Shown here: piece after piece, positions 1 to 64,000 of the stretch
Position numbering within the stretch: position 1 is the first letter of the stretch
How the letters are laid out: each line of letters begins with the position of its first letter
Assembly: GCA_963402885.1 (NCBI GenBank)
Contig: OY727096.1
Span: 11,017,820 to 11,081,819, forward strand
Origin: Antedon bifida
Taxonomy: Eukaryota; Echinodermata; Crinoidea; Comatulida; Antedonidae
Length of the DNA stretch: 64,000 nt
Direction: 5' to 3'
Made by a program: the position numbers and the translations under genes
Notes under the pieces: generated by a model
Database searches by the model: none
What the model was told of the DNA's origin: nothing
Seen by the model: only the letters and a program-made list of their open reading frames with translations

Positions 1-2854
1 TTACAACTTGCTCACATCACAGATTGCAGATATTTTGAACACACGCTGCAAACTCAATCCTTTAGGTAGGCATACTTGTGAAGTTACTATTATATATCCT
101 GTACACTAATAATGTATTAGTACATCAAACAACCATCAGTACACAATATTGAATCTGTACTCTTTGTCAATTGACTGCAAAAGTGAGAGATTTGTGTATG
201 ATCATGTGTTCATAGTAGTGCCATAAATTGCATTTCCAAACAATGATTATTTTGATTATTAACAAATACTAGTAGTCATGAAGATTCTATCGTACATAGT
301 ACAGTACTTAAAATCTAAGCCAACAGGCTTCGGGTTACTTATTGCTAATGTTAATTTTATTTACACCAAATACTAAAAATAAAAAGATTACTGGATGTTT
401 TTGTTTTGTTTTACATAGCTTCTACAAGTGGCTGTGTTATCAATACATGTGGTTGGGTCAAAGGTGATGGATATAAATGCATCACTCATGCAGCACAAGC
501 ATTTGAAGGTAATGAACAATAGTTCAAATTAAATCTTACAAGTTGTAGTGTTATCCCAGGTTTCTGAATGTTCACAGTACTGTAACATTTTGAACCTCTA
601 TCCATGACACTCTCCTTAAATTTATAAGCCCAGAAACCTCTAGTCTCTTAGTCCAACACTAACTATATTTAAAATCAGGTAATATAATAATTGTTATTAT
701 GTTATTTATAATTAAAACATTCTTATTTTAGTTGATGTAATTGTTGTACTTGATCAAGAAAGATTATACAATGAATTAGTTAGAGACATGCCATCTTTTG
801 TAAAGGTGGTGCTTCAGCCTAAATCAGGAGGGGTAAGTAAGTAAAATGGAAATGAGAAAATGAGTGCAATATGACTCATGTTAAAAACTGTAGTAACCAC
901 TTTCTAAAAATATTTTATTTATCCTCTTAAATCCTCTTATTTTTAAATAATAAAAACACCCAAGAAATGTTAATATAAACCTTAATGAATTATTGAAATA
1001 AAACCATTTTATATACCTGTTTCACATCTGCATACATTGTTACAACTTGTATGTAACAAGGTTTGATCTCTTGACGTTTTCACACACGCATACGCGAACC
1101 ATGTGAAATCTTGTTGCGCTGTGAAAAGTGAAGTGAAGAGGTGAATCATCTGCATAAAAAAGTTAAATTTAAATTTTCAGTAATGAACTTAATATTCGAA
1201 TGCTCTTGATTGATAAATCCAAATAATATACAGGTAATTGTATAATATTAATTTGACGGAATTCAGAATCTCTTTTTGATTGCTGATTGCTGAATAAATA
1301 AATACATTTATTTGTATACAATTAATTTGTATTGTATTGCAGACTGTGGACAGATCACAAACATTCCGTAGAACAACTAGGGATGACCGAGTGAGGGAAT
1401 ACTTCTATGGATTCAGAAATTGTTTTTATCCTCATTCTTTTGATGTGGATTTCGGTTCAGTTGAAATATATAAGATAGGAGGTATGGAATTGTTTATACT
1501 AAATAGTGTTGCCTTAAAGTCTTAAAATAAGGAAATTGAAAAGTGCATACTTTTGTGATTTGCTTTCGTTGTGGTGTTTGTTTTGTTTTTTATAGAGTCA
1601 ATTCGCCCCAAAAACTGGATGCTGTTGTGGTAGCTAAAAATTGTCTGACTGACAATCTGTTTACAATCTCCAGACAGTTTGGTTTCAGTCTGGAGAATTG
1701 ACTGTACTGCCATACGGTTTAAATAAATGCACATTTAAATAATGCAAGTTTTTGAGGACATTTCATTCTCTAAAACTACATGGGTAATTCGGTTTATTCT
1801 TCTAGCACCAGCTGTACCAAACTCTTGTCTTCCAATTGGTATGACGCCAGAAGACAACCAGACAAAACTTGTACCAGTCCAGCCAAGTAAGTTTGGTATT
1901 CTGATTAATAGACAATATTGAATGGCATTGTGTATAGGCTGACAACACAATTTATTGGTTCATTTTGAATTATTTGCTGTTCAGTATTAGTTCTATTGCA
2001 TGGTAAAGTTCTATTTGATAGTACTATTACATGGTAGCTTTTTGTAAAATTGGGTAAAAAGAACCAGGATGGTAACTTGCGCATTCCAAAACCAACCTGT
2101 AGTGTGTAACGTCTATTAACTGTTCTACTTAACGAAATCAGAGCACTGCCTTTTTTAATGTCCTAGCCTTCGACATTGATTCACTGAAGCCTTGAGTAAA
2201 GGATATCTTGAACAATAAGATGGTGCTGATTTTTGTTTTTTTCTTTACAGATAAAAATTTAGTACATCACATTCTTAGTTTAAGCTCAGCAAAATCTCGT
2301 GAAGATGACTTGGTCACTGCCAATGTAGTAGGATTCATATGCATGTAAGTCAAATTGAAATTCAATTTCAATTTAAAATATTTATTTAAAAAGGGAATTT
2401 GTAAAATAAGAAAAGCAAAAATGACCCATGGGACATGATTACATAGCAACTCTTTTCACCCTTGGAATGGTATGGTGGAACCACAGAGAGATCAAATTGA
2501 TTAATTTCATCATTGGATCTCCATAGCATACATACATTTTAAGGCAATGAGAATGTATATTTATGTATCAGAAGTTTTACACTTTTACTACCAGAGCTAT
2601 TGTTCTTGTGTGGCAAAGACATAGAGGCCACTACAATTATTAACATAGTTTCTATGGAAACAAACAAACACTAGAGGTTGCAATCTAAATGTTACTGAAA
2701 TTACGAGTCATTTATTGGTTTACATTATTTTTTTTTTTGTAGAACAAATGTTGATATTGAAAGAGGTACATTTACAGTACTGTCTCCGGCACCAAGACCT
2801 TTACCTCAGCGTTACTTATTGTTAAGTGATGTCCGTTTTATGGACATAAAGTGA
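1..2854 (+). CDS. CLP1: CLP1, polyribonucleotide 5'-hydroxyl kinase / pre-mRNA cleavage factor II subunit (3' half)
   Basis: Seven exons in one frame: 1-65 (codons from base 2), 419-508, 732-832, 1343-1481, 1806-1886, 2251-2344 and 2743-2854 (TGA 2852-2854), all with GT-AG borders and matching phases. About 226 residues are visible, the C-terminal half of a protein that is about 425 aa in human. Recognisable stretches are [55 protein letters not shown] and the end RFMDIK. CLP1 works in the nucleus in mRNA 3'-end cleavage and with the tRNA splicing endonuclease; the family phosphorylates RNA 5'-hydroxyls. The P-loop lies in the N-terminal half, outside the window, so kinase competence cannot be judged. 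No frame breaks are seen in the visible part. Confidence 0.95.
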
Positions 2855-3173
2855 AATCATTTGAGCACAAGCTGTGTGACTTGAAGATGTAATTTACAGA
2901 TTGTCTCTCCTGTTGTTGTTACATGGAGTAACTGAAAAGAGAAACCAAGAGATAAAGCTGCATTTTTGGTTGATTGTATCATCATCTGTGTTCACTTATA
3001 ATTCAGTACAGGTAGATAAACCGATATTGCTGCGTCATTTAGGCCTACCTGTATTTTGATAGTATTGGATATAATTTATGTTTCAGATTGGCATCAAGAC
3101 TTGTAATAACTCCATGTCACTTAATGATATAAATGAAATGCAGAGATGTGGATGAATTTTAAGAGATTTTTTT

Positions 3174-3179
3174 AATAAA
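3174..3179 (+). promoter_or_regulatory. Polyadenylation signal of CLP1
   Basis: AATAAA about 320 bases after the CLP1 stop codon, followed by AT/GT-rich sequence. It is the first canonical hexamer downstream of the stop and would give a short 3' UTR. Confidence 0.6.
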
Positions 3180-4497
3180 ATGCAGTAACAAAATGAGTTT
3201 TTCTATGTATTTCATTTTGTATATGTACGGTCAGTCAGTTGAGCTGATCAAAATGTTCATTCACTTCTTTGTTAGCTCTCTTAACTTGATTTTATCCCGA
3301 AAAATCTGGTTTTGGTTAAATCAATTTGTCAGCAAAAGCTGAATCAGATTGAAATGCGGGATTGTTCTGACCAATCAGAAATCCGAATTCCTTTCTTCTA
3401 TAGTTCTTTCAGAACAACATTTTTTTAACGATATCTAAAGTTGGGCTGATCCCACCTCCTTATTGTGTAGGATTCAGATTCTAATGGACCAATCCAACGG
3501 AGTGGATTGTCTAACGCATTTTTACTTCGATGTATGCCTAGGATTTAAAGATTTGGAGTGGAGTTGTGGCTTGGTGGTTATAATGCTTTGCTACCAATCC
3601 AATCAAGTCCTGTCATATGTCCGGAATTTGCAACTCCACTTCCAAAGACTTATGTAGATATCATCTTGTGTATACGTTTGTCTTGTGAACAGGATTGCCA
3701 CCTTTGAGAGAAGGATAGTGATTGAGTTCACTTGTGGTTATCCTTGGCAATTTGCCTAAAATTGAATGAGAAAGATGTTCAATGGCCAATATTGAATTAT
3801 TCGCCATATGTACTTAATGACTAAACATAATTATTGTATTTTGTCCTTTTCGCTAATGGATGCATACTGTACAATCTTGGAAAACACAACCGCTAATTTT
3901 AGTTTTATTTTTATATTTTATACACACATGAAAGCGTTTTGTTACCGAAACTTTTTGTTCCCTTTTGTACTTTTTTGAAAGCAAAACATTGGAAAACTTC
4001 TCAGAAATAAAGTTTTAACTTAACTGCTAAAAAGCGTAATGACCGAGGTCTACTTTAAATTCACGGTTACCATGTAGTAACTATGCGAGTGCCGCTTACA
4101 TTGACAAATAGCCTATTATCCCCGAAGACCAAACTTTCTAACATCCCTCTCCACAAATGATATAGTCCACGAACATGGAAGAGTATTGCCTGAATAAAGA
4201 CCTTACAGTGTTGCGGTTATAAAAAAAAAATACTGGGATTGCTACTTTTCGCGTTACATCTCGCTCTTCGAGGAGATTGGGCTAGGTTTATCCGGTAAGC
4301 TGGCACGAAATAGACTCGGCAATCGCGTGCTTTAGTAGTTGCCTTTATGGATGAAGGGCATGAAGGACATTGCTAGTTTTCGACAAATGATCTGGTGTGC
4401 GTCGTAAGTAGTTCGATGTACAGGTAACATAATATAAACACTATAAATATATAATACAATACAACCAATAGACAATTGCTAAGAAAGAATTTGTTAT
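3180..4497. other. Spacer between the convergent CLP1 and LDLa-WAP genes
   Basis: No coding exon could be supported. Apart from one tRNA-like repeat near 3.56-3.64 kb, it is ordinary AT-rich sequence. CLP1 (+) and the next gene (-) end toward each other here. Confidence 0.6.
3555..3643 (+). repeat. tRNA-like (SINE-type) fragment with complementary flanks
   Basis: A Pol III box A-like TGGCTTGGTGG near 3567 is followed by a box B-like AATCAAGTCC near 3601. The piece is bracketed by GGAGTGGAGTTG (3555-3566) and its near reverse complement (3631-3643). This suggests a degraded tRNA-derived SINE head or a small fold-back. It lacks a convincing cloverleaf, so it is not called a tRNA gene. Confidence 0.3.
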
Positions 4498-4503
4498 TTT
4501 ATT
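4498..4503 (-). promoter_or_regulatory. Polyadenylation signal of the LDLa-WAP gene
   Basis: AATAAA on the minus strand (TTTATT on plus), about 105 bases downstream of the stop codon at 4607-4609. Confidence 0.5.
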
Positions 4504-4606
4504 GAGGTATTTCAAAGACCATACTAATACCATTCTTGATACAATATGCAATAAGTTTGTGTCTTTTGCATAAATTTCGAGTTATCGGTTAGATTCAATT
4601 AATGTT

Positions 4607-7600
4607 CTAGTTATCGTTAGATCTTAATAGCTGTCCCCATCTCGATATCGTTCTTTTAAATTCCTCGTCCTTTTCTTGTTTTTTATTCTCAATCCTTTTT
4701 CTGTGTGGTCTTTTAGAATATGTATTAACAGGTCGCCCAACATTAACGTTTGATGGTGATGACTGATAACCAGGTCGTGAACCAGTGTTAGTCGGGTAAT
4801 CGTTTACAACGTTCTGTGGGGGCTCTGGCGTTTCAGGTACTTTAGTTGTAGTTGCTTGGTAACGAACAGGTGGTGGATGGTATGGAGCAGGTGGTGGATG
4901 GTACGGCGAAGCTGGTGCTCCATAATGCTCATGGTTTTTAAGGTCTGTAATCTCAGTTTGCAGTATTCCGAGCTCAACTAGAACGTCCGAGACTAAAATA
5001 AAGTAACGTTTTAATTAAAATTAAGACTAGATTACCAATCACATTGCATTAGTAGTAATTCAATCCGGTAAATATATGTGAAAGCAACCTTTAGTGTATT
5101 GGTATATACAGACAATTTTTATTTTAGTCACGTCACCAGGATTTGTTTATTGGTGGTGAAAGTTTAATTACTAAATAAAAATGACTACACAGTAATCTAT
5201 AGTTATTCAAGTTTATAACAATGAAAACTGGATGTCCTGTTTGAATCTGAAGCTAATCACGGCATCTTACACGGTGCCTCAAGTTTTGATTCAGTTTTTT
5301 TAAATATTTAAAAGGGAACTTACCTGTTCTTTCCAACCAATCAAAACGGTTATCCAGTGAAGAAAGTTGACCTTTGACTTGTTCTAACTCTTTTTCTATT
5401 TTGTCGGTGTTGATTTCTTCAACCTCATTGGTTGGTTGATTGAATGGTTCTGCGCACACTTTACCACATCCGTTACTGCAGCATTTTTCTTTATGTGGAC
5501 AATCTGAATCTTCGAGACACAAATCTGTACACCTTTGTGCGCCATAAGGTGAGCTCAGCACAGGGCATTCACCATCTTTAACTGGAGTCAAATATAAAGA
5601 AGTTAAAGTTTGTATACATCGCATTTCATATAAACAAATCGTGTAATCTTTGTCACGACTGACATTTAAATATGATTTAGCGATTTGGGACCGTATCGAG
5701 AAGAATATTATAGTCTTAGTAGTATAGTATAATATTATTAGTTGGAATAATAATAATGACCCATGTTCCAAACCCATAATATTACATTACATTCCTGGTT
5801 TTGTTTCACGAAAATATCCTTTCCTATTGTATGGCCAAGCGCTTAAACTTACCAAAAGGTTCCGGTGGGAAAATTGGATGAACACACTCTTTTCCACAAC
5901 CATTGAAGCAGCATCTTTTCTCATTTTGGCAGTCCTCATCGGTATCACATCCATATACACAAAGACCTATTGTACCAGCTGGCACATTTGGACATTCTCC
6001 AACAATTGGCTCTAGATTATTAAATTGAATATTTAATAAAAATTCAAGATGTATGTTCCCCAAAAAAACCATGAAATAAAGGTTAATCAAATCAGACTTT
6101 GAATAAAGAACAAAAAACAATGATTTCATACACGGTTAAATTTAACCAATAACTCATTATTTGACTTTTTCGCTTTAACTTAACATTTTCTAGAATGAAT
6201 TTTTGGTCAAAATGAAAATCTATTATGTGACATTACAAAGCCATATTAAACAAAACATTTCAAAAAATTATTTTTTCACGGGAAAAATATTTTTAATAGA
6301 AAATACTACAAGAATGTGAATAGGTTAACGAGTTAATTACTAGAAAAAGCATAGAATAGAATCGACATTTCAGAACCATCGTGGAGCTTATGTTTGAAAA
6401 CACAGACATACTAATATAATACTAATTAACATCATCTTCCTTTGATTTGAATCAGTTTTTTGTGTATATCTGCCAAGAAACCAATTATTATTAACTTAAT
6501 CAATCAAATCTGAATGTAAACCATTAAAAATTACCTGGGGTGCATACATCTACAAACTCATCACTGCCGTCAGTACAATCTTTGTGCTTGTCGCACACAA
6601 ACTGATTTGACAGACATTCTCCAGACACGCACTGAAAACAATAATGAAACGTGTTGGCAAAGTAACCAACATTGTGGGTTTTAAGATATTGTTGCCTTTA
6701 GTCCGTTTATATATATATGTATCTTTTAATCGGATTTGCTGACAACCGACATTTCTTTGTTTTTTAACGAAGACAAATACAGTTTCTTGTATCTTGTAAC
6801 CAGGTTTGACATTTAAGGTTGTTTTTATAGCAGCTAATTCTGAGAATGAACAATGATAAGAGTACAATAACATGAGAGAAATACCATTTTACCTTAAATT
6901 GATCTTCAGTGCATTTACATCCAACTTCATCAGCCCTAGAAGTCCCACAATCAAAGAGACCATTACACTGGACAGAAGCAAGTAGACATGTTCCGTCTGG
7001 GCAAAGGAAATTATTCGGAGGACCACATGTGAAAGGGCAACCCTCTTCATCGTCTCCATTTGGACACTGTGGAGTACCATCACACACCTGGAGAGGTGTA
7101 AGGCAAATACGGACGGGAGAGTTGCAATCGAATTCCAAATCCTCGCATTCGCATTGTGTTGTCTCGTCATCTGAGCAGTGAACCGTTCCGTCACAGACGA
7201 GTGTCTGTGCTATACATGTGCCATCACTGCATTCAAATTGATCTTGTGTACATCCACATTCAGACTCGTCGTCTCCATTAGGACAATCTTCTACTAATCC
7301 ATCGCATACAAATGAGTTTGGAATGCATTTTGAGTATCCTTTACATCGGTACTGGTCAGAGTCACAAGATTCGCAGTCATGCTCGTCTTCACCACTGTAC
7401 CCGCAATCTTTGTTCCCATCACATAGCTATAAACAAAATTAATAGCCTATATAAACATTCTTCAATATCACCATAACAAAACACTTTTTATATACAAAAT
7501 AAAATGTGTTGGTTCTTAGTTTTTTGCAGACAGTCGTGATTCTATTATCGAATATACCAGTAGCCCTACGTTTCTATTCCGCAAGATTAGAGAAGATCAG

Positions 7601-9889
7601 ATGATGTGTGTGTATGGAAGCTGAATGAATTGGTTGATGGAAATCTAGAGGGAAACAAACAACTCGCATGGCACATAAGTAAAAGTTCATCTGAAAGGTG
7701 GTTGACCATTTATTCCATCCCACTGTTTAAGGATTAATTACTTACCTTATCACGTGGAATGCATATACCACTATCACATTTAAATTCGCCGCTAGTGCAG
7801 GCGCACCATTGGTGTTCGTCCTCACCACCCTCGCATTCTGGGTAACCATTGCATACAGAGCTCTCTGGAATGCAAGTGTCATCGTTGCATTTAAACTGCT
7901 GAGCTGTACAGGATTTACAGTTCACTTCGTCATCCGAGTGGTAACAGTCATATTGACCATCGCACTGCCATTCAATGTTAATGCACGATCCACTCTGTAG
8001 ATTAGACATAACATAATCCATCAGTAATGGTAATATTAGTATGTGACATAAAACTAATCGATAGAACATTCCATGGACGAGCTCCTAATCGGGATTGTTT
8101 CAGATTTAGGAATACACATATCAAAGAATAAATTGATGCGTGTTTTAAATAAGCAGTTCTCACATTAAACCACGGCATATGTGATACCACAAACACTATC
8201 ATTTAAAGCGTCCTGTCAATTTAAAATAACGAAAACGAATTATATATGTTTTCATTCAACTAATATAACGAAGACATCAGGGATAAAGCTGGGCTGGTTT
8301 GAAAAGCGAAGAATAAACAATAATCATCTAAATGAAATTGAAAATGTGAATTCAATTATATTTTATGTTAAATTAAATGATTATTAATATTAGAACAAAA
8401 ATAACAGATCAAAACCCTACCTTGCACTTAAGCTCATTTTCTTTGCATTGCCTGTTGTCACACAGACTATCTTCTTCATCATCACCCGCCGGGCAGTCAC
8501 TCACCATATCGCAAGCCCAAGATCTTTCAATACAGTCACCATTATCACACGCAAACTGATCATCTTTACAAACGTTCAAATTACAGGCGGATTCGTCCTT
8601 AAATACAAAAAAATAAACAAAAGTATTGGAGATGTATGTCCCCCAGAAACATTTTTTCACTTATAAAATTACAATTACCCCACTAGCTAGCAGCCAATTA
8701 AAATATTTTTTGCTTTAAGTTACAGTTTTTTCAGGTAAAATTGTAATTTTTGTTCATATATATCTTTAATGTATTGTCGCACAGGTAAATAAATATGTGT
8801 TTGGGATCCAATTTTTGATCAAAGTAGATAACTATTATGCGACATCAGAATGGCATATTCAACCAAAACATTTTTAAGAATAATTTTTCAGGGAGACACT
8901 ACATCTTTTTAAAAAAATGTTGTAAAATTTAGCACTAACATAATTGTGTTATTGATTTGATTTGGTTATTGAAAACATTAATTATTTCCCGCTTGTTCGT
9001 TTTTCTGTAATGTTCAAGTTATCCCGATTCTATTTATGTATATTTTTATGATGTCACAATAGCCGATTCAAATCTCGAGTTACCTGTATCTTCAATATGA
9101 GCCGAAATAGTAAATAGTGCGCCCTCTGCAAGTATTTCAATTTTAATGATGCGCGTGATAAAAACGTGTAGTTTAGATGCTCATTGGTTAATACATTACC
9201 GTATTTTAATTTTCCAATGTTTAAAGGAACTAATGAATCAATGTTGCAATTTCTAGTGCATGTTTTCAATCAAATTAACACTTTCGTTTACCTCGCTTTC
9301 ACTGCAATCTGGTTCTCCATCACAAACATATTCTGTTGGCAGGCACTTGCTGTCGCCACAAGTAAATCCGTTACAATAACCTCGAAGATCTTTTATGAAA
9401 CACAAACACAATGTTACGTACTATTATAATTACGTGCTTTGTCACAAATATCTTTTTTTTTATATATTATTAATTTTAAATAGTAGGATCTAATTTGAAA
9501 ATTTAGGTTTTGAGTCTTTTAGCGTACATTTCTTTCTATTTTCAATTTTCATACAATAATTTTACATTAAATACCTTCTTCTTCACTCGACTGGCTTTTC
9601 TCAGATTTTATAGGTACCTAAAATAGAAAAACATTGTACATTAAGACTAGAGTTGGTAACTCATCACACTAGTCAGAACTGTATTGAATTTCCACTTCAC
9701 GCTTTCAAACTACCACGATTAAAGCCTCGGTGGCCGAATTGTAATGCTAATAAAAATTGTAAACGTACATAAAATATGCATGGAAAATACCTTTACCTCA
9801 ACTGTTTGTACAAAACACTCAGATATGCATATTAAACTTAGAAGACTCAGCAAAATAACTATCCGATGACTCCCAATGTTTAAAGCCAT
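4607..9889 (-). CDS. Secreted protein with ten LDLa repeats and two WAP domains
   Basis: Ten minus-strand exons with consistent phases: 9797-9889, 9575-9617, 9292-9389, 8421-8597, 7746-7994, 6893-7426, 6535-6631, 5853-6011, 5324-5581 and 4607-4992, giving 697 aa. The chosen start (9887-9889) opens a signal peptide ([17 protein letters not shown]); an in-frame upstream ATG at 9946 is possible. Ten LDL-receptor class A repeats follow, with six cysteines and the acidic DCxxGxDE calcium site, e.g. [14 protein letters not shown]. Two WAP four-disulfide domains (about residues 431-483 and 485-525) each keep eight cysteines with the CC pair ([22 protein letters not shown]). A short coiled coil follows ([16 protein letters not shown]), then a Pro/Tyr/His repeat ([12 protein letters not shown]) and a basic tail. 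There is no membrane segment, so it is probably extracellular. WAP domains are often protease inhibitors; the actual role is unknown. It pairs head-to-head with the next gene. Confidence 0.85.
6047..6292. mobile_element. MITE of the AGATGTATTG/TTAA family (degraded)
   Basis: The left end (AGATGTATGTTCCCC) and the following 60 bases resemble the left end of the 9.6-kb transposon at 21576. The right part, with a GGTCAAAATG segment and a GGGA...TTTTAA end, resembles its right end near 31.1 kb. It lies in an intron of the LDLa-WAP gene, directly before the first WAP exon. Confidence 0.6.
8630..8909. mobile_element. MITE of the AGATGTATTG/TTAA family
   Basis: It starts AGATGTATGTCCCCC and ends CACTACATCT before TTAA. 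The internal stretch with GCAGCCAATT and TACAGTTTTTTCAGG matches 31.0-31.18 kb of the large TTAA transposon. It lies in an intron of the LDLa-WAP gene, next to exon 8421-8597. Confidence 0.65.
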
Positions 9890-10346
9890 AACTACACACT
9901 GTTCTATAAGACGTGTGAGCAGCGTAGAGTGAATGAAGAAATGCACACTCTATCGTTGATGTTACCCGGCTTACTGAGTCGCCACGTATACATTCAGTAA
10001 CATCTAGTTTAATTTGCATAAACTTTTCCACCTGCATTGATTACGTAACTATGAATTGAAGCTCTTTAAGACAAACGTCTTAATTGTTTCTATTTTTTTC
10101 TAGTTTGTTATTCTCAATAAGTTCAATATAAGTCTCTCTCAAGTACTTTAAGAAATTAAAATATCACGGTACAGTTACCAGAGGTCATTAGGACCTACTG
10201 TATTGTTATTAAATATCTTGCCTTGGCCACAAATCCGTCATTACTACACATTGGAGTGGACGTCATGTAAATTAGTAATTTGCATAAACTGAAAACTAAG
10301 GCAATGCCCGACGGATGAAGACAATTTTATAGGTTGGAAAAAAACG
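9890..10346. promoter_or_regulatory. Shared upstream region of two head-to-head LDLa genes
   Basis: The two start codons are 457 bases apart and point away from each other, so this interval must hold both 5' UTRs and probably both promoters. No clear TATA box was found. From 10291 on, it is part of a 320-bp tandem duplication. A bidirectional promoter is an inference from spacing alone. Confidence 0.45.
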
Positions 10347-10930
10347 ATGTTTGAAACATGGGTATTGTTATACTTTATTGTAACTTTCAGTATTTTTATT
10401 CCGTCAAATCAGGAGGTAAGAAATCACATTTTGTTTTAATGGTTTTGTGACACAAGATAATCCTTAAATAACTAGGCCTAAGAGGCTACACGTCACCAGT
10501 GTCCTAGGCTCAAGCTTACTGTATGGAAGCACATCCGATAGGACAAGCCAACCAAGCCCAGTGGCATATCTATAATTTTTGGACCCCGAGATTTTACCGG
10601 AGAAATATAAGAAAACTAAGGCAATGCCCGACGGATGAAGACAATTTTATAGGTTGGAAAAAAACGATGTTTGAAACATGGGTATTGTTATACTTTATTG
10701 TAACTTTCAGTATTTTTATTCCGTCAAATCAGGAGGTAAGAAATCACATTTTGTTTTAATGGTTTTGTGACACAAGATAATCCTTAAATAACTAGGCCTA
10801 AGAGGCTACACGTCACCAGTGTCCTAGGCTCAAGCTTACTGTATGGAAGCACATCCGATAGGACAAGCCAACCAAGCCCAGTGGCATATCTATAATTTTT
10901 GGACCCCGAGATTTTACCGGAGAAATATGC
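10291..10930 (+). repeat. Perfect 320-bp tandem duplication carrying a signal-peptide exon
   Basis: 10291-10610 and 10611-10930 match at every position except the last two bases. Each unit holds the 5' leader, the start codon (10347 or 10667), the 23-codon signal-peptide exon, its donor site (after 10415 or 10735) and about 190 bases of intron. The identity suggests a very recent duplication or an assembly duplication. Confidence 0.9.
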
Positions 10931-13900
10931 ATGAAGGATATATGATATTTGCGCATTCAGAAGCCTCAGATAGTAAATTAACTTTTGAGCCATACTTACT
11001 GATAATCCAAATGCTATATTCCAGTTTGTTAAATTAGAGAGAGGAAAGGCATCACACAAGAATAACCTAAACACAGAAGAAAATATTGAAGGTATTGGTA
11101 TTATTTTACTTCCCCGTGTAATTTGTCTTCTCAGTGCAGTAAACGCACTTTCTCACTCATTTTTTCCCCTCTCGTCTTCATTTTATACAATATTGTATTA
11201 ACATGCATATAACCTAGCATTATTGTGTCCGTCAAGAGATGAGATCAATTTCATCTAGCTACGAGTATATTCCTTATGGCCAGGAATTGATGTGATTAGC
11301 TTTTCACGATGCGCAATTAATAATTACGCAGTCTACACGCGATTTCATGAAATCACGTTTGTAATCATATCTTCATAAGTATATGTATCATAATTAAACC
11401 GAATCATGGCCATGAGTGCGCATATTGTTGTGCACTGCTCGTTAAACGTTATTGCGCACTCTTTCTGCACGATTTCAGTTTTACAACCTTTCTTTAGCAT
11501 CATCATCATATTTTATACACTTTTCAACTTGAAATCGCGTTATACGAGCACTTCAAAATGACAGGCACGTGTAGGCTGAAAAATGGTGAAAATAAGCTTA
11601 TTTTTAAAATTAATATAGACCCTATTTTTCATTTCATTTTGCTGTGTGTCTTTCAAGTGTATGTATCATATTTATGATTTATGAAAATAAGAGAGAAAAG
11701 GTTGATGACGTCATCATTAATTACATATTAAAGATGTATTGTCCCTTTGTCAAATTCCAAAAAAAAAAAAGATTTCGAAAAAAAGTCGGTCATTTTGAAG
11801 TATCATAATAGTTACTAACTTTCACCAAAAATTAGTCGAAAAAAAAATCATTTAACTGAAATACAGACGTTTTTTGGTGCAAAAAATAACTTTGACTTCC
11901 AGTCAAAGTTTTCGATCAAAACATATCTCATAATGCAACGTGCTTATTTGGCTACTCTGTATGCATAATCATAAAACTTCCTCGCGATCTGTGTGAAAAC
12001 ACCTTCTCAACAGTGACGAGTTGTAAACAATCTTAATTAGCATCATGCATAATGTATACTCATGGTTTTAAATCTTTATTTACTTTCACTCGCGACGATT
12101 TTCCAGACGAAACTTAATCAAATTAATTTAGCTGTTAATTACGTAAAATTTTTGTTTTTGGCTCGAATTTTCAACTTAAAGTGAATAACTTTAATAGTAC
12201 TTTGATATGGCCAATTTAAATTTAGAATATTTTGATCTTCATTTTTTTGTGTTTCATGGGACAATACATCTTTAAATAAGACATTTTAATTTCGGCAATC
12301 AAACAAACTATGACACTTTCTTAGATTGGATTGGATTTTTTTAAATGTCAAAGTAAAACATTATGATCCATTGCGGTATGTAATAATCTATCTGCACCAA
12401 AGTGTTTATCTTTCTTTAACTTTTAGGTTTGTATAATGGCTCGGTGGTCTGTGTTCGCGTCTTATAGCATCTGAGGTACCGAGATCGAGTCTCAAATTGG
12501 CAAACGAAACGAAATAATATTTTATTTGGTTATATCTGTATTTTTTGTTCAATTTTATTTCTTAGTGTATAAATTATACGCTTGATTTATAATGAAATCT
12601 AGAAAAAAAATGTTGTCTTTATTATTATGTAACGAGGGTGGTTTATGAATTTTGATCGGGCTGTTTTATTCAAGTGACTCGATGTGATACCGGATATTGT
12701 ATTTGCGCTACCAAGATCCTATCTTTATCTTTCATATATTATAAATAATTAAAGATCATGACAAAATCAATGCATATAGCCTAGTATAATTCGTCTTATT
12801 GACAAATTCAATCTAGTTTTAGGTTAATGTTATGATATATTTGGAATCCTCAGTATCACAATGGCGGCCATTTTGTTTTTCACATTTTAAGGGTGAAGAT
12901 CTAAAAATTGAGCCGGGTAAACAGCAGATTTGGATTAAGCACCCCAAAATTACCCTAAAACACATATTTTTTCGCTTTTAACACGAAATGCCTACAGCAT
13001 CTTATTAGAGTGGAAATATGAATATCTGGACTAGTCTAATATACGTTTGACGTCATTTCATTTATTTATGTTGGATTTTCAGGGCGCTTATTCCATGGAT
13101 GCATTAACAGTTTTCGATGCCATGATGGATCATGTATTCTTAAACATTTTGTTTGTGATGGTATTCCTGGAGACTGCTTACATAACGAAGTGAGTTTTGT
13201 TTTCTAGATTTTCACCATTGATTGTTTGTTTAGGTCATCTTTTTTTTTTGTAAAACTGCTGTATATCAACAGTAGGCTATTGCTTAATACATAAAAGACA
13301 ATAGAGACAATGATTAGCGTTTACATTTAGCCACATCAAAAGAGTCATAATTTTACTATTTAAATATCAAATACCACAGTTAAATAATCAGATTATTTTA
13401 AATATGACGTCAAGGCCTACGTAGGCCTACTATATTTTTGTAGGCTGCTACATATTGTGTATTTGACGTTTTCGGCATGACCGCCATATCAGTGCGTGAA
13501 ATAAATGCATTCATTCATTCATTACGGGTAGACCTATGGATATTGTCATTCATCCAGGTAGTACGTTTAAAAAGAGATAAATATAATCCAGGATTAGATT
13601 TATCTCTTTCTAAACATTTATTCACTGGAAACATCATTCTGCCTGTACCAAACGTCATATAATTAATTTCTTGTATTTTCAGGATGAACATAATTGCCAT
13701 CAACACACGTGTGACGTAGATGAGTTTAAGTGTAACAATGGTAAATGTATTTCCTCTCATTGGCACTGTGATGGAGTCTTTGATTGTGATGACCATGAAG
13801 ACGAGGGTCATGAATGCAAACATTCGACATGTGAAGAAGATGAATTTCAATGTCAGTTAGGTGAGTCCGATCCAGTTTGAACATTATTTTAAAATTATTT

Positions 13901-16900
13901 TAAATGCATTGTAAAAGGAGACCATTGTTGGTAATGGCCATCATGTCAAATAATATACACAAAATACACGAGAGGTATAAGTCGGGCGGGATTAAGTTTA
14001 GCGACAATATATATTAAGCAGTATCACGTCCACGGAAAGACATATAATCCTATAGGATACTCTATTTTTTTCTGACACCGCGTGACAGATAGATTTGTGC
14101 ATTAGCTCTCCAATAAGGGCATTTGTTTGTTTTTTTCATATAGTGAGAGATTATTTAGAGGGTTAAGTTAATATTATGAATTAGGTTCCTGTTTCCACCA
14201 ATGCGGTAGGCCTACTGCAGGTTGTTTATTATCCCTGACATGATACCGTAAGAGATTCAGTTGATATAAAAGGTCTCTTTTGAAAGAAAGACCTTTCAGA
14301 TTATACAGATATTTAAGATATTTAGAGAAACGGTTGTTTCATCTCCATGTTTCTCTTCACAAAGCCTTTACAAAAGTAGTTGCCTCTAAGAATGACAACT
14401 AATAATGACATATGTTTTTGAAAGAAAAGCCTTCAATATTTTTTGTATAGGTACATGTATACCTAATAGGTGGCGTTGTGACGGTGAGTTCGACTGCTAC
14501 TCGTTTGAAGATGAGGATAATTGCGAGTTTTGTTTACCGAATGAATACAGATGCAATTCAGGAGAATGTATCTCGAACGTAAGGTTTTATATTTGATATA
14601 CCTTAAGTATGATGCAGTTAATATTTCGTGAATTATATTAGGCCTATGCCTAAATTATTCTGTTGGTTTATTTTTCAGAGCATTGGTGCATTGATTAATT
14701 TGAGTATCTTATGTAGTATATGTTGTGTGTTATTTGTGTATGTATTTAATGTATAGTAACGTATATTTTTTAAGGCATTGGTTTGTAATCTCCATAAAGA
14801 CTGTGATAATGGAGAAGATGAAAGCTATTGTACGGAAAACAACCAGTTATGCTTCGGAAAATTCTTCTGTGACTATGGTAATTGCTTCCCACTAGATGTC
14901 TTGTGTGATGGTACACAACAATGTCTGGATGGCACGGATGAACAGGAGTGTTCTTCTTGCACATACGCACAGTTTAAGTGTTATGATGGTACTTGTGTAG
15001 AGCATTATAACCTTTGTGATGGAGAGTCGGACTGTTCAACCGGAGAGGACGAGTATGACTGTGAGAATAAGTGCCACGTGGGATTCTTGTGCGACGATAA
15101 CGAATGTATCTCTGCGTCAAAGGTTTGTGATACGGTTAAGGATTGCTCTGGCGGTGAAGATGAAGAATCTTGTGTGACGTGTAATCATTACGAATTTAAA
15201 TGTAACGATGGTTCGTGTATTAGAAGGAGGTTAAAATGTAACGGTTATTCTGATTGTCAGGATGGATTAGATGAATACAATTGTGTTGATAGTTGTCACT
15301 ACGGATTTCTCTGTGAAGATGGAAAGTGCATTGCGTCAGAGAAGGAATGCGACACAGTGCGTGACTGTGCATACGGAGAAGACGAAGAATCGTGCGCATC
15401 GTGTAGCCATTATGAGTTTCAGTGTGACGATGGATCATGTATTCCTAGACGATTGAAATGTAATGGATACACAGATTGTTCAGACGGGTCTGATGAAGGC
15501 AATTGCGTCAATAGCTGTCACTACGGGTTTTTGTGTGAAGATGGACTTTGCATATCTACGTCAAAGGTGTGCGATACAGTACGAGATTGTCTTTACGGTG
15601 AAGATGAAAGATTGTGTCCTTGCTACGACTATGAATTTCAATGTGACGACGGCTCCTGTATTGACAGAGAGTTAAAATGCAATGGCTACTTTGATTGTTA
15701 CGATCGGTCAGATGAGAAACATTGCGTTGAAAAATGTCACGGTTTCTTGTGCGAAGATGGAGAATGTCTTCCAAGATCAAAAGTGTGTGATTCAAATCGT
15801 GATTGTTATCATGGTGAAGACGAAATGGCATGTCTAATTTGTAATGAGTATGAGTTCGAATGTGATGACGGTTCATGTATTGGCATACGGTTGAAATGTA
15901 ATGGTTATGCTGATTGTTTTGACGAGTCAGACGAAAGCAACTGCGTATCGAACTGCGGAGAGAGAATGACATGTAATGATGGTAAATGTGTCTCTCTGGC
16001 TTATAAATGTGACGGAATCAATGACTGCAGCGAAGGAGAGGACGAGAGGGACTGTAATAATATTGCCTGCGCAGAAAATAATTTCATTTGCATAAACGGG
16101 CAGTGCATTGATCGTTTGGAAGTATGTGATGAAGTTATTGACTGCCCAGAGAAAGAGGACGAATCGAATTGTTTGTATGATCCACATTTGTTTTGTTGTG
16201 AAAACGGAGCGTGTATTTCAAAATGTAAGTTATTATATATGTATAATTTGAATTAATTAAATATAACCCATATAGGCCTATTGATTATTCAAAAATATTC
16301 ATGTTCATTTAAAGAAAAGAACAGCACTAAATAATAATGTTACTATTTCAGATGGAGTTTGTGACGGGTATTTAGATTGTACAGACGGTGAAGATGAGCG
16401 GTCATGTGGTTCAAATTGCATTGGGAAATTCCAGGTAAATTAGATATTTCATAAACTTAAAAAAGCATATGCATTTCAATTTCACCGAATTTTCAAAAGG
16501 TACTATTTTTAAGCTGGGACCGAACAAAGTTACAATGTAACCCCAAAGTGTCCAATTTCGCATAATATGTCGTCCTATGAAAGATAAGCAAGTGTATGTT
16601 TCTGTTGCAGTGTGCTGCTGACCATTGCATTGATCCAGCTCTAATATGCGATGAGCATGTGGACTGCACGGATGCTAGAGATGAGTTAGATATTGTTTGC
16701 TTAAGACGTAATAGATGTGGCGATAACCCATTTTGGTGCTCAAATGGCTTGTGTGTTCCAGAGGTAAGCCCACCTCTTCTCCTTTTTAAAAATGTTTAAT
16801 AATAATAATAATAACTGGTACTTGATATAGCGCATTATGCTGAAAGCCTCAATGCGCTTTACAAAGACAGAAAATTTTGAAAAATTACAAATTAAAAAGG

Positions 16901-19832
16901 TGGGTTTTGAGGAGAGATTTGAAGACACTGGTGGAAGTAGCCTGACTCTGAATTGACGCTTAAATTTCCCCGATGAAGAATACGAGAGTAGCCTACATTT
17001 AATTTATGCCAGGTTTTCATTGCGTTTTCCACATGAATAATAGAAATTCATTTGATTTAGGAATACCACTGTGACGGCGCATTTTCCGATTGTAATGATG
17101 GTGTAGATGAAATCGTGTGCCCATTCAGACAGTGTAACCCATCTCAGTATCTATGTGAAGCAGATAACCTATGTCTAAACAAGTCTGTAGTATGTGATGG
17201 CTTCGATGATTGTAGTGATCGGGCTGACGAAGATGAATGTGCACTTAACATCTGCCGGAATGACCAGTTCCAATGCCATTCAAGCTTTGCGTGTATCCCG
17301 ATTGAGTGGCGATGTGATGGCTTGATTTTTGACTGTAAGAAAGGAGAGGATGAACTTGATTGCCCTGGTCGTTGTACTTACAATCAATATCAGGTTTGTC
17401 TTGATACTTCCTTCGGTAATTTGGTTTTGTTTTAAACGGTGCCAAAAAAAGTAGGTACGATATTGAAACTTAATAATTGGCACTTTTTACACGTGTGCAA
17501 TGTTGCGAAACATTCTCTCTGTGATGATAACTTCAGCTTTCAATTTACCCATCGTTCTAATTTCTTACAATGATTTTATTCAATCTAATTATAAAGAATT
17601 TTGTATGAGATGTCTTTACATTTGTGTTTGTTTTCATTCACCTGTGTGTATACATACAGATATATAGCCGGCCCCGACGATTACTGTAGTCCTGAATGGA
17701 ATAGTTTTTTTCTCGACACGTCCTTTTTGGCGGTTTTACTTTACCGTTTTGATTTAGCTTTTTGCCTATTTTATGTGTATCTCTATCCAGCTACTGATTC
17801 CCACATATTTTGTTTTCAGTAATTCTCTCTTACAATACTTACCTTATTTTTGTTTACCTTTTATAGTGCGTTTACGGAAAATGTATCCACCAATCTGCTG
17901 TATGTGATGGCGTTGTCGATTGTTTCTATTTGGGCGATGATGAATATGTACATCATTGCTCAACAGGTAATTCTAATACGTATGATACACCCTCTTTTTC
18001 TTTTTTTTACCCCTGTAAATCACTAGCAAATTTCCTATCTTCACAAACACTTTCATGTGTTGATGGATAACGTAAATATATATTATTCAAATATTATTTT
18101 TTATTAGCTACTGTACGAGTCGGTCCATTTAATTTCATTTTTTTAAACTAGAGAAAACGTTAATACAATATAAATTTATTGACAAAAAGAGAGATTTCTC
18201 TTTTTGTCAATAAATTTTATATTGAAATTATATAGTAAACGTCTTTTAATTCGTAAAACGTAATTAGTTTAGGCCTACCGTATCCATCCTGTAGAGGCGA
18301 GTAGCTCGCTGTTGGATGCGTATAAAATATAAAACATCAATAAAACTGATAACTGTTATATGACGATCTATAGGCACATACCGTATTAAACCATACCTAT
18401 ATTAAACAATGGTAATTTTACCTAAACAGTTTAAACTCTGGAAAATTGTTGAATTGATAAATGCTTGTGTTAGAGTTACCGTAACGTATCAGAGCATCGT
18501 CATGGTCAGTAATATATAATAATATAACTAGGCCTACCATTGGTTTGGGGATACTTGCTATATGAAATCAATACACAACAAAAAACAGTTGTTCGTTAGT
18601 TGACTCTTTATAAAAAAGACGTCGTTGATAATCATTATTATCATACCATAATGTTCACTTCATAAACCCGAGTGTACATTACTCAAATCATAATAATTAA
18701 TAAATCAATTCAAAAATCTTTTCAAGTAAAAAACTTCATTTATTTTAATTGAACACTGAATGTTAAATATATAATGCTAAATATTATTATGATATGGTAA
18801 ATAGGATTATGTTAAATAAAAAGTCGTATTTATTCATCTTTCAGGCGTTATTGAAATAATTATAGATGAACTACTTAGCATACGCAATTCTATAATTTTT
18901 TATGATTTGGGTAAGTTTTTAATTTACATTACATTTACTCACGACATGATAGCCTTAAATATTTATTATACACATTTAAAGTAATTTATAAAAATAATTT
19001 CGAAAGAGGTGATATTTAATTATTTTTGCGATATTCAGGAACTATTATTGGTTATTGTTATTGATACTTATTGGTTATTATTTAATCTTTGGCTAGAATG
19101 ATTACTATGTCAGACGTAAATTTTATAAATACAATAGGGCCTATATACAAATAATTGTTGAATTATAAGAATAGTATAACGTGTTTCTGTTAGATTCGTT
19201 CGATAGTAGACGTGAGCTTGCTGAATCCCTCACAAATATCTTGGAAGAAATTCATGAATTGCCAACCGGAACTCAGAGTAGGTTATTTCAGAAAAGACAT
19301 ATTATTATATTTCGTTTGGGGGTGGTAGATTTCCAGCTTTAACAGCTTTAAAAAAAACCGGATACATAACAATAGTAATTTTCAGCTCCACCTTTTGATT
19401 TTCTAAACGTAGGTAGGCCTACATCTCTGCATGTCCCAACAAGCGAACTTACTAGATTTAATTACTTTTTTCAGCTTTTGGATTAATTGTGAATAATACA
19501 ATCGATACGTATTACAGTCTCAGCAAAATTGCAAAAAATAGATAGAAAATGCCGAATATAATAATGGTTTCTATATTTGAATTATTTATTGTTAACATCT
19601 TAATCACATAAGAGAAGTAGACGAGATCACATTGAGATTGCAGTAACTCATGTTTGAAACACATTCCTAAAATATTAAGCTTGTATTAAATATTTTTACA
19701 GAGCGTGAACTGCTGAACAGACGTAATGCAACACTCACTGTCGTTGAAATTCAGTCCAGTCTGAGACGTGCACGAAAGGAACTTGCAAAACACAAAATGG
19801 GTGATGAATCACCCTCGACTGGGGTACATTGA
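10347..19832 (+). CDS. Secreted protein with 22 LDLa repeats and a helical C-terminus
   Basis: Thirteen phase-consistent exons: 10347-10415 (or its duplicate 10667-10735), 11040-11091, 13083-13189, 13683-13860, 14451-14578, 14775-16224, 16352-16434, 16611-16763, 17061-17393, 17867-17966, 18845-18910, 19194-19277 and 19702-19832 (TGA 19830-19832), giving 977 aa. The first exon is a signal peptide ([13 protein letters not shown]). Twenty-two LDL-receptor class A repeats follow with no EGF or propeller domains, e.g. [16 protein letters not shown]. The 1450-base exon alone encodes about a dozen, including four tandem two-repeat units of 73-74 residues. The last 90 residues are charged and helix-prone ([27 protein letters not shown]), with no membrane anchor. 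The plan (signal exon, short acidic linker exon ending in phase 1, LDLa array, helical tail) mirrors the neighbouring minus-strand gene, so the two are probably old duplicates. LDLa modules bind calcium and protein ligands; the ligand is unknown. Confidence 0.85.
11732..12271. mobile_element. 540-bp MITE with TTAA target duplication
   Basis: Terminal inverted repeats AGATGTATTGTCCC and GGGACAATACATCT, each bordered by TTAA (11728-11731 and 12272-12275). The ends match those of the 9.6-kb transposon at 21576-31179, so that family could have mobilised it. It lies in an intron of the 22-repeat LDLa gene and has no coding capacity. Confidence 0.85.
12437..12491 (+). repeat. tRNA-like Pol III promoter pair (SINE head)
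   Basis: Box A-like TGGCTCGGTGG (12437-12447) and box B-like GATCGAGTC (12483-12491) at tRNA-like spacing, inside an intron. Both fit the consensus, but no full cloverleaf or terminator was found. A tRNA-derived SINE relic or tRNA pseudogene is most likely. Confidence 0.4.
17640..17825 (+). repeat. Dispersed repeat copy in an LDLa-gene intron
   Basis: A stretch around 17.73-17.82 kb (GTTTTACTTTACCGTTTTGA, then CCAGCTACTGATTCCCACA) is closely matched at 20.85-20.93 kb. The second copy carries a hammerhead-like motif upstream and this one does not. Probably the 3' part of a retroelement, perhaps Penelope-like. Confidence 0.5.
18166..18224. repeat. Near-perfect 59-bp inverted repeat (hairpin)
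   Basis: A left arm reading CAATATAAATTTATTGACAA and onward to GAGAG is the reverse complement of the right arm ending AATTTTATATTG, with almost no loop. It sits in the intron before exon 18845-18910 and is not bounded by a recognised target duplication. Confidence 0.8.
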
Positions 19833-20088
19833 AGAGACAACCATATATGACCGAACACTATATCAACATAATGTATCGCCTCCGCCTTCCATTCCAGAGT
19901 AAAGCAACCAAAATGTAATGTAGATCTAGAAGAGATGACTAACAAATATTTATCGATTTCTACGCTTCCAGAACATTACCATAAGGAATTAAGAAGTTTA
20001 ATAGTATTGTTAAATGTTATGTTATGAAATTTGCTCTTGTACACTAATATTACACGTCAAGTTGTACACCATCTAATCAGTAAGTTGC

Positions 20089-20094
20089 AATAAA
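20089..20094 (+). promoter_or_regulatory. Polyadenylation signal of the 22-repeat LDLa gene
   Basis: AATAAA about 257 bases after the stop codon; the first canonical hexamer downstream. Confidence 0.55.
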
Positions 20095-20794
20095 TTGTAC
20101 CGTCAAGACTTTATCATTGTAAGATACAACCATTAATCTTCAATAACTTTCTAATAGCTTTCATATATATTTTTGTAGAAATAAGTCAATTGACTTTTGG
20201 AATATGTCAAACATGTGTTCACTTCACGGAAATTACAACAGAAACGGGTTATTTCGGCTTTACCCCTGAGGAGAATGTCCAGAATCGTTAAAAAGTTGAA
20301 ATCATTTATAAACCTAAAATCAAAGTAGGCCTATACAAAATAAAACCGATTAACCATTCTATTTACGGCTTACCATTTTTTTAAAACGAATAATAAATGT
20401 CCAAAATCACATGGTTTCAAAAAAGCATTTCAATAATGTTTGTGAAGCATTTCTCCATTCAACCATTCAACCATTCAACAGAAATTAGAAATTAATTTAT
20501 TTTAAGTTTCCTGTTAGGCTACTAACAATGTTGATCCAATTGAAACATTGAGGCGTTTTTCGTTTGCAGGGAAAACAATCATTATGTTTAAACTTTCTTC
20601 AACTGGTGGGATTGTATTCAAAGAAAATCATAGTTTTTCATTTTCTTTTTCAGTTTTACATTTTTTTCGCGTATCAGTTTCCATAATTTCAGCTTCACTT
20701 ACTACAGTAGGCCTACATGCTAAAATTATGTGCAAAACATGAATTGGCTTTAACTATATGGGTTGTATTACAAATTATATATATATATATACCT

Positions 20795-20850
20795 TCACTT
20801 GCACTGATGAAGGGCTAGTGTTGCCCGAAAAGCTCTGCTAATTTTTCTGG
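20795..20850 (+). ncRNA. Hammerhead-ribozyme-like motif in a retroelement tail
   Basis: The core CTGATGA (20804-20810) is followed by a stem II of GGGC paired with GCCC (20823-20826), then GAAA (20827-20830) and a possible 3-bp stem III (AGC/GCT) ending in a UA dinucleotide. Order and spacing fit the catalytic core of hammerhead ribozymes, which are known in Penelope-like elements. A matching stem I was not found by eye, so this copy may be degraded. The following 120 bases match an intronic repeat at 17.7 kb, showing that it belongs to a dispersed element. Confidence 0.45.
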
Positions 20851-21575
20851 CTGTTTTACTTTATCGTTTTGATTTAGCTTTTCGCTTTTTTTTGTATCTA
20901 TTGAGATCCAGCCACTGATACCCACAGCATTGTCATTTTTTCATTTATTTCATAGCCTTTGGATTTATATATATATATATATCAAATATATTTGGCAAAT
21001 TTAGTACAACTCTTGGTATGTTATCGGTTCATTAGGCCTATTAATAATGAATTTATTTATTTAGTACTAGATATTGATTTACCTTGAAGAGTTTAGGCCT
21101 ATAGGCCCGCTATTTATTTTCCAATAGCTGTTGAAATTGGATTTCATTTGCAGTTAGTGGTTCTGAACTTAACAATGTTGTTTAAAATCACGACCGCTTT
21201 TAATAATCGTTGATAGAATGTCCTTTAGAATCTTTAACAAAATATTAGTTTCCTACAGTAGCCTACATTCAATTGGATGCATATGTCTATTATAGTTTCG
21301 GAATGAATTTCCATCGGAGTCAGTCAGATCCAATTCAGTTTTAAAGACTTAACTAATGCGTTAAAAGAAAACAATTAAAAATCATTTTTATTTATTGATA
21401 AGTATTAGAAAGAGTTGTTTTTTTCTTTTTCCTCCCGATAGAAAATGAATTTCTTTTTCATCTAGAGGAAAAATATGTGTAGGAACATAAAAAAATTCTA
21501 GCATTGTTATATAATTTTAGAAACAGCCAGTGATTTAATAACTGTTATTTCTATAAAAAAAAAGGATTTAATTAA

Positions 21576-22460
21576 AGATGTATTGTCCCCCAAAACATGA
21601 AAAATGAAGATTAATTAAATCAGACTTTTAATATGTTATTTTGTAGTTTTAATAAAGTTAATCACTTCAGTAGAAAAAAAAACGAAAAAAATAATGTTTT
21701 CACTTATAAAATGACAAAGTAAATGGTTAAGAGTGCTTGTCACCAAAAATCAGACATATTCGTAATTTAGTGGCAAGGGTCAAAATTTCGAATTGGCTCA
21801 TATTTTGCACATTGGTAGACCTTGATGTAAGTAAACCTGATGTGTAGTTTGTTTGGTAAAATATCGCTTAGTTTTCGAGAAAATCTAAAAATAACGATTT
21901 TCGGCCAATTTTGTTAATTTTTGGTGTATAATTTACATTAAGTTTAACAGCCTCTGGAAGCCAAACGTAGCTACCTAGCGTTTTAATATTTTACACTTAT
22001 GTTAACTAGCATCTTGACGATAATTAAGTAAAGTTTCAAAAAATTTGATGAAAAAGATTTTTACTAATTAATTACTAATTAGCATATATAAAACTCTTAA
22101 AAAGTAGGGTTTTCATGTGCGACGAATTTTTTTTTAATAAAAAAATCATCAATCTAAAGTTTAGATACTAATATTTATGAATCAAGTAAAAAAAATGTGG
22201 GGAAACTATTTTGCGCTCCGCGCCAGAGCCACAAATTTGTAAGAAATTCAAAGATTTTATCTGTCGGCAAGATCAATCAGATGTACCTATTGTTCTCTAT
22301 TTACAGATTAAGGTAAATTTTACTACGAGAAACAAACTTTAAAGGTAAACTGAAAGGTCCTGAATAATTTGGAATTACGTTTTAATATAAACACAAACTA
22401 AAAATAAATTTCTAGTAAAATTTAAACGACTAACCCATGATGAAATTAAGCAATTACTAT
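21576..22460 (+). repeat. Left long inverted arm of the TTAA transposon
   Basis: Reads as an inverted, diverged copy of about 30258-31179. Shared landmarks include CGGCCAATTTTGTTAATTTT, CAGCCTCTGGAAGCCAAACG and a GATCTTGCCGACAGATAAAA block on the opposite strand. Several small indels separate the arms. Confidence 0.8.
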
Positions 22461-22496
22461 CTGAGCTCAACATTATAACTCGCTTAGCTTCATCAA

Positions 22497-22660
22497 GCCT
22501 GTTATGTTTTCCACAAGGTGAATTTATTCTCGCGAATTAAACATTTTTTGCATTATACGCGCGCAGTTTATTTTTATCAACAACAAGTTCCATTGGGCGT
22601 GTGCGTATACGCGAAAATGTTTGATTTGCGCGAATAATTTCGCCTAGTGGAAAACAGGCT
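22497..22660. mobile_element. Small MITE with GCCTGTT...TTTCCAC inverted ends
   Basis: The ends GCCTGTTATGTTTTCCAC and GTGGAAAACAGGC, plus the following AAGGTGAATTTATTC and GAATAATTTCGCC, form inverted repeats around a GC-richer, CGCG-containing core. It lies just inside the left arm of the larger transposon and so looks like a secondary insertion. Confidence 0.6.
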
Positions 22661-22690
22661 TTACAACATAATGTTCTTATCTTCTCATAT

Positions 22691-23092
22691 AGGGAGTTTT
22701 CGCACGAGCACGTTAACGCTATTTTCCAAGCTCCGCCCACTTTGTAAACAACTTGATCTGTGCGTGCGCAAGCATTACGAAAAACTTTAGTTACGTGCGT
22801 CGAGAACCTTATTTCTGAAAAATAGCGTCAATGAAAAACGTTAACCAAAACATGATTAAACATGCCTGGCTAGGCTTAGTCTCTAAACCCAAGGTAGTCC
22901 ATGATTTGTTTTAATACTTGTGGCGTATGTTGCGTGCGCTAAACATGTGATGCGTTCTACACTTCCCGTCGAAGCGCGAAATCAAAACGAGCAAGTACGT
23001 TAACGCAAATGTTCGCTGAACTCTGTTGTTATGCAAATGAGTAACAAATGGTGACAACCGTTAACGTTCATGTGCTCGTGCGAAATTTCCTA
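22691..23092. mobile_element. About 400-bp MITE with TTCGCACGAGCAC inverted ends
   Basis: The left end AGGGAGTTTTCGCACGAGCA and the right end GTGCTCGTGCGAAATTTCCT are inverted repeats about 28 bases long with subterminal GTTAACG words. No coding capacity. It is nested between the left arm and the transposase gene of the TTAA transposon. Confidence 0.65.
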
Positions 23093-25433
23093 ATAATTCG
23101 TGGCCTAAACAATAAATTATTGTTTTACCATTGTTTCACCCCTTCGCTTTATTAAAAATTTACAGAACGCGACTTAAAATACTAACAATTTAGACAACAG
23201 AATCGTCCCACATATTAAATTGTTATTTTAAAGAATTCTCACAGACACAGTTTTACCTTCGTTGCTACCTTAATCAATCGAGCAACTGCACGTGGAAACC
23301 AGCTTTCCCAGCAAATCAATGTATGGCTTCTTGTGCTTTATGGTTATATCTGTGGTATCAAGTTCAAGAGAAGTACACATTTCTTGCAACATTGGCAAAG
23401 AGAATCTGGAGAGTTTTTCTTGAGCTTTCAGTTCACAAATATTATGCCTTTCAAACATTATTGGATGCTGCAAGCCTATTGTGTCCAGTACGGTTTGCGA
23501 CAAAATTTGAATTTCTCTTTCTTTTTCCGTTTTTGAATCGTCTCCATTTTCTTTGACTTCGTCACCATCTTCATTACTATCGTAATCATCATCTTCGTCA
23601 TCATCATCATCATGAACGGCTGCATCTGTCCTCCTTTTTTTAGCTAAGCGTGAGAAAAAACTTGCAATCTGCTGTGCTGTTAAAAATTCACTCTTGCTAA
23701 ATAGATGTGAACCATCGCTGTGCCTGGCCGATCTCATCTCTCGTGAGACATCACATGGATCAGCTTTCTGTCCTGTCTGCTCTCCAACGTCAAAAACATC
23801 AATAAGGTAGGTTTTCTGTGGAACAGAAAATCGGGGTTTTTTTGCAGAGGACTTTAACGCCCAGCCCATTTGCAGGTCGGGGCCAATGTCAAACCGTGGC
23901 AAATCGTTGGTTCTTGTTGGTTCTTGATTTTTAGAAGTACCCTCTTCTAGTTGTGTTGCGTATAATTTCATTGCCCTGTCATATAGTGTTTCATGTTCTA
24001 GTGCGTTCTTGTGATTTTCATAATCTAAGTGTTTCTCTAGGGAAGAGTACTTCTGATATGACCTAATGCAACCTTGTTTGCGACAAAAGAACAGTTTGCT
24101 GGGAGTGCCAGGACTTTCTTCACTTTCTATTTGGTCGTCGTCATTTATATCAGCTTGTTCTTCATGAGATGTCTTTGCTTGTATTCTTGCTTTTACTGTA
24201 ATAAATGATACTTGATTTTGATCAGACGTTGTATCCTTATTATGAATTAAATTGGGTAGTTTCGAGGGCACACAGAATTTACTCAAAACTAGATTTTGTC
24301 CTGCACCAATACCATACGCCATCCACACCTTCATGGACCTGCTTCCATACTCTATGTTGTTGATGTGACTCACGCCTTTCCATTTCCCTGCTGCACAAAT
24401 AGTACCAGTAGGTAAAGCACAAACTATGACTTTCACTCCAGGAATGCCTCCAAAGGACTCAATTGCTGCCTTCATCTGCTCTGGATTTTCAATATCTTTT
24501 CCTGAATTAAGATATTTATTCATGTGATTTTTGATATGGGCTGCCTTGCGGTCACATGCGCCCTTCCCCCCTTGAGGGTCCGAAAAATCAATACGTCGGA
24601 TTTTGATCTTCGTTTCTTTCGCTATCTTTGGTAACGAGAGTAATGTTAGGGCAGAGTGGTAGCATCCTGCATTATCTTGACGCAGATACACAGAGTGTAT
24701 ATCGGGTGCAATAGATGGCAGCTGCCTCAACACATCGTCGATGATTGCTACAACAGTAGTACTATCCTGACTGCAAGATTTAAAAATATGCACAAACGTA
24801 AGCATCTGTACCTCTCTATCTTTATTCGTTTTCGTCAAGACCGTTATGTGCCACGGAAGTCCACGCTTTCCAAACCAGTCTCTTTGGCTTTCGCGGTATT
24901 TACGTGGTACAAACTTCATCGCCCAGTCTAAAACAATTAGGGCACAACCAGGATTCAAATCTCCTAAAATATCATGTCGTGCAGCGTCTTGGTTAATGGA
25001 TCTTAAGATATGCGCCTTCCACGTCTCGATGTCTTGGACTGACCGTGTAATTACGTACTCCATGTCATCTTTTTCTTCAGAAGAGCAGCGCACTTCGTTT
25101 AAAGCTTCATGAATTTCAGACAAAGCTTCTGGAAATATACGACATCTGTCACATCTTGCATTGTGGTCATGATCACAGACAGTCTGGTAATATTTGTCTT
25201 CGCAAGAACTAAGAGCATACGCCCTACAATGATCGGCAACTTCAGAATGGTTAGAAATGTGAATCTGCAATAATTGTAAAAGAAATTGTATAAAAAATGT
25301 AATTAGTCTTGAATGTTTCTTACATGCTTTACTGAGCAACATACAACGCGCTACTTTGCCTTTTTTATTATATTGTTTTTCTATTTATACTGTAGCAGTT
25401 ATCAAGATATTTAAACAAGATTGTTATTACCTT

Positions 25434-27832
25434 GTACTACGATACTGACAACAATGCTCGTGATTTTATCAACTCGCTTTTCAGTAATAATTACCTTCCT
25501 TGTATCCATAGACCTTCCCGTATCAGTAAAACTTCTGCCACTTTATTAGACAACATTTTTACTAATCAGATTGAATACCAAAACACAAGTGGTCTACTTT
25601 ATAGCGACATTTCCGATCATCTTCCTGTCTTCAATATTTCTCTTCTCAACGCTTCCTTCCCTAATCTTAATCCAAATAAAAACTATACTTTTAGAAAATT
25701 TAACCTTACTTCACTGGCAAACTTTCGTCTTGAAATTTCCACCTAACAGTGGATTGATGTTATTAACACTGATGACCCAAATAAGGCTTATTCACACTTT
25801 GAACTTATATTAAAATCAATATATGATAAACACTTTCCTCTCCTCAAAAACGAAAAAAAAAATTATAAATTAAAGTCATGGATGTCTAATGGCCTACTTA
25901 ATTCAATTAAACACAAACATAAACTGTACTCTAAATTTATCCATTGTCCCACCCAAAAAAATGAAACAGCCTTTAAACAATTCCGTAATAAATTAAATAC
26001 TACAATTAAAGCTGCAAAAAAAAATCATTTTCACAAAACGTTTCTCAAACACAAAAATGATATTAAGGCAACTTGGAAATCAATTAATTCCCTGCTCAAT
26101 AAATCAAATAATACACATACAAATACTTCTTTCAATTTTCAAGGTGAGTTGACCAATGATTCCAATATAATTTCAAATGCCTTTAACAAATATTTTGCTG
26201 AAATCGGCCCTTCACTTGCTAATAAAATTCCCAATAGTAACAGATCATTTAAAGACTTTTTACCCAACCCTACCCCTAACTCAATATTCTTTACTCCAGT
26301 CAATGAGGCCGAAGTTTTTAAAATCATTTCTACCTTTAAAAACAACAAATCACCCGGTATTGATGATTTCCAAACCAAGCCCATCAAACATATTGCCGAT
26401 CTCATTTCTTTTCCACTTACCCATATTTTTAATCTTGCTTTATTAAAGGGTGTTTTCCCAGACAGGATGAAGTTTGCGCGCGTTACCCCTATCTACAAAT
26501 CTGGAAGCAAATCTGATTTCTCTAACTATCGCCCCATCTCTGTCCTCTCTATTTTCTCTAAAGCTTTAGAAAGGGTAATCTACGATCGTACATTTTCATT
26601 TATCTCAAAACATGACATTCTTCACAAAAATCAATATGGCTTTAGAAAAGGTCACAACACACCCATGGCTCTCATTGACTTAACAAACAAAATTGTTGAC
26701 GCATTTGAAAGTGGTCATCTAGCCATCGGTGTTTTTATAGATTTGTCAAAGGCATTCGACACAATAGACCACAATATACTTTTATTTAAACTATCCCACT
26801 ATGGAATCAGAGGGCCCGCATATGATCTTTTCAAAAGTTACCTTACCAATCGTTTCCAATGTACCAAGTATTCTAATTCTGTCTCCAACTTCAACCCTGT
26901 TACTTGTGGTGTTCCCCAAGGCTCTCTTCTTGGCCCCCTCCTATTTATTTTATATATTAATGATATATATCTTTCTTCTTCAATTCTTAATTTTTTTCTA
27001 TATGCTGACGACACCACTGTTTATTACTCTGACCCTGATATTCAAACCTTATTTAATACTGTTAATACCAATCTGACCCTCATGTCTCAATACTTTTCAG
27101 CTAACAAACTTTCTCTTAACCACAAAAAATGTAACTTCATCCTGTTTGGGACCCCTCAGAAAATTAAAAACATTGATACTGCAAACTATAACATTTCTAT
27201 TAACAATCATGATATTCCCTCAGTCCAATCTGCTACATTTTTAGGAGTTCATCTTGACAGTCGACTTTCATGGAAAAATCACATCAATTTTGTTGAGAAT
27301 AAAATTTCCAAAAGTCTTGGCATCATCACTAGACTTTCTTCTTTTTTACCCCCTAACATTCTTCGTATTCTTTACTGCTCCCTCATCCTGCCTTATCTTA
27401 ACTATTGCAATATTGTCTGGTGCAACTCTTATCCTTCCAGTATTAAAAAACTTCAAACAAAAAAAGGCCATCAGGGTTATATCTGGCGCCCCACCCCTGT
27501 CTCATTCATCTCATCTTTTTTCAAAGCTTAATCTTCTCAAAGTCTCCGATATCAATCTAACCCAACAAGGCTCGTTCATCTTTTTTTCTATTAATTCTAA
27601 CCTTCCCAAACATCTCTGCTCCATGTTCACTCCAAATTCTTCAATTCATTATCATCATACCCGTATTTGTTCAAAATTAAATATTCCAACCCATAAAACC
27701 AACCACTTTCAACACAACATTAGGTATTCCGGACCCACTTTTTGGAACGATCTGCCACTCCCCATCTTAAACTCTGTTTCTAGCAAATCATTTTTATCTA
27801 AACTTAAAAGTCACCTTATTTCCAAATATTAA
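25434..27832 (+). pseudogene. LINE endonuclease-reverse transcriptase ORF2 (broken)
   Basis: Shows the end of the apurinic endonuclease domain, then reverse transcriptase motifs: FARVTPIYKSG, NYRPISVLS, FIDLSKAFDTIDHN, GVPQGSLLGPLLF and FLYADDTTVYY (YADD catalytic box). The C-terminal RYSGPTFWNDLP motif, common in CR1/L2 LINEs, follows. It has an in-frame stop at about 25744 and a frameshift in the A-rich run near 27465, after which translation continues in another frame to 27832. It cannot make a full protein as it stands, but the reading frames are otherwise well preserved, suggesting fairly recent insertion. Confidence 0.85.
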
Positions 27833-28050
27833 CTTTTCCTCGGTCAATTTTATTTTTTATTTTTCATTTATATTTTTGTTAAATTTTCATTGTCTGTGTC
27901 TGTAATAGGTACGTCCTCCACAAGATGTGTTTTTCATCTTTCTGGGCGTGTACCTTCTTCTTTCGAAATTTTGTTTACATATATATTGTTCATTGAAATC
28001 TGTTTTGTATATGAAAGGAGAAAATAAATGTTGCTTTGAATTGAATTGAA
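25434..28050 (+). mobile_element. 5'-truncated CR1/L2-type LINE inserted in the transposase gene
   Basis: It begins inside the endonuclease domain (SDHLPVFNISL), runs through a full reverse transcriptase and ends with short GAATT repeats, a 3' tail style of CR1/L2-group LINEs. The host sequence on the two sides joins to restore an exon end and a GTAATA donor, which fixes both insertion borders to within about two bases. Any target duplication is very short or absent. It is antisense to the host gene. Confidence 0.85.
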
Positions 28051-30257
28051 TTATAGTCACCTTTTAGGTAGCGCTTGGCATCTTTAAGTTTTTGGTTTTT
28101 TTGTTTGGCCCAAGTCAAACCCATTTCATAGCAATCTCCCAGCTTATCAACGATGTTCTCCAGGTCATCGAAGGCTTTTCCACCATTGGCAGAGATATAA
28201 TCAAGGCCCTGTAAGGATTTGCGTACAGAAGCAGAACAAACACTGAGAACTCTACGCAATGTACTGCGGCTCATAGGTTGAAAATTCTTCTCTTGACAGT
28301 AACTCTCGTATTGAAGAATACATTGTTCTGGAATAAGATTACGCACAACATTTGGGATTTTTATAACTCTGTCTGTAGAAAGTTTTAGAGTTTTTTCTCC
28401 AAATGGCAAGTCTTGTATAACTTGAGAACTTGTTATAAAGGTAACAAAGTGGTCAATTTTCCCTGGCTGTACGCATACTCTAGTGTTCTTTAGAGGTTGA
28501 ATTACAGAACCTCTACCATGTAACAATAAATGGTGTTTGGCCACGTTAAAACGGTATCTATAGTCAAGTTAGGTATCCATTTCTGCAGTTCCTTGAAGGT
28601 AACCTTATCAACCATGATCGATAAAATCTGACGTCTTGTACTCCAGTGGTTAGTATGAAGATAGCATTCTGATAGAGCATCTAATAGAGAAGAATCGGTT
28701 CTTTCGTCAGCTTCTGAGGTTTTATCACTTGATAAGCCTTCAAGTAGAGTAGTCGACTGACCAGGTGCGATTTCTTCCAGGCACATAGAGACAACTTGAC
28801 GAGCCTTGCGCATGTGGAAACGTTTAGTACGGTCTGAAACTTCCTCCAGCGGTGCAGATAAAGGATATCTAATTGGACTGACGTCCCTTGAATTGAGAAA
28901 TGCATTTAATTTTTCTCTTGGTGTAGATTGAATTGATTCATCTTCTGAGGTAGCTGAAGCAAAAGTTGGATCGCGAAATTGATATAGGCTCATTTGAGTA
29001 TCCATAACATCACACGCCGGTGTTTGACAAGTTGGAGTGGCTAATGGCATGTAAAACTCATCCTTATTACTTTCCTGAAAATAAGAATAGTATTGGTAAA
29101 ACATTACTACTGACTTTGATTCAATTATTGACGCACTGATTCGTGATATATATAAAATGATGATGACAATGGCAGGGAATGCAGAAAATATTCCTCCTAC
29201 CACCAACATACGAAATAAAATGAACAAAGTAACATGAAACACATTCTTTACTTAATCTTTCCGCCAATAAATGCGTATTCATAAATGACATATTGTACGG
29301 TATTTTTTAACTTACAGTTGTTAGTGCGCTCATCTGATCGACGAGACTAGGGTTATTTGTTTCAGTGTTCGAGGTTACAGGTAACAATGACTTCAGCATC
29401 TTACGGCAAGTTGAACAGATACCTGGTAAAAAGCGTAAAAACATTTACTTACAGGGTTTTGTTTAACAGTTTAAATTACATTAAATATATAAAAATATAA
29501 AAATTAAATTATATTTACCTGAACCAACTTGCAGGAAAGTTCCTGTTTTCTTTAATATTAGTTGCGAATCTTCTTTGCTAATACCCCTATCGTACTTGGG
29601 TCCCTTTCCCTTGCTTTGGATGTGATTAGAGAGATCAGGCGGCACTCTACATCTGTTGTTATTTCCTCGAGACCAACCTAAGCCAAGTTCCGATCGATGC
29701 AAGGGAAAAACAGTCCAACTATGTATATCAGCGGGCAAGGTAAACATGGCTGCTCGACTAAGAATTAGGTCTACCTCACTATCGATGCCCGTAAACCTAA
29801 ACATGTGTCTGTGTGCAGCGATTTCCTTCTGGCATGCTTGTAAAGGTAGGACTTCAGTGCTCTGTTTGCGGTCTTTTCTATCGAATCCACAAGCTCCGCC
29901 AACAACCGATTTAAAAGAACATGAAATCTCCATCTTGTTTGAACTTAAAGCCATCAGACAATAAGTATATATAAAATTATTTTCAACACGTCTTTACATT
30001 GTAAGACATAAACTAAAATGGATAACAAATCAGTTCCGTTGTCAACGCCAATGAAGATATCGTTGTCTATCGAATATATGCAGTAAAGTGTTTTGTCTAC
30101 TGTGGTTAATGTTTTGAAACATTCTCGTTGAGTAAGTTCGACAAACAGGAAAACGATAACAAGTTAAAACAAATGTGTTTTTCAGTTTTATCCTATAAAC
30201 TATGAGAGGATGGAATAATTTATAATAATGTGGTTTGACAAAGAATAAGCGAGTGAT

Positions 30258-31179
30258 TTTTAGTTAATTGCTGAATTTCGTATATTGATTAGTAATTGAA
30301 ATTTTACCAGAAACGTATTTTTAGTTTGTGTTTAAATTGCAACTTAATTCAAAATTATTCCAGGAACTTTCAGTTTATCTTTCAATTTTGTTTCGCGTAA
30401 TAAAAGTTTAGCTCAAAGCGACTTAGATTGCTAAATAGATAACAATAGGTACATTTGATTGATCTTGCCGACAGATAAAATCTTTGAATTTCTTACAACT
30501 TTGGTTCTGACTTGATTCATAAATATTGGTATCTAAACTTTAGATTGATGATTTTTTTATTAAAAAAAAATTCGTCGCACATGAAAAAACACGCGTTTGT
30601 TTTTAACCTACTTTTTAAGAGTTTATATATGCTAATTAGTAATTAATTAGTAAAAATCATAAAATTTCACCAAATTTTTTGAAACTTTACTAAATTATTG
30701 TCAAGATGCTAGTTAACGTAAGTGTAAAATATTAAAACGCTAGGTTGCTACATTTGGCTTCCAGAGGCTGTTAAACTTAATGTAAATTATACACCAAAAA
30801 TTAACAAAATTGGCCGAAAATCGTTATTTTTCGATTTTCTCGAAAACTAAGCGATATTTTACCAAACAAACTACACATCAGGTTTACTTACATCAAGGTC
30901 TACCAATGTGCAAAATATGAGCCAATTCGAAATTTTGACCCTTGCCACCTAATGTTTGATTTTTAGTGACTGGCTCTCTTAAATTCAACCAAAAACCCAT
31001 TGGCTGGCAGCCAATTTGACCATTTTTTTGCTATAAATTACAGTTTTTTCAGGTAAATACATTTTTTTTCGATCCATTTTTTGGTCAAAGTGGATAACTA
31101 TTAGGCCTATGTTATATTAAAATGGCATATTCAACAAAAATTTTGTTAAGAATTATTTTTTCAGGGGGACAATACATGT
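30258..31179 (-). repeat. Right long inverted arm of the TTAA transposon
   Basis: Inverted counterpart of 21576-22460. It includes an outer 180 bases (GGTCAAAGTGGATAACTATT and the GGGGGACAATACATGT end) also present in the intronic MITEs. The last bases differ slightly from the left terminus (CATGT for CATCT). Confidence 0.8.
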
Positions 31180-31183
31180 TTAA

Positions 31184-32145
31184 TACTATTATTTTTATTA
31201 TCTTCGATTTTATTACGCGCGTATCGTGATTCAGTCGCGCTTCGTCGCATTCGCGGTATTTAACAATATTTACGACATGTGATGCAAGTCCGGACCATGA
31301 GGTGGAAGCAAATTGGGTATAAAAGTCTAATTTTCTCGTTAAATCCTGTATTTTGAGCGACGCAACGTGAAGAAATGATCTTTACAATATATTCTAAATC
31401 TCCTGTGTAAGTGTCATTAACGTACGAGTCATCATCATGACATGTTGGATTTAACCTATCTAGGCTAGCCTAGGCGGGCGGGGCGTACTCTACTAGCGGA
31501 GTATGGGCGAAGCGGCCGCCAAGCAAAGCGGCCGCCAGTTTAATATTGTCATTTGTATGGAACGCCATGTGCGCTTTTTTTAATCTTTGATTGTCGTTGT
31601 TAACGCCATGGCCTATGGCGAGTTGAGTTACAGCTAAAGGAGTAGGTCAAACCAATAAATATAAGCCAAAAATTATGTAGGCCTACTATCGAATCTTTAT
31701 TATATTTCTAGAATAATTAAGTTTGCCTGCCGATAAATCATTAATCAATGTACAGTAGGCCTAGGGTAGTACTCGGACGATAACACTATAAATGTACCCA
31801 ATTGCTAAAATTGTACATTTTGACAAGCTTTTAGAATTTTAATAGAAACTTGCAAATATAACTGTAATAATTAATAATTTAGTGTCGCCAAAAACAGTCA
31901 ACTAAATTCATATCTATTACATAGGCCTTCAAGGATCGGTACTCGAAGGAGTCTTTTGGTACTCGGATGCCCTCAATGTTTTGTTTATATTTCACATTTT
32001 TTCAATTAAAATTTTTTTTTTTTTTTTTAATATACAAATATAATCATTTTATTCTTTATATTTACAAAAAATTATTTATAATATTTGATTTTTATAGAGA
32101 TATTGAATTACTTTTAAAAATGCGATCCACTAATTAATTTAGTGA
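31184..32145. other. Repeat-derived spacer
   Basis: No gene. A block near 31.50-31.64 kb (GAAGCGGCCGCCAAGCAAAG and the following GTATGGAACGCCATG) recurs inverted near 40.50-40.62 kb. Two GTACTCGGA/GTACTCGAA words near 31.77-31.97 kb resemble ones near 38.2 kb. A T-rich tract lies at 32.0 kb. Confidence 0.5.
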
Positions 32146-34084
32146 TTAATTACATATGAGGGTACGTATTTGTATTGTCAACTTTCTCAATCTTGTTATT
32201 GTCTCTTGAGTCGAGAAGTTGGTCATAAATTTAGTCTTTCCTTTGTGCATTTGTAGGCCAACCTTTTTACTTTCTTTGTTCAGGCGATTGAGCTGTTCTT
32301 CCATGTCCTTAACAGTTGTAGTTGTTAAAGCTACATCATCAGCAAATCTGAGGTCTGTTAGCATCTCTCCGTTTACGTTGATACCCTTTTCTTCAAGTTC
32401 TGCCTTTTTGAAGATATCTTCAACTGCTGCTGTGAAGATCTTTGGAGATATCGTGTCACCCTGCCTCACACCTCTCTTTATTTTGATGGCATTAGAGATG
32501 TCTTTATCGATGTGTATTTTGGCGGTTGCATTTGTGTAGATATCTTCCAAGATGGTAATGTATCCTTCTTGTATTCCAATTTTCTTCAGGGCATCAAACA
32601 TATCTGTGTGTTCTATCGAGTCAAAGGCCTTCTGGTAATCTATGAATCCAAGACAGACATTCAGTTGATATTCATTTGACTTTTCGATTAGTTGGTTTAC
32701 TGCTTGCAGATGGTCTATAGTTGAATAGCCCCCTCTGAAGCCTGCTTGTTCCCTGGGCTGGTTTTGATCTAAGATATGTCTCAATCGGTTTTGGATTACT
32801 TTGGTGAATATTTTGTAAACATGTGACAGAAGGCTGATTGGCCGGTAGTTTTTTATGTCTGCTTTGTCCTCCTTTTTGTGGAGTAGTATGACTTTCGCTT
32901 CTTTCCAGCTTTGTGGTATTTTCTTGGATTGCAGAATCTGGTTAAAAAGTTTGGTAAGTTGGATTACTGCCTCATCACCTCCTGCTTTAATTATGTCACT
33001 TGTTAATTCATCAATGCCTGGTGCTTTATTGTCTTTCATTTGTGCTATGGCATGTGTCACTTCCTTCTGTAGTACAGGAGGTAGCTCATCCTTCTCCTTA
33101 CTATTTGCCTTACACTTTGGTGTATCCGTTTCTGGTTTAGTAGAGCTGTACAGATTTAAGGGTTTGTAGTATAATGTCATATTTCCTTTTTCTTGTTCTT
33201 TGCCTTCGTTTCTTTCTGACCGTTTTTACCATTTCAGCATATTCAATTTTCTCGGCTCGGGTTTTGATCTCTTTTTTCCTGAGATCCTTTCTCCTCAAGT
33301 TAAGCGCCTCAATTGTTTTGTCTTCTTCTGATTTGGTGTTTTCACTTTTCTTTGTTGAGGCTAGACTTGCTGCTTCCTCTAACATTACTGTTGTTAGTTT
33401 GTCGCATCTTTTATCCAAGTCGATGTCCTCCACTTCTAGACAAGCGAATCTGTTTTTCAGCTTCGGTTGGAATTCATCCTTCCTTTCTTTCAGTTTCATG
33501 ATTTTGATGCTTTTCTTCTTTTTGTTGTTAATGAATTTGAGCCGTGCAAGTTTGGTGTTTATGCAGATTTTAGCTCTCACCAGTCGATGATCACTTGCGA
33601 TGCACACCTTCGTAATGACTTCGCAGTTCTTTACGATTCCTCGTTGGCTGCTTAAAATGAAGTCAATCTGATTTCTGGTTGCTCCATTCGGGCTCTCCCA
33701 TGTCCAATAGCGTGTTTTGTCTTTTTTGAAGTAAGTGTTAGTAATTACTAATTTCTGTTCTTCTGCGAATTCAATGAGCATATCACCTCGTCTGCTCCTC
33801 TCTTCGACTCCAAAGCTGCCCATGGTTTTCTCTTCTCCTGCTTTACGCTGACCAACTTTGGCATTTAGGTCTCCCATAACTATAGTGTATTTGCCTTTGT
33901 TGTCTCTGATGGCTTTATCTATGTCTTCATAAAAGGCTTCCACTTCCGAGTCCTTGTAGTCGGTGGTAGGAGCATAAACTTGGATTACACTCATAGTATC
34001 GTCTCTGGCAAGCTGAATAACCATAGCTACAACTCGGTTGGAATATGATTTTATTTCTCTGATGTAGTCTTTAAACTTGGCATG
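32146..34084 (-). pseudogene. RTE-type LINE: endonuclease and reverse transcriptase (truncated, frameshifted)
   Basis: The minus-strand endonuclease part (33137-34084) shows VIQVYAPTTDYKD, TIVMGDLNAKVG and SDHRLVRAKI. The reverse transcriptase part (32146-33180) shows SWKEAKVILLHKK, NYRPISLLSHVYKIF, CLGFIDYQKAFDSIEH, RGVRQGDTISPKIF and LRFADDVALT. The two lie in different frames that overlap near 33.15 kb, so one frameshift separates them. The 5' end is lost at about 34084 and the thumb/C-terminus is cut at 32146. The motif set is that of RTE-clade LINEs, often annotated in animals as craniofacial-development-protein-2-like. Confidence 0.85.
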
Positions 34085-34984
34085 CAGGGCTGAAAATTAA
34101 CGGTCGCCCGGTCGCCAATGGCGACCTTTATTTGGTAAGGGCGAGTATTCATTTTGTGATGGTCGACCTGTCTGGCGACTTCCAGAAACTGCATCCACCT
34201 ACCTTTTATAACTAATCTAGGCCTAGCCTAATAATATATAAGCTAAGTTATAAGCTACAAGCCTAATGGCAGTCCCTCGTTTTTAAGGATCGCGAGCGCG
34301 ATGCTCATCAACAACCTTCAAGGAGAGCAATTAATCGCGCTCCATCTCACAGTGCGAGGCTAGGTACCAAAAAAGGGGATTCCCCTGCCTGCATTCAAGG
34401 GCGAGTTTACTTCATCGCCTCATAGTGCATCCAGTACGGTGTCATAGAAATACCTCCTTTACAGCAAGCACATGTCCCAACCAATAATTTTTCCTTTTAT
34501 GCTTACTGCATATTTTTATGGAACGAGTTTATAAAATATATTTAATTTTAAAAGGAAACATTAATAGGAGGTCTAAATATAATGTTTATTATTTAAAAAG
34601 CTCAGTTGCTTTAATTATGATTGTCATTGATTGATTATTTCTTCAAAAGTTCCAACCAATTTTGGTCACTCAAATCCTCCTCAAAACACGTGCTGATGTG
34701 TGACGTCATGATCTTCTAGAAGCTCTCTCAGCGGTAGCTCTCCCCAATTGTGCGTGCATGTGTGACACATGTAAACACGATTAAATATCTTTCTTAATTA
34801 TTTTAAAATGATACTTTGTAACTTATTATCAATATTTTAATGGCTATTGCATGTTAGAATTGTATAATTTATGAAATACAGGTAGTTTTCTGTCTGATTT
34901 CTAGGCCAACAAGCTAGGCTAGGAAAGCTAGGCCTAGGCTAAAGACATGTTGGTCAGGATTCTCCAGGCTCCTGAAACCCAATC
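34085..34984. other. Spacer with an inverted GGTCGCC/GGCGACC motif
   Basis: No gene. Near 34.09-34.17 kb, GGTCGCCAATGGCGACC is a short palindrome in a stretch that looks like a transposon remnant. The rest is AT-rich with TAGGCCTA words near 34.9 kb. Confidence 0.4.
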
Positions 34985-36215
34985 TAGGCCTACCCAGGCC
35001 ATACAAAAAATTGGCTTGAATTTTTTTAATGACGATCCCCACGAAACTTTTTTACTTATGAATACAGGGACAATGTTTTTGTTTATCTTGTGACTTAGTT
35101 GGCATAGTTGTCGCTTGACGGAGTTCGCAGATTTCTGGTCTTTGAATGGCAGGATGATTCGCACTGGTATTTCGGATAAATCTGTTTCACCTTCTGCAGT
35201 GTTGTTATTGCTCTCTGCTGGTTTAAAGTTCTGTATGGTTGTTGTTATTAGTTCATCTGGATATTTCAGACGCTTAAAAATCTTCCTTAGAATTTCACAT
35301 TCATCATTAAAAAGCTGGTGGGTCGACGATAGTTTGTAAGCCCGATTTAACATAGTTATAATAAGTGACCTTTTATACTTTTGTAGTGTAGCAATAAGCC
35401 TGTGTCTGTTGGCTTTCTATAAACCCGTGTGTGCAATTTTTCCAAATCTTTGGTTATCAGCATTCCTAGGAAAGGGATTGAATTGTTCACGGCAGTTTCC
35501 ATTGTGAACGCTATCGCAGGATGGGTTGTGTTAAGTAAAGCTAAAAATTCATTGGCTGCTTCTAGATTTGGCATACCGTTTGTAGTATTTGGGCATATGG
35601 TTCGTAGATTCAAGGCGTTCCTCGATGTGGCACATAAATACATTTGCCATAAGGGGCCCTAGAGGTGATCCCATTGCAACTCCATCAACCTGTTCATACA
35701 AGTTACCATTAAATTGGAATAGCTGATCTTTCGTTGCTATATTGAGGAGTACAATTAAATCGTCCTTATCTAAGTTTAGTCCATAATTATCGTTGAACCA
35801 GTTGTTAGTAAATGCTTTATCAGCAATAATTTGAATTGTCTCGGTTAAAGGAACATTTGTGAATAAGGACGAGACATCATATGATACCAAAATATCACTA
35901 GCATTTACAACGGTGGAGCGTATATCAGCTGCAAAGCTAAATACATCATCTATTGTATATGCATTCTGGGATAGCGGTTTCAACTTCTCATCCACCCACT
36001 GAGCTCATTTATAATTGTAGATACCTGTTGCTGACAAGATTGGTCTCATAGATAACTTTTCTTTGTGTGTTTTAGGCAATCCATACAAATGAGCTAACCT
36101 TGATCAGGTTTGACAAATTGATTTAGCAATTTCTTTTGGAAGAATTTTATGAACCGTTGGAATCATATCTTTCTCATTTTTCAGGAGTGGATGGTAATGT
36201 GTCATTACATGTTTC
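34985..36215 (-). pseudogene. Penelope-like element reverse transcriptase (fragmented)
   Basis: The minus-strand pieces in several frames give, in order, LAHLYGLPKTHKEKLSMRP, VSYDVSSLFTNVPL (motif A), DGVAMGSPLGPLMANVFM (motif B region) and SIPFLGMLITKD followed by VYRKPTDTG. These are hallmark motifs of Penelope-like reverse transcriptases. At least three frame breaks or stops occur (near 36.1, 36.0, 35.57 and 35.35 kb). The GIY-YIG endonuclease expected at the C-terminus was not found, so the 3' side is truncated. Not functional. Confidence 0.8.
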
Positions 36216-36679
36216 TATATATAGCGCCACCTATACTGTCCCGACTTCTAAAACAGGTTACCATTTTGGTTCTTGGTATTTGAAGCCCTCTATCAGTCAT
36301 ATCCATGTGTAACAGCCATTTTTTTTTTTAAAACAACGAAGTAAGACTAAGAGTTAAGAACCAACTACTAAAATCAAATTTTGGGTTACTTTTACTTGGT
36401 ACTTGGTTTGTTTCCTCCTGAATCTTCCACGAGGGAAATTAACTAGGAGGTCTCAGTGAAGTGGTGGTGCTGTTTAATTGGTTTGGACAAGGTGCTTGCT
36501 AAAATCTTCTTTAAAGTTTGAATGTTTTTTATGTTAACAATAGACTGCGATAGGGTATTCCATGTTCTAATAGTTCTCGAGAAAAAGATTGCTGGTAGAT
36601 TGTGGATGAAGTTTGTGGAACTATTAACTGTTTGCTGTGTCCTCTTCTGGCCCTTTGACTTTTTAGATTCAGGATCTCA

Positions 36680-37790
36680 GTACTGTCTTTGCATATAGTA
36701 ATATCTTGGTTGAGTTACTTGGTGGATTTCACGCCTGTCTTTCAGTGACTTCCAGCCTAATGTTGATAGCATATTAGTGACACTGCTATTTCTTGAGTAG
36801 TCATTTGATACAAATCTGGCAGCTCTTTTCTGCACCATTTCGATGGCATTGATTTGTTTTGCTTTGAATGGGTTCCAAGCAGCAACTCCGTACTCAAGGT
36901 GTGGTCTGACAAGCGTGGAATACAACCTTTCTTTAACGGCTTTCGAGCTCATGTAGAAATTTCTTTTAGTGAAGTTAAGGATTTTAGTGGCTTTGGCAAT
37001 AGCATGTTGAGTTTGCATCTCCCAACCTAAGTCAGTTTGCAGGATAATGCCCAAGTAAGTGATTCGGTTTGTTTCTTGGAGTGCAGATCCAGACATCAAG
37101 TAGGTGGCATTTCCGGGATTACGTTTACGGGATAGCCTCATTGTTTGACATTTGCTGGTGTTGAATTTCATGTGCCAGCGCATTCGGTCTGATGATCAAG
37201 GTCTTGTTGCATTAGTTTTTCATCTTCTTTTGCGTTGATGTTTCTGTATATTAGACAGTCATCTGCAAAGAGTCTTGTAACACCGCTCACTTTAGTTTGA
37301 ATGTCGTTTATAAAAAGGAGGAATAGATGCGGTCCTAAAACTGTACCTTGAGGAAAACCACTTTGTGGCAGCTTGATGTTTCACCGTTTACAACCACTCG
37401 TTGGAGACCGCTTGAGAGAAATGACTGGATCCAAAGCTTGGTCTTCCCCCTGATGCCATAGTGGTTTAATTTATGGAGTAATTTTCGGTGTGGTACAACA
37501 TTAAATGCTTTAATAGAAAAATCTAATACTGCTACATTAGTTGTAATGTTCTTGTTATTGTTCTTTGCAAAGTCATGCACTGTTAAAATAAGTTGGCTTT
37601 CACATGAACGTCCTTTCCTGAAGGCGTGTTGGTTTTCCGCTAGCACTTGATGTTCTTCGTGGCTGTTTCATTAGGTGGCTGTCTACAATATGCTCAAGAA
37701 GCTTACAACACACTGTGGTCAGGGATATACAGTAGGTCGATAATTTGACGGTTCAGTTTTCGGCCCTTTCTTAAATAATAGAGTGATTAA
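36680..37790 (-). pseudogene. CR1/Jockey-type LINE reverse transcriptase (fragmented)
   Basis: Minus strand: FKKGPKTEPSNYRPT, ENQHAFRKGRSCESQL, a degraded motif A (VLDFSIKAFNVVPH), HYGIRGKTKLWI, RLFADDCLIY (FADD box, near 37.27 kb), then the C-terminal region (TYLGIILQTDLGWE, RPHLEYGVAAWNP). Pieces lie in different frames with gaps near 37.65, 37.33 and 37.18 kb. An inactive relic. Confidence 0.8.
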
Positions 37791-38712
37791 AAGACTAGTA
37801 TCAAAACTGCGCTAATTCAACAATCACTAAAAATCACCAAACCACGAAAAATAAAAATTATGTGCAAGTAAAAAGGCAAATTTTAGCCGATTAAAAAGGT
37901 TAAAATTTTGAGCAATTTAAAACACAACTACTATCACTGAGTACGCCCTCTAACCTTTACACATTTTAAATAATTTTGGTGTAGATTTTATAGACCTATG
38001 ACCTTATAATGTTCTTTAAAAACCCAAAATCATGTGTAACCTTGAACTTGACCTCGCATAAATTACTGGTTTTAAAAGCGATGTTCATGGAAAATTGTAA
38101 TTTTTTTTTGGTTACCCAGCGACGTTACATTGTAATGAATAATTCATGAAGAAAAATTATTTGATTGGTCAATATGGTATACATATAAGTAAACAGTATC
38201 AGGTGTCCGACTACCAACAATGTCCGAGTACCGCGCCCTCTACCCGGCCTATATTTTATTTGTATTTTAATATTAACTTACATGCTATCGAATCTCATAT
38301 TCTATTAATATTTACATGCTATCGAATCATTAATAATTTACGTTTGCATTATAATCTGTAGACGTAACTATTGAACCTTTTTATATCTCATTTACGTACT
38401 ATTAAATCTTTATGTCTCTCTATTTAATATTAGGGTTACCGAGAGTTGACTCCATTGTTATTGCCAGATTCAACTCTGCGTATGTTACCATGCGCGCTAT
38501 GTCATTGACGCGATTATTTGACCATTGGTAAACACATTTTTATGTATTATTCTGAAAATAATTGAACTGTAAACATAATTCTTTTGAGTATTTGTTTATT
38601 TACATATCATTCCATCAGATCAACTATTTTTTATTTCCATTACATCCAACCAAACATGTAAAAAATGTAGTTAAAATATCGTACTATCTAGCGCATACGA
38701 CCATATGCGGTA
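37791..38712. other. Spacer, no gene seen
   Basis: AT-rich sequence. Near 38.28-38.42 kb, variants of CTATCGAATC recur and resemble the minisatellite at 39.7 kb. GTGTCCGACTACC/GTCCGAGTACC words near 38.2 kb echo 31.9 kb. Confidence 0.4.
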
Positions 38713-39659
38713 GATTGTTTACTCAAAAACCTTCGAACGGTCCAGTGACCTTACCCTATTCAACCTTGTTTTTGTAGTTGAGCCTCTCATGACCTGGGAT
38801 TTGTTTGTCTTCCTACGCCAAGATAATATAGTTCTATACATGCCATGTGCTTTTTTTCTCTGAGAAATATTTATAAGTGCCAAAAAAACGTTTTTTTCTC
38901 GATATGAAGCCTTTATTAATCAAATCTTTTAAAGAAAAATCTCACATACCATAAAGAAGGTCCATTTATTTCATTTTTGAAACATTGAAAATTATGTGAG
39001 GCTCAACTACAAAATCACTATTTTGTGATATGATGTCATCGTAAGCCAATCAAAGCTGAGCTTTCCCGCGATCGGCAGAGCTCACGGTTGAATGATTTTG
39101 GATTCTGGCTATTTGATTGTTGGACGCGAATCACCCACAGTGGAATGTTTTCACTCGCGTGTACCGTGAAGTCACATGGTCTCTCTGTACTGATCGTTAA
39201 CTACACAAATTTAGAACAATGAATTTGTACGAATTCCGTTTTAAAATAAACAACTTTATATATATAAACATTTAATAACAGTTTATTGATATTTCCAATG
39301 TTGATAAATAAAATAAATTACTATAAAACATACTTATCTGTAATTATTTTAGCGAAAAATGGCGTAGTTCATACAATTGTCGACTGAGGGCATAATTTGT
39401 TTACAACGTTCGTGGCTAAAAACTATCGTTTTCGGCGATGTTTTAGACCCTATATTTCGAAAACTAAAAGTCAGATTTTCGTAATTCTTTCTTTATTGGA
39501 ATATTGAAACAAAATACTAACAGATAATGTTTAAATTGGTTGAAAAATTACAACTTTTAATTTTGCATCGTTATCCCTAAATATTGGTAGTGATGGGAAA
39601 AAATAATGTTGAACTGACTCGACGTTTCTCGAGCACTCTTCTATCGAATCTACATTCAC

Positions 39660-39890
39660 TTTCAGTATGAATTAATAATTTATGTACGGTACTGTTGAAT
39701 CTTTATATCTCATTTACATACTATCGAATCGTTATACAATTATTGCATTAATAATTTACATACGGTATTGTCGAATCCTTATATCTCATTTATATACTAT
39801 CGAATCTTTATACAGTATTGCATTAAAAATGTACATACGGTAAATTGTTGAATCTTTATCTCACTACATACTATCGAATCTTGGTTTTTA
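39660..39890 (+). repeat. Minisatellite, about 80-bp unit
   Basis: About 2.6 copies of a unit containing TCGAATCTTTATATCTCATT, TACTATCGAATC and GCATTAATAATTTACATACG. Related words occur near 38.3-38.4 and 31.69 kb. Confidence 0.6.
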
Positions 39891-42017
39891 TTATTAGTAA
39901 TAGGGTGTGTTATACATGTAAGTGTTATTCCATTGTAATATATTGTTTGTGTTTTCAATAAAGCAACGTTGGGACAAATACGCACCTTCTACAGCACTAT
40001 TGCTGGCCGCCAGTCGAGTTATTAGAAATTCGTATACAGTACCGTACAGACACTTGCATCTTATTTTAGTATTTAAAACTCATTTTAAATTGATTTATAT
40101 ATCTGAAGTTATAAAATAATGTAGGATATTAAATAAATAAATTGCTGTTATCATGTTATTGTAAATAAATTAGAAGTTAACAAATTATGATTGCGAACAC
40201 TACTAGTTACTTTACTAATTAATTAATATACAATAACAATACTGTATATATATGAACTTTATTGAAAAAATATATTATTTCTTAATAATTGGCTTATATA
40301 TTATATTAATATACAATACAAACACCACAATGTATTTTATTGACTTTATTAAACATATATATCATTTAGAACAGTTAAAATAAGTAATCATTGATTCGCC
40401 ATTTTGTTTAAAAGAACGTATCGCATTCAATCTGTAAAAAAAGAGAATAAATTACATAATGTAGATTGTTATTTACGTCCGAGGTAAAGAAAACCTGTCC
40501 AAACAATGATAATCAAAGATTACAAACCAATGACAATCAAAGCTCACACAGCGTTCCATACAGATTACCGTTATTATTGAACTAGCGACCGCTTTGGTTG
40601 GTGGCCGCTTCGACTGTAATCCCTATTAGCTAGGCCTATCCTGTTACTTGTATGGCAAGTCTGATTATATCTGTATCTGTATATACAATAATAAATAATA
40701 AAATTAAAGACTTCATATTCAAAATGACACCATTATTTTTTATTCAGATAACAAACATGCCGATCCACAAAAACCTTTGTTATGCTTAGGCGTCCTAGCT
40801 AGCGAGGCCGATACACGGCGCTCCATGTAATCGCTCTATGCGCTACTGTGATGCGCAGGGTATGTTGATTTTTCGTCAGGTACCGTTTTGACAGTCATTC
40901 GTAACCAGATTAGTTACTTTCAAATAGTAAAATATTTACGGTGCAGTGTCCATATTGATAGTATATACAATTAATTAATCTATCTACCGGATTTCGTAAA
41001 AAAACGTGAAACATGCAGATCTCCGTGTTTGGCAGTGTTAATGGTATAAATTCCAAAGCTTAATTCTTTTAGAAACTGATGAAAATGAAGTTAAAAGTGA
41101 ATTTTTCACCTCGCAATTCCAGAATCGAATGTGTTTGATCAAAATAAAATTAACAGTAACGATACAAACGTGTTCATCCGTGTCTATTGTGCATTGTATT
41201 CAGCCGCAGCGGTCAACTGTGAGGCGCTACCGCATTCGGTCAAAAAATCACTATAATAAAACAAAAATGCAACGCTTTTGTTACTCAGTCAACTGCTCTC
41301 ACATTTATTTGGTCAAACAAAATCAGAAATTCTTTTAAAAATGAATAAAACTTAAAGGACAACTTGACCGAGGACCATACTTTAACAACGTATTAGGGAT
41401 GTACAATGATTTCAGAACAATCGCGAGATTAAAGATAACGCCACACGCGCTCGCCGTACAGCCGTCGCCATCAATTGCTGTGACGTCAATGGTGCATCAC
41501 AAAATCTACTTAATGAGTTTTCACTGTTGTTAACATACAAGAGATAGTTACCGTCTTCAACTGCTAATTTGACCTGTATTAGGCTTAAATTTGCCAAAAT
41601 GTTTAGTCTGGTATTTTGAAGAAACACTTCAACATCCAGATAGGCAAAAGAAACAAGAAAAAAATTTAACATTTTTATTTTTTACGATTTATTTAAAAAG
41701 TGTGTTTACTAGAAATGTTCGCGCTTTATGAGTCCTTTAATACAACTATGTTAAGACAATTTGTCTTTTTGTGTATAAATGTATCGCCGAAAATGATCGT
41801 TTTTAGCCATGAACGATAAACAAATTGTACCCTCAGTCGACAATTGTATGAACTGTAATTTTTCGCTAAATTAATTACATAAAATTACGTTTTTAGTAAT
41901 TTATTTTTTATCAACATTGAAAATATCAATAAAATAGGTTATTAAATGGTTATAAAATAGATAAATTTGTTTATTTAACGGAATTTGGACAAAAGTTCAT
42001 TGCTCTAATTCGTGTAG

Positions 42018-42995
42018 TAATGATCAGTACAGAGAGACCATATGACTTGACGGTAATGATCAGTACAGAGAGACCATTATGACTTGACGGTAATGATCAG
42101 TACAGAGAGACCATATGACTTGACACGCAAGAGGAAACATTCCACTGATGGGTGATTGTAGTAATGATCAGTACAGAGAGACCATATGACTTGACGGTAA
42201 TGATCAGTACAGAGAGACCATATGACTTGACACGCAAGAGGAAACATTCCACTGATGGGTGATTGTAGTAATGATCAGTACAGAGAGACAATATGACTTG
42301 ATGGTACACGCAAGAGGAAACGTTCCACTGATGGGTGATTGTAGTAATGATCAGTACAGAGAGACCATATGACTTGACACGCAAGAGGAAACATTCCACT
42401 GATGGGTGATTGTAGTAATGATCAGTACAGAGAGACAATATGACTTGACGGTAATGATCAGTACAGAGAGACCATATGACTTGACACGCAAGAGGAAACA
42501 TTCCACTGATGGGTGATTGTAGTAATGATCAGTACAGAGAGACCATATGACTTGACGGTAATGATCAGTACAGAGAGACCATATGACTTGACGGTAATGA
42601 TCAGTACAGAGAGACCATATGACTTGACACGCAAGAGGAAACGTTCCACTGATGGGTGATTGTAGTAATGATCAGTACAGAGAGACCATATGACTTGACG
42701 GTAATGATCAGTACAGAGAGACCATATGACTTGACACGCAAGAGGAAACATTCCACTGATGGGTGATTGTAGTAATGATCAGTACAGAGAGACAATATGA
42801 CTTGATGGTACACGCAAGAGGAAACGTTCCACTGTTGGGTGATTGTAGTAATGATCAGTACAGAGAGACAATATGACTTGATGGTACACGCAAGAGGAAA
42901 CGTTCCACTGTTGGGTGATTGTAGTAATGATCAGTACAGAGAGACAATATGACTTGACGGTACACGCAAGAGGAAACATTCCACTGATGGGTGAT
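42018..42995 (+). repeat. Composite minisatellite in the right inverted arm
   Basis: About 17 copies of a 35-base unit (GTAATGATCAGTACAGAGAG followed by ACCATATGACTTGAC) interspersed with about 10 copies of a second unit (ACGCAAGAGGAAACATTCCA followed by CTGATGGGTGATTGTA). The left arm has single copies of both, near 39.14-39.21 kb on the opposite strand. Units pair in higher-order blocks of one to three A units plus one B unit. Long open frames across the array are by-products of the repetition. Confidence 0.95.
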
Positions 42996-43288
42996 TGGCG
43001 TCCACCAATCAAATAGCCAGAATCCAAAATCATTCAACCGTGAACTATGCCAATCGCGGAAAAGCTCAGCTTTGATTGGCTCACGATGACATCATATCAG
43101 AAAATGGTGGTTTTGTTTGAGCCTCACGGAATATTTTTGTTTCAAAAATGAAATAAATGAACATTATTTATGGTACAGTATGTGTGATTTTTCTCGAAAC
43201 TATTTGAATAATAAAGGCCTCATATCAAAAAAAATTTTTTTGAATAGGGTAAGGTCACTGGACCGTTCGAAGGTTTGAGTAAACAATC

Positions 43289-44054
43289 AAGCGAGTACAG
43301 CCATATTTTATTAACATTGTTAAATTTCAGAAAACCTCTGCAAAATGGCCGAAAAACTGACACGCCATCTTAATTTTTATGAACGTTCTATACGCACGTA
43401 TGTTAGATCGTCAATTTTAATTTGAAGCACCCGGGGTTGTATCCATGGCAGCAGTCGTTATGTGATTGGTTAATGAATTTCAATACCGGCCAATCACCGT
43501 CTTGTCTCGTTTGCAGACTGAATATGAGTGTAGACAAAATAAACAAACCCATCATAACACGAGACTCGCATGTTGCTGCTGTCGTAGAAAATATTGAAAT
43601 TTCAAAAAAATAATATAAAGATTGTACATGAAAAGAAGCAATGTATTTGTACCTCACTAAATCACTCACGCAGACTACAAAGTAGGCTAGGCCTAGTAAA
43701 CTATAGTTTCTTCTAAATTTGCTAGGTAGGCATACTAGTAGTAGTTGCTGGTTGACCGACGTACCTCAAGGGAGTGGACAAGGCATACAGTATGTACATG
43801 GCGACGTTAAGAAGGTAAGCTTGTGTTAAACTTGTTTTTGGCTCTGACCTTTGTTATTGAATTATATACATCTATAATATAATGTTCCTATATCTCCTCT
43901 TAAACTGCAAGTCCCTGATATTGTCCCCTTCATCAATTAGTCTATTAGAACAGCAAATTTGTATGAAAAAGGTGTGTTTTTGACCAATTTCTTTGCAAGT
44001 TAAGAAGAATACATACAAACGAATTGTTTATTTGTACTGTATTAATAATATGCA
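43289..44054. other. Spacer, no gene seen
   Basis: AT-rich, with TAGGCCTA words near 43.69 kb. No exon with supporting splice sites or a recognisable protein motif was found. Confidence 0.4.
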
Positions 44055-44940
44055 GTGTTCTCCCCAGGATTCACATCAAGCGTCATCAAACTTCATAGCG
44101 CTAGCAAACAGTAAAACGATCGTAGCCTACTTTTTTTCGCCGGTAAACATACGCGATAAAAAAACATTTTTTTGCATTCAATACAATACAATCGTCGGGG
44201 AGAAGTCCCCGATGAAATAAAACTAGGCCTACTCATCCGTAAGACACCACTAGTTGGCCTGAAATAAGACTTCATAGCGCGCTAGCAAACAGCAAAACGA
44301 TCGAGCAGCTAACAATGAATTGCGTCTAGCAAATCAATCACGCCTAGCAAATCAATCGTGCCTTTGTCATTTGATGAGATGTGCATACGTTACTGACGAA
44401 AGAGTAAATCCCACCGATCCATAGAGAGTCGATTAATTCAATGTGATATTGAAAATATCATTGATATTTTATATTTAATACACATACAATTTTTACAAGA
44501 AAAACAATACAATCAATCATTGTTTTAACTGAAAATTTTATTTACAATATACTAGTTACCGCATTTTAGACGATGCAGACAACATCCAATACTAGAGATC
44601 GAAAGAAAGACATGGCAGTAAGAAAACATATGTTTACATCTCTCGGCGGCGGCCGGTGAAAGCGTGTCCCACTTTGTTATGCAGTCTTTTGTTTCTTGGC
44701 TTGTAATAATTATCGTCTAGTGGTCATGTCACGTGTCTCGTATGCATTAGGCTCTTTATGCATGCCGCGCCTCAGCTCTAGAAAGTACCTGCCTGTTATT
44801 AATCTATTTTTAGATTCGTTGTGGTTGATATTTTTAAGCGTCACGGATAAGGTTTTAAGCGTCACGGCCGACCGTAAAGCGTCACGGTAGAGAACCCAAG
44901 CGTCACGGTACTGTGACGCTTCAAAGGCCTGAGGAGAACA
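44055..44940. mobile_element. 0.9-kb inverted-repeat element with subterminal GCGTCACGG repeats
   Basis: The left end GTGTTCTCCCCAGG (44055) and the right end CCTGAGGAGAACAC (to 44940) are inverted repeats. Inside the right end, AAGCGTCACGG recurs about five times between 44836 and 44920. The left side has one AAGCGTCA, and a GCTAGCAAACAG block repeats at 44.10 and 44.28 kb. No coding capacity, so likely a non-autonomous DNA transposon. Confidence 0.55.
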
Positions 44941-45798
44941 CATAATATGGCATAAATTAAAATCAATACAATTTTTATACACCAGGGAGGTAAAAAAACC
45001 CTTTGATATCAGGTGACCTGTTAGACTCTTTATTAGAGGTAATCCACCTCTATTCACTGTACTGGGAATCCTAATATTTATGAAACGGTGTTGCTTAGCT
45101 AGGCCTACCTAGCCTAGACCATGCATGGAATAATAGAATAATATTTTAATAATGCCTAGTCAAAAACAGACACTACATCACACAACAATATTAATAAACG
45201 AATATAAATATACAAATAATAATTTGTATACATAATACAGAATGTCACATTATGCCTAACATTAAACACCCTCGACAATACATGTCATCGAGGATCATGT
45301 ATACGCTCTCAGCTCACCTCTGGCCGGATGGCTACATATCGCATCCAGCTAGCTGCAGTCGCTACTAAAATTCCATGCCATTTTCAAACACCATTATTCG
45401 TCCAACTGTCTCTTCAAAACATTGTTAAAAAAATGCTCTTTCCGATGTTTAATGTGGACGAATTTCAATCAATTTCGCTTGTCATTTCAATTAATAGTTA
45501 ATTACAACCAAATAAAATTAATGTTTCAATACAGTAGTATAATCTTTACAATCAATAGGATGCTGAGATCCGGAGATCAAATGGTTAATCTGTGGCTGCG
45601 ACACGATCAGCTCCACTCGCCTTAAGAGTATGTACATTGCACAGTACTTTTGGTATTTGACACAGCCAGAGCTGGGATTAAAGGAGTGTTACAAATCCCT
45701 ATCTTGTTATTCCTGCTATTTCTGTTGTTAAAATGTTAGATTGCCTTGCTCCATGCAACAACACTATATAGATCATCCTAAAGACCGACGATACAGGT
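44941..45798. other. Spacer, no gene seen
   Basis: No exon or known repeat recognised. Contains a TAGGCCTA-rich patch near 45.10 kb. Confidence 0.35.
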
Positions 45799-46090
45799 TT
45801 AGGTCATTGGCATACATAAGGCAGTGTGAGGTATTGACAAAATTAGGAAGATCATTGATGATTTTGAATAAAGTAAAAAGCAAAGAATAGACACGTGAGA
45901 AACACCAGAGGGATCACATTTAAAAATGAAAGAAACCCCATCACTAACTACATGTTGGGTGCAATTAAAGAGATAATTAGAAACTAAATTGAGAAGGTAC
46001 CCAGTAATAGTAAATTTGTTAATTTTATGAATAAGTTGCTTATGAGAAAGGCAGTCAAACACTTTAAAATAGTCAGTAACAATAATATCA
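45799..46090 (-). pseudogene. LINE reverse transcriptase scrap
   Basis: The minus-strand translation VFDCLSHKQLIHKI, then YLLNLVSNYLFNCTQHVV and DPSGVS, corresponds to the motif A to motif B region of CR1/Jockey-type reverse transcriptases. Only about 90 residues remain and the catalytic YADD region is lost. Confidence 0.65.
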
Positions 46091-46221
46091 TATATACATC
46101 TTATTTATTGACAATCGATTTTTCTCACTGCAGTATTTGCCAAGAGGGATATTTTTTTAGGTTTTGAATGGAGGCCTGAATGTCTCGGGCACTCATTAAT
46201 TGTGTCATGCAACTACCTGGG

Positions 46222-46735
46222 TAAAAAAACGATCGGGATTCCCGGCGGGATCCCGTTGGGATCCCGGTGGGATTTTACGAAAATCCCACCGGGAATTATG
46301 GTCGGGATTCCCGGTGGGATCCCGGTGCGATCCCGCTTGAATTTAAGAAGAAAACGATCGGGATTTCCGCGGGATCCCGTTGGTATCCCGTTGGGATCCC
46401 GCTTGAATTTAAAAAGAAAACGATCGGGATTTTCGCGGGATCCTGCCGGGATTTGCGTAAAATTCCACTGGGATTTATGGTCGGGATTCCCGGTGCGATT
46501 CCGCTTGAATTTAAAATGAAAACGATCGGGATTCCCAGCGGTATCCCGCTGGGATCCTTCCTCATTAAAAAAAAATCGATCGGGATCCCGGTGGGATTTG
46601 TGTAAAATCCCACCAGGATCCCGATGGGATTTGCGTAAAATCCCACCGGGATCCCGATGGGATGTGGGTAATTTGTGATATTTCCCATCGGGATTCAGGC
46701 GGGATCCCGGCGGGAATCCCGATCGGTTTTTTTGG
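46222..46735. repeat. Left subterminal array of GGGATCCC-type palindromes
   Basis: Over 500 bases built from variants of CGGGATCCCG, CGGGATTCCCG and CCCACCGGGAT, with spacers such as TTGAATTTAAAAAGAAAACG before CGATCGGGAT. The spacer resembles the right terminus of the element (AAAAATGAAAGTGGGATCCC), linking the two ends. Open frames on both strands here are by-products of the repeat. Confidence 0.85.
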
Positions 46736-46816
46736 GGGTATTCTCGCTGTGATAAAAAATCATAAGTCGACATATTGCATTTTAAATTATCTTTTAATCA
46801 CATTAACATCTCGTTA

Positions 46817-49800
46817 TTAATACTTCAAAGTATATTTGTTATTTTTGATTGCTCTAATTTTATCATTTAGTTTTTTGACAATTTCGGTCCACACCTGCTC
46901 CCTTTGCTCAACTTGAACTTCTTGGTATCGTTTGAATATGTGAGCTGAAATAAAACAATACGCCGGTTAAATCACAGAATGTTGTGTTGTGTTTTTATTT
47001 ACAGTGTTTAATTATTGTCCATGCATACAAGACGCATTACAATGACACAGTGGGCCTATAGTGCTGCAACAGACGAGTTGTTTTAAAGAAACATTAAACA
47101 TAAAGTTTCCACAGGTGGGGCTTGGAAGGGGATTGCTGCTTTCGTAACCAAAGATACTGTTAATTTACTCACTTCTAAGCGCCCGTCTTTTAACCTTGGC
47201 CATCGCCACCTTGTCCCGGCCAAATCCATAAATGCTTAAAGTGGCGCATTCTTCTTTGCAAACAACCAGTTCAAGAAGGTTAAGGGCCAGCTTCATTATG
47301 TCGGTTGCCGACATTTCAGCCAGTGTCAGCCTCTCCCTGCTGACACTGACCCCAAATTTCGCATCACCCATGTATGTAAATTCTTGTTATAAACAAAACA
47401 AAAAAAAAAAGTTATGATGTGTTTATATTCCAAGAACATTACAACGAGGAATGTTTTTAAAAAGTATTTATAAATCCTTGTAGATCACATGTATAAATTG
47501 TTTCCAATCGATTAGATCAACATAATAAATAACACACCAAATTCACGGCCGGCTAAACAATTATTTTCAAAACCTACCACTAGTATCAGAATCCTCTTGG
47601 GAAGAAGAAGGAGGAGGAGGAAGAGGACATGATGATGGTGGCGATTTCGCCGCATGCCTGCTTTCACCAGATATATGATCAGCCACTACAAATAAGTTAA
47701 TATAGAATACGGTATAATTAATGATAATTGTATGTAACTACTGTGTAGCAGCTCAGTGCGTCAGAAAGCCGAGTAATTGGTCAGCTTGCCCTACTACTCT
47801 GACTAAGTTACATTATACTAAACGACGTAAGTGTGAAAACATTTTAAAAAATATATTAAAGATTGCAACTTTATATGAAGGAGAGACATCAAATTATTAC
47901 AAATTATATCTTATGTACTCACATCGTCCATCATCCGCAACGGCGGCAGTCTTCAAATTCTGAAACGTTTAAAAATTCAAATTCTGAAAAATATGTTCAG
48001 TTTCACAGATATTACACAAGCTAACATATATTACTTTAAATTGTGTCTCATCTACCGTACCTTGTACAAGAACTTGACAGCTTGCCTGTCCTGCATCAAC
48101 GACATAATAGTTTGTTGATTTTGTTCTATGCGGTTGAGCTTCAAAAATCAAATTAAATTACATATAATTATTAATTGATAACTATAGACATTTATTGTGC
48201 ATAACGGTTTACAAACAAATGAACAATCGGAGTTGAGGGATACTGATGCTTAAAGCTCAGGTACAGGCATGAATTTTAAATATAATATCTGGTTAATTGT
48301 AAATAAATCAAATATTTGTAACAGAAATCAGGACGAAAAAACATGAATATGGTCAAATACAAAATAAATTATAAAATATAAAAACCAGGAAGACTTTTTT
48401 TCAGTGATTATGTAGTTTAACCTAATGTAATAACATGTCTGGTGACTCCCTAGAAGGTGAAAAAAGATGGTGGATATACGGTGGATAATTTTTGCTATAG
48501 CATGAAAATAAAAATCTGAAGTTGAATAAAAAAAACCAGAAATGTAAAATTCAAGTTTTATTACCTATATTTAGTCATCTGATAACATTTGTTACCACAC
48601 CGTTTATTTTTCATAGCTTTTTAAAATGCCTCTCTATTTACAAAATGTGTGTACAAAAGAATAGAGATTTTACTGTGTAATTTGAACTATAAGAACTGAT
48701 AAGAAAGTGCTTATTTTCAACAAGCTCGTGTAATACAAATAAAATTCAAAAAATGTATGATCAATAGACATTTTTTGCTCGCACCTGGCCTTTAAATTGA
48801 ACTATTCAACTTTGGGCTAAATACATTTTTAAAACATATTTTACCTTATCTATTATGTCCTGATAATTCCCTCCATCTACCAAACTTAATGTTGAGGACA
48901 CTGCATATTGTTCCCTCGCTTTTTCTTTTTGCTTCTTCTCAGCTGCCACGGCTTTTTTTACCGTGATTGCCTGTAATTATATTCGAGCAACAATTACGTA
49001 GGTCACGTTAATCAAGAACAATGGTAGATTTAAAATCATGAAAGCTGGATATCATAAAATAATAATAATATCCTGGATAATATAAAAACAAGTCGCAATG
49101 ACTATTTATTCGATGCGTTTATGGTAACTTGTATAAATATATAAATAAAGTTCCACTCGGTATCGTAAATTATGCATCACAATTGCTTCATTTAATGAGA
49201 AAAATTTACCTCTACTATCTTCTTTTTTTGTGGAACCGAAACGGTTGATGCGGCAGCCTGTAAATGAAATAAAACGGTCACACAACCAAAATATTTATTA
49301 ATAATTATTATCTAAAGGCAGTTGTTGTGATGTTATGTTTACAGTACTAACATCGGCATAGACTAGACGAATGCTAAATACAAAATTGCGTAGTTCACGT
49401 TAATCAAGAACAATGGTAGATTTAAATTCATGAAAGCTGGATATCATAACATAAATATAAAAATAAATATAAACAAAAATAATGCATGTGGCGATTTTGG
49501 GCGAGGGCGTTTATTTTTTTGGGTGTAATTAGTAACATGTATAATCAAATAATAAAGCCCTAGATATAAAAAACTATAACACAATCAATAACAAGAACTG
49601 GTAAAATACAGTAACAATTGTATCAAAATGCTGCCTATTAAAGTATTAAAAACAATTTGGCAAAAACAAAATGCAAAGTAAGTGGAAAATACTAAACACA
49701 ATGTACTTCTACGTTTTTCCTTTTTGAGGATTTCTTTTGTTGTATGGGTTCTGAAGCCTGAATCTGTAATTTAAAACAAAAACGTAATTATGCACCCTTA

Positions 49801-51216
49801 ATGTGAATGGCATGCACCCATGAAAGTTGGATTTTCACATGCCGTATTTGTTCGAATAAACTCCCAATAAAAAAAAACACATAGGTATGAAAAACTATAG
49901 TATAACACAATTAATATTAAGAAGTGATAAAATAATGTAAAATTGTATCAAAATGCTTGGTAAATTGTAGATCATGGAAGTCAAAGAATTCTGCTATGAA
50001 AGGTGTTTATTCGAATAAATACGGAACGATAGTTCCATTCGGTATCGTAAATTATTCATCACAATTGATTCATTCAATGAGAACAATTTACCTCTACTAT
50101 CTTCTTTGTTGGTGGAACCGAAACGGTTGATGCGGCAGCCTGTAAATGAAATAAAATGGTCACACAACCAAAACATGTTTATGTTTACAGTACTAAAATC
50201 GGCATATATAGACTATAAACACAATGAACCCTACCTTTTTCTTTGGTGGCATTAGTTCTAATGCTTTCTGTAAATAAATAAAAAAATATTTAATTTTCAC
50301 CGTTAATATGGCTTTCCCACATTAATATCATATTTTATTTGTATGACTATACATGAATATATAGGCATATACTATATGAACACTTTCTCTTTTTAAGAAA
50401 CTGTTAACTGCTAACTTCATGCAGCTTAAATGTATTCGATGTAGCCTAGGCTTAGGGCCTAGTGTATTATTCAATTTTTGTAGTTTAAAGTGTATCATTG
50501 TTTCATTTATTCTATTGATTGTAACTTTTTATCTGCTTTAATAATGATAGTAGTAGGCATAGGCCTAATTAGTATATGTATGTACTCGCCTTTTGCCCTT
50601 TCTGGATATGTGTCTCACTTTCCAGGACTTGGGAGACCAAATCTGGAAACTCTGGGCCAGAAAGTATTTTGGAGAATTTTTTCCGCATTGATTCATCTGC
50701 AAAAAATAGTATAGCCTAAAAGTAAAACTAAATGTTGGCAAACAGGTATACTTTTAAGGTTGAGAGAGTTATATAGGCCTAACTAGGCCCTATACCTACC
50801 TAGGGCCTAGGGTAGGCCTGGGCCCTAACCATTATTATTGGTAATTATAAATTTCAGTTGTCCTCCAGTGACGTTAAGTTAATTTAGGGCCTATTACTTT
50901 TAAAATCTTATTTAATAGGCTAGACCATATCATAAGTTTTATTAATAGGCCTATCACAAATTAATTTGTGTGTTACGGTTGTCGAACCTAAGGCTATACA
51001 ATGATATGAGTGCTGTTGGACCAAATAAATTAACTTACCGCCTATTTCTCCAATCAGTCCTGTCTGTATACCAAAACCTGGGCACTTTGCTTTAACACGG
51101 TCTCCTACTAAATAGTCATTCAATTCCCACCGTGGCTCTACAATATTCTCTATTTTGATAACATTACCCGTAACAGGATCGTCATTAATCCAAATCATTA
51201 ATGTGATTAGACCCAT
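46817..51216 (-). CDS. BEN-domain protein, putative DNA-binding partner of the transposase
   Basis: Twelve exons: 51039-51216, 50590-50696, 50235-50267, 50092-50139, 49713-49763, 49210-49257, 48845-48970, 48061-48138, 47923-47959, 47578-47685, 47173-47382 and 46817-46944, giving 383 aa. All phases agree if exon 2 uses a GC donor. The N-terminus (residues 1-95: VGDRVKAKCPGFGIQTGLIG) resembles a small chromatin-reader-like fold by composition only. The Lys-rich middle includes two near-identical 16-aa exons (AAASTVSVP...KKIVE). A helical stretch follows (LNRIEQNQQTIMSLMQDRQA), then a Ser/Pro linker. Residues 272-341 fit a BEN domain (FGVSVSRERLTLAEMS, SIYGFGRDKVAMAKVKRRAL). BEN domains bind DNA in animal and viral proteins. 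Being divergent from a transposase within shared termini, it probably plays the TnpA-like role; this is inference. Confidence 0.7.
48254..48791. mobile_element. 538-bp MITE with AGCTCAGGTACAGGC ends and TTAA target
   Basis: The ends AGCTCAGGTACAGGC and GCACCTGGCCT are inverted repeats bordered by TTAA (48250-48253, 48792-48795). It sits in a BEN-gene intron. A second copy in the opposite orientation is at 58422-59385. Confidence 0.8.
49130..50150 (-). repeat. Duplicated 48-base exon with flanking intron in the BEN gene
   Basis: 49.13-49.27 kb and 50.02-50.15 kb share the exon (49210-49257 and 50092-50139) and about 80 bases of adjoining intron (CGGTATCGTAAATTAT and onward). Intronic blocks at 49.0 and 49.38 kb (CACGTTAATCAAGAACAATG) are also duplicated, so the region grew by several local duplications. 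The exons differ by one small change (PPT versus PQK). Confidence 0.8.
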
Positions 51217-52542
51217 AATGATTAAACAAATTTACTAAAAAGATGATGATGAACAGACAACCGACGGGCGGAGAAGAAGAACAAGAGAAAAAAGAGGAGG
51301 ATCGACCGCCAAATGATTTGAAACTTACGCGCACGGACGGACGGACGGACGGACAGATGATACGGGTAATTTTACGCACCCTTTTTATTTTCATAATTTG
51401 TTTCTAAATTACTGGAATTTATCCTTAAAGTGAATTTGTTACCATATTTACCACCCGTCATGGATATTGAATATCACCCTTTTTCACACGATTTTTGAAA
51501 ATTATCTGAAGACGCCTCCGCCGCGAGCCGCCCCCTTGTTATGTTTGGTATGCCCCGGGCGACATGTCACGTATATACGGCGTGTGACGTGTCCGGCGGC
51601 TCCTATCGTCGTGTGCAAAAGATAAAACGAAGTGACGCTATACGATCTTTGGTCGTGTGACGTGCCAGCAGAGAGCGGAGAACGCTACACACGCTAGGCC
51701 TAGATGATGAATAATATGAAGAGCTAAACACTGTACACCTCAACAGGTCAGTAAAATACATGCATAGATTTACATGATGAGTCCTACATTTTATTTGGGA
51801 CGTGTAAACTTATAACAAGACCCATTCGCCTATAGCTAGCTAGTATAATAGGCCTATAGGCATATAGCCTAGCCCTATATTGGCTACATACATAGGCTAT
51901 ACTAGGCCCTAATAGGCTTTTTAGGCTAGCCTAGCCTATGTTGTATAGGCCTAGGCCTATAATAGGCCTAGCTAGGCCTAAGCTATCCTATATGTGTCAC
52001 ATTTCTTTTTTTTTAAAGCAAATAATATACATATAGGCCTATGTCTATCCGGAATGCCTAGCTATAGAATAGCCATATTGTATTAGTTTCTACTTATTAT
52101 AGGCCTACGTCAGTAAGCTAAATTTGGGCATGTCCTAATAATATTAAGAGCCTAGGCCTAGGCTAGGCCTAGTCAGGGCTTCCCTTTTGACATATTGTGC
52201 ACAAGCTTGCATCGTCTTTCAAATTTCGCGGTAATATGTTTGGATTTGAAAGAACTCTATTTAAATCAAGTAGTAAGTACTGATTTTTCAATATAGGCTA
52301 GGCCTAAAATATAACTTAACTTATATTATAATTAATAAGGCTTTATATTCTTTATAAAAATCAATCAATATTGTGTCATTGGGTCCGCATGCACCCCCCC
52401 CCCCCACCCCTAAATTTTACAAGGTGCCCTTTTTAGAGGTAATCATTTTTGCTATATAATTGCTTGCGTTTATCTTTGATTTGTTTTTAACATTTTATTA
52501 ATTTCGATACTGTAGGTAGTACTAGGCCTAGTAGTATGCAAC
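51217..52542. promoter_or_regulatory. Divergent promoter region between the BEN and transposase genes
   Basis: 1.3 kb between two outward-pointing start codons, so it must hold both 5' ends. It contains an (ACGG)n microsatellite near 51.34 kb, a GC-rich patch at 51.5-51.7 kb, a very dense cluster of TAGGCCTA words at 51.69-52.33 kb and a C-run near 52.39 kb. No TATA box or confirmed start site is visible. Confidence 0.5.
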
Positions 52543-55500
52543 ATGGATTCAAGTGATACCGCCACAACAGAAGAGCAATTTCTGGCAACACCGCAAAAGA
52601 GACGGCGTGTACTATCAAAACGTCATGGGTTTAACCCTAGACGTGCTCGATATTTGAAAGCAGTAATATTAGCTAAAAAAACACCTGGCCCCTTATTAAG
52701 GGAATCAATATTGACAAGTTCTTCGTCAAGCGAAAGTGAGTCTGATTTTGAATTAGACAGGAGTAGCTCCATTTTTTCATCACCAGAAAATGTCTCAAAT
52801 ACTGACGATAGTAGTAGTAGTGATAGTACCATCTCAAGTCGGCCTACCACCGATCCTTCGATCAGTAGTGACGCACCGACAGATGATGAGTACGACATCA
52901 TCGAAGGCGAGGAACCCGTCAATGGCAAACATCCTTTATTTGACGGTTGTCCTCAGACACATATTTCTCTATATACATCTTTAATGCTATTCGTTATCAA
53001 ACATTCACTTTCGGGAGAAGCATTCTCCGATCTTCTACATTTGATTGCCTCTATACTTCCACCAACGTGTGTCATCGCTAAGTCAACTTACATGGTCAAA
53101 GAGATTCTAAAGAAAAATACCCAATTTGAAACATCAACAACCCATTTTTACTGCGAAAACTGCTATAGAGAAGTGGAAACGTCATCCGATTCATGTAACT
53201 GTACGGACATGAGTGGGAAAGTGCTAGAGTACTTAAGCTTGGATGTCGAAAATCAGATTCAAAAACTTTTCCAAGGTAAGATGACGTTATTGTATACAAC
53301 CTTTTCAAATACACAGTGGTATTATAAAATAACAGACACGTTTTCTAACCTCTTTTTAAATAAATGTATTTTTCAGATCAACATTTTTGTGAGATGGTAA
53401 TGGCAAGACGTCGGTACGCGGAAGCTGGTGTGTGGAAGGACGTATGTGACGGTGAAGAGTACAGTAGAATTGTTCCAAGAGAACCGATGATGAATACTGT
53501 TCATCTGACATTCATGATGAATACTGGTTAGCATCATGGTAGTTATTTATGATATGAAATTAACAACTAACACATATCATCATCACTTTCCTGAGGGTAA
53601 TGTGGCTGCCGCCGCGATGTCGCGGTGGGGTCGAAGGGAAAAATCCCAATAAAGCGTTCAGTATGTCATAGCCTAAATGTGGATGACACATTTTTTTGAA
53701 ATGATTTTTTTTATGCAGATGGCGTGGCAGTTTTCAAATCATCAAATAAAGGAAGTCTCTGGCCTGTATACTTGGCAATTAATGAATTGCCAGTGCAATA
53801 TAGGTAGGTACATTAGTAATAACATGCAATATATTTTGTAAAATAAATTACTTATACTTTAAAAAATTACTTTACTGGTGTTTTTTTAGATGTCAGTGGG
53901 AGAGGATGAAGAGGGGGTGGGCGATTGTTGGATCGCCTAAATTTCAAATGTTAATGCAAAATATAAGACATACCGGTAGGTTATAATTAACCTGTTCTGG
54001 AATGATCCACCAATACCGTACTATTTACACATTTCAGATTTGCAAGACGATATATAATACCATGTCTTCTGCACTGCCAAGCCGAAAAGCCAAGTATGAC
54101 GACATACTTGCGATCACTTATTGACGTTCTGTTGCGGTTTAGTAGAGGTTCGTATTTTTTTTTTAATGTTCAAAATACTGTAACGTACAGGGCCGTAGCC
54201 AGGGTCTGTCAAAGGGGGGGGGGGGGCTTCGGACAAATAGGTAGTATTTGAGTTGAGTACGTATCGGCTGGTGGCCTATAAAAAAAATCGGATGTTATAA
54301 TGTAAACTACAGTACATGATTCTATAGAAAGTATAGTGTAATATATTAATATTCACTATAATGCTCTATGATGATGATACACTATATTTCATAAACATAA
54401 ATACTATAATAACTGCAGCGTTCAATTTTTTTATGTACGTCGGAAGAAGGCTATAACAACAATAACATGTTACATCCAGGGGCATCCAGGTACCAAAAAT
54501 ACGTATTTATATTTCAGCTGAAAATCTGCAATTCATTAGCAACTCTTTGAAATTTACAGACACGTATCGCTCGACGTACCCTCATACAGGAGGGAAGAAG
54601 TTAGTTTATTTTACATCTCCCTGGTTAGAGTTATTCACGAACGAGTTTACGATTTTTTCAATTTACGAACAACCTTATGTACTGTGGGAGATGAGGATGA
54701 GGTATTGGGCATGTCGGGGATGGGGGTTCGCTGTAAAGGGGGAAGGGGATTAAAATAAATATAATAAAACCATAACAACTTTCCTGGCTAAATATTTATA
54801 TGATACTTGTACACTGATGATTCAATCGCAGGAATTAAAATCATGACGTGCTATGGAGAAAAACAAGTAAAAGGGCATCTACTGGCATCGTGTTTAGACT
54901 TACCGGCCAGAGCAATGGTGTCTAATATGAAACAATTTAATGGTCGGTTTGGCTGTTCACTTTGTTTAGACGAGGGTATGACAAGACCAAATGCCCCACT
55001 TCACAGACACTATCCGTTCACTGACAACAATGAACATCGGTCACATCAAACTATCATTCAAGACGCCAGAACTGCTGCCGTAACACGCAAGGCTGTGAGT
55101 TATTTTATTATTATTATTATTCTGCTCCATAACGCCGAATAACAATTTATTTGAAAATAAATTTTTTTTAAAATCATTTTATATCAAAGTTTTCGCTTTT
55201 CAATAATCAGTTAAAATCAGTGAGTAGTCGCCCACGAAAAACGTTAAACGCTATCTTTACCCAAAGACGCTCCCAGACGTTTATTTTCAGTGGTTTTTGA
55301 GACTGCGCAGAATGATTTTTGAACTGACAGACCCAGTGCATTGTACTCTGCCCGTTGCTCCTTGAAACACATGCCGTGTTTCAACGCTTGTCCATGCTTG
55401 TAGTATGGAGAAACCCGGAAGCTTGCATTACGGACCTTTTAGTTCGAGTCGTTGATTTGTTCATTAATTATTATGTTTTGCTGAGGGTTTCCTAAAATTT

Positions 55501-58351
55501 AAGGTAAATTATAATTGCTGGTAGTTTATGTATTTTGGTCTTCATTTCCGTACGTTCGTCATTGATTTCTGAAAAATTACGGACGTTTCCCTTTTTAGTG
55601 ATACTTAACAAAATAGCTAGCCTTCAAATCATCCACTCTAGGCTAGGCCTAGTCTACCCACCAACTCAGCTGTGCTGAAGGTATATCAGTAGTAGTCCTA
55701 CTAACCAGACTAGCCATAAATATTATTGGTATCAGCGACCTTGGGGTTATAAGTGTTTACATATATTTAAATTCGCTTCGTACCGCGTACCAGAAAGGAA
55801 ATGCGTGAACGTGACGATTGTAAACTTCCGCAATGAACTCGCTCGGTCGTCAACAATAACATGGAATTCACTGCACTCTGTTACCATAGTGATCTTGAGA
55901 AAAAAATATTGTAACATGTTACAATATTTTTTTACAGATGCCATGACTACCAAGTAGAATTAGGTCATGAAATCCTTTGTGGTACCGCTAGATATAACAG
56001 TTGTAAACGGCTACTGTTATTCTGAGACAACAATCAAATTGTCTCAGTGTTATTGTAGACTTTTTTTTATTGATTGTGTAAAGTTATTGTACAATGCCTA
56101 TACAATCACAATTTATAGCTCCATTATTTAATTGATATATTTTCATACTTTCAGGTCAGAGGAATAAAGGGAGCATGCCCTTTGGTAGCTTTGAGCTATG
56201 TTGATTTATCATGTGTATTTCCAATTGACTGGATGCATTCCTGCTTGTTAGGAGTTACCAAATCCATGTTGAACTTGTGGCTTGGAAAAGACCACAAGGC
56301 AAAGAAGTTTTATATTGGTTCTAAGGTAAAACATATTTAAAAGAAAATTTCATTTGAAATTGCACATACTTCTTTTATAAACACAAATTATGTAGATTTA
56401 ATTCCAGTGAGCTTCTAAACAATCATTGTTTGAATAATTTAGCTAATTTGTCACTTGTGTTCTAACTGATAACTGTTGAATATGCATTTAGATTACACAC
56501 AATACTATACTGTTTATTTAGTCCTTTTTATATTGTTATTAGCAATTTTTAATGTTTCATATTCTGATACACCTAATTTAATTATAATAATAAATATAAA
56601 TTGAATGTTAATGTAGATTGATCTTATGAATACAAGATTTATGAAGATAAAGTTACCCGATTTTATTGCTCGTAGTCAAAGAAGGTTGGAGGAAAGCCAG
56701 CACTGGAAAGGTAATAAAATTCTTTTTCATTTTTTTCCAGTAGTCTATACTGTTTATATACAGAGTATGACGTGCACCATTTTTATTTCCTTAAGTTGAA
56801 TATGGTATGATCAGACAAAACACATCAAAAGCAAATGTTGAAAATATTACCAATGTAACCTTCAATCATTTTGCGACCTTCAACTGGATTGCATGTTTCA
56901 TAAATTGTAGCCGTTTTTTCAGGGTGTCTAGAAAACTCAGAGCTCAGATATATCTGAGTTTTCTAGATCTAGAAAACTCAGATATATCCAAGTTTTCTAG
57001 ACACCTGTTTTTCCATGATTATGTGACTTTTGCGTTGTTATTACAGCTACAGAGTACCGTGAATGGTTACTTCACTTTTCAGTACCTGTGTTAAGAGGCA
57101 TATTGGAACCGGATATTTTCATCCACTATTGCCTATTAGTGTCTGGATTGTCTCTGCTTGTTCAAGAACGCATCACATCAGCAGACCTCTCATATGCCAA
57201 CATTCTTCTGAATGATTTTTGTCAAATTTTTCCAACTATATACGGTAAATGCAACTGCATATTTATTACAATTTTTCAAACCATTCAATGATTGAGAATA
57301 CATAAATATGATTTCTATACTCTCAGCCTGATGACGTGCACATTTGACAACTTTTGTATCTAGTTAATAAACATGATTGTCATATTGTTTGTAGAAATGA
57401 ACAATGAGTATAATCACATTAAATGAATACGGTATATGCCTTTTCCCTCGGCAGGTGAAACAAGACAGACAATGAATATTCACACATTACGACACATGCC
57501 ATACTTTGTTAAACTGTATGGCCCACTTTTCCATTTTTCTTGCTTTGGGTTCGAGTCAATGAATGCTCACCTCAAAAGTATGTTTCATGGCACAAGATAT
57601 GTGAATAGCCAGGTATACATTCATTATTATATGTACAATTATATATAGGTGCTTGAAAGCTAAATAATAATAATAAGAAATAATGCTAATGCTTATTTTA
57701 CTTTTTAATACAGTAATAAATAATGTTCTTGGATTTCAGATTTCATTCGCAGTACAAATGACAAAGGCCCTTCCTGACTTAGTGAGAAGTTTATCAGAGG
57801 AAACAAATAACAATGACATGAAGAAGCTTTTTAGTAAACTGTCATCAAAACTAGCAACAGAGGAAAATCAAGCTGTTGCCAATGGCGTTATTGGCAAATT
57901 TCAAAGATTGCCAAATATTGCTAACTACTTTGAACAACCACAAAATATCCGTTTCACAAAGAGTTTTTCTAAGTACAAAATCGGTAAACATTGCTACACT
58001 TCTAAAACCACTAGCACAACAAAACGAACACAAAATTATTCTATTGTATACAAAGATTCAGATTCATTGAATTTTGGACAAATTATTTGTTTTCTGATGT
58101 CTGAAAATGAAACCCCTTTTGCAATTGTCCAAAAATACATTTCTAATCAGTCTCTAATTGCACCAACTCGCATTCAAAACCCAACCCTTAACAGTTACAC
58201 ACACAGACAACTTTGTAATCATATGGCAATTGTAACCCCAGGTAATAATATCTTGCTTCCTCTTACAGAAATCTGTAAGAAGTGTGTATTTATTGAAACA
58301 GATGATGGCATGTATATGTCATATCCACCAAATCTGCTTGAACACAATTGA
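52543..58351 (+). CDS. CACTA-like (Transposase_21-type) DDE transposase
   Basis: Ten exons, all GT-AG and in phase: 52543-53275, 53377-53526, 53719-53803, 54038-54147, 54832-55094, 56155-56325, 56617-56710, 57047-57244, 57455-57612 and 57740-58351, giving 857 aa. An acidic Ser-rich N-terminus leads to a Cys cluster (YCENCYREVETSSDSCNC). The RNase H-like core follows: NTDGVAVFKSS (D295), SLWPVYLAINELP, SCLDLPARAMV (D382), a CxxC...HxH zinc site (FGCSLCLDEG...LHRHYPF), FPIDWMHSCLLGV and CFGFESMNAHLK (E635). These match the animal relatives of plant TNP2/En-Spm transposases in order and wording. No stop or frameshift was found in the assembled exons, so the gene may be functional. It diverges from the BEN gene; part of its last exon is copied into a MITE downstream. 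Confidence 0.82.
55900..55933. repeat. Perfect 34-bp palindrome in a transposase intron
   Basis: Seven A, then TATTGTAACATGTTACAATA, then seven T, in the intron between exons 54832-55094 and 56155-56325. It would form a cruciform or RNA hairpin. Flanks show no obvious target duplication. Confidence 0.85.
56922..57006. repeat. 85-bp nested hairpin just upstream of a transposase exon
   Basis: The outer arms AGGGTGTCTAGAAAACT and AGTTTTCTAGACACCT enclose further inverted copies of CTAGAAAACTCAGATATAT. It ends about 40 bases before the acceptor of exon 57047-57244, in the branch-point zone. Confidence 0.8.
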
Positions 58352-58421
58352 ATATTGAATCTCTAATCAAATTCAATGTTTTATTCTGATTGTTGATTAC
58401 ATTTTGATTCAAAAGCTTTAA

Positions 58422-59385
58422 AGGCCAGGTGCGGGCAAAAAATTTCTATTGATCATACATTCCAATAATTATCGATCTATAGTTTCCCCTATGTTTCATA
58501 ATTTTTGGGATTTTATTTGTGTTACACGAGCTTGTTGAAAATAAGCACTTTCTTATCAGTGATTTCATTCGCAGTACAAATGACAAAGGCCCTTCCTGAC
58601 TTAGTGAGAAGTTTAACAGAGGAAACAAATAACAATGACATGAAGAAGCTTTTTAGTAAACTGTCATCAAAACTAGCAACAGAGGAAAATCAAGCTGTTG
58701 CCAATGGCGTTATTGGCAAATTTCAAAGATTGCCAAATATTGCTAACTACTTTGAACAACCACAAAATATCCGTTTCACAAAGAGTTTTTCTAAGTACAA
58801 AATCGGTAAACATTGCTACACTTCTAAAACCACTAGCACAACAAAACGAACACAAAATTATTCTATTGTATACAAAGATTCAGATTCATTGAATTTTGGA
58901 CAAATTATTTGTTTTCTGATGTCTGAAAATGAAACCCCTTTTCAAATTACACAGTAAAATCTCTATTCTTTTGTACACAAATTTTGTAAATAGAGAGGCA
59001 TTTTAAAAAGCTATGAAAACTAAACAGTGTGGTAAAAAATGTTATCAGATGACTAAATATAGGTAATATAACTTGAATTTTACATTTCTGGTATTTTTAT
59101 TCAACTTCAGATTTTTATTTTCATGCTATAGCAGAAATTATCCACTGTATATCCACCATCTTTTTTTCACCTTCTAGGGAGTCACCAGACATGTTATTAC
59201 ATTAGGTTAACTACCTAACTACTGAAAAAAAGTCTTCCTAGTTTTTATGGCAGAATTTTGCCAAATTTTGTATTTGACCATATTAAGGGAAATTCATGTT
59301 TTTTTGTCTTGATTTCATTACAAATATTTGATTTATGTACAATTAACCAGATATTACATTTAAAATTCATGCCTGTACCTGAGCT
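58422..59385. mobile_element. MITE carrying a captured transposase exon fragment
   Basis: The ends AGGCCAGGTGCGGGC and GCCTGTACCTGAGCT are bordered by TTAA (58418-58421, 59386-59389). It is an inverted copy of the 48254-48791 MITE but 426 bases longer. Most of the extra length is 382 bases copied from the transposase last exon. It inserted 70 bases after the transposase stop codon. Confidence 0.8.
58561..58942 (+). pseudogene. Copied fragment of the transposase last exon
   Basis: Identical to 57739-58120 apart from one base noticed (a Ser codon changed to Thr). It starts at the exact 5' border of the exon and stops mid-exon, and lies within the MITE. It lacks the C-terminal 77 codons and any start, so it is not a gene. 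The near-identity marks a very recent event. Confidence 0.9.
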
Positions 59386-59389
59386 TTAA

Positions 59390-60860
59390 ATGTGCACAGG
59401 AATCAATCATAAAAACCAATGGAATTTATCATGTATGGTATGAAAAGTAATTGGAAAAAATGGTCTTTGAACACACAGGTTATTACACACATTTGTTATC
59501 AATCTATTATTCTACTGACATTTCTCTGCTTCATGGAAATTTGAAAGTTTGGTATATTGCATTGTTATTTTCAAACTAATTTTAAATAGGCCTACAAAAT
59601 TGTTTATACTGTATTGTAATATACAATTTCCAATAAACAATCTGGATCAGTATTACTGTATGGATTTGTGTTTGCTAGGATAATAAGATTGATTCGATAA
59701 TAATGACTTGTCAAGTTGTTGTTTCTACAATTTTTATTAATTGGCTAACCAAGATGGAATACTATTATAATGAATATTGCGCTTTTGGTTTCCTTTACAT
59801 TAATTCATTATCAGGAGATCTGATCAAAGTGACGCTATGCTGTATAATCTTTCATCAATTAACCATTATCATTCATTTAGTTGCTATATAAACAATTATG
59901 TCCGTCTAACAAAAATTATTGTTCAAGATGAAACATACTGGAATGGGTTTTTTTGCCAAGTCACCGACCAAAAGCTTGGAGAGAATAATAAGTACAGTAC
60001 TTACCTACTGCTGTGAGGCATACAAAGAAAAGCCGACGAGATCATGTGAAATCGTCAATGAACTCGACTCTTTCTGAACCACTGCTGTCGATGTTGATTA
60101 CCAAATTAGTATAAAAATAAGTAACTGGGTTGTTTATCCCAGGACAGCTATCATCATCATTTATTGCACAGGTTAAATTGATTTTGGGAATTCCAAAAAT
60201 ATAAATTTTGAGTGTATTTAAGCCAATTACTTTTTTATTTTGATTTAAATTTATTTTTCATATGACACCAATGATGATAACTGTTTCGATCCTCAGTTAG
60301 GGAGGTGGCTATTGATCGGATCTCCTGCACAACAATTAACATGCATTGTCTATGCAGGCGTGCATTGCACTCATCAGCTAGGAAACCAATAGCGTAATAC
60401 CCTCAACATATTAAAGGAACTCAACTCAACAATTAATTAAAACTTGTAAACGTTATGAAACATAGTAAATATAAAAGAGTTAACTCAAAAACTTGTTAAT
60501 AAAATGGATGTTAAATAGAATGAGATGACATAAACTACTCGCTCATCGTAAGTGATCAAAGAAGCCACGGCCATGATGCCGGGTATCCTCCTTTTCCGAA
60601 ATCGGCGGCTCTTATCTGATCATTTACGATGTATTAAAACAGACTATAAAATATCGCAAAACCAACAAAAATCTGATGATTGAGTGGGTGGCACACTGGA
60701 TTTTATTGATCTATAAAAATAGAAAATGTGAATGCGCGTTTAAAAGTGGGAGTATTTTGAGGGATGGGGTTTTCCCCGACTCGCACATCTTTGTGTGTCC
60801 AGGGGTTTTGTTTGTTTATATAGTGTAGTGTTTTGTGTTTTGAGGGGGCTGTGTGATCTT
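59390..60860. other. Right-hand non-coding part of the CACTA-like element
   Basis: No exon supported. Holds an AATAAA near 59.63 kb that could serve the transposase transcript and an inverted repeat at about 60546-60632 (CATCGTAAGTGATCA versus TGATCATTTACGATG). Otherwise AT-rich. Confidence 0.4.
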
Positions 60861-60862
60861 TG

Positions 60863-61600
60863 TCCCTCTTGAGTGGGATGGTACTGGGATTTTATCCCAC
60901 TTGAGTGGGATTTGATAAAGTAGTGGGATGGTACTGGAATGGAGCTGGGATTTTGTCCCTCTTGAGTGGGATGGTACTGGGATTTTATCCCACTTGAGTG
61001 GGATTTGATAAAGGAGTGGGATGGTACTGGGATTTTATCCCACTTGAGTGGGATTTGATAAAGTAGTGGGATGGTACTGGGATGGAGCTGGGATTTTGTC
61101 CCTCTTGAGTGGGATGGTACTGGGATTTTATCCCACTTGAGTGGGATTTGATAAAGTAGTGGGATGGTACTGGAATGGAGCTGGGATTTTGTCCCTCTTG
61201 AGTGGGATGGTACTGGGATTTTATCCCACTTGAGTGGGATTTGATAAAGTAGTGGGATGGTACTGGGATGGAGCTGGGATTTTGTCCCTCTTGAGTGGGA
61301 TTTTACAAAGGAGTGGGATGGTACTGGGATTTTATCCCACTTGAGTGGGATTTGATAAAGTAGTGGTATTTAATACTGGGATTTTATTCATCCCAGTAGG
61401 ATAATTTGAATCCCACTGGGATTTCATATTATCCCAGTGAGATAAAACAATCCCACTGGGATATATCTATCCCAGTGGGATCCCACTGGGATTTTTCACT
61501 CATCCTAGAAAATCCCACTGTGTCAATATAAAATCCCAGTGGGATAACCATATCCCAGTGGGATCCCCTGGGATCCCACTGGGATCCCACTTTCATTTTT
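60863..61600. repeat. Right subterminal array of TGGGATCCCA-type repeats
   Basis: The outer 250 bases are variants of CCCAGTGGGAT and GGGATCCCACTGGGAT. The inner 500 bases are direct repeats built from GGGATGGTACTGGGATTTTA, CCCACTTGAGTGGGAT and TTGATAAAG. It shares the GGGATCCC core with the left array of the same element but has T/A where the left one has G/C around it. Confidence 0.85.
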
Positions 61601-61700
61601 ACTAGGGTATCACCGTAAGGATAGCCTTCAGGGCTACACATGACTCCTCATAAGGATAGCCAAGGCGTATAAATGGCTTATGCCTAGATAGTTAATAATT

Positions 61701-61732
61701 AGTTATCCGCTTGGTATACCAAGCGGATAACT
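61701..61732. repeat. Perfect 32-bp palindrome
   Basis: The left half AGTTATCCGCTTGGTA is followed at once by its exact reverse complement. A second hairpin (GGTTATCCGCAAC...GTTGCAGGATAACC) lies about 35 bases on, at 61764-61795, sharing the GGTTATCC/GGATAACC edge. Confidence 0.9.
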
Positions 61733-61829
61733 CCTTGTTATTGTATGGGATCAATAGTTTTTTGGTTATCCGCAACTTAGTTGCAGGATAACCCATGTGA
61801 TTGTAAATATCTTTTTTTTCATCTTCTTT

Positions 61830-64000
61830 GTTATTCTTCTTTCTTTCCCGGATTTTTGTGTGTCGCATATCCCCTATTGCTTGTGAATATATCTTTTGTA
61901 TAACTTTGTCATTATATGGACATTTACCTGAAGTTGTGCACCTCCATATTTTGAATGACGTCAGAGTTGCGCAACGTGACTTACGCGCGATTTTATGAAT
62001 TTCAATGATTGATCATAGGATAAAAAATAAAAGTCATTTTGTATTGACATTTGGTGAATATTTAAGTCATATCAAAGGCAAACTTTCTATGGATTAAAAA
62101 TGGCATGTTTTACAAGAAGTTACGCGCGCACGCGCATTTAAAGTTTCAAAATGCGCAAAAATAATTTCTAATCAACTTTCTGCGCTGATCATGACATTTT
62201 GAGCATGTCAAAAATTCCCGCGCGCGCGAAAACTTTTGCGCGTAAGATGCGCACGGAGTATGAAAATCATGTTTTTTCTCTTGAATTGTGATTTTCCAGA
62301 CTTTCCTAGTCATTTAAAAAAAGATTGACATCATTTCAAATTAAAATGACGTCATACGAACACGTTGATTTATAACATTTGCGCGCGTTTTAGTTGAAAA
62401 AGTTACAAAATATTGTCAAATATATGCCTATTTTGAATCTATTATAGCTCTTCAGGATCAAAGGTGACCCCCAATTTTTTTAACTTATTATGCAAGAAGA
62501 TAAATTGTAGATATGAATTCATGCAGAATTTTTACCTCTCGGATGTTATGACGTCATCGTATGGCCACACGAATGTAAAATATAGGATTTTTTACTGTTT
62601 CGTTATTGCTCATCACATTAAATAGAGCGCATCTCGCTTATACGTATTCCATTTCACCCGATATTTTAATACTGTCTAGGTCAATTAACTATCTTTCGCA
62701 TGAGTTAAATATATTTTAATTTTTATGACGTCATCATGTCTAAAAATGTAAATAACGTGGGTCACCTATTTTCATCTTTACAGTAAATTTCAATCTGTTA
62801 TAGCTCGTCAGAATAAAAAGTGATAATCATAATTAAAAGGTTTTCTGGAAGCTAGTGGATTGTAGATACGAATTCATGTGAACATTTTTCAAATCAGATG
62901 TTGTGACGTCATCATATAGCCAGTTGAATAAAAAAAGTCGTATTTTCATCTCTTGCGTAAAAGTTCATTGCGTTTAAACGAGAGCGCATCTCACTTTCAC
63001 GTGCCCAAAATTATTCAAATTTGTAATAATGTAATTATTTAGATAATTATCTTCTAAAATAGTTATCTTTATAAGTCAATTTGATGACGTCATCGTGTTA
63101 ATAATTGGCTTTAAAAGATGGGTCTCGTAATTTCGTCTATGCTACCACTGTATATAACATATACAGTGTATTCTGAAAATACTGTAATATGCTGTATGCT
63201 ACAAAATAGGTACAATTCAGCACTGTAAACATATTTAATTCATGTCATAGGATGGCATAATAATTTTCGGCGTTCATATATTTTAAACGTATGTGCATGT
63301 TGCGTTTGCGCGGATAACCCGAACTCGTCAAAGTGACGAGTTCAAATCTAGTTTCTGTATTATTCTTCTTTCCTTCCTTCCTTTTTGTGAGTCGCGTTTC
63401 TCTAAAATGTGTAAACATAACATTTCATAACTTTGACAACATATGGGCATTTACGTGAAGTTGTGCACCTCCTATTTTTGAATGACGTCATAGTTGCGCA
63501 ACGTGACTTACGCGCAATTTTATGAATTTCAATGATTGATCATAGATTAAAAACCAAAAGTCATTTAGTATTGACACTTTGACAAAATTTAAGTCATATC
63601 AGGGGCAAACTTTCTACGGATTAAAAATGGCATGTTTCACAAGAAGTTACGCGCGCACGCGCATTTAAAATTTCAAAATGCCCAAAATTAATTTCTAATC
63701 ATTTCTTTTTATGCGTTTCTTGTCATTTTGAGCTTGTCAAAAATTCCCACGGGCGCGCAATTTTTTACGCACGCGGTGCGCACGTAGCGTTAAAAACATA
63801 TTTTTTTCTCTTGAATTATATTTTTCAAGCCTTTCCTAGTAATTTTGAAAACAATTTAGACCTTTTCCAGTTTAAATAACGCCATACGAACACGTTGAAT
63901 AAGACAATTTGTGCGCGTTTTTTATGAAAAAGCTTAAAAAATCGTCAAAATTATGTCTTTTTTTAAACAGTCATAGTTTCTAAAGTAAACCGTGAACCGT
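61830..64000 (+). repeat. About 1.53-kb direct repeat, second copy cut by window end
   Basis: 61.83-62.25 kb matches 63.36-63.80 kb at an offset near 1526 bases (e.g. GTTGCGCAACGTGACTTACG in both, and TTTCAATGATTGATCATAG). Each copy is non-coding, rich in CGCG words and in TGACGTCA palindromes (seen near 61957, 62346, 62549, 62725, 62902, 63084 and 63483). A hairpin (GAACTCGTCAAAGTGACGAG) precedes the second copy near 63321. Probably a larger unknown transposon or satellite that continues beyond the window. Confidence 0.75.

What the first reader, a model, noticed from the sequence alone, without database searches (positions are those of the whole stretch)
46216..61607. Two-gene CACTA-like transposon pairing a BEN-domain protein with a DDE transposase
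Seen: divergent genes with fully open, phase-matched exons; a BEN-like domain in one; DGV, CLDLPA and GFE motifs in the other; imperfect inverted termini with TA on both flanks. Known: plant En/Spm uses a DNA-binding TnpA and a transposase TnpD. Inferred: an animal version in which a BEN protein serves as the binding subunit, in a copy that may still be competent.
Basis: partly seen in the sequence, partly recalled or inferred. Interest (0 to 1): 0.9.

Follow-up and report, generated by a model that had tools for sequence, protein, structure and literature searches.

The report
Two-gene animal CACTA-type transposon
This is a complete jumping gene that moved very recently in an animal, probably a feather star, and carries both a cutting enzyme related in fold to the antibody-gene recombinase RAG1 and a second protein resembling a BEN-type DNA binder, so it offers a clean system for asking how such enzymes gain a partner that may find the ends.

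The parts
46216..61607 (.). whole transposon, 15,392 bp
   Evidence: ends fixed by comparison with three other full-length copies with unrelated flanks
46214..46215 (.). left target-site duplication TA
61608..61609 (.). right target-site duplication TA
46216..46234 (+). left terminal stretch; the window copy has T at the third base where the other three copies have C
61589..61607 (-). right terminal stretch, reads CCCTAGTAAAAATG inward
46235..46735 (.). left subterminal array of GGGATCCC-type palindromes
   Evidence: 8 GGGATCCC in the left 545 bp, 4 in the right 768 bp, 0 in the other 62.7 kb of the window
60859..61588 (.). right subterminal array (ATCCCAGTGGGAT and GGGATCCC units)
46817..51216 (-). 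BEN-like partner gene, 12 exons (51039-51216, 50590-50696, 50235-50267, 50092-50139, 49713-49763, 49210-49257, 48845-48970, 48061-48138, 47923-47959, 47578-47685, 47173-47382, 46817-46944), 383 aa
   Evidence: P0013 of Antedon mediterranea aligns along the spliced model
46817..47382 (-). BEN-like C-terminal domain, split by one intron
   Evidence: inferred from relatives; no Pfam match for this copy
48061..48138 (-). exon predicted to be helical, possibly for oligomerization
   Evidence: the homologous stretch of P0013 is a long helix in a low-confidence model; inference
52543..58351 (+). transposase gene, 10 exons (52543-53275, 53377-53526, 53719-53803, 54038-54147, 54832-55094, 56155-56325, 56617-56710, 57047-57244, 57455-57612, 57740-58351), 857 aa
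48250..48796 (-). nested TTAA-flanked repeat in an intron of the BEN-like gene (passenger)
58417..59389 (+). second copy of that repeat; 58561-58948 copies 388 bp from the start of the last transposase exon

Best explanation
An autonomous, recently active CACTA-type cut-and-paste transposon of the animal (TRC) branch with two head-to-head genes. Shown: exact ends, 2-bp target duplications, four dispersed near-identical copies, an open DDE transposase gene, and a partner gene that recurs with the transposase in divergent families. Inferred: the partner, a BEN-like protein with a helical middle region, binds GGGATCCC palindromes as dimers at position 20 from each end and in the subterminal arrays and brings the ends together; the RAG1-like transposase then cuts at the CCC termini and inserts into a dinucleotide, mostly TA.
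Against: No binding or mobility was measured. The window's own BEN-like domain has no Pfam BEN match; relatives reach only E 0.02 to 8.7e-4, below the cut-off; hhalign to BEND3 gives probability 13.5; in the profile search an unrelated methionine synthase scored as well as BEND3; the model of P0013 was poor and matched no BEN fold. 8 of 20 BEN-like loci had no intron-type transposase within 20 kb, and 9 of 20 intron-type transposases had no BEN-like locus within 20 kb. Five of 10 further BEN-like loci showed no end in the 2.5 kb read. More distant transposases in the same genome had none listed nearby, so it is not shown to be needed by every CACTA element. The window copy has a changed third base at its left end and lacks about 1.1 kb that the other copies have.
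Confidence: 0.72

Rival explanations
1. The partner is not an end-binding subunit but a chromatin or transcription regulator (for example a repressor or anti-silencing factor) that helps the element persist; the transposase alone finds and joins the ends.
For: Known BEN proteins are mainly chromatin and transcription factors (listing and passages). In C10b GGGATCCC also occurs inside the element near the start of the BEN-like gene. Distant transposases of the same genome had no BEN-like locus listed nearby.
Against: In the window GGGATCCC is found at the two ends and not in the internal 14 kb, and at one fixed distance from the terminus, as expected for a transposition site. The transposase could be its reader, which these data do not exclude.
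Confidence: 0.2
2. The BEN-like gene is a captured host gene riding as a passenger, with no role in transposition.
For: Transposons capture genes (recalled). Host-type BEN exons exist in this genome (6 over the cut-off).
Against: It stays with the transposase in the same layout in families whose transposase exon hits are 29-59% identical; its frame is open in 4 of 4 window-family copies. A scallop protein (P0014, 34% over 56% of the query, N-terminal half only, no BEN-like domain in it) suggests the partner's first half is old.
Confidence: 0.06
3. The C-terminal domain is a different helical DNA-binding domain that only resembles BEN.
For: Sub-threshold matches only; no Pfam match for the window copy; no fold match.
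Against: PF10523 is the best Pfam family for four relatives, two of them close to each other, and BEND3 was one of two hits of the profile among 177,635 PDB sequences, in register. Accepted BEN domains score as weakly against each other (BEND3 against BANP, E 0.66). The predicted order two strands then helices agrees.
Confidence: 0.15
4. A chance neighbourhood of a transposase and an unrelated gene, or an assembly artefact.
For: None beyond the caution that one copy alone could mislead.
Against: Four copies with different flanks and target duplications.
Confidence: 0.01

Closest known systems
SmTRC1 and animal TRC elements of the CACTA superfamily (PMC1636069)
   Same: Transposase_21 transposase, CCC terminal core, 2-bp direct repeats at the flanks; the Tribolium end starts CCCTAGTA, as does the right end here (abstract and passages seen)
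   Different: The SmTRC1 copy cloned there is about 4.7 kb with alternatively spliced transcripts; no BEN-like partner appears in the passages I saw
Plant En/Spm (TnpA + TnpD)
   Same: Two element proteins needed for transposition, TnpA binding DNA with TnpD (background passage); subterminal repeats (recalled)
   Different: tnpA and tnpD are spliced from one transcription unit; CACTA ends and 3-bp target duplication, no BEN domain in TnpA (recalled)
RAG1/RAG2, ProtoRAG and Transib
   Different: 2-bp rather than 5-bp target duplication (5 bp recalled); CCC ends; the partner is BEN-like
BEN-domain proteins BANP, NACC1, BEND3, BEND6, Insensitive
   Same: Sub-threshold PF10523 match, similar order of elements; BEN domains bind DNA mainly by helix 5, two on a palindrome in solved complexes (passages of PMC11472053 and PMC10206803)
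   Different: Those are host factors; here the gene lies in a transposon and its sequence falls below the family cut-off
Harbinger/Nuwa elements with a Myb/SANT DNA-binding partner
   Same: Transposase plus a separate element-encoded DNA-binding protein (passage)
   Different: Different transposase superfamily and different binding domain

Membership tests
CACTA / En-Spm (CMC), animal TRC type | Transposase_21 transposase | tested here: met
   1.8e-8, 34.3 bits against a cut-off of 28.6
CACTA / En-Spm (CMC), animal TRC type | D-D-E with C(2)C and H(3-4)H between second D and E | tested here: met
   D295, D382, C401-C404, H611-H615, E635; signature as described in PMC12730594
CACTA / En-Spm (CMC), animal TRC type | CCC terminal core in animals | tested here: met
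   7 of 8 ends listed; the window's own left end reads CCT
CACTA / En-Spm (CMC), animal TRC type | 2-3 bp target-site duplication | tested here: met
   perfect 2 bp in 6 of 7 elements with both ends read (TA, TA, TA, TG; C13 TA; C10b AA); C7a is TA/TT
CACTA / En-Spm (CMC), animal TRC type | subterminal short repeats | tested here: met
En/Spm TnpA | sequence homology of the partner to TnpA | not tested
   no TnpA sequence was compared
BEN domain (PF10523) | score above the curated cut-off of 23.2 bits | tested here: not met
   window copy no match; relatives 15.5, 17.0, 19.9, 18.8 bits
BEN domain (PF10523) | BEN fold (two strands, five helices) | tested here: inconclusive
   two strands then four helices in the model of P0013, but mean pLDDT 42.9 and no fold match
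BEN domain (PF10523) | sequence-specific DNA binding through helix 5 | not testable with these tools
   only conservation of the corresponding columns was seen
Transib / ProtoRAG | RAG1-like catalytic core fold | tested here: met
   on the Solemya relative P0001, not on the window protein itself
Transib / ProtoRAG | 5-bp target duplication | tested here: not met
   2 bp

The most novel reading that the evidence does not exclude
A lineage of RAG1-fold CACTA transposons in echinoderms (and perhaps molluscs) works as a two-part machine in which a BEN-like protein is the dedicated end-recognition subunit, reading GGGATCCC exactly 20 bases from each cut site and in arrays behind it. It is mobile today, and BEN-type DNA binding would thereby be a component of a transposition system and not only of host chromatin factors.
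Probability: 0.58. Interest if true: 0.86.

Novelty: new variant of a known kind. Interest (0 to 1): 0.74.

Why it matters
Animal CACTA elements are known, but in the full-text searches that were answered I saw no report of one with a BEN-like partner (in some only 25 of 697 and 10 of 1,374 papers were listed; searches failed). The case gives natural copies that barely differ, both proteins, exact ends, and a predicted binding site at fixed spacing. How a RAG1-like transposase works with a separate DNA-binding partner becomes directly testable. It also raises the possibility, untested here, that some BEN genes descend from or fed into transposons.

Tried and rejected
Host-gene or chance-neighbour reading: rejected by four copies with unrelated flanks. 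An extra open stretch at about 53890-53980, in phase, was rejected as an exon because the Solemya relative aligns straight from exon 3 to the exon at 54038. RAG or Transib membership: rejected on the 2-bp target duplication. Searches that led nowhere: the BEN-like protein alone in 5.8 billion proteins; transposase and BEN-like queries in viral contigs and the transposase in prokaryote genomes; solved structures with the BEN-like protein; fold search of P0013. The genome-wide search for the end motif did not complete, so the number of copies and of non-autonomous derivatives is unknown. The protein-based genome counts are lower bounds. No bivalve genome could be read, so linkage there is untested. 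The organism is inferred: P0013 of Antedon mediterranea is 77-98% identical in seven exon hits to the C9:8503k gene, but none of the 11 large and 6 small contigs whose length I saw equals the 38,962,182 bases of P0013's contig, so a close relative is likelier than that record.

Full report
What is there. The window lies in an animal genome of 315.6 Mb in 27 contigs, at C9:11017820-11081819. The stretch 46216-61607 is one transposon. Splice-consistent assembly gives a plus-strand gene of 10 exons and 857 residues and a minus-strand gene of 12 exons and 383 residues, both without stops, all introns GT-AG but one GC-AG. The first matches Pfam DUF1258 (4.7e-11) and Transposase_21 (1.8e-8) over their cut-offs and is 50% identical over 90% of its length to a protein of the bivalve Solemya velum, which supports the exon model.

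The ends. A BEN-like query of the own genome found four near-identical loci; a transposase query found the same four. I fetched the three others with 24 kb each. All three match the window over the whole element and stop at the same bases; their flanks are unrelated. The left end reads CCCGGGTAAAAAAACG (window: CCT) and the right end, inward, CCCTAGTAAAAATG. The flanking dinucleotides are TA, TA, TA and TG, present on both sides in 4 of 4 copies. This is the animal CACTA pattern of DeMarco et al. (PMC1636069, abstract and passages): CCC core, 2-bp direct repeats.

Recency. Over about 15,340 aligned bases outside the end arrays, C1 and C10 differ by 4, C1 and C11 by 5, C10 and C11 by 1 substitution; the window copy differs from them by 51-55 of 14,073. 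The transposase frame is open in 3 of 4 copies (the C10 copy has a 4-bp insertion in exon 1), the BEN-like frame in 4 of 4. The window copy lacks about 1.1 kb near 60638 that is present in the alignment of the others. A second family (C13 and C7a) is 99.66% identical over 13.3 kb. In the window family nonsynonymous and synonymous differences are too few to test selection (5 and 3 in the transposase, 3 and 1-2 in the partner).

The pairing recurs. Three divergent loci (C10b, C13, C7a; the last two twins) hold both genes head-to-head, with transposase exon hits 29-59% and BEN-like exon hits 45-60% identical to the window's. Across the genome, one search gave 27 BEN-like hits, which I collapsed to 20 loci, and one search gave 117 transposase hits. 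12 of 20 BEN-like loci lie within 20 kb of an intron-type transposase, 9 of them head-to-head; of these 9, four are the window family and two the twins, so five families show it. 0 of 20 lie that near a control transposase; random placement gave a mean of 0.055 and a maximum of 2 in 2000 trials. The split into intron-type and control loci was mine. 8 of 20 BEN-like loci and 9 of 20 intron-type transposases had no partner within 20 kb; hit lists are lower bounds. Two of those BEN-like loci, C14:9596k and C7:24021k, are one-exon fragments without arrays in the 20 and 10 kb read. The C9:8503k gene has no transposase hit in 14.8 kb upstream but does have a terminus and subterminal repeats behind it.

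What the partner is. The window's own C-terminal domain has no Pfam BEN match. Those of C10b, C13, C9b and P0013 of Antedon mediterranea have BEN as best family at E 0.02, 0.0071, 8.7e-4 and 0.002, all below the cut-off. A profile of four domains had two hits in PDB at E up to 10: a methionine synthase (E 0.85) and BEND3 (E 0.86, in register). As a control, BEND3's BEN domain finds BANP's only at E 0.66, so such weakness is normal in this family. hhalign gave probability 13.5 with the right register. Structure prediction of P0013 gave no usable model, though the order strand, strand, helices is right. In the genome PF10523 was listed over its cut-off in six other exons and in none of the element genes. 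I therefore write BEN-like and not BEN.

The sites. GGGATCCC occurs 8 times in the left 545 bp and 4 times in the right 768 bp of the element and nowhere else in the 64 kb. In 8 of 8 ends (7 distinct, from four families) GGGAT begins at position 20 from the terminus, as GGGATCCC in 6. For the window and C13 families the termini came from copy comparison; for C10b and C9b I chose them by their likeness, with an AA duplication as independent support in C10b and a preceding TA in C9b. At 10 further BEN-like loci (2.5 kb each) an end with this spacing was found in 5, in 3 exactly and in 2 with one mismatch; the other 5 had none; the window outside the element had 0 in 96,000 strand-bases. BEN domains bind DNA mainly by helix 5, two on a palindrome in solved complexes (passages of PMC11472053 and PMC10206803); the corresponding columns, as I set them, are 14 of 21 invariant against 24 of 92 elsewhere.

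How it most likely works. Inferred: the BEN-like protein binds the palindromes as dimers, bridges the two arrays, and positions the transposase at the CCC ends; the transposase cuts and inserts into a dinucleotide, mostly TA. This is the role TnpA has in plant En/Spm (background, otherwise recalled), filled by a protein not known to be related.

Novelty. Full-text searches combining BEN domain with CACTA, transposase, EnSpm or domestication terms listed no such element; the listings show only 25 of 697 and 10 of 1,374 papers. The single paper holding BEN domain and CACTA mentions them in unrelated places. Three further searches failed. Repbase entries and most subscription papers were not searched. 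I rate it a new variant of a known kind.

Noticed in passing
window 48250-48796 and 58417-59389: Two inverted copies of a TTAA-flanked repeat lie inside the transposon; matches to both are in all three other copies, so they joined before the burst. The second copy carries 388 bp from the start of the last transposase exon.
   Followed up: partly
[not shown]
   Followed up: no
C9:8486001-8506000 (L022, L023): Upstream of the BEN-like gene are a 631-aa ORF that looks like a Penelope-type reverse transcriptase (my reading of the sequence) and LINE-like ORFs.
   Followed up: no
C10b (L020, L021), joined coordinates 4836-4896 and 12092-13572: Extra GGGATCCC sites near the start of the BEN-like gene, and a 109-bp tandem array with a GGGAT in most units behind the transposase.
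   Followed up: no
window 42017-42997: Tandem array with units of 36 to 254 bp.
   Followed up: no
window 10291-10928: Exact tandem duplication of a 320-bp unit.
   Followed up: no
G000 C7, C8, C10 and others: Several apparently intronless transposase relatives about 30% identical, some in equal-scoring pairs, with no BEN-like locus listed within 20 kb: perhaps another recently active CACTA-type group.
   Followed up: partly
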